Shown piece after piece: positions 1-28,067 of a stretch of 28,067 nucleotides of DNA. The position numbers and the translations under genes are program-made. Each line of letters begins with the position of its first letter. Within the stretch, counting starts at the first letter, position 1. The stretch comes from Akkermansia sp. (GTDB lineage Bacteria > Verrucomicrobiota > Verrucomicrobiia > Verrucomicrobiales > Akkermansiaceae), in assembly GCA_020047775.1 (NCBI GenBank), contig JAIFNK010000105.1, positions 1 through 28,067 of the forward strand, in the 5' to 3' direction. The notes beneath the pieces were generated by a model that worked only from the letters and a program-made list of their open reading frames with translations, was not told the DNA's origin and did not search any database.

Positions 1-462
1 CGGGATCTCGCTGAAAAACGAGTCCGCCACCTTGGTCCACACGTTTTCCTCCTGGATCGCGAAATCCGGATTGTTGTCTCCCGGATTGAACGTCTCGTAA
101 TGCGCCTTCCACATCGAGCGCCACCCGCGGCGGCCGACGCTGCCGATCCCGGTGGCCTGCGCATCGGTGAAATTGTAACGCGCCGACCAGTCGATGACCT
201 TGTTCGCCTTGATCTCGGCGAGGCGGGTGCCCTGCGATGGATCAGTCCAGATTTCCACGTGCTCGCGGAATTTGAACATCTTCTGCTTGGTGTAAAGGAT
301 CGTGCGACCCGTCGCGTCCGTCACCGTCGCCTGGCTGGCCAGCGCGAGCACTTTGAAGGCAAGCTTGAGCGGATACTGGATGCCGTGGAGCTGGCGGGAA
401 ATGTCGTCGGTCGCCGGGATCGATGGGATGGCGGGCGGTGAGTAAGGGTTCGGTGTCTCCAT
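1..462 (-). CDS. LURP-one-related / tubby-C-like family protein (partial)
   Basis: Reading the minus strand from an ATG at 462 gives 154 open codons that run off the left edge, so the C-terminus is missing. After a short Pro/Ser-rich leader the protein reads PLKLAFKVLALASQATVTDATG, then TKQKMFKFREHVEIW, then LAEIKANKVIDWSARYNFTDAQ and RRGWRSMWKAHYE. This spacing of short beta strands, with the KQKMFKF and rRS.WkAhYe signatures, resembles the LURP-one-related / tubby C-terminal fold. Members in bacteria are cytosolic or lipid-associated and mostly uncharacterised. The gene is divergent from the arsR-type gene, 96 bp away, so the two share a promoter region. The family call is from sequence pattern only and no function is assigned. 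Confidence 0.6.
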   Translation of the reverse strand, partial: METPNPYSPPAIPSIPATDDISRQLHGIQYPLKLAFKVLALASQATVTDATGRTILYTKQKMFKFREHVEIWTDPSQGTRLAEIKANKVIDWSARYNFTDAQATGIGSVGRRGWRSMWKAHYETFNPGDNNPDFAIQEENVWTKVADSFFSEIP

Positions 463-532
463 GCAGTGGGTGATATTTCAGATCCGCGACAAAGCCAAGC
501 TTCACGCCAAGCCCGAGAAATTTCTTGCTTTG

Positions 533-556
533 TTTGAAATTTGGCAAATCTTCAAA
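533..556. promoter_or_regulatory. Nested inverted repeat before the ArsR-type gene (probable operator)
   Basis: Outer arms TTTGAA (533-538) and TTCAAA (551-556) enclose a perfect inner palindrome ATTTGGCAAAT (539-549). The site ends 2 bp before the ATG at 559 of the ArsR/SmtB-type repressor. Dyads of this kind over a promoter or start are typical ArsR-family operators. A related half-site recurs at 894-910 before the next gene. Operator function is inferred from position and symmetry. Confidence 0.55.
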
Positions 557-558
557 GC

Positions 559-876
559 ATGAAGCAAGCCTGCACCGCCACGAGGCTCAAAACTCCCGCG
601 GATTTCCGCAAAGGCGCGGATGTCTTCAAGGCGCTGGGCAATCCCAACCGGCTGCTGATCGTCGATGCGCTCGGCCGGGGCGAGCACTGCGTGGCCGATC
701 TCACGAAACTGGTGGGCTTGGATATTTCCACGGTTTCCAGCCATTTGTCAGTGCTCCGCAGCGTCGGGATCGTCGCCGACGAGCGACGCGGGACGCAGGT
801 GTTCTACTCGCTCAAAAAGCCGTGCGTGCTGAACATCTTCTGCTGCCTCGATGATTTCCACGCGGACAAGGCCTGA
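559..876 (+). CDS. ArsR/SmtB-family transcriptional repressor
   Basis: The protein is 105 aa from the ATG at 559; the frame is open further upstream from a TTG at 541, but that start would lie inside the palindromic operator. It has the winged-helix pattern of the family: FKALGNPNRLLIVDAL, then HCVADLTKLVGLDISTVSSHLSVLRSVGIV as the HTH, then the wing DERRGTQVFYSL. Cysteines occur at the start of the HTH (HCV) and in the C-terminal tail (PCVLNIFCCLDD), and are candidate metal(loid) ligands. It is first in an eight-gene co-directional operon of thioredoxins, a CcdA-like protein, an ArsP-like permease and an ABC exporter, so it probably represses that operon and releases on metal(loid) binding. 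The inducer cannot be read from sequence. Confidence 0.88.
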   Translation: MKQACTATRLKTPADFRKGADVFKALGNPNRLLIVDALGRGEHCVADLTKLVGLDISTVSSHLSVLRSVGIVADERRGTQVFYSLKKPCVLNIFCCLDDFHADKA

Positions 877-893
877 CAATTTTTGCCCGTTAC

Positions 894-910
894 TTTGAAA
901 CTTTCCAAAA
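894..910. promoter_or_regulatory. Second TTTGAAA(N)TTT element, before the thioredoxin gene
   Basis: The 50-bp gap between the ArsR-type gene and the next start contains TTTGAAACTTTCCAAAA at 894-910. It matches the left and central part of the dyad at 533-556 (TTTGAAA, then TT, then CAAA at the same spacing). The gap is A/T-rich and is the only long gap in the operon. It could be a second operator or an internal promoter. Evidence is sequence similarity and position only. Confidence 0.35.
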
Positions 911-926
911 TCCAAAATTCAAAACC

Positions 927-1163
927 ATGAAACAAATCCAGATCCTCGGAACCGGTTGCGCCAAGTGCAACAACCTCACCGCCGTCGCGGAAGCTGCCGC
1001 CAAATCGACCGGCGAACCTTACGCGCTGGAAAAAATCACCGACATCCGGCAGATCATGACCTTCGGCGTGATGACCACCCCGGCGCTGGTGATCGACGGG
1101 AAGGTGATGGTGGCTGGCAAGGTGCCGTCCATCGATGAAGTCAAACAGATGCTGGTTCCATGA
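927..1163 (+). CDS. Small thioredoxin-like protein (redox-active disulfide protein family)
   Basis: This 78-aa protein begins MKQIQILGTGCAKCNNL, with a CAKC redox motif at residues 11-14. It then has the cis-Pro region TFGVMTTPALVIDGKVMVAGKVPS of the minimal glutaredoxin-size thioredoxin_3 family (TIGR00412-like). It has no signal peptide, so it should act in the cytoplasm as a dithiol reductant. It sits between an ArsR-type regulator and a membrane thioredoxin, and its stop overlaps the next start as ATGA, which indicates translational coupling. Homologues commonly lie beside ArsP/DUF318 permeases. A role in delivering electrons to the downstream CcdA-like protein, or in handling a thiol-bound metalloid, is inferred. 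Confidence 0.85.
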   Translation: MKQIQILGTGCAKCNNLTAVAEAAAKSTGEPYALEKITDIRQIMTFGVMTTPALVIDGKVMVAGKVPSIDEVKQMLVP

Positions 1164-1558
1164 AAACGCCCGTCAAAGTGTTGATCGTGCTCGGTGTGAT
1201 CGCCGCCGCCGCCGGCATCAGCGTTTTCAAACCGGCACCCGTCTCCTCCGCCGCAACCGCGGTGGTGACGGACGCGAAACTCCCGCGCCTCCTCGACCTC
1301 GGCGCGGACAAGTGTGTGCCCTGCAAAATGATGACACCCGTTCTAGCGGAATTGAAAAATCAATACGCGGGCCGGATGACGGTCGAATTCATCGACATCT
1401 GGAAGAACCCCGACGCCGGGGAAAAATACGGCGTCGAGATGATTCCCACCCAGATCTTCTTTGATGCGGGGGGCAAGGAGCTCTTCCGCCACACCGGCTT
1501 CCTTGGCAAGGAAGAGATTCTCGCCAAGTGGAAGGAACTGGGTGTGCCCATACTCTAA
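1160..1558 (+). CDS. Membrane-anchored periplasmic thioredoxin-fold protein
   Basis: The protein is 132 aa. A hydrophobic N-terminal segment (VKVLIVLGVIAAAAGISVF, about residues 5-23) acts as a signal anchor, followed by a thioredoxin domain with a CVPCKMM active site (DLGADKCVPCKMMTPVLAEL) and the cis-Pro segment YGVEMIPTQIFFDAGGKELFRHTGF. The N-terminus and the adjacent CcdA-like gene indicate a periplasmic location. CcdA/DsbD proteins move reducing equivalents across the membrane to such thioredoxins. Its start overlaps the previous stop (ATGA), and it ends 6 bp before the CcdA-like start. Two thioredoxins of different location in one operon suggest a cytoplasm-to-periplasm thiol relay. 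Confidence 0.87.
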   Translation: MKTPVKVLIVLGVIAAAAGISVFKPAPVSSAATAVVTDAKLPRLLDLGADKCVPCKMMTPVLAELKNQYAGRMTVEFIDIWKNPDAGEKYGVEMIPTQIFFDAGGKELFRHTGFLGKEEILAKWKELGVPIL

Positions 1559-1564
1559 CGAGCC

Positions 1565-2266
1565 ATGATCGGGGAACTCTTCACCTACCTGAGCCATGCG
1601 GTCGAGGGCGCGCCACAGGTCGCCCTGGGCGCGGCCGTGGTGTGGGGAGTCCTGAGCATTGTCCTCAGTCCCTGCCATCTTGCGAGCATTCCGCTGATCG
1701 TCGGATTCATCAGCGAACAGGGACCGGTCACCACGCGCCGGGCGTTCTGGACATCCACGCTGTTTGCGGTCGGCATCCTCGTCACCATCGCGGTGATCGG
1801 TGCGCTTACGGCGGCTGCCGGCCGGATGTTAGGCGACGTGGGACGCTATGGGAATTATTTCGTCGCGGCCATCTTTTTCGTGGTCGGCCTGCATTTGCTC
1901 GGTGTGATTCCGCTGCCTTTTTCCGGGCCGGGTGCGGTCGGGATCAAGCGCAAGGGAATACTCGCGGCCTTCATTCTGGGACTTGTGTTCGGTGTGGCGC
2001 TGGGCCCCTGCACCTTCGCCTACATGGCGCCGATGCTCGCCGTGACCTTCAAGCTCGCCAAGTCCGCGCCAGTGTATGGCGCGGCATTGCTGCTCGCCTA
2101 CGGCATCGGCCACTGCGCCGTGATCGTGCTGGCAGGCACCTCCACCGAGGTCGTCCAGCGCTTCCTCAACTGGAATGAAAACTCGAACGCGGTCAGCCGG
2201 ATCAAGGGCGTCTGCGGCGCGCTGGTCGTGCTTGGTGGCTTCTGGATGATTTACACCGCTCCCTAA
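1565..2266 (+). CDS. CcdA/DsbD-family transmembrane electron-transfer protein
   Basis: This 233-aa polytopic membrane protein has about six hydrophobic helices. The two family cysteine motifs are present: LSPCHLASIPLIVGF near residue 36 and VALGPCTFAYMAPML near residue 143. These Ser/Gly-Pro-Cys motifs carry the redox cysteine pair that accepts electrons from cytoplasmic thioredoxin and passes them to periplasmic thiol proteins. It follows two thioredoxin genes and is followed 11 bp later by the permease gene. In this context it probably feeds the anchored thioredoxin rather than cytochrome c maturation, since no ccs/ccm gene is nearby. Confidence 0.85.
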   Translation: MIGELFTYLSHAVEGAPQVALGAAVVWGVLSIVLSPCHLASIPLIVGFISEQGPVTTRRAFWTSTLFAVGILVTIAVIGALTAAAGRMLGDVGRYGNYFVAAIFFVVGLHLLGVIPLPFSGPGAVGIKRKGILAAFILGLVFGVALGPCTFAYMAPMLAVTFKLAKSAPVYGAALLLAYGIGHCAVIVLAGTSTEVVQRFLNWNENSNAVSRIKGVCGALVVLGGFWMIYTAP

Positions 2267-2277
2267 CTCATTTTTCC

Positions 2278-3330
2278 ATGTCCGCATCCACCAAGACAGG
2301 TCCAACTCCAGCGGGCCGTTTCCGCATCCTGCTGCCGCTGGCTGCGGGCGTGCTGGCGTGGTGGCTGGCTTATCGGAATCTTGCCGCGTTTGCCGCCTGG
2401 TTTACCTATCAGGTCCTGCCGCTGGAAAAGGGCTCGCACCTGGCCGCCGCACTGGAGTTTTTCATTTTTGAAACGCCCAAGGTGTTGATGCTGCTGACGC
2501 TGGTCGTGTTCGCCGTGGGCATCATCCGCACGTTTTTCACGCCGGAACGCACCCGGCGGATCCTGGCGGGAAAGAGCGAGTTCATCGGCAATATCCTCGC
2601 ATCGCTGCTGGGGATCGTCACCCCGTTCTGCTCGTGCTCGGCAGTGCCGCTTTTCATCGGCTTCGTCACCACGGGCGTGCCGTTAGGCGTGACGTTTTCT
2701 TTCCTGATCTCCGCGCCGATGGTCAACGAGGTGGCTTTGGTTTTGTTGTTCGGATTGTTCGGCTGGAAATTCGCCGGACTCTATCTCGTCACCGGGCTGA
2801 TGGTGGCGATGGTCGCCGGTTGGGTGATGGGCCGTCTGAAAATGGAAAAACATGTCGAAGAATGGGTCTTCCAAATTCCCGGCGGCGTGGAAGCTGACAC
2901 TGGCGCAATGGATTGGCCCGCCCGCATCCGCGCCGGGTGGGATGCGGTCAAGGACATCGTCGGCCGGGTGTGGTTCTATGTCCTGCTAGGCATCGCCGTC
3001 GGCGCGGGGATTCACGGCTACGTCCCCGAGAACTTCATGGCCTCGCTGATGGGCCGGGACGCGTGGTGGGCGGTGCCGCTGGCGGTTCTGCTAGGCGTGC
3101 CGATGTATTCGAACGCCGCCGGCATCATCCCGGTCGTGCAGGCCCTGCTAGGCAAGGGCGCGGCGCTCGGCACGGTGCTCGCCTTCATGATGTCCGTCAT
3201 TGCCCTTTCCCTGCCCGAGGCGATCATCTTGAGGAAAGTCCTCAAGCCGCGGCTCATCGCCACCTTTTTCGGAGTGGTGGCGACCGGCATCCTGCTCGTC
3301 GGTTATTTGTTCAACGCCATCCTGTCATGA
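2278..3330 (+). CDS. ArsP/DUF318-family permease
   Basis: The protein is 350 aa with about eight to ten transmembrane helices in two similar halves. Family hallmarks are ILASLLGIVTPFCSCSAVPLFIGFVTTGVPLGVTFSFLISAPMVNE in the first half and GVPMYSNAAGIIPVVQALLGKGAALGT with SLPEAIILRKVLKPRL in the second. The CSCS cysteines are the conserved site of this permease superfamily. Its characterised ArsP members export trivalent organoarsenicals, while others are linked to Cu/Zn. The ArsR-type regulator and thioredoxins upstream favour a soft-metal or metalloid substrate, but the substrate is not determined. The stop overlaps the next ATG (ATGA at 3327). Confidence 0.85.
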   Translation: MSASTKTGPTPAGRFRILLPLAAGVLAWWLAYRNLAAFAAWFTYQVLPLEKGSHLAAALEFFIFETPKVLMLLTLVVFAVGIIRTFFTPERTRRILAGKSEFIGNILASLLGIVTPFCSCSAVPLFIGFVTTGVPLGVTFSFLISAPMVNEVALVLLFGLFGWKFAGLYLVTGLMVAMVAGWVMGRLKMEKHVEEWVFQIPGGVEADTGAMDWPARIRAGWDAVKDIVGRVWFYVLLGIAVGAGIHGYVPENFMASLMGRDAWWAVPLAVLLGVPMYSNAAGIIPVVQALLGKGAALGTVLAFMMSVIALSLPEAIILRKVLKPRLIATFFGVVATGILLVGYLFNAILS

Positions 3331-4469
3331 AGCGCAGCATCCTCACCTGGTCCATCGTCGCGGCATTGGCCGGCCTCGCGGTTTACAAACTCAAATTCGC
3401 GCCCGTGCCGGTGATCGCCCACACTGTGGTTCGCGCCGAAATCATCTCGGAAGTCATGGGCACCGGCACGCTGGAGGCGCGGGTGAAAACCACCATCAGC
3501 CCCCGCATCCAGGAGCGACTGCTAGAGGTGCTGGCCGATCAAGGGGACACGGTCAAAGCCGGCCAACTGCTCGCCCGGTTGGACGACGCGGAATCAAAAC
3601 AACAAGTCGCCATCGCCGAGGCCACGCTCGCGGCGGCCAGGCAAACGGCGGCGCGGGTGCAAGCCGACCTCGCCCGCTCGGAAGCCGTGCTCACACAAGC
3701 GAAACTCGACCATGAACGCATGTCCGGGCTGGTCGCCACACGAGCGGTTTCCCAATCGGATGCGGACAAGTCCGCCGAAGCCCTGCTCGTGGCCGAAGCG
3801 GATTTGAGGCGGTCGAACGCGGCCATCGCCGAGTCCGCAGGCCAGATCGTGGTCGCCGAGAAAACCCTGCTGTTCCGCCAGAAACAACTCGCCTTCACCG
3901 GGATCCACGCGCCCTACGACGGGCTCGTCATCCGCCGCGACCGCGATGCCGGTGAAATGTTAGTTCCGGGCGCGTCATTGATGCAGATCATCTCGCTCGA
4001 CGAAATCTGGGTCAGCGCCTGGGTGGATGAAACGGCGATGCCCGCCCTGCGTGCGGACCAACCCGCGCGCATCACGTTTCGCTCGGCACCGACCCGGAGT
4101 TTCCCAGGGAAAGTGTCCCGCCTCGGCCGCGAAACCGACCGCGAGACCCGCGAGTTCCTGGTGGATGTGCGGGCCAATGAGTTGCCGGAAAACTGGACCA
4201 TCGGCCAACGTGCGGAAGTTTTCATCGAAACCGGGCGACAGGCCGACGCGGTCCTGCTGCCCGCGGCTTTCGTCGTTTGGATCGAAGGGCGTGCCGGTGT
4301 TTTCATCCACTCGGGCGGCAAGGCGAAGTGGCGTGAAATCACCCCCGGCCTGCGCGGTGCCGACCACTTGTCCGTGACGAAAGGACTGGCCGCCGGTGAC
4401 CAGGTGCTGCGTCTTCCCGAAGGCCGGAAAGTCGAACTAGCAGACGGCCAGCGCGTCAAACTGCCATGA
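3327..4469 (+). CDS. HlyD/MacA-type periplasmic adaptor subunit
   Basis: The protein is 380 aa from the ATG at 3327, chosen because it makes an ATGA overlap with the permease stop. An N-terminal membrane anchor is followed by a beta-barrel/lipoyl half (TISPRIQERLLEVLADQGDTVKAGQLLARLDD). A long Ala-rich helical hairpin covers about residues 90-190, the second lipoyl half reads FTGIHAPYDGLVIRRDRDAGEMLVPGASLMQI, and a C-terminal barrel follows. This is the membrane-fusion protein layout. The adaptor links an inner-membrane pump to an outer-membrane channel; no TolC-like gene is in the window. With the next two genes it forms a DevBCA/MacAB-like ABC export set. Confidence 0.87.
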   Translation: MKRSILTWSIVAALAGLAVYKLKFAPVPVIAHTVVRAEIISEVMGTGTLEARVKTTISPRIQERLLEVLADQGDTVKAGQLLARLDDAESKQQVAIAEATLAAARQTAARVQADLARSEAVLTQAKLDHERMSGLVATRAVSQSDADKSAEALLVAEADLRRSNAAIAESAGQIVVAEKTLLFRQKQLAFTGIHAPYDGLVIRRDRDAGEMLVPGASLMQIISLDEIWVSAWVDETAMPALRADQPARITFRSAPTRSFPGKVSRLGRETDRETREFLVDVRANELPENWTIGQRAEVFIETGRQADAVLLPAAFVVWIEGRAGVFIHSGGKAKWREITPGLRGADHLSVTKGLAAGDQVLRLPEGRKVELADGQRVKLP

Positions 4470-5680
4470 ACCTCGCTGTCCGTGACATCCGCCACAATGC
4501 GGGGCGCTTCGCTTTCACCAGCGTGGGCATCGGGCTTCTGCTCATGATCGTCATGGGCATGGGCGGTATCTATCGGGGCCTCATCCACGAGGCCACCTTG
4601 CTCGTGGACCGGGTGGGCGCGGACTTGTGGATCGTGCAGGGCAACACCCGCGGCCCGTTCGCGGAAATTTCCCGTGTCCCCGCCAGTTTGGAAGACCGCG
4701 CGCGGGCCGTGCCCGGCGTGGCACAAGCGCGGCGTTTTGTTTCCCACACCATCCAGCGGGAGCATGAGGGCAGGCCGCTGCGCATGGTGGTGCAGGGGCT
4801 TTCATGGCCGGAGGACCGCGGCGACTGGGTCACGCTCGTCGCGGGGCGCCCGCTGCGGCAGGCGCATTATGAAATGATCGCCGACCAGTCGTTGAATCTG
4901 CCGTTAGGAAGCCGCATCCGGCTGGGAAAGGATTTCTATCAAGTCGTGGGCCTCACCCGCGGCATGGTCGGCTCCGGCGGCGACGGACTCACCTTTTTCA
5001 CCGTCAGCGATGCGATGGCGATCCAGTTCGATCAACCGGGAGAAGCCACACGATTGGACCGCGCCGCACGCCGCGCACGGGTCGAGGCGGTGGATCTGGG
5101 CCGGCTTCAGCCGCTGCAGTTGGAGCGTGCGGCCGGGTTGGCCAAGGGGATTCCCGCGCTCGCGCCACCGCAAGTCAGTGCCGTGCTCGTCACGCTGCAA
5201 CCCGGAGCCGATGTGGCCGCCGTCCGCCGCACGCTGGCGACTTGGCCGGACATCACCGTCTATTCCACCCGGGAAATGAAGGATCTGCTGCTCGCCGGCA
5301 TGGTGGACAAGGCGAAACGCCAGCTCGGCCTCTTCCGCGTCCTGCTCATCATCATCTCCACCATCATCATCGCCCTCATCATCTACACGCTGACGCTGGA
5401 TAAAATCCGCGACATCGCCCTGCTCAAGCTCATCGGCGCGCGCAACAGCGTCATCGGCGGACTCATCCTCCAGCAGGCCCTGCTGATGGGAGCGTTCGGA
5501 TACGGGCTGGCGTGGTGGATCGGCCGTTATGCGTTCCCCAGGTTCCCGCGCCTGGTGCTGATCGATCCGGCGGACCTGGTCAACCTCGCCATCATCGTCG
5601 TCTTCATCTCCACCCTCGCCAGCCTGCTAGGGATCTGGAAGGCCATGAACGTGGAACCTAACACCGTCCTCTCCGCATGA
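4466..5680 (+). CDS. FtsX-like (DevC/MacB-type) ABC transporter permease
   Basis: The protein is 404 aa. One N-terminal transmembrane helix (about residues 13-33) is followed by a large extracytoplasmic domain containing DRVGADLWIVQGNTRGPFAE and VPGVAQARRF. Three C-terminal helices follow (VLLIIISTIIIALIIYTL; the region around LILQQALLMGAFGYGLAWWIG; LAIIVVFISTLASLLGIW). This one-plus-three topology is that of FtsX/MacB/DevC permeases. The GADLWIVQ segment resembles DevC of cyanobacterial DevBCA exporters. Both ends overlap their neighbours by ATGA. Such transporters use ATP to drive periplasmic substrates through the adaptor, so the cargo may be something placed in the periplasm by the upstream permease (inference). 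Confidence 0.86.
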   Translation: MNLAVRDIRHNAGRFAFTSVGIGLLLMIVMGMGGIYRGLIHEATLLVDRVGADLWIVQGNTRGPFAEISRVPASLEDRARAVPGVAQARRFVSHTIQREHEGRPLRMVVQGLSWPEDRGDWVTLVAGRPLRQAHYEMIADQSLNLPLGSRIRLGKDFYQVVGLTRGMVGSGGDGLTFFTVSDAMAIQFDQPGEATRLDRAARRARVEAVDLGRLQPLQLERAAGLAKGIPALAPPQVSAVLVTLQPGADVAAVRRTLATWPDITVYSTREMKDLLLAGMVDKAKRQLGLFRVLLIIISTIIIALIIYTLTLDKIRDIALLKLIGARNSVIGGLILQQALLMGAFGYGLAWWIGRYAFPRFPRLVLIDPADLVNLAIIVVFISTLASLLGIWKAMNVEPNTVLSA

Positions 5681-6390
5681 ACCCTCCACCCGCCGTCGAG
5701 GTCACCCGTCTCCGCAAGGTTTATGGCAGCGGCCACACCGAAATCGTCGCCATGCGGGATGCCACGCTGAGCATCGCGCCGGGTGAAATCGTCGGCATGT
5801 TCGGTCCCAGCGGCTCGGGCAAATCCACGCTGCTTACCGCGATGGCGCTGATCAATCCGCCGACTTCCGGCCAGATAACAATCGGCGGCATCGCCGTGAT
5901 GGACGGGCCGCGCGCGCTCGTGGACCTGCGGGCCTTCCGCCGCCAGCACCTCGGGTTTGTGTTTCAAAAAGCCAATCTCATCCCATTTCTAACCGCCTTG
6001 GAAAACGTGCAGATCGCGCTGGAAGTGAACGACGTCGCCCCGCGCGCGGCCCGCAAGCGGGCGCTGGAACTGCTGGATTACCTCGGCGTCGGCCCGCGTG
6101 CCGGCAATCTCCCCGTCGCCCTCTCCGGCGGCGAGCAACAACGCGTCGCCGTCGCCCGCGCGCTGGCGAACGAACCCGGCCTCATCCTCGCCGACGAACC
6201 CACCGCCGCGCTCGATGGTCCGTTAGGGCGGCAGGTCATGGAACTCTTCGCCAAAATCGCCCACGAGAAAAACGCCGGAGTGATCGTCGTCACCCACGAT
6301 CACCGGACGCTCGATGTGTTTGACCGGATCCTCGATGTCGAGGACGGCATAATTCAAATCCGTGAGGATTCCCAACCCGCGAAATCATGA
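5677..6390 (+). CDS. ABC transporter ATP-binding protein (LolD/MacB/DevA type)
   Basis: The protein is 237 aa and carries every ATPase motif: Walker A GPSGSGKST (residues 43-51), Q-loop VFQKANLIPFLTALENV, signature LSGGEQQRVAVARAL, Walker B LILADEPTAALD and the switch histidine in VVTHDHR. The FQKANLIPFLT Q-loop is typical of the ATPases that pair with FtsX-like permeases. It starts inside the permease stop (ATGA) and is the last gene of the operon; 95 bp separate it from the iron-regulator gene. I saw no strong terminator in that gap. Confidence 0.92.
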   Translation: MNPPPAVEVTRLRKVYGSGHTEIVAMRDATLSIAPGEIVGMFGPSGSGKSTLLTAMALINPPTSGQITIGGIAVMDGPRALVDLRAFRRQHLGFVFQKANLIPFLTALENVQIALEVNDVAPRAARKRALELLDYLGVGPRAGNLPVALSGGEQQRVAVARALANEPGLILADEPTAALDGPLGRQVMELFAKIAHEKNAGVIVVTHDHRTLDVFDRILDVEDGIIQIREDSQPAKS

Positions 6391-6421
6391 CGGCGTGGAC
6401 CCAAATGGTTGAGATGAGGCA

Positions 6422-6438
6422 ATTCCAAATGCAGGAAT
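6422..6438. promoter_or_regulatory. Short inverted repeat upstream of the iron operon (possible DtxR-type operator)
   Basis: ATTCC (6422-6426) and GGAAT (6434-6438) form a 5-bp dyad with a 7-bp spacer, about 50 bp before the GTG start of the DtxR-FeoA gene. Self-regulation by a DtxR-family protein would need an operator here. The dyad is short and could be chance. Confidence 0.25.
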
Positions 6439-6485
6439 CCCCCTTGCGAATCCGCCCGCGCTAATTTACCAGTTACTACGAATTC

Positions 6486-7427
6486 GTGAGCCTATTCCGC
6501 AAAAAATCATCCACCATCTCAAGGGAATGGATGGAAGACGCGCTGAAGCATCTCTTGGACTGCGACGAGTCCGGACGTGGAGCCACGCTGGAAAGCTTGG
6601 CCGGCGCGCTCTCGCACACCCGCAAACATGCTGCGGAAATTCTCGGCCAACTCCGTGGACGCGGACTAGCGGTTGCGGCGGGCGACACCCATCACCTCAC
6701 TGAAGACGGGCGACTCTACGCCCTGCAGGTGGTGCGCACCCATCGGCTTTACGAAACCTGGCTGGCTTGCACGACCAGCACCCCGGCGGCGGATTGGCAC
6801 CGCGAGGCGCACAAGGCGGAGCACCATTTGCAAGCGGCGGAGGTCGATTCGATGGCTGATAGGCTGAACAACCCGCGCTTCGACCCACACGGCGATCCGA
6901 TCCCCACCCGCGACGGGCGCTTGCCGAAACGCGCACTCACGTCGTTGGCTTCATGGACGGATGGAATTGCAGCGCACATCGCCCACATCGAGGATGAACC
7001 CGAATCGATTTTCCGCCAGGCCGAGGCGCTCGGATTCGCGCCGGGCACCCGGATCGATGACTCGCGGCATCTAGCAGACGGCTCCATCGAATGCCGGGTG
7101 GAGGGCCGTCGGCTCATCATTTCCGCCACAGTCGCCACCCTGATTCATGTGACAGGAGCCGGTCCGGAGGATACCGAGGAAGTCGGCCTCATCCGATTAT
7201 CGGATCTACCCGTCGGCGGCGATGCGGTGGTGCATGGTCTGGCACCGTCATGCATCGGGCCGGAGCGGCGTCGATTGCTCGATCTTGGTGTGGTTCCCGG
7301 CACGCGCATCCGCTGCGAGTTCGCCAGTCCCTTCGGCACGCCGCGGAGTTATGCCATCCGCGGCGCACTCATCGCACTGCGCGACTATCAGGCGGAGCGC
7401 ATTCTCATCCACCCACCCGGCCCATGA
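6486..7427 (+). CDS. DtxR-family iron-dependent regulator fused to a FeoA domain
   Basis: The protein is 313 aa from a GTG at 6486; an in-frame ATG at 6531 would cut into the first helix. Residues 15-70 form a winged HTH, followed by the DtxR dimerisation and metal domain: RTHRLYETWL, then DWHREAHKAEHHL, then NPRFDPHGDPIP. Candidate metal ligands by comparison with DtxR are His86, Glu90, His105, His109, Glu112 and His113, with His109 where DtxR has Cys102. The C-terminus (about 165-313) holds SH3-like segments, ending in a FeoA domain (LSDLPVGGDAVVHGL and RRRLLDLGVVPGTRI). It is joined by ATGA to the FeoB GTPase gene. It may therefore be both the operon's iron sensor and the FeoA partner of FeoB. 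Fusions of this kind exist in the DtxR family, but the double role is inferred. Confidence 0.86.
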   Translation: MSLFRKKSSTISREWMEDALKHLLDCDESGRGATLESLAGALSHTRKHAAEILGQLRGRGLAVAAGDTHHLTEDGRLYALQVVRTHRLYETWLACTTSTPAADWHREAHKAEHHLQAAEVDSMADRLNNPRFDPHGDPIPTRDGRLPKRALTSLASWTDGIAAHIAHIEDEPESIFRQAEALGFAPGTRIDDSRHLADGSIECRVEGRRLIISATVATLIHVTGAGPEDTEEVGLIRLSDLPVGGDAVVHGLAPSCIGPERRRLLDLGVVPGTRIRCEFASPFGTPRSYAIRGALIALRDYQAERILIHPPGP

Positions 7428-8233
7428 GCGCACCCGATCCGCACATTCCCGGCGAGGCCTGCCTGTCCTGTTCGTCCCGCTTCAGCCAGCTTCGCAAACT
7501 CGGCTTGCGCGTCGAAGAAAGCGATTATGTGATCGCTCTCGCTGGAAACCCCAACACGGGAAAAACCACCGTCTTCAACGCCCTCACCGGCCTGCGCATG
7601 CACACCGGCAACTGGCCCGGCAAAACCATCAGCCGCGCCGAAGGAGGATTTTCCTACGAGGGGAAAAACTTCAAACTCGTCGATCTTCCCGGCACCTACT
7701 CGCTGTTGTCCGCCTCGCCGGATGAAGAAGTGGCCCGCACGTTCCTGCTTTTCGGGCAGCCAGATGTCACCGTGATCGTGGTGGACGCGACCTGCATGGA
7801 GCGCAATCTCAATCTCGCCCTGCAAGTGCTGCAAATCACCCGCCGCGCCGTGCTTTGTCTCAACCTGATGGACGAGGCCCGCGCCCACGGCATCCAAGTT
7901 GACGTCCGCAACCTCGCCCGCGACCTCGGCATTCCTGTAATTCCCTGCGCCGCCCGCTCCGGCGAGGGCGTCCCGGAACTCATCCGCGAAATCGCCGCCA
8001 TGGCCAAACTTGTTGATGCTTTGCCACCCCGCCGCCTGCCGCTGGAGATCCCCGGCCTGCGACTCGCGCTCGACCAAACCGAGGCGGATCTAACGAGATG
8101 TTTTCCCCGCCTGCCGCAGCCACGCTGGGTCGCGCTGAGGTTGCTGGAAGGTGATCGCGAAATCATGCGGGCCGTCCGCTCCGGTGAAATCGGCACCCTC
8201 AACGAACCTGCCGGCACCCCGCTCACCACCTGA
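7424..8233 (+). CDS. feoB: FeoB N-terminal GTPase protein (split FeoB, part 1)
   Basis: The protein is 269 aa from the ATG at 7424 (ATGA with the regulator stop). It carries the FeoB G-protein motifs: G1 GNPNTGKTT (41-49), G2 threonine in NWPGKTIS, G3 DLPG (87-90) and G4 NLMD (147-150). A helical region like the GDI domain follows and the gene ends at 8233. A short N-terminal extension carries a Cys pair (CLSC, residues 13-16). The membrane part of FeoB is a separate gene in another frame, overlapping by one base (TGATG). The linker sequence is plausible on both sides, so a true two-gene FeoB is more likely than a simple frameshift. It powers or gates ferrous iron uptake at the inner membrane. 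Confidence 0.88.
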   Translation: MSAPDPHIPGEACLSCSSRFSQLRKLGLRVEESDYVIALAGNPNTGKTTVFNALTGLRMHTGNWPGKTISRAEGGFSYEGKNFKLVDLPGTYSLLSASPDEEVARTFLLFGQPDVTVIVVDATCMERNLNLALQVLQITRRAVLCLNLMDEARAHGIQVDVRNLARDLGIPVIPCAARSGEGVPELIREIAAMAKLVDALPPRRLPLEIPGLRLALDQTEADLTRCFPRLPQPRWVALRLLEGDREIMRAVRSGEIGTLNEPAGTPLTT

Positions 8234-9642
8234 TGAAATCGCCGGAAGAAGTGCTCAAACACGCCGAGGAACTGCGCTGGCAGCTGCCTCAAAATCTGCA
8301 TGACCGCATCGCTGAGTCGATCCATGGCGAGGCGGCGCGCATCGCCGGGCGCAGCATCACCCGCAGAGGCGGCAACCGCCGGCTGGCATGGCAGCAAAAG
8401 CTCGACCGGATCCTGACCAACCCGTGGACCGCCTTTCCCATCATGGTATCGGTGCTGGGAGCCATCCTGTGGATCACCATCGTCGGGGCCAACGTGCCGT
8501 CCGCCATGCTCGCAACGCTGCTGGTGGACCAGGGTCATGCTCTTCTAGCAGACTGGTTCGTCGCCGCAGGGGCTCCGGCCTGGCTCAGGGGGCTGGTGGT
8601 GGACGGCATGTATCTAGCCACCGCATGGGTCGTCGCCGTGATGCTGCCGCCCATGGCGATCTTTTTCCCCTGCTTCACCCTGCTGGAGGACTTCGGCTTC
8701 CTGCCGCGCGTCGCTTTCAACCTCGACCGGATTTTCCAAAAAGCCGGTGCCCATGGCAAACAGGCGCTGACCATGGCCATGGGGCTCGGCTGCAACGCGG
8801 CGGGCGTCGTCGCCACACGCATCATCGACTCGCCGCGCGAACGACTCATCGCCATTCTCACTAACAATTTCTCGCTCTGCAACGGCCGCTGGCCAACCCA
8901 GATCCTGATGGCTTCGGTTTTCATCGGCACTCTCGCGCCCAAAGGCTGGGGAAGCTCGATCGCCGCGCTCTCGGTGCTGCTTGTCGCGCTGCTAGGATTT
9001 GGCTTCGCCCTGCTCACCTCGTGGATGCTCGCCCGCACCGTCCTGCGTGGGGAGGCCACCAGCTTCAGCCTGGAACTCCCGCCCTACCGACCGCCGAATT
9101 TCTGGAGAACCCTCTATAACTCGCTCATCGACCGCACCCTCATCGTGCTTTGGCGCGCCGTGGTTTTCGCCCTTCCCGCCGGAGCCGTCATCTGGCTGTG
9201 TGCCAATATCCCGGTGGGTGACGCCAGCTTGGCCGCGTGGTTCATCCATCTCACCGATCCGCTGGCATGGACCATGGGCCTCACAGGCGTCATCCTTCTC
9301 GCCTACATTGTGGCCATTCCCGCCAATGAAATCGTCGTGCCCACCATCCTCATGCTCACCGTACTGGTCACCGGCACCAGCGGAGGCGAGGGAGCCGGCG
9401 TGATGTTCGAAGCGGACAATGAGACCGTGCGCGCCATTCTCACCGCAGGCGGTTGGACCACCCTAACCGCCGTCTGCCTGATGCTCTTCAGTCTTTGCCA
9501 CAATCCCTGCTCCACCACGCTTTACACGATCTATCGAGAAACCCGCAGCGTGAAATGGACCGCTGTTTCCGCTTTGCTGCCGCTGGTGATGGGCATTGCA
9601 CTCTGCGCCATCGTCGCCGCCATCTGGCGCTTTTTGGCCTGA
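8233..9642 (+). CDS. feoB: FeoB membrane permease protein (split FeoB, part 2)
   Basis: The protein is 469 aa. It starts with a charged helical segment and QQKLDRILTNPWTAFPIMV, which matches the usual FeoB entry to the first helix (KIDRVLTh...G.pif). Two nucleoside-recognition/Gate repeats follow: FFPCFTLLEDFGFLPRVAFNLDRIFQKAGAHGKQ with MGLGCNAAGVVATRIIDSPRERLIAILTNNFSLCNGRWP, then IPANEIVVPTILM and LFSLCHNPCSTTLYTIYRETRSVKW. Cysteines in these motifs line the FeoB pore. The motifs differ from classical FeoB (NGRWP where SARLP is usual), so it belongs to a divergent branch. It begins at the TGATG overlap with the GTPase gene, which suggests stop-restart coupling and fixed stoichiometry. Confidence 0.88.
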   Translation: MKSPEEVLKHAEELRWQLPQNLHDRIAESIHGEAARIAGRSITRRGGNRRLAWQQKLDRILTNPWTAFPIMVSVLGAILWITIVGANVPSAMLATLLVDQGHALLADWFVAAGAPAWLRGLVVDGMYLATAWVVAVMLPPMAIFFPCFTLLEDFGFLPRVAFNLDRIFQKAGAHGKQALTMAMGLGCNAAGVVATRIIDSPRERLIAILTNNFSLCNGRWPTQILMASVFIGTLAPKGWGSSIAALSVLLVALLGFGFALLTSWMLARTVLRGEATSFSLELPPYRPPNFWRTLYNSLIDRTLIVLWRAVVFALPAGAVIWLCANIPVGDASLAAWFIHLTDPLAWTMGLTGVILLAYIVAIPANEIVVPTILMLTVLVTGTSGGEGAGVMFEADNETVRAILTAGGWTTLTAVCLMLFSLCHNPCSTTLYTIYRETRSVKWTAVSALLPLVMGIALCAIVAAIWRFLA

Positions 9643-9685
9643 GGCTCGGTGATCTTTCTCAAAATGAATGTCCAAGTAAGTCCGG

Positions 9686-9866
9686 CTAAGCCCCAATGCC
9701 TCTAAGGATTCGCTTGCGGGTGCAACGCCCTCAAGGAGAGGCGATCTCCGAATCGCCTTGCCCATGAGGTGACCATGAAAAGCGCTTCGCTCACCTCATG
9801 GGCCCCTCATGGGCTTCGGCGGATCGGAGTCCGCCGCTCCCTGATCCGTAAAGGCATTGGGCTAAG
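9686..9866. repeat. Palindromic 181-bp element, REPIN/MITE-like, between convergent genes
   Basis: Outer imperfect inverted repeats lie at 9686-9709 and 9844-9866 (shared cores AATGCCT and AGGCATT beside CTAAGCCC and GGGCTAAG). Inside are two inverted hairpins, GGCGATCTCCGAATCGCC at 9740-9757 and GGCGGATCGGAGTCCGCC at 9818-9835. Between these is a perfect 13-bp inverted repeat, GCCCATGAGGTGA (9760-9772) and TCACCTCATGGGC (9791-9803). The two hairpin arms share the loop CTCCGA and both lead into GCCCATGAGG. The right edge reaches the arsJ stop codon. It fills most of the gap between feoB and arsJ and could also act as a bidirectional terminator. No ORF is inside. Confidence 0.6.
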
Positions 9867-11079
9867 TCCCAACTGGTAAACGGCGGGGCAGTGCGAACGA
9901 GATCGCGAAGGTGGCGGCGAGAAAAAGGGACGAGGCGAGCAGGCAGCCGATGATGCCTCCTTCCATACCCCAGCGGACACCTGTTTGATAGAGAAGGCCG
10001 GAGAGCAGGGTTCCGGCGAGGCGGCCGCAGGCGTTCGCCATGTAATAGATGCCCACGTTCATCGCCACCTTGTCATGTTCCGCGTAATCGAGGATCAGGA
10101 AGGAATGCACCGCGGAATTCAGCGCGAAAACCACCCCGAAGACCATCAGTCCGGAGACGACCACCATGGCCGGATCGAAATGCAAGGCCAGCCCCGCCCC
10201 GATGCCCAGGGGAATCAAGGCCAGCACGAAAGCGAGCCAGGTGGCGGCTTTTCCACCGGGATCCTTGCCGCGGAGGATGACCGGAGCGGAGGCCTGGACG
10301 ATGCCGTAACCGATGACCCACGCCGCCATGAAGCCGCCGGCCTGCCAGAATTTCCAGCCAAGCACGGAGGAGAGGAAAACCGGCAGCGCGATGACGAACC
10401 AAACGTCCCGTGCACCGAAGAGAAACAGGCGTGCCACGGATAGAACATTCACTGCGCGATTCGGAGAGAACCACTGGCCGAAGCTGGCCTTGCGTTTCAC
10501 ATCTCCCAGACCGCCGCGCATCAGGGTCACCGCCAGGATGAGCGCGAGGGCCACCACGGCCATGAGCACCATCACCGCCGGTTGGAAACCGACGAGCGAG
10601 AGCAGCAGGCTGCCGGCGAAGAAGCCGACGCCTTTGAGCGCGTTCTTACTTCCCGTTAGCAAGGCGACCCAGCGGTAGAGACGGCCTTCCGCATCGCCCG
10701 CCACGAGTTTCACGGCGCTCTTGCTGCTCATTTTCGTGAGATCCTTGGCGATGCCGGAGAGCGCTTGGGAGGCCATCACCCAGGCGACGGTCAGCCCGCC
10801 GACCGGCATGAACGTCAGCATGCCGAGTGCCAGCAACTGGGTTCCGAGCCCCATGAAAAGCGTGCTCTTGAGGCCGAACCGCGAGGCGAGCATGCCGCCG
10901 GTGAGGTTGGTGACGATTCCGAAGAATTCATACAGCAGAAACAACGAGGCGACTTGCAGCGCGCCATAGCCGAGTTGGTAGAAGTAGAACAGCACGAGCA
11001 TCCGGATGGCTCCGTCCGCCAGCGTGTCCGCCCAGTAGGCGAGCGTGACGACAGCGTAGTTCCGGACGGCTGTGTTCAT
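9862..11079 (-). CDS. arsJ: ArsJ organoarsenical (1-arseno-3-phosphoglycerate) efflux MFS transporter
   Basis: The protein is 405 aa from the ATG at 11079, which overlaps the GAPDH stop (ATGA). It is an MFS protein of about 12 helices, with the ArsJ-like start [32 protein letters not shown]. Other ArsJ-like stretches are [48 protein letters not shown] and [17 protein letters not shown]. ArsJ exports 1-arseno-3-phosphoglycerate, which a co-encoded GAPDH makes from arsenate, and this gene directly follows such a GAPDH. Once outside, the product hydrolyses, so the pair gives arsenate resistance without an ArsC reductase. Its stop lies at the edge of the palindromic element. Confidence 0.92.
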
Positions 11080-12083
11080 AACGAAGCGGCGACCATTTGT
11101 GCCAGTTCCGCATAGCGGCTGGCGTAGCCCCACTCGTTGTCATACCAGGCGAGGATCTTCACCTGAGTGCCGTTAGTGACCATAGTGGAAGGTGCGTCGA
11201 TGATGGACGAGCGCGGGTCGTCCTTGTAGTCCACGGACACCAGCGGGCGGGTTTCATAGCCGAGGATGCCCTTGAGCGGACCTTCCGCAGCGGCTTTGAG
11301 AAGGGAATTCACCTCGGCCACCGTGGTACCCCGTGAGACTTCGAAGACGCAGTCGGTGAGCGATGCGTTGAGCAGCGGCACGCGCACGGCCACGCCGTCG
11401 AGCTTGCCTAGCAGCTCCGGGAAAATCATGCCGATGGCGGTGGCGGAGCCGGTGGATGTCGGAATGAGCGACAGGCTGGAGGCCCGCGCGCGGCGCAAGT
11501 CCTTGTGCGGGGTGTCGAGGATGGATTGGGTGTTGGTCATGTTATGGATCGTGGTGATCATGCCATGTTTGATGCCGATGCCTTCGTGGATGACCTTCAC
11601 CACCGGGGCGAGGCAGTTCGTGGTGCAGGAGGCGGCAGTTAGCAGGTGGTGTTTGTCCGGTTCGTAAAGGTGGTCGTTCACGCCCATGACGATGTTGAGC
11701 GCGCCGGATTTCACGGGGGCGGCGACGATGACTTTCTTCACGCCGGCTTTGAAATACGCGTCGAGTTGCTCCGGCGTGCGGAATTTCCCGCTGGCTTCGA
11801 GCACGATGTCCACGCCGAGCTCGCCCCACGGGACCTTGGAGAAATCCTTCTCGCTGGTGTGACCGAGCGTTTTTCCGTCGATGAAAACGTGGTCCGCCTC
11901 GCCGCGGATTTCGCGCTTCCATCGGCCGTGGACCGAGTCGAACTCGATGAGATGTGCCGAGACGACGCCGTCGCCGCCGGTTTCGTTGAGGTGGACGAAT
12001 TCGATCTCCGGAAAGTCCCAGCCCGCGCGGAGTGCGAGCCGTCCCATGCGTCCGAAGCCGTTGATGCCGATGCGTTTTTTCAT
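11076..12083 (-). CDS. ArsJ-associated glyceraldehyde-3-phosphate dehydrogenase
   Basis: The protein is 335 aa, full length for type I GAPDH. The NAD site reads [15 protein letters not shown] at the N-terminus. The catalytic cysteine is Cys153 in [12 protein letters not shown] and the partner histidine is about His180 ([12 protein letters not shown]). The C-terminal strand [16 protein letters not shown] is canonical. In ars operons this enzyme uses arsenate in place of phosphate to form 1-arseno-3-phosphoglycerate, which ArsJ exports. Placement between acr3 and arsJ on the same strand makes a resistance role more likely than central glycolysis. The HNMTNTQ segment differs from the usual HAYTNDQ of housekeeping enzymes. 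Confidence 0.93.
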
Positions 12084-12138
12084 GATTGATTCTATAGTTA
12101 GGAAAGCCGGGTGGAGGTTTCAGCGCGTGATCTGAACG

Positions 12139-12154
12139 GTGACGAAATTGTCAC
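12139..12154. other. Small inverted repeat at the acr3 stop
   Basis: GTGAC (12139-12143) and GTCAC (12150-12154) form a 5-bp hairpin with a 6-nt loop, overlapping the acr3 stop codon. The acr3-gapdh gap (12084-12150) is the longest inside the ars operon. It is too weak for a sure terminator but could modulate read-through or mRNA stability. Confidence 0.25.
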
Positions 12155-13221
12155 AATACGCCGCCGGAAACGGGTCCGCTGAAAAACCTGCGGCGGAATC
12201 GGAGTGAAACGTGGACGAGGCCGATCAAGACAGGCACCTCGATCAAAGGGCCCACCACCGCCGCGAAAGCGACGCCGGACTTGATGCCGAACGTCGCGAT
12301 GGCCACGGCGATGGCGAGTTCGAAGTTGTTACCCGCGGCGGTGAATGCGAGCGTCGTCGAGCGCGGATAGTCGGCACCGATGCGCTTGGCGAGGAAGAAG
12401 CTCGCGAAGAACATGGTCGCGAAATAGATCGTTAGAGGGATGGCGATGCGCACGACATCCAGCGGCAGCGCGACGATGGCGTTCCCCTTGAAGGTGAACA
12501 TCACGACGATGGTGAAAAGCAGCGCGCAGAGCGTGAGCTTCGAGATGCGCGGGATGAATTTCCCATCATACCAAACTTCGCCTTTCAGCGGGACCAGGAT
12601 CACGCGGCTGAGGAATCCCGCGGCAAACGGGATGCCCAGATAGATCATCACGCTCCAGAAGACCTCCGACATCGCGATGGGCACGATTTTTCCCTCCAAC
12701 CCGAAGTACGGGGGTAACACGGTGATGAAGAACCACGCGTAGGCGCTGTATAACAGAATCTGCAGGATGCTGTTGAGGGCGACGAGTCCGGCGGCGTATT
12801 CGCGGTTTCCCTTGGCGAGGTCGTTCCAGACGAGCACCATGGCGATGCACGGGGCGATGCCCACCAGGATCAGTCCGACCATGTAGTCCGGGTGGTCGCG
12901 CATGAAGGTGAACGCCAGCAGAACCATGAGGGATGGCGCGACGATCCAGTTCTGCACCAGCGCCAGGGTGAGGATGCGGGTGTTGGCAAAAACCTTGGGA
13001 AGCTCGGCGTATTTCACCTTCGCGAGCGGTGGATACATCATCAGGATGAGGCCGATGGCGATGGGAAGATTGGTGGAACCCACGGTCATCGGCGCGAAAA
13101 ACGTTTCGGGATCGGTGATGACGAACTGTGCGAGTGCCACGCCAAGACTCATGGCCATGAAGATCCAGACCGTGAGGTAGCGGTCCGTGAAGGACATGTT
13201 TTTGGCGACGGCGTCGGACAT
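12151..13221 (-). CDS. acr3: Acr3-type arsenite efflux transporter
   Basis: This 356-aa, ten-helix membrane protein carries the Acr3 landmarks. These are [15 protein letters not shown], the pore cysteine in [20 protein letters not shown] (Cys125), [11 protein letters not shown], and [21 protein letters not shown], where Glu301 matches the essential glutamate. It exports As(OH)3 driven by the proton gradient. It lies third in the operon, after arsR and the DUF6428 gene and before gapdh-arsJ, so one transcript covers arsenite and arsenate routes. Confidence 0.94.
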
Positions 13222-13233
13222 GGCAGTGGGATG

Positions 13234-13695
13234 TTAGTCACAACCGCCAGGTGCGCAGCAGGAGGATTTTCCGCCGATGGCGGGCAGTCCGCAGAGTTCG
13301 GGCGCGAGGCACTCGGTGTGTTTGTGGGCGAGCCGGAGGACGACGGCTTCTTTGGCTAGTTCGTGGCCGGTGATGGCGTATTGGGAAATCACGCGGTCCT
13401 CGTATTCGATTTCCACGGGGATGGAATCGTCGGGCAGCAACGACTTGGCCTTGGCGAGGATGGACGCCATTTTGCCGGTCTCGATGCGGTGATCGTAGTC
13501 TTCGCCCACCCAGATCTGGAGCTGGCAGGTGGTGGTTTCGCGCAGCGTGCCGCCGCAGTCGAGGAAGGTTTTCCGCACGCGGCCGACTTCGGTGACGTGG
13601 AAGGAAACCGGCACCGCGCCGCCGTCGGGCAGGGCGATGCGGAAGTGGCGGTCGGTGTGCTCGGTGAGCAGCGATTTGAGTTCGGAGAGTTTCAT
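13234..13695 (-). CDS. DUF6428-family protein of ars operons
   Basis: The protein is 153 aa and soluble, with no signal peptide. It starts MKLSELKSLL and has conserved-looking FHVTEVGRVRKTFLDCGGTLRETTTCQLQIWVGEDYDHR, DSIPVEIEYEDRVISQYAI and AHKHTECLAPELCGLP. It ends in a cysteine cluster (SSCCAPGGCD). I recognise it as the DUF6428 family, seen between arsR and acr3 in several bacterial ars operons and of unknown function. Its start overlaps the arsR stop (ATGA), so the two are translationally coupled. The Cys-rich tail and HKHTEC segment could bind As(III) as a chaperone or accessory sensor; this is inference. Confidence 0.75.
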   Translation of the reverse strand: MKLSELKSLLTEHTDRHFRIALPDGGAVPVSFHVTEVGRVRKTFLDCGGTLRETTTCQLQIWVGEDYDHRIETGKMASILAKAKSLLPDDSIPVEIEYEDRVISQYAITGHELAKEAVVLRLAHKHTECLAPELCGLPAIGGKSSCCAPGGCD

Positions 13696-14054
13696 GGTTT
13701 CAGGGATTTGGGGCCGGGGCAGCAGCTGGTCTCGCGAACGGCGAGGCGGGCGAGGGCGCGGGCGGCGTCGGATTTCAGCACGGCGTCATCCGACTCGAAG
13801 AACTTTTCCAAAGTGCCGACGAGCTCGCGATACTTCGGCTCAATGCGGAAATAGGTCCATTTTTCGCACTTCTCGCTTTCGAGCAATCCGGCCTTGCGGA
13901 TGACCTGCACGTGGCTTGAAACCGAGGATTGCGGCATTTCGAGGATGTCCGCGAGTTCACAAACGCAGAGAGGCTCATCCAAGACGAGCCGCACGATCCG
14001 CCAGCGAGTCGAGTCGGCGAGGGCTCGCGAAAATGTTACGATGTTTTCCGTCAC
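13692..14054 (-). CDS. arsR: Arsenic-responsive repressor ArsR
   Basis: The protein is 120 aa from a GTG at 14054. The winged-helix core FSRALADSTRWRIVRLVLDEPLCVCELADILEMPQSSVSSHVQVIRKAGLLE contains CVCEL, matching the As(III)-binding ELCVCDL motif of ArsR. The wing SEKCEKWTYFRI follows, and a C-terminal SCCPGP adds more cysteines. It heads the minus-strand operon with DUF6428, acr3, gapdh and arsJ, and should repress it until arsenite binds. Confidence 0.92.
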   Translation of the reverse strand: MTENIVTFSRALADSTRWRIVRLVLDEPLCVCELADILEMPQSSVSSHVQVIRKAGLLESEKCEKWTYFRIEPKYRELVGTLEKFFESDDAVLKSDAARALARLAVRETSCCPGPKSLKP

Positions 14055-14069
14055 GGGAATGATCGTAAC
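14035..14069. promoter_or_regulatory. Inverted repeat spanning the arsR start (candidate operator)
   Basis: GTTACGAT (14035-14042) and ATCGTAAC (14062-14069) form a perfect 8-bp dyad around the arsR GTG start at 14054. A repressor bound here would block transcription or initiation of its own gene. The 19-bp spacer is longer than in typical ArsR operators, so confidence is modest. Confidence 0.4.
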
Positions 14070-14127
14070 GAGATTCCCCGTTGTGTCTAGGGGGGATTTT
14101 TAGGACATCATCGAATCTATTGAAGTG

Positions 14128-14868
14128 TCATTCATTTTTCCGGCTTTGGAAGCCGACCAGAGCGTAAACCACGAAGCCGAGCAGGATGCCAGACAGGAGG
14201 ACGGTCCAGAAGCCCTCGCTTTGATAGACCTCCTTGGGAGGACTCATGCCGAACACGGCCACCAGCGTTGCGAGGGGAAAGAAAAACGCCGCCAAACGGT
14301 TGAGGCGGCGCGCCTCGTGGTTGGCCACCGCTGCGGCTTGCGCCTGGCTGCTGGCGGCCTCGGCCAGCGTGAAGTCCATACCCGACTTGGCATCGGCCGC
14401 GACCAGATCAACGCCCCGCTCCAAATCCACGGCCTGGTCACGCAAGCTGATCACGCGGGACTCGTCCGGCAGTGCCTGGCGGGTCGCCTGCAACACCTCC
14501 GACAAGTGGCGGGTGGACCGTTGCAAGGGATTCACCCGGCGCATCACTTCGAAATACTGGCGGGCCGTTTTCGCCGCCTCCACATCGGTGTCCACCTCAT
14601 GGATCGCCGTGCGAAAGGACGCCAGATGGGCCTCCAAACCGGCAAGCCCTCCGGCGAGCGGCGCGCTTTTCCACTCGCCCGCCGGATTCCGCCAGACCAC
14701 CACCGCCGTCCGGACCTCGTCGTCCTCCGCCCGCGGAACCTGATGAAGAAGCAGGAGCAGATGGCCATCCTCGTCCATGAGGCGCTGCTTGCCCACGGTC
14801 ACGCCGAGCCGCTTGCGGATCGAATCCGGCAGGTCCCAGGTCTTCGGAATGTAGGCGGCTTTCTCCAT
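14128..14868 (-). CDS. CorA-like membrane protein lacking the GMN motif
   Basis: The protein is 246 aa from the ATG at 14868; an earlier start at 14892 is possible. It resembles the C-terminal half of CorA: a long helical region (VDTDVEAAKTARQYFEVMRRVNPLQRSTRHLSEVLQATRQALPDESRVISLRDQAVDLER), then HEARRLNRLAAFFFPLATLVAVFGM and GFWTVLLSGILLGFVVYALVGF. Two C-terminal helices joined by a short loop match CorA/ZntB topology. The selectivity motif after helix 1 is GMSPP instead of GMN, so Mg2+ transport is doubtful. It is 73 bp upstream of arsR on the same strand, but not obviously part of that operon. Confidence 0.65.
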   Translation of the reverse strand: MEKAAYIPKTWDLPDSIRKRLGVTVGKQRLMDEDGHLLLLLHQVPRAEDDEVRTAVVVWRNPAGEWKSAPLAGGLAGLEAHLASFRTAIHEVDTDVEAAKTARQYFEVMRRVNPLQRSTRHLSEVLQATRQALPDESRVISLRDQAVDLERGVDLVAADAKSGMDFTLAEAASSQAQAAAVANHEARRLNRLAAFFFPLATLVAVFGMSPPKEVYQSEGFWTVLLSGILLGFVVYALVGFQSRKNE

Positions 14869-15049
14869 GCGCCTAGCAGCGCATTTTCCCACTCAGCGGG
14901 CAAGCCAACATTGGCGGGGAAATGACGAAGGAGAACTCCCGCCATCCGGGGCGTCCCGCTCGCTGCCGGGCAGGTTCACGAAGCGCTGGCGATGAGGTGG
15001 CGGAGTTCGTCCGCGACTTCCAACAGGACAGCCGTTCCGAGGATAACTC

Positions 15050-15143
15050 GCTTTGCTGTCTCAGTTGGCGTTCTTTCTCCAACGCCTTGAACACGATCTC
15101 ATCGAGGCGCGCATCCACTGCCGCCCGCTGGCTCGGTGACGGG
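15050..15143 (-). pseudogene. Relic of a Ser/Thr protein kinase C-lobe
   Basis: On the minus strand, in the frame read through about 15143-15050, the sequence gives SPSQRAAVDARLDEIV followed by FKALEKERQLRQQS. This matches the end of the kinase domain of the intact gene at 20589 (APSKKVHIDVRLDEIVLRALEKTPELRYQTA). Beyond it the similarity stops, and no kinase N-lobe is present because the DUF6288 gene ends directly upstream at 15151. The rest of the gap 14869-15150 shows nothing else I can support. It is best read as a leftover of a deleted kinase gene. Confidence 0.65.
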
Positions 15144-15150
15144 AAGCGAT

Positions 15151-17553
15151 CTAACGGGCCGCCTTGTGTTTTTGTATGAAATCCGCCAGGCCGATGACCG
15201 GAGGGGTTTTGGTGCTGTTTTCGATCGAGTTGATCGCCTGATCGAGCATGGCCGAGTCTTGATTCGGCTTGCCGAATCCTTTACGAAGCTCCTTCAACTG
15301 TGGCAGGACCTCCTTCGCATGGGTGCCGTAGCGGGAGAGGTATTCGAGGCATTTCGGCATGCGTCGTCCCAATCCCCAGCGGCCGACATCGAGCACCTCG
15401 ATGCACAACGGCATGCCCTCGCGGATGCCGAGGCGCGACAACAGGTCAAGACCGGCGAGGCGGATGCCATCGGCAAACATCTCGCCGCTGGGCGCCATTT
15501 TTTGCACCGCCTTGATGACATCGGGAAGCAGGATGGCGATGTCGCGATCGGTGAGCTTGCCGTAGATGGGGGAAAGTTCACCGCGCGTGCGGCCGTCCTG
15601 GTTTTGCAGCACCGCCTTGATCGCCGGATAGAGAAGCTCGCGGTCCACGCCGTCGAGGGATCCGGTCATGATGCCTCCGGTGCGTGAGAACATCGCCTCG
15701 GTAGCGGCGCGTTGCGCCATGCCGCGCGGGTCGCCGGGCGTCGGGGTCGCCATCATGACGAGCAGGTCAGGCAGGGACTTCCGGCGTTCCTGCTCGCCGA
15801 GCGCGCTGAGGGACGTGACGGCCAGGGCGCGCATCCAGGGGTCCGGGTCCTTGAGCAGCTGGCGCAAACGCGGCGCGGCGGCGTCCGCCTTGGGGCCCAG
15901 GCAACCGAACGCTTCGGCCGCGCCGTAGCGGGCGTTGGTGTCGGCGGATGATAGAAGTTTCGCCAGGGCGGGCAGGAAGTCGCCCTCGCGGCGGCCGAGT
16001 TCCTGCGCCGAGCGCTTGCGGACGGCGGGCGACCAGCTCGACAGACCGTCGAGGAGTTCCTTGTCGTTGCGTTTCGAATAGAGGAGCGGGGCGGTTTTCC
16101 TGGTTTCGAAATACCCGCGGCCGACGGCGATGAGATCGGCCGCTTCCTGTTGGGAAACCGGAGCCAGCGAGCTGGGTCCCTTGCCGGTGATGCGGAGTTT
16201 TTTGAGCGGCAGCGCGTAGGCCAGCAGGTAGGTGCCGGTGTTGTCCCAACTGGTGTATTTCCCGTGCTCTTCCTCGCCAACCGGGGAACCCTGATAGCGG
16301 AAACTCCCGTCCCAGCCGCGGGCGAGGTCGTAATACCAACCCTGCTCCTGCCAATAGGCACCGCTGGCTTGCGGGCCGCAGCGGGACACGCCGGGCATCG
16401 CCCACAGGATGTTGAAGAAATTCCCGGTGTGGCCGCGTTCGCGTTCGTCGTAGGCCGCCACGCTCATTTTGGCGAAGAAGGTCGCCGCCTCGCGGTCGCC
16501 TAACAAATCGAAGAGCACCGCCGCGTTGGAGGATTTCCCATTGTCCTCATGTCCCGGCCAGGGGGCGTGGTCGCCGTAGGGCGGCGCGCCCTTGTTGACA
16601 TACCAGCGCAGGAAAGAGGCGGAGCGGTTGATTGCCTTGTCCAGATCCGGATCCTTCACGCCTGCCTCGCGGGCCAGCACCATGGCCACGGAAAGCGGGA
16701 TGCCCGGCGAGTTCATGGCACCGTAGCCGTTGAGGTTTCCATCCGGCCTGGCGAACTTGTGGCCCCACGTGCCCACGCCGCTCTGGCCGCGGGCGGACTC
16801 GAGGGCCAGGCGTTTGAGTCCGGGCATGACCGATGGATCGCCGGTGGCCATGGCATATTCGGCGAGGAAAGTGAGCGCGTAGCCGTAGTGCCAGGTGGCC
16901 ATGGATTCGAGGCGGAACTCAGCCACCAATTTGGCGTAATTGGCGAGCATGGGCCGGTATTCCTCCGTGCCGCTGGCTAACAGGGCTAGGGCGTTGATGC
17001 TGTTGGGAATGGAGACCTGCGCCAGCCCGCGCTTTGCGATGGCTTTGCAGCCGAGTTCGAGAATTTTCGCCGATTTTTTGCAATCGTAGGGTGCGGTCGC
17101 GCTGTAGGTGCCCATGACCGGAAGCCGGATCTCGACGTTTTCGGTCTTGCCGGCGCGCCAGCGGACGAGTTTCAGGATGCCTTTCGACGCATCCTGTTCG
17201 GCGACCATGAGAGCGCGGGAAAATTGGATCCGGGCGTCGTCGTCGAAGGGTTTTTCCGCAACTCCCAAAATCACGTCGCCGGGCTGGAGAATGCCGTCGG
17301 CCGGCGAGCTTTTTGCAACCTCGGTGACGAGGATTTGTCGGGCTTCGGCGGTGTGTTTCCAAGCATACATCCAGCCCCGCGCGCCGGTCGGGCCGAGCGT
17401 CCAATCATGGCTGCCGTCGGTCTTGTCGCCCCGGGTGAAATCCGGAACCGGGGGCTTGCCTCCACGCAGGGCGGCCATGGCGTGATCCGGCAGGCCCAGC
17501 ATGCAGGCGCAAAGCACCAGCAGTGCGGTGGTCGTTCGTTGGAGAGATTTCAT
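15151..17553 (-). CDS. Secreted DUF6288 protein with PDZ and HEAT-like repeats
   Basis: The protein is 800 aa from the ATG at 17553, chosen because it gives a clear signal peptide (MKSLQRTTTALLVLCACMLGLPDHAMA, cleaved before ALRGG). The upstream frame to 17634 lacks such a feature. Next comes DWTLGPTGARGWMYAW and a PDZ-like segment (ILVTEVAKSSPADGILQPGDVILGVAEKPF). An alpha-toroid-like middle with Trp/Gly-rich motifs follows (GTWGHKF, NLNGYGAMNSPGIPLSVAM, SWDNTGTYLLAYALP). HEAT-like repeats cover about residues 490-600 (RKRSAQELGRREGDFLPALAKLL, NARYGAAEAFGCLGPKA, DPWMRALAVTSLSALG). The layout matches DUF6288 proteins of Planctomycetes and Verrucomicrobia. It is exported; function is unknown. 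Confidence 0.75.
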   Translation of the reverse strand: MKSLQRTTTALLVLCACMLGLPDHAMAALRGGKPPVPDFTRGDKTDGSHDWTLGPTGARGWMYAWKHTAEARQILVTEVAKSSPADGILQPGDVILGVAEKPFDDDARIQFSRALMVAEQDASKGILKLVRWRAGKTENVEIRLPVMGTYSATAPYDCKKSAKILELGCKAIAKRGLAQVSIPNSINALALLASGTEEYRPMLANYAKLVAEFRLESMATWHYGYALTFLAEYAMATGDPSVMPGLKRLALESARGQSGVGTWGHKFARPDGNLNGYGAMNSPGIPLSVAMVLAREAGVKDPDLDKAINRSASFLRWYVNKGAPPYGDHAPWPGHEDNGKSSNAAVLFDLLGDREAATFFAKMSVAAYDERERGHTGNFFNILWAMPGVSRCGPQASGAYWQEQGWYYDLARGWDGSFRYQGSPVGEEEHGKYTSWDNTGTYLLAYALPLKKLRITGKGPSSLAPVSQQEAADLIAVGRGYFETRKTAPLLYSKRNDKELLDGLSSWSPAVRKRSAQELGRREGDFLPALAKLLSSADTNARYGAAEAFGCLGPKADAAAPRLRQLLKDPDPWMRALAVTSLSALGEQERRKSLPDLLVMMATPTPGDPRGMAQRAATEAMFSRTGGIMTGSLDGVDRELLYPAIKAVLQNQDGRTRGELSPIYGKLTDRDIAILLPDVIKAVQKMAPSGEMFADGIRLAGLDLLSRLGIREGMPLCIEVLDVGRWGLGRRMPKCLEYLSRYGTHAKEVLPQLKELRKGFGKPNQDSAMLDQAINSIENSTKTPPVIGLADFIQKHKAAR

Positions 17554-17668
17554 TGGGGTTGATTCGTTTGCGGTAGTAGGAAAGCAGCGGGCCAGGCGAG
17601 GAAGCCGGGCGGGCATGGATCGACTATACGTCATGCGATGGGCGGATGATTCCGATATTCTTCGGCAA

Positions 17669-17686
17669 GGCGATTTCCAAATCGCG
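17669..17686. repeat. Solitary copy of the GGCGAT-hairpin repeat
   Basis: GGCGATTTCCAAATCGCG at 17669-17686 matches the hairpin GGCGATCTCCGAATCGCC at 9740-9757 in 15 of 18 positions. It contains a perfect 7-bp inverted repeat (GCGATTT, AAATCGC) with a 2-base loop. It lies in the 238-bp gap between two divergent genes, so it is not a transcription terminator for either. Confidence 0.5.
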
Positions 17687-17791
17687 GGAGCCGGCCAGGC
17701 GCGAAAATCCGCGCTTACTTCATCATCAGTCCATTGTTTCGAGCTTCAGTTTTTCTGTCCGATTCGGCAAGCGGCGGCTACCCTTGAGTAA

Positions 17792-17983
17792 ATGAACGCT
17801 GAAACCGATGCGCAATTGCTGCGTGCTTACGCCGAAAGTCGCTCCGAAGCGTCCTTCGCCGAGCTGGTCCGGCGGCACATCGATTTGGTCCATTCCGCTG
17901 CGTTCCGGATGGTGGGCGACGCGCATCTCGCCAGGGACGTGACGCAGGGCGTGTTCGTCGCGCTGGCGAAAGATGCGGGCTAA
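17792..17983 (+). CDS. ECF sigma factor, region 2 fragment (5' part of a frameshifted gene)
   Basis: The 63-aa frame starts MNAETDAQLLRAYAESRSEASFAELVRRHIDLVHSAAFRMVGDAHLARDVTQGVFVALAKDAG and then meets TAA at 17981. This is a complete sigma-70 region 2 of the ECF type. The natural continuation (LTDHPVLSGWLHRTARNIAA) lies in the -1 frame starting at 17980. Related sigma factors normally read AKxAGQLxDHPVLSGWLH, so about four bases seem lost at 17978-17981. Either the gene is broken, or the base call is wrong, or there is a -1 frameshift at the stop. Alone this fragment would not be a functional sigma factor. Confidence 0.7.
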   Translation: MNAETDAQLLRAYAESRSEASFAELVRRHIDLVHSAAFRMVGDAHLARDVTQGVFVALAKDAG

Positions 17984-17994
17984 CGGATCACCCG

Positions 17995-19674
17995 GTGCTC
18001 TCCGGTTGGCTGCACCGCACCGCGCGGAACATCGCCGCACAAACCATCCGTACCGAGGTGCGCCGCCGAACCCGTGAAAAGGAAGCCGCCGCCATGAATG
18101 AATCTCCGGTAACCGACGCCGTGTGGGAGAACATCGCCCCGCATCTCGATGCCGCGCTCGCCGAGCTGGGAGAATCGGATCGTGATGCCGTGCTGCTCCG
18201 GTATTTTGAAAACAAGCCCGCTCAGGAAATGGCCGCCGTCCTCGGCATCAGCGCCGAGGCCGCGCAAAAGCGTGTCAGCCGGGCGGTGGAGAAACTGCGG
18301 GAAAACTTCGCCAAACGCGGCATCACCGCCGGAGCGGCGGGACTCACAGGCATCATTTCCGCGAACGCCGTGCAGGTTGCTCCGCTCGGCCTTGCCACCA
18401 CGATTTCATCCGCCGCATCCGTCGGGACCGTCTCTATCGCGGCGGGCACCCTCCAATTTCTTACCATGACCCTTTTGAAAAAAGCGCTTGTTGCCGCTGC
18501 GGTTTTCGTCATCGGCGGAACCCTGATCTATGAAGTGCGCAGTCGCTCGCAAACAAGCGCACCGCCCCTTGCGACACTGCCACCGGTTAGCTCTCAGAAA
18601 CCCCAGCCGCGTGACGGCGGCTCGGTCGTGGAACAGATCGCCAAGGCAAGGGACATCAAACCGACCATCGACCGGAAGAAGGAGTTGGAAAGGCTCAAGG
18701 CGATGTGGATGGAGTTCGATGAAGATAGCGCCATCATCACCGAGGAGCACGAGAAATTGGCAATTGAGACCGCTCGGGTGTTGCTCTGCGGCCGGGAAGC
18801 GCTGGAGCTTGTGGTTTTCCTGAAATCCAACCGGCGGAAGGGCCATGCCGATGTGGTTCGTGGCGGGGTTTCCGCGTATCTCGCTACCATAGACGATCCA
18901 GAGGCGCGGAAGCTATTGATCGAGGCGGCTGCAGAAAACCGCGAGGAAATGAAGGCTCAACGCTATGACCCGTTGGCATGGAAGTCGGCTGCCAGCGAGC
19001 GCAACTCACTGCTGGTGGCCTGGAGCAAGGCCGCCGGACGAAGTTGCTCCCTGGAAACACTGGAGGAGCTGCGCGGTGGTTTGAAGGACGAGAAATTCGG
19101 CCAGGAAGCGCTATACGGATACTATCTGGAGCGGATGCAAACCGATCCGGAGGGGGCGCTTCGCGGCACGCTTGAGGCACTGAAGTCCGGAGTGCATTCG
19201 CCATCGCAGGGGCAAAGTATCTGCATGTTGTTCAGGGAGAAGCTTCCCGACGATGTCAATTTCGTGCAGCTCGAACAACTCCTGCCAAAAGGCGATGGGC
19301 GGGAAAATGAATCGTCTGGCAACTGGGTAGCTCTCGAATGGGGTCGCCATGAACTGTTCTCCAAATGGGCGGAGCGGGACCCTGCCGGAGCGGCCAACCA
19401 TGTGATGGCAAATCCCGACCGATTAAACGCCAAACTGATCGGTTTGATTGTCAGTTCCTATTACTATAAGGATCCAACAGGCACCGCGACATGGGTTTCG
19501 CAGTTTCCAGCAGGTCCCTACTACGATCTGGCCGCCAGCAGTGCGGTGATCCACACGCGATCGACATCGCCCGTCGAAACCGAAGCGCTGATCCTGAAAA
19601 TCGGCGATCCGAAACTCCGGGAGGAAGCACTCAGGATATTGAAAGCTCCCTCCACCAATCCCGACACCCGTTAG
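17995..19674 (+). CDS. ECF sigma factor region 4 with membrane anchor and long C-terminal domain (3' part of frameshifted gene)
   Basis: The open frame is 559 aa from a GTG at 17995, and is open back to 17980, where it meets the upstream fragment. Residues 1-110 hold the rest of the sigma factor: LSGWLHRTARNIAAQTIR, then region 4 ALAELGESDRDAVLLRYFENKPAQEMAAVLGISAEAAQKRVSRAVEKLR. Two hydrophobic stretches follow (TGIISANAVQVAPLGLATTISSAA and LLKKALVAAAVFVIGGTLIYEV), then a roughly 370-aa helical, charged domain. That domain includes DPAGAANHVMANPDRL and DPTGTATWVSQFPAGPYYD, reminiscent of repeat units in Verrucomicrobial extracytoplasmic domains. The layout suggests a membrane-tethered sigma factor that carries its own sensor. 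The C-terminal domain is not recognised. Confidence 0.75.
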   Translation: MLSGWLHRTARNIAAQTIRTEVRRRTREKEAAAMNESPVTDAVWENIAPHLDAALAELGESDRDAVLLRYFENKPAQEMAAVLGISAEAAQKRVSRAVEKLRENFAKRGITAGAAGLTGIISANAVQVAPLGLATTISSAASVGTVSIAAGTLQFLTMTLLKKALVAAAVFVIGGTLIYEVRSRSQTSAPPLATLPPVSSQKPQPRDGGSVVEQIAKARDIKPTIDRKKELERLKAMWMEFDEDSAIITEEHEKLAIETARVLLCGREALELVVFLKSNRRKGHADVVRGGVSAYLATIDDPEARKLLIEAAAENREEMKAQRYDPLAWKSAASERNSLLVAWSKAAGRSCSLETLEELRGGLKDEKFGQEALYGYYLERMQTDPEGALRGTLEALKSGVHSPSQGQSICMLFREKLPDDVNFVQLEQLLPKGDGRENESSGNWVALEWGRHELFSKWAERDPAGAANHVMANPDRLNAKLIGLIVSSYYYKDPTGTATWVSQFPAGPYYDLAASSAVIHTRSTSPVETEALILKIGDPKLREEALRILKAPSTNPDTR

Positions 19675-19690
19675 CAGTTGGAATATGGCC

Positions 19691-19717
19691 TCACAGCGTC
19701 GCGACAAGATCGTATCC
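19691..19717 (-). other. Possible remnant of a rimO 3' end
   Basis: Read on the minus strand, these 27 bases encode GYDLVATL and a TGA stop, against GYDLVAAR and TGA at the real rimO end. 22 of 27 bases agree with the relic at 23577, and three of the five differences are third-codon positions. The similarity ends there. The match is short and may be chance. The rest of the gap 19675-19812 shows nothing else supported. Confidence 0.25.
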
Positions 19718-19812
19718 CCCCACCGGTTTCCTGCAATTCACTCCGCATCCATCCGAGAATTTGGATTTTCCGCGTAACAGTCCCGCCGTTTTGTGGTAGG
19801 GAGTGACAACTC

Positions 19813-20550
19813 ATGGCCGATCCTACATTTTTCGCGACGACCCGCTGGACGCTGGTGCGCGATGCCGCGCGCGGCGGCGACACCCTGGCTGTCGAGGCTC
19901 TGGGCACGCTGGCGGGCACCTATTGGCAACCGCTTTACCGGTATGCACGCCGCAAAGGTAAGTCTCCGGAAGACGCCGAAGACCTCGTGCAGGGGTTCCT
20001 CTCCCATGTCATCGAAGCCCGGGCGCTCAGCCGGACAGACCACACCAAAGGCCGCTTCCGCGCGTTCCTCCTCGCCTCGTTCCAGAACTGGATGATCAAC
20101 GAGTGGAAACGCGAGAGCCGCCTCAAACGCGGCGGCGGAAAGACGCTCCTCTCGTTCGACTGGCAGAGCGCCGAATCCGGTCTCCATCTCGAACCCGCCG
20201 ATGACCAAAGCCCGGACAAACTCTACGACCGCGAGTGGGCGCTCACCTTGTTGGGCAGAGTCCTCGCAGATCTCGAAGCCCTGTGCCGCGCCGAAGGAGG
20301 AGCCGCTCAGTTCGAAATGTTGAAACCCTGCCTCACCGCAGACTCCACACGCATCGCCTACGCATCCATCGCGGCCACACTTGGCACAAGCGAAGGCGCG
20401 GCCCGCGTCGCCGTGCACCGCCTGCGCAAGCGCTACCGCCATCTGCTCAGCGAGGAAATCTCGCGCACGCTTTCCTCCCCCTCCGCAGTCGAGGAGGAAA
20501 TGCGATCGCTGTTTGCCGCTCGCCGGTTCGCCGCGCTCGCGGGCGGATGA
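19813..20550 (+). CDS. ECF-type RNA polymerase sigma factor
   Basis: The protein is 245 aa. Region 2 reads FFATTRWTLVRDAARG, then YWQPLYRYARRKGKSPEDAEDLVQGFLSHVIEARALSRTDHTKGRFRAFLLASFQNWMINEWKRESRLKRGGG. Region 4 reads RIAYASIAATLGTSEGAARVAVHRLRKRYRHLLSEEISRTL. This long-spaced ECF group (RWTLV start, KGRFRAFL) is typical of Planctomycetes/Verrucomicrobia. In that group the sigma gene is often next to a Ser/Thr kinase that probably controls it. Here a kinase starts 38 bp downstream, so a sigma-kinase pair is likely. No anti-sigma gene is evident. Confidence 0.88.
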   Translation: MADPTFFATTRWTLVRDAARGGDTLAVEALGTLAGTYWQPLYRYARRKGKSPEDAEDLVQGFLSHVIEARALSRTDHTKGRFRAFLLASFQNWMINEWKRESRLKRGGGKTLLSFDWQSAESGLHLEPADDQSPDKLYDREWALTLLGRVLADLEALCRAEGGAAQFEMLKPCLTADSTRIAYASIAATLGTSEGAARVAVHRLRKRYRHLLSEEISRTLSSPSAVEEEMRSLFAARRFAALAGG

Positions 20551-20588
20551 AAAACCCTGTAACATTTTAACCAGTTCGTTTTTGAGAA

Positions 20589-22346
20589 ATGGAGAACCCC
20601 GCCACCATGACCGATCACTCTCCCATTTCCGCCTGCCCTGACTGCGGCACTCCCCTCCCGCCGGATTCTCCGCAGGCGCTTTGCCCCGCCTGCCTGATGA
20701 GGCAGGCTCTCGCCTCCCGCACCATCGTGGAGGGAGACCCACACGCCAATACCTCACTGCCATTTTCACCCGAGGAAATCGCCGGCAAGTTTCCCGGATT
20801 CGAGATCCTCGAGTGCCTCGGCCGCGGCGGCATGGGCGTGGTTTACAAGGCCCGCCAGAAGTCGCTCAACCGGATCGTCGCCATCAAGATCCTCGCCCCG
20901 GAACGCGGCGGCGAAACCCGTTTCGCCGAGCGCTTCGCCCGCGAGGCCGAATTCCTCGCCAAGCTCAACCACCCGCACATCGTCACCATCCACGACTTCG
21001 GCGAAACCGCCGGGCTCTTCTATCTGGTCATGGAATTTGTCGATGGCGTGAACCTCCGCGACCTGATCCGCGACGGCAAACTCGAAGCCAAACAGGCTCT
21101 CGCCATCGTGCCGCCGATCTGCGACGCCCTGCAATACGCGCATGACAAGGGGATTGTTCACCGCGACATCAAGCCGGAGAATCTATTGTTGGATCGCGAA
21201 GACCGCATCAAGATCGCCGACTTCGGCATCTCCGCGCTGCTGGGAACCGATGTCGCCCCGTCCGGCACGCCGCCCTACATGGCACCGGAGCAATGCGGCG
21301 CTTCACCGGAAGTCGACAACCGCGCGGACATCTACGCACTCGGGGTCGTGTTGTATGAAATGCTCACCGGAGAGCGCCCCAACAAGGAACTCATCGCCCC
21401 TTCCAAAAAAGTCCACATTGATGTGCGCCTCGACGAGATCGTCCTGCGCGCCTTGGAGAAGACACCGGAACTCCGCTACCAGACGGCTGGGGAATTCCGC
21501 ACGCAAGTGGAGACCATTGCATCAACATCCGCTAACTTTGGAGCGAAGGTGGCTCAAATTCACGCATCGGAAATCGACAACCATGCATCTGATGTATCCT
21601 CGCGCATCTCCCGCACTGCGATCGTCGGTGCCTGCTGGGCGTTCGCCGCTGTTCTCCATTATCTGATGCCCACGCTGGGCTACCGGATGAAGAGCGAGTT
21701 CGTGCCTATCATGATGAGCGTCCTCGGACTTTCCGCCCCGATCGGCACGACGATTCTCGGCTGGATCGCAGTCTGGCAAATTCGCCGCTCGGCGGGGAAA
21801 CTACGTGGTATGCGGTTGGCGGTATTTGATGGACTGTTCTTCCCGCTGCTTCTCTTGGTTGTCGCCGTTGGTTTTACTTTTGGACTCTTGATTTCGGAAC
21901 TCGAAATGGGTTCGCCCAAAACCGTCCAAGTCTACGCTCTGGCTCTGTTGGTTTGCTCGCCATTGTGCTGGTTCATCATCCGTCGCGTCTGGCGTAACGT
22001 GAACAAGCCAGTGGCTGGCCCGCACCATTCTGAAAAATCCAAGTCCGCGACTGGCTCAACTACCGCTTCAGAAACCAAACCCAACCGACTCGGCAAATCG
22101 GCAGTTGGCTTCTTCATCGCCGCGGTTGTGGGCTTCCCTTTGCTTCTAGGGTTTCACGGGTGCACAAGAGGTGATGGTTCTCTGCCGCCTGGCGTTGCTG
22201 TTGTCATTCGTTTTGGGCTTGATGAGTTGGCGCTCCAATCCAGGCAAGTTCGCCGCGCTCGCATCGGGCTTGGGACTCTTGCTTTTGGTGGGCTTCACCT
22301 TCAACTACCTCACCCCTCGACCGCCCGCAATCAAAGCTGCCCTTGA
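20589..22346 (+). CDS. Zinc-ribbon membrane Ser/Thr protein kinase (C-terminus probably frameshifted)
   Basis: The reading frame is 585 aa; a second ATG at 20607 is possible. It has an N-terminal zinc ribbon (CPDCGTPLPPDSPQALCPAC, residues 16-35). The kinase domain has glycine loop GRGGMGVVYKA (78-88), Lys100 in VAIK, HRDIKPEN (191-198), DFG (211-213) and APEQ (232-235). Four or more hydrophobic helices follow (about 325-525). All catalytic residues are present. After KSAVGFFIAAVVGFPLLLGFHGCTR the frame turns into low-complexity, non-hydrophobic sequence until the stop. The overlapping +1 frame meanwhile encodes a good membrane helix and a folded-looking domain. The true protein may therefore continue into the 22174-22899 frame. 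It probably regulates the ECF sigma factor just upstream. Confidence 0.88.
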   Translation: MENPATMTDHSPISACPDCGTPLPPDSPQALCPACLMRQALASRTIVEGDPHANTSLPFSPEEIAGKFPGFEILECLGRGGMGVVYKARQKSLNRIVAIKILAPERGGETRFAERFAREAEFLAKLNHPHIVTIHDFGETAGLFYLVMEFVDGVNLRDLIRDGKLEAKQALAIVPPICDALQYAHDKGIVHRDIKPENLLLDREDRIKIADFGISALLGTDVAPSGTPPYMAPEQCGASPEVDNRADIYALGVVLYEMLTGERPNKELIAPSKKVHIDVRLDEIVLRALEKTPELRYQTAGEFRTQVETIASTSANFGAKVAQIHASEIDNHASDVSSRISRTAIVGACWAFAAVLHYLMPTLGYRMKSEFVPIMMSVLGLSAPIGTTILGWIAVWQIRRSAGKLRGMRLAVFDGLFFPLLLLVVAVGFTFGLLISELEMGSPKTVQVYALALLVCSPLCWFIIRRVWRNVNKPVAGPHHSEKSKSATGSTTASETKPNRLGKSAVGFFIAAVVGFPLLLGFHGCTRGDGSLPPGVAVVIRFGLDELALQSRQVRRARIGLGTLAFGGLHLQLPHPSTARNQSCP

Positions 22347-22899
22347 GTCGGAGCGGGTGAAATTCAGCTTCAGCCATACCGAAGCACTCACTGGAGGGCA
22401 TGAGCTCACTCTGCCTGCCACCACACGCATGCGATGGTTTCCGAATACTGGGCAGCCGCTCTCGCTCACCAACAACCGGCAAGTGCTCACCCGTGTGCGA
22501 CTGCTTGAAAAGCACCATGCCAACGTGTTTGCCGAAGCCGCGTGCTCCGTGGACGGCACCAACTGGGAAAGCCAGATTCTGCCACTGAGTGCGAATGTTA
22601 CGAAGGGCAACCTGAGTTTTCAGATCCCAGAGCAGATTGAGGTCATGGCCAAAAAATTCGCTGAGAGAGCCAAAGACAACAAGGGATTGAAGCTTAATAG
22701 CAAAGAATACACGATTAAAGAGATTGCTGGTGACACGTTCTCAGGAAGTTTCGTGCAGTTTGAGATCGAGGGCGGATTCACTCAGACCATGTTCATGATC
22801 GGAGACGCAGAAGGAATTTGGAACGGACAGTTCAGAGGCACGAAGGAGTCGTGGGCCGAGGCTCTATCGCTCCTCAAGAAGCTAAAAAAGAAAGGCTAA
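22174..22899 (+). CDS. Membrane-anchored domain protein, probable displaced C-terminus of the kinase
   Basis: The frame is 241 aa from the ATG at 22174 (a GTG precedes at 22171; the frame is closed by TAG at 22147). It starts with two hydrophobic stretches (LALLLSFVLGLMSW and FAALASGLGLLLLVGFTFNYL). An extracytoplasmic domain of about 190 aa follows, with VKFSFSHTEALTGGHELTLPATTRMRW, VRLLEKHHANVFAEAACSVDGTNWES and EGGFTQTMFMIGDAEGIWNG. LMSWRSNPGKF resembles a helix end common in Verrucomicrobial kinases. It overlaps the kinase frame by 173 bp, more than expected for two real genes, which supports a frameshift. I do not recognise the soluble domain. Confidence 0.65.
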   Translation: MVLCRLALLLSFVLGLMSWRSNPGKFAALASGLGLLLLVGFTFNYLTPRPPAIKAALESERVKFSFSHTEALTGGHELTLPATTRMRWFPNTGQPLSLTNNRQVLTRVRLLEKHHANVFAEAACSVDGTNWESQILPLSANVTKGNLSFQIPEQIEVMAKKFAERAKDNKGLKLNSKEYTIKEIAGDTFSGSFVQFEIEGGFTQTMFMIGDAEGIWNGQFRGTKESWAEALSLLKKLKKKG

Positions 22900-22998
22900 C
22901 AAGTCCCGCCAAGGAACCGGCTGAAGCGTGTCCGTTCACCCACCACCTCGAAGGATGCAACCCGATAACTGGTGGCAGACCCTCGGTATTCTGTTCGA

Positions 22999-23724
22999 AT
23001 GAAGACTCGATCCATTGCATGTATTATCGTGTTTGTCCTCGCGACCTCCTGCAAGAAGGAGGAGCGCGCGGCATCGACTGGCAACGATGAGAGCGCACCC
23101 CGGCATCGCACGGAGGGATTTTCCGGGGAGGATCGTCGGCGTGATCGCGCAAACCCGGACAGGAAGCAAGACCGGGCCAGGCAGCTTGTATTTTCCAAGC
23201 TACTTGAGTCGGCGAGGAAGTCGTTTGACAGCCATGATATCAGCTCCGCACTTACGGTGCTTGAAGAGGCCGGTGACCTTTACGAAGCACACCCGGACAT
23301 GCTGAGCCTGCGTGGGAACTGTCATGTGGAATTGAGGGATTTCGAGAAGGCGTTGGCGGACTTTTCACAGGCATTGAAGAAAATGCCCAACAGTCCTGCC
23401 ATCCACTTCAATATCGGCGAAGTCCATTTCGTGTCGAAAAGATGGGACGACGCCATCCAATCATTCAATCAGGCGAAAGACAGGTTGGCTCCCGGATCCG
23501 ACGCGCTCCTCCAGCTGATCGATTTCAAGCTGATGCTTTGTGAGGCAGGCCGGAGTTCACGCTTCAGCTTGCCTCTTCACCGCGCCGCGACGAGATCATA
23601 CCCGCGCCAGTCGCCGATGGTGATATCGGCGAATTCGCCGACGGGGATGGCTTCGGCCACCATCACGGAGTCGTCGATTTCCGGGGCGTACCACTGGGTG
23701 CGGGCGACGCCGGGTTGTATATGA
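22999..23724 (+). CDS. TPR-containing lipoprotein
   Basis: The protein is 241 aa from the ATG at 22999, chosen for its lipoprotein signal MKTRSIACIIVFVLATSC with Cys18 as the lipidation site. A charged linker follows, and then tetratricopeptide-like repeats at about residues 70-175 (SALTVLEEAGDLYEAHP, LRDFEKALADFSQALKKMPNSPAIHFNIGEVHFVSKRWDDAIQSFNQAKD). It should be membrane-attached and bind other proteins. From about residue 194 to the end the reading is antisense to a copy of the rimO 3' end, so the last 47 residues are probably not native. Its likely original end is lost or unknown. Confidence 0.75.
   Translation: MKTRSIACIIVFVLATSCKKEERAASTGNDESAPRHRTEGFSGEDRRRDRANPDRKQDRARQLVFSKLLESARKSFDSHDISSALTVLEEAGDLYEAHPDMLSLRGNCHVELRDFEKALADFSQALKKMPNSPAIHFNIGEVHFVSKRWDDAIQSFNQAKDRLAPGSDALLQLIDFKLMLCEAGRSSRFSLPLHRAATRSYPRQSPMVISANSPTGMASATITESSISGAYHWVRATPGCI
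23577..23717 (-). pseudogene. rimO: Duplicated 3' end of rimO (left flank of the R-M island)
   Basis: The minus strand encodes the last residues of RimO (QPGVARTQWYAPEID, then DSVMVAEAIPVGEFADITIGDWRGYDLVAAR and TGA). Against the end of intact rimO (26312-26452) the 141 bp align without a gap, with 13 mismatches by my count, about 91% identity. A central block of more than 50 bases is identical. Most changes are silent, with three replacements (Y/D, D/G, A/D). Both copies have the same orientation, so they form direct repeats around 23718-26311. No start or upstream part of rimO is present here. Confidence 0.9.
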
Positions 23725-23790
23725 ACGCATGCAAGCCTGAAAAGGCATACGAACGCATGCAAATGTGTCGTTGCAATCGAACGCATGCAA
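23723..23790. repeat. Three 12-bp iterons with 28-bp period before the HTH gene
   Basis: GAACGCATGCAA occurs exactly at 23723-23734, 23751-23762 and 23779-23790, starting every 28 bp. Each copy contains the palindrome GCATGC. The unrelated 16-bp spacers and the short repeat rule out CRISPR. The last copy ends 16 bp before the ATG of the XRE-type regulator, so these are probably its operator sites. They start 5 bp after the rimO-copy boundary at 23717. Confidence 0.75.
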
Positions 23791-23806
23791 TGATACCCAA
23801 ACCCCG

Positions 23807-24052
23807 ATGCGAATCAAAACAGCAGCCACGCTTGGAGAACTGGTCCGGGACCAGCGGAAGCAGCGCGGTTGGTCGCAGAGTCAACTGGCGGAGAAAGTCG
23901 GCGTGAGCCGCTTGTGGGTGGGGCAATTTGAAAACGGCAAGGAAACCGTGGAGCTGGGGCTGGTTTTGAAAGCGCTTCGGGCGCTGGATCTCAGTCTTGA
24001 AGCGGGTCTCCTCAGAAAAAATTTCTTACCTGGAGGGCCGTTGGAGCCGTGA
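23807..24052 (+). CDS. XRE-family HTH regulator (HipB-like), putative R-M controller
   Basis: The protein is 81 aa from the ATG at 23807. The Cro/CI-type HTH reads TLGELVRDQRKQRGWSQSQLAEKVGVSRLWVGQFENGKETVELGLVLKALRALDLSLEA, as in HipB/Y4mF-type DNA-binding antitoxins. No toxin gene (HipA-like) is next to it. Instead it lies convergent with an endonuclease-methyltransferase pair inside the same island, which suggests a controller-type role. Three 12-bp iterons upstream are probable binding sites. Stand-alone HTH genes of this type also occur as TA remnants, which remains possible. Confidence 0.82.
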   Translation: MRIKTAATLGELVRDQRKQRGWSQSQLAEKVGVSRLWVGQFENGKETVELGLVLKALRALDLSLEAGLLRKNFLPGGPLEP

Positions 24053-24098
24053 ATGAAGATTTCCAGTTCTGACCTGAAAATTGCCGGGTTGTGAAGTT

Positions 24099-24905
24099 TT
24101 AAGGAATCACGCTTCGGTAAAAAGTTAGATCCATCGATTCGATTTGATTCGCAGGAACCAAGCAATAGTGGCGCTCTTCAGCAATTTTAACGAGACCATC
24201 GGTTTCAAGACGCAGCTCGAACATGGCAATGCGTGAGTCTTCCATAAATTGCGCGGAGATCGCGCGACAGACCAAATTCGGAAATTTCTCGGCGCAGCAG
24301 GCGATGTCTTGTTTGACCTGAACGGTGGAAAGTTGATCGCTTCCTCCCTTTGCCTGAACCGGGATAATGAATTGGCAACCATGTCGATCCACCCCGACAT
24401 AAACCTCGTCGATTTCTATTTGCCCTAATCCTTTGACTGTTGTGCGCAAATGATTCTGAAGGGAGTAAGTAGTGATCCCAAGAAAAATATCGATCAAACG
24501 ATTGTAGCGAACCCTCGCTAGGAGTGCCTGCTCGTCCGAAAGTGAATTGGACGAAATAATTTCCGGGGTGGCGTCGGGAATTTTAATTGTGACAAGGCTC
24601 TCGTTTGGAGCGATACGGTTGATAGGCACCAAGCGGAATTCATACAATGCTCTTCCCGACCCTTCGATGACCCATTCCTGCTTCGGTGGCTGGGTCTTCA
24701 GAATTTCTGGCGGCAGAGGATTTCGGTAACGGAACGAGTAAAGGACATCACCCAGATTTTTGGGCACGGCAATTCCGAGTTTTGCAGCTGTTGCCACCAA
24801 TTGCTCGCGTGTGAATGCGATCGAGGTGACTCCTTTTTTATACGAGCGAAAAAACAAATCGGCGACAAGTGCCTGATAGCGGTTGGGTTGCCTTGGCTTC
24901 ATCAT
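24099..24905 (-). CDS. Putative type II restriction endonuclease
   Basis: The protein is 268 aa from an ATG at 24905 that overlaps the methyltransferase stop as TGATG (an ATG at 24902 is an alternative). I see LGIAVPKNLGDVLYSFRYRNPLPPEI, EWVIEGSGRALYEFRL and ARVRYNRLIDIFLGITTYSLQNHLRT. A likely PD-(D/E)XK core follows: GQIEIDEVYVG, then FIIPVQAKGGSDQLS, with Asp166 or Glu167 and Gln184-Ala-Lys186 as candidate catalytic residues. Proteins with this pattern recur beside cytosine methyltransferases and are annotated simply as endonucleases. Coupling to the methyltransferase and the island context support a restriction role. The recognition site is unknown. Confidence 0.75.
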   Translation of the reverse strand: MMKPRQPNRYQALVADLFFRSYKKGVTSIAFTREQLVATAAKLGIAVPKNLGDVLYSFRYRNPLPPEILKTQPPKQEWVIEGSGRALYEFRLVPINRIAPNESLVTIKIPDATPEIISSNSLSDEQALLARVRYNRLIDIFLGITTYSLQNHLRTTVKGLGQIEIDEVYVGVDRHGCQFIIPVQAKGGSDQLSTVQVKQDIACCAEKFPNLVCRAISAQFMEDSRIAMFELRLETDGLVKIAEERHYCLVPANQIESMDLTFYRSVIP

Positions 24906-26269
24906 CAAATGGCGATATTGGACAAACGTTGGGTTTCGGTTTCAATCTGTGAACGCTTTCTTGCCCCGCTTTTGCGGTCCCGCTTCTGGATCGGACTTTC
25001 AACTCCCCAAAAAGCGGCGGCTTGGGACATATCCATCGCCAGAACCGCTGGGTCTCCGAGGGGAACGGGGGTTTCAACAGCCAATGGATTGAGGCCCATC
25101 GCGTCAATCACCGACGAAGCGACCGCACGTGCCAGCGGTGGAGGAACCGCATTCCCAATCTGGCGGGCACCATGCCATTTGGTCCGGTGAAAACGAAACC
25201 AGTCAGGGAAACCATGCAACCGAGCCATTTCACGAACGGTTATACAGCGCGGGTATCGATAATGAATCGGTCTAGGGCTTGTGAACGCCCCGCGCGCGGC
25301 ATCCGTTCCAGCACGTAAGGTATTGGACACCCCGTTGGGCGTAAGTTTGAAAAAACGGGAAATCGGCTCCACTGAACCCGCCTGGGTTTCGTCGAATCGG
25401 AGTTTCGATATCGATGAATGCTCTGTTCTGGCACTTGACGTTAGCATCGTCGAATCCCAAAGACGGGGAATCCCGAAGTGCCAAGAACTGGCGTCCAAAC
25501 ACCGCATTTCACGGGCATAAGCCGAAGGTTTTCCCCATCCCCTTGTTCTGACTTCATCAGTATCCCGCAGGTTTTTAAACGCATCTGCATCGGGAAGATC
25601 ATCGAGGGCCTCGCCGCAAGTTGGGCCAGCGTCTAGACCGACTTCAAGATGACGCCCTGGACGCGAAGTCGTGGGATAAGGATACAACGGGACGTTGAGA
25701 TTCTTTTTCGCCCCGAGGAGGAACAACCGCTTTCGATCCTGAGGAACTCCATAAGAGGCTGCGTTTAATACTGCCCACGGCATGCGCACATCATATCCCG
25801 CCGCCTCAAAAGTCTCTATCAGTTCTTCTAGGAATCTTCGATGGGAACCGACGGTCAGCCCCTTGACATTTTCGAATACGAAGTAGTCGGCATCAAGTTC
25901 CTTCACAATTCTTACAAAATCCCGCACCAAGCTATTCCGGGGATCATCGAGAATCCGTTTCCCGATCATGGAAAAACCTTGGCAGGGCGCTCCTCCAAAA
26001 ACGACATCAACTTTCCCGGAAATACCCGCAATAGCTCGAATTTGGTCGCCACTCACCTCCCTGACCGATCTTGGTATGACGGCGCAGTTTGGAAAATTGA
26101 ACTTATGAATGGAGGAGTGAATCGGATCTATTTCGACTGCTGCGACAACGTCAAATCCCGCCTGCTCGAAGCCCAAAGACATTCCGCCTGCCCCGGCGAA
26201 TAGATCGACTCCAATTGGCCTGCGGCAGTTCCCAGTTTTCATTGTGTTCTTTTGAACAATTTTCTTCAT
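24905..26269 (-). CDS. DNA (cytosine-5-)-methyltransferase
   Basis: The protein is 454 aa from the ATG at 26269; an ATG at 26242 is also possible. The ordered C5-methylase motifs are motif I GVDLFAGAGGMSLGFEQAGF (20-39), motif IV with catalytic Cys96 in GGAPCQGFS, motif VI FENVKGL (132-138) and motif VIII QDRKRLFLLG. The target-recognition region covers about 200-330, motif IX is PRCITVREMARLHGFPDWF and motif X is QIGNAVPPPLARAV. It transfers a methyl group from SAM to cytosine C5 and should protect DNA from the coupled endonuclease. The Lys/Arg-rich tail after residue 400 is an extension. Its start lies 42 bp from the rimO stop, so its promoter must lie in that gap or inside rimO. Confidence 0.93.
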   Translation of the reverse strand: MKKIVQKNTMKTGNCRRPIGVDLFAGAGGMSLGFEQAGFDVVAAVEIDPIHSSIHKFNFPNCAVIPRSVREVSGDQIRAIAGISGKVDVVFGGAPCQGFSMIGKRILDDPRNSLVRDFVRIVKELDADYFVFENVKGLTVGSHRRFLEELIETFEAAGYDVRMPWAVLNAASYGVPQDRKRLFLLGAKKNLNVPLYPYPTTSRPGRHLEVGLDAGPTCGEALDDLPDADAFKNLRDTDEVRTRGWGKPSAYAREMRCLDASSWHFGIPRLWDSTMLTSSARTEHSSISKLRFDETQAGSVEPISRFFKLTPNGVSNTLRAGTDAARGAFTSPRPIHYRYPRCITVREMARLHGFPDWFRFHRTKWHGARQIGNAVPPPLARAVASSVIDAMGLNPLAVETPVPLGDPAVLAMDMSQAAAFWGVESPIQKRDRKSGARKRSQIETETQRLSNIAI

Positions 26270-26311
26270 GGGATCAAGTGCAAACTTGGAGTGCTTGTTG
26301 TCGTAATTTGT

Positions 26312-27715
26312 TCACCTCGCCGCTACCAGGTCATACCCGCGCCAGTCGCCGATGGTGATATCGGCGAATTCGCCGACGGGGATGGCCTCGTCCACCATGA
26401 CGGAGCCGTCGATTTCCGGGGCGTCCCACTGGGTTCTCGCAACGCCGGGTTGCTCGACTAACACGCGGACGGCTTTGCCGACTTGGGCTTGGTTGGTTTC
26501 TCCGGCGATGCGCTGGAGCTCGGCCATGGCGCGGGACCAGCGGCTTTTGCGGGTGGCGTGGTGGAGGTGGCCGTCCATCTTGTGAGCACGGGTACCTTCT
26601 TCTTTGGAGTATTGGAAAACGCCGGCGCGCTCGAAGCGGAACTCGCGGATGAACTCCAACAGTTCTTCGAAATCCTCCTCGGTCTCGCCGGGGAAGCCGA
26701 CGATGAACGTCGTGCGGATGCCGAGGCCGGGGATGCCGGCACGCATGCGGCGCAGCAGGTCGCGGATGTAGTCGCCGCTGGTCACGCGCTTCATGGCGGT
26801 GAGCATGCGGTCGGAAATGTGCTGGAGCGGGATGTCGACATACTTCGCGACCTTGTCGCACTCGGCGATGGTGGTGATGAGTTCGTCCGACCAATGCGCG
26901 GGGTGCGTGTATAACAAGCGGACCCAGAAATCGCCTTCGATCTTGTTGATCTCGCGCAGCAGGGTGGAGAGCGACTCGCCGCGGGTGGAATCGACGGGCG
27001 AGCTGGGCGTCGGGCGTTTGCCTTCCCACTGGTCCATGCCGAAATAGGTGGTGTCCTGGGAGATGAGGTTGATTTCCTTCACGCCGGATGCGACGAGCGC
27101 CTGGACTTCTCTAACGACGGAGTCCTGCGTCCGCGAACGGTGCTTGCCGCGGATGGTCGGAATGATGCAGAAGGTGCAGGTGTGGTTGCAGCCCTCGGCG
27201 ATTTTCACATAGGCGAAATGGTCCGGCGTGAGACGCATCCGTGGGGTGGACCAGTCCGGGACGTATTGCGGCTTGAGGGTGACGAAATCGCGCGGGTCCT
27301 CGGTGGCGGACGGGCCTTCGGTTTTCTGGACCTCGGCGTCGTTTTTCTTTCCTAGCAGGTTCTCGATGATCGGCGCGACCTTGGTGATTTGGTCGAGACC
27401 GATGAAGGCGTCCACTTCCGGCATGATGCCGGGGAGGTCCTTGGCGAAACGCTGTGACAGACAACCGGCGACAATGATCTTCTGGCGCGCGCGGTCCGGA
27501 TCATCGGTGCGGTCCTTCACCGCGCCGAAGATGGCGTCGATGGATTCCTGCTTGGCCATGTCGATGAACGAGCAGGTGTTGATGATGAGGACGTCCGCGA
27601 GCTCGGGATCCGGAGTGAGGGACATGCCGGCTTGGGCGAGGTGGCCGATCATGACTTCCGAGTCGATGAGGTTTTTGGCGCAGCCGAGTGAGATGAGACC
27701 GACGGTGGTGGACAT
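26312..27715 (-). CDS. rimO: Ribosomal protein S12 methylthiotransferase RimO
   Basis: The protein is 467 aa from the ATG at 27715; the upstream open frame to 27769 lacks homology. The N-terminal MTTase domain has Cys12 (SLGCAKN), Cys48 (NTCSF) and Cys85 (AGCLSQR), which bind one Fe-S cluster. The radical-SAM triad is Cys176, Cys180 and Cys183 in EGCNHTCTFCIIP. The C-terminal TRAM domain ends GEFADITIGDWRGYDLVAAR. RimO methylthiolates the conserved aspartate of S12. The last 141 bp are duplicated at 23577-23717. The 3' end here may have been supplied by the incoming island or may be the original one. Confidence 0.95.
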   Translation of the reverse strand: MSTTVGLISLGCAKNLIDSEVMIGHLAQAGMSLTPDPELADVLIINTCSFIDMAKQESIDAIFGAVKDRTDDPDRARQKIIVAGCLSQRFAKDLPGIMPEVDAFIGLDQITKVAPIIENLLGKKNDAEVQKTEGPSATEDPRDFVTLKPQYVPDWSTPRMRLTPDHFAYVKIAEGCNHTCTFCIIPTIRGKHRSRTQDSVVREVQALVASGVKEINLISQDTTYFGMDQWEGKRPTPSSPVDSTRGESLSTLLREINKIEGDFWVRLLYTHPAHWSDELITTIAECDKVAKYVDIPLQHISDRMLTAMKRVTSGDYIRDLLRRMRAGIPGLGIRTTFIVGFPGETEEDFEELLEFIREFRFERAGVFQYSKEEGTRAHKMDGHLHHATRKSRWSRAMAELQRIAGETNQAQVGKAVRVLVEQPGVARTQWDAPEIDGSVMVDEAIPVGEFADITIGDWRGYDLVAAR

Positions 27716-27729
27716 GGTGGAGAAATTTG

Positions 27730-27754
27730 AACATCGAACGCCCAACATCGAACG
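27730..27754. repeat. Tandem 11-bp repeat upstream of rimO
   Basis: AACATCGAACG occurs at 27730-27740 and 27744-27754, a 14-bp period, in the short gap between rimO and the next gene. The function is unknown. It may be a short intergenic repeat or part of the rimO leader. Confidence 0.4.
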
Positions 27755-27775
27755 TCGAATTAAAGACAATGGATA

Positions 27776-28067
27776 TTAGTACTGAGGCGGGAAGATGAGC
27801 TCGTCGCCGACCTCGGGCTTGACCGCGCCGAAGCCGGGCAGCGGATTGGCAATCGCGCCATCCACTTCCACCTGGGACACCTTGAGCTGGCCGAGGATGC
27901 CGGTTTTACGGCGGATCGCGACGATGACACCGCTCTGGACCTGGTCGGGCATGAGCACGTCGAAAGTGACAAATCCGCCCATATTCGCGTCTTCGACGTA
28001 TTCCTTGACCCGGCCGATGAGCAGGGCCTCGCTGATCATGCGGGCGCGGCGGAGTTCGGAGTCCTTG
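27776..28067 (-). CDS. Unrecognised protein, C-terminal part (partial)
   Basis: The minus-strand frame is open from the window edge to TAA/TAG at 27776, about 96 residues: KDSELRRARMISEALLIGRVKEYVED, then GGFVTFDVLMPDQVQSGVIVAIRRKTGILGQLKVSQVEVDGAIANPLPGFGAVKPEVGDELIFPPQY. An ATG at 28039 exists, but sequence before it (KDSELRRAR) continues the same helix, so the gene very likely starts outside. The region looks like a small beta-rich domain after a helix. I do not recognise the family. It is 60 bp upstream of rimO on the same strand and may be co-transcribed with it. Confidence 0.7.
   Translation of the reverse strand, partial: KDSELRRARMISEALLIGRVKEYVEDANMGGFVTFDVLMPDQVQSGVIVAIRRKTGILGQLKVSQVEVDGAIANPLPGFGAVKPEVGDELIFPPQY

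Follow-up and report, generated by a model that had tools for sequence, protein, structure and literature searches.

The 28,067-nt stretch of Akkermansia DNA analysed here (the window) contains a DNA methyltransferase gene and an adjoining restriction endonuclease gene (M-R) bracketed by two direct copies of the 3' end of rimO. The make-up of these copies, together with the same arrangement behind several unrelated genes, suggests that the M-R unit came by horizontal transfer with a foreign rimO tail attached, and not by duplication of the tail on the spot.

The repeat (copies A and B in Table 1) is 142 nt long and 91% identical, with a spacing of 2735 nt, and forms the longest repeat family of the window. 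A preliminary description had reported two copies of the rimO end in direct orientation around an HTH, an endonuclease and a methyltransferase gene, with 13 mismatches and no gap, one of them being the 3' end of the intact rimO itself; our analysis bears this out. Copy B codes for the final 46 residues and the stop codon, and is probably the native rimO tail. The three genes named fill the island, and no integrase or transposase is found among them, small ORFs overlapping these genes lying outside the scan. The lower GC content, earlier judged by eye, is confirmed at 0.514 for the island (endonuclease gene 0.484) against 0.623 for rimO and 0.621 for positions 1-20000.

Table 1. Features of the island and its rimO borders, in window coordinates
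Feature	Position	Strand	Remarks
REP-like 21-mer	23550..23570	-	6 nt past the distal stop codon
Distal copy (B) of rimO 3' end	23576..23717	-	Codons 422-467 and stop (23577-23579); no start
Right junction, hipB upstream DNA / rimO tail	23714..23720		Putative; placed from an alignment
Three GAACGCATGCAA repeats, 28-bp spacing, upstream of hipB	23714..23790	+	Comparable repeats precede hipB in G320 and G023
hipB-type HTH antitoxin/repressor gene (Xre/HipB-type)	23807..24052	+	TIGR03070, 69.8 bits, slightly below the cut-off of 71.65
Type II restriction endonuclease (R)	24099..24908	-	PDLC03404, E=4e-123
C5-cytosine DNA methyltransferase (M)	24905..26269	-	PF00145, 227 bits; TIGR00675; PDLC03326
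Palindromic element TTGTTC-AAAA-GAAC(ACA)	26243..26259	-	Directly upstream of the methyltransferase start
Proximal copy (A) of rimO 3' end	26311..26452	-	Within intact rimO; adjoins the methyltransferase upstream region
rimO (S12 methylthiotransferase), intact	26312..27715	-	TIGR01125, 464.8 bits against a cut-off of 357; 3' end is copy A

The profile matches give the unit the make-up of a type II R-M system. From their linkage, M is predicted to be cognate to R, and both enzymes are presumably active. The true start of M is probably at 26242. The exact pattern of the palindromic element upstream of it occurs in 4 of 91 loci, two of the four being one locus represented twice; by eye, a similar element is also present at the M starts of genus relatives. 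Residues D167/E168, Q185 and K187 are invariant in the R family, and we take them to be a PD-(D/E)XK-like motif. With an AlphaFold model of R (pLDDT 76), a fold search of the PDB gave no match at E<=0.001; the top matches, which are not significant (best E 0.011), are a Holliday junction resolvase and Cas4-family proteins. The hipB of the window is 78% identical to that of genome G023 and 81% to that of G320, both of which adjoin hipA. The window itself has no match to hipA and so no HipBA pair, while G023 and G320 have both genes. The GAACGCATGCAA repeats are candidate HipB operators.

The same M-R family lies behind other genes as well. The preliminary description had suggested looking for the unit at other rimO genes, and the metagenome-assembled genome (MAG) G023 has it at the end of rimO, where the repeated tail measures 153 nt. 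In G307 it lies behind yicC, the tail of which is repeated after R (105 nt), and in two distant relatives it lies behind an ABC-permease gene (L099, 45-nt tail repeat) and a UVR-motif gene (L153, 58 nt). In all five of these protein-gene cases, the window included, the homology reaches its limit between -2 and +2 nt from the stop codon; the copies in L153 differ in the stop codon itself (TAG/TGA). At L113, which we kept apart from the protein-gene-tail count, the unit lies beside the end of a tRNA-Thr gene with a 52-nt repeat, and the interval has three large ORFs (Vsr, M and R). Across the cases the copies differ by up to 20%. The G016 genome has M-R between yicC and the gene that lies 8 nt after yicC in G023, which shows that M-R can stand behind a core gene that has no second tail.

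Such repeats around family members are not due to chance. In a survey of the best 80 of at least 491 family loci, R came after M on the same strand in all 80, and direct repeats around M-R were found at E<1e-4 in 11 of 78 tested members; since 10 of these 11 but none of 76 control intervals passed a cut of E<1e-8, chance can be set aside for this one M-R family, the survey drawing no contrast with other R-M families. A protein-level survey found a repeat in 13 of 86 loci, compared with 3 of 243 controls; three of the 91 loci that it drew on are represented twice (L088/L205, L095/L207 and L094/L078). Among the 13, L093 looks like a paralogue pair, and a repeat of 23 residues occurs at L210 (in G004), where M but not R was found. 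The protein-gene-tail form was seen in only 4 of the 78 tested relatives, in addition to the window. Six of the 11 loci with direct repeats were rejected as gene-tail cases: L092 (PEP-CTERM-like tails, by eye a common repeat), L128 (a 628-nt fragment read as a hydrolase, which has no Pfam match and is not cleanly a tail), L135 (transposase-like copies on both flanks, with inverted ends), L146 (paralogues resembling ABC transporters), L155 (a fragment of a 5' end) and L161 (an apparently dispersed repeat). Eight further genus loci had no repeat at E<1e-5; among them, L209 has a weak 44-nt repeat (8e-5), which spans the stop of the gene before M and was not counted as a tail. Viral contigs had a repeat in 1 of 18 testable cases (L289, an internal fragment). 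Of nine further loci from the phylum, one had a repeat, which by contig coordinates is L099 again (L230); others of the nine may also belong to the 80. The rimO gene of G269 lies in two parts on different contigs, whose exact overlap of 107 nt begins close to the same breakpoint; a third contig end was not detected, and G269 does not figure as a third rimO case.

The differences between the two copies are mostly silent. Pooled over the five loci they comprise 35 synonymous and 11 nonsynonymous changes (codon positions 7/5/34; pN/pS 0.10), and under a model in which one of the copies is neutral, p is about 1e-8, the test taking its constraint value from rimO alone. This pattern, which is not that expected of copies made from one target in situ, fits two orthologous tails from different genomes. 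A tree of 138 nt groups copy A with G001/G013 (support 0.60-0.89) and places copy B nearest G013, and is too short to tell which copy is foreign; in G023 the informative-site test has just 2 sites in the last 141 nt.

The anatomy alone would also be expected had M-R inserted near the rimO end with about 140 nt of target copied in situ, the copies diverging thereafter, perhaps with a later replacement of the rimO allele. The repeats are of the order of 100 bp, as reviewed in PMC3874152, and in G307 the yicC-tail copies are 97% alike, both in keeping with this possibility, which we nevertheless consider rather unlikely. A neutral distal copy should gather mostly nonsynonymous changes, the opposite of what is observed, and nothing in a duplication would make it end at the stop codon of all five protein genes; since the homology ends there and the divergence is mostly silent, in-situ copying followed by decay does not fit. 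Moreover, copy B of the window has just three changes absent from the tails of 31 extracted relatives (all amino-acid changing), far below the 13 differences between A and B. The G023 locus is more favourable to duplication, as its two copies share a Leu codon base absent from the 31 relatives. Its distal copy has three changes absent from these relatives and a further one in common with copy A of the same genome; all of them alter an amino acid. One unique base that alters an amino acid is present in copy A of G023 too. Because of the bases unique to the G023 copies, any donor must have been a close relative, or else the copies are sisters. Duplication in situ, followed by replacement of rimO with the allele of a relative, would look alike.

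An uninterrupted counterpart of the G023 locus is present in G320, where rimO, hipA and hipB follow one another. In the alignment with G023, the match breaks off where copy A ends and resumes at the first base of the distal copy. The empty site for which the preliminary description had suggested looking thus exists for G023. For the window, there is only a weaker counterpart, G113, with a homologous kinase region, a single rimO stop and the same REP-like motif 5 nt after it; its DNA between kinase and rimO differs from that of the window, the REP-like motif is mobile, and the flank match is partial. Position and sequence disagree in G023, in that copy B is farther from G320 (identity 0.833) than copy A is (0.877). 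The stretch from B through hipA and hipB is 79% identical to G320, with flanks at 90% and 86%; this greater divergence counts in favour of duplication in situ, and it also means that the stretch may itself be foreign. Near-complete rimO genes were found in 53 of 73 genus genomes, the window's own included. Relatives with the arrangement by vertical inheritance, named in the preliminary description as grounds for refutation, were looked for: G023 shares the layout, but in just 2 of the 53 genomes does the rimO contig have a second tail, although some rimO genes lie near contig ends and a tail could be missed. No relative of M was found at E<=1e-60 in G001, G013, G011 or G315, which are among the genomes closest in rimO, and no donor genome was found.

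Both readings in the preliminary description retain something: the anatomy does resemble long target duplication, and capture of a unit with its own rimO end is favoured over duplication in situ by the silent divergence, the end of homology at the stop codon in five of five cases and the uninterrupted G320 counterpart of G023. From the junctions we infer a two-sided route and a direction of transfer, in which DNA consisting of gene tail and M-R recombined homologously with the recipient's gene on one side, while on the other its far end was joined inside the recipient's tail; to this account we give about an even chance. The donor would have been a related bacterium with the mobile M-R pair already directly behind rimO. 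The incoming part of rimO would have recombined homologously with the resident gene, yielding a working rimO with the last stretch from the donor. At the other end, donor DNA upstream of hipB would have been joined by short-homology (illegitimate) recombination within the resident tail, 138 nt before the stop, where 3-4 nt, (G)CAA, could be shared by both sides of the right junction. The resident tail would thereby have been cut off beyond the island and left as a dead fragment. A broader version is unlikely in our view: in this M-R family a core gene of the host would lend its 3' end as a portable homology arm, by which the unit enters relatives via the tail, leaves the gene intact and can exit via the repeats, free of an integrase, with the last core gene (rimO, yicC, UVR-motif gene, permease or tRNA) as its attachment site.

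Entry by homology might also be cyclic, with the unit and one tail circularising and re-entering the rimO tail of a relative by a single RecA crossover, so that the tail serves as an attachment site that needs no integrase. The flanking direct repeats, copies that look like alleles, an identical stretch within diverged copies (the central ~56 nt in the window) and the near-equal starts of the distal copies, 138 nt (window) and 148 nt (G023) before the rimO stop, are all consistent with this. However, what lies between R and the distal copy is not alike in the two genomes (hipB in the window, ~25 nt in G023), so that they are not one reused circle; neither a circle nor a same-species empty site was seen, and the first arrival at each new gene is left unexplained. 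We consider such a cycle distinctly improbable. Still less probable is that a recombinase acting in trans integrates the unit site-specifically at the 3' ends of genes, with the repeats as att sites. Insertion at gene ends would keep the gene, and the tRNA-Thr end at L113 resembles a classical att duplication, but no recombinase is present among the island's three genes or the three large ORFs of L113, repeat lengths range from 45 to 153 nt, targets vary by case, and the copies differ by up to 20%. A degraded tandem rimO duplication or an assembly artefact is hardly credible, even though the source genome is a fragmented MAG (57% complete, 337 contigs), as there is no homology, and no decayed upstream part, beyond the last 142 nt (153 nt in G023), and G023, an independent assembly, has the same layout.

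To our knowledge, the means by which R-M units that lack mobility genes spread are still an open question, although long target duplications were described long ago. Genomic islands at tRNA ends also repeat the 3' end of a gene at both of their ends and keep the gene intact; in contrast, here no integrase is seen, the targets are protein genes and there is no fixed core. Among the papers listed in our literature searches, none was recognised as a description of repeats that end at stop codons.

The proposed route has partial precedents. According to PMC4615327, a PabI-family R-M system behind GMP synthase moved with the flanking gene, and one 1577-bp duplication was ascribed to one homologous and one non-homologous junction. 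An R-M carried with its upstream core gene and one-sided homologous plus non-homologous joining are likewise what we propose, whereas the enzymes and hosts are different and the 1577-bp repeat there encloses an ICE instead of the R-M pair. As reported in PMC6382021, homology-facilitated illegitimate recombination in transformation similarly has a homologous event aiding an illegitimate joint with segments of 3-10 bp; that work consists of experiments in other bacteria, whereas here the process is deduced from junctions alone. The closest likeness in anatomy is to R-M insertion with long target duplication, reportedly described by Nobusato 2000 and Furuta 2010 (PMC3031569, PMC3874152, PMC1643837, PMC4978471), where an integrase-free R-M pair also lies between direct repeats of ~100 nt of host DNA. 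The present copies, which may differ from those cases in these respects, are mostly silently diverged and lose their homology at the stop, as two alleles would and a single copied target would not; furthermore, one M-R family does so here at several unrelated genes. If the repeats are alleles from two genomes, part of what is called target duplication may be the scar of one-sided homologous transfer, and would then be recognisable in any genome collection by two marks, the stop-codon limit and silent divergence.

The direct repeat of the rimO end claimed in the preliminary description was confirmed as two 142-nt copies with 13 mismatches (91% identity; see table). Copy A, proximal to rimO, is its genuine end, and copy B, the distal one, comprises codons 422-467 and the stop codon and is not a complete gene. 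Between them lie hipB (+), R, the endonuclease gene (-), and M, the methyltransferase gene (-), in that order. The low GC content of this island, previously judged by eye, was borne out by computation (0.514 vs 0.623 in rimO). The window constitutes contig C13 of G000, a fragmented MAG (337 contigs, 57% complete). A TPR-repeat ORF has a C-terminus that looks chimeric, since its final ~50 codons cross the distal rimO tail in antisense.

Features of the window and loci carrying relatives of the M-R pair
Feature or locus	Position	Description	Homology end relative to stop (nt)
Ser/Thr protein kinase gene	20589-22346	downstream of island
TPR-repeat ORF	22972-23724 (+)
REP-like 21-mer	23550-23570	6 nt after copy B stop
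Copy B	23576-23717 (-)	distal rimO tail
Three GAACGCATGCAA repeats	23714-23790	28 bp apart, upstream of hipB
Palindrome TTGTTCAAAAGAAC(ACA)	26243-26259	TTGTTC-N4-GAAC; immediately 5' of probable M start, 26242
Copy A	26311-26452 (-)	end of intact rimO	+1
L089 (in G023)		rimO tail	+2
L097 (in G307)		yicC tail	0
L099		ABC permease tail (PF00528)	0
L153		UVR-motif tail, truncated by contig end	-2
L113		tRNA-Thr end
L155 MTase gene	L155:8130-9974	~200-aa N-terminal extension
503-aa ORF in G023	L043:5717-7228	adjoins hipB

M encodes a C5-cytosine methyltransferase (PF00145, TIGR00675, PADLOC MTase_II), and R is matched across almost its full length by PADLOC REase_II. The D/E...QxK pattern of R is invariant; we take it to be a PD-(D/E)XK site. 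A PDB fold search with the AlphaFold model of R (pLDDT 76) gave no match at E<=0.001, the top hits being weak ones to Holliday junction resolvase and Cas4-family proteins. The order and direction of M and R were constant in 80/80 relatives (the best 80 of at least 491 loci). The palindrome preceding the probable start of M is a candidate regulatory site; its exact pattern occurs at 4 of 91 loci, one of them counted twice, and looser versions were seen by eye at the printed M starts of genus relatives. The HTH gene was identified as hipB by TIGR03070, with a score slightly below the cut-off, and shows 78-81% identity to hipB of two genus genomes, G023 and G320. In both of these hipA follows, and no hipA match was found in the window. 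Operator-like repeats lie upstream of hipB in all three, and the GAACGCATGCAA repeats are candidate HipB operators, retained despite the loss of hipA.

Relatives of R (~61% identity) occur on 65 plasmid records, mostly from Klebsiella and Salmonella and 4.2-6.3 kb long in 19 of 20 among the matches listed, and at 23 viral-contig loci; 50,697 phage records gave no match at E 1e-5. The one plasmid examined (L225; NZ_CP115735.1, 5.4 kb) carries a relative of the M-R pair, and on other plasmids among the matches listed the R relatives are annotated as hypothetical protein or endonuclease.

Repeats recur around this gene pair. When M-R flanks (<=2.5 kb) were compared in 80 named loci, the best 80 of at least 491, direct repeats at E<1e-4 were present in 11 of the 78 testable loci; 10 of these pass E<1e-8, as against 0/76 same-length intervals from elsewhere in the loci. 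On inspection, four are tails of upstream protein genes (that of L153 presumably uvrB or uvrC, by its UVR motif), one is the tRNA-Thr end, and the remaining six were left out of the gene-tail count. A Vsr gene precedes M in L113 and L153. In L155, from a rumen member of the Kiritimatiellae, the 5' end (131 nt) of the extended methyltransferase gene is repeated after R.

Within the genus, 12 of 73 genomes have M relatives (E<=1e-60); all 12 were examined, and two lie behind rimO. Near-complete rimO is present in 53 of the 73 (own included), and among these only the window genome and G023 were found to have an additional tail on the rimO contig, G269 being ambiguous; a search of 59 genomes (own included) likewise placed a second tail beside rimO in G023. 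The order there is rimO-M-R-tail-hipA-hipB, and the distal tail starts 148 nt before its stop, as compared with 138 nt in the window, near and not identical. In G307 the order is yicC-M-R-yicC tail-chrA. G016 has M and an internally deleted R between yicC and a putative ClC-type channel gene (by reading), two genes that adjoin in G023, 8 nt apart; a flanking repeat was looked for around the G016 pair and none was found. At L210 (G004), an M relative for which no R match was found has a 23-residue repeat on both sides, in minus-strand coding.

In the five protein-gene cases, the point where homology between the copies stops lies between -2 and +2 nt relative to the stop codon. Such an end fits orthologues of two species, because DNA beyond the stop is often not common to both. 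Pooled over the five loci, the copies show 46 differences, of which 35 are synonymous and 11 nonsynonymous (7/5/34 by codon position), with a pN/pS of 0.10 vs 0.17 for rimO tail orthologues. If one copy had evolved neutrally, the expected ratio would be ~0.59 (p about 1e-8, assuming independent changes, the five loci pooled and constraint taken from rimO). Against 31 extracted tails of relatives, copy B of the window has three unique bases, all amino-acid changing, and copy A two, both silent; in G023, B has three and A one, with one more common to both, and all are amino-acid changing. Since copy-unique bases are few and silent differences in excess, the divergence was probably gained mostly while both tails were working genes. 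The distal tail probably lost function recently, more clearly so in the window than in G023.

These results suggest a model whereby DNA comprising a gene tail, M and R would be taken in from a near relative, joined on one side by homologous recombination in rimO and on the other by illegitimate joining inside the resident rimO tail. That the repeats are two alleles brought together in this way, close to the initial proposal of a unit arriving with a relative's own rimO end, has in our view an even chance of being correct. Several points make the case less than clean: the copies were not placed firmly by trees built from 138 nt, the G023 copies have in common one base absent from the 31 relatives, ~56 nt in the middle of the window's copies are identical, as if they had swapped sequence, and similar marks would be expected if rimO had been replaced afterwards by the allele of a relative. 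No donor genome was found. Long target duplication, the other initial proposal, gives an in-situ copy no reason to end at a stop codon.

An uninterrupted relative with one copy, envisaged in the preliminary description, exists for the G023 locus; for the window only a weaker counterpart, G113, was found. G320 is closest to G023 in the rimO body and has rimO-hipA-hipB uninterrupted. The two align at 90% to the end of A, 79% from the first base of B through hipA-hipB and 86% beyond. Position would make B of G023 the resident tail and mark M-R, together with the tail upstream of it, as the newcomer. Likeness to the G320 tail, lower for B (0.833) than for A (0.877), counts against B as resident; the B-hipA-hipB stretch, more diverged than its flanks, may have a separate history. 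The 503-aa ORF of G023 lies largely outside the aligned stretches and has no Pfam match. G113 has a single rimO with a homologous kinase block downstream, its kinase being 69% identical over 325 residues to that of the window, and the REP-like 21-mer lies 5 nt after its rimO stop. It is the weaker counterpart because this motif is mobile (with <=2 mismatches, G023 has 26 sites, G000 four and G113 two) and the kinase-rimO interval otherwise showed no match between G113 and the window. In G113 the 21-mer flanks an ORF adjoining rimO, by eye a putative REP-associated transposase. At the right junction in the window, 3-4 nt may be common to the DNA upstream of hipB and the rimO tail.

Insertion of R-M units with repeats in the ~100-bp range has been reviewed (PMC3874152, PMC3031569). 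PMC4615327 describes PabI-family R-M genes moving with a neighbouring GMP synthase gene, and ascribes a duplication to a homologous junction combined with a non-homologous one; PMC6382021 describes homology-facilitated illegitimate recombination. To R-M units between ~100-bp repeats, which are known, our analysis adds another host group, one M-R family recurring at several gene ends, and evidence pointing to the repeats as two alleles.
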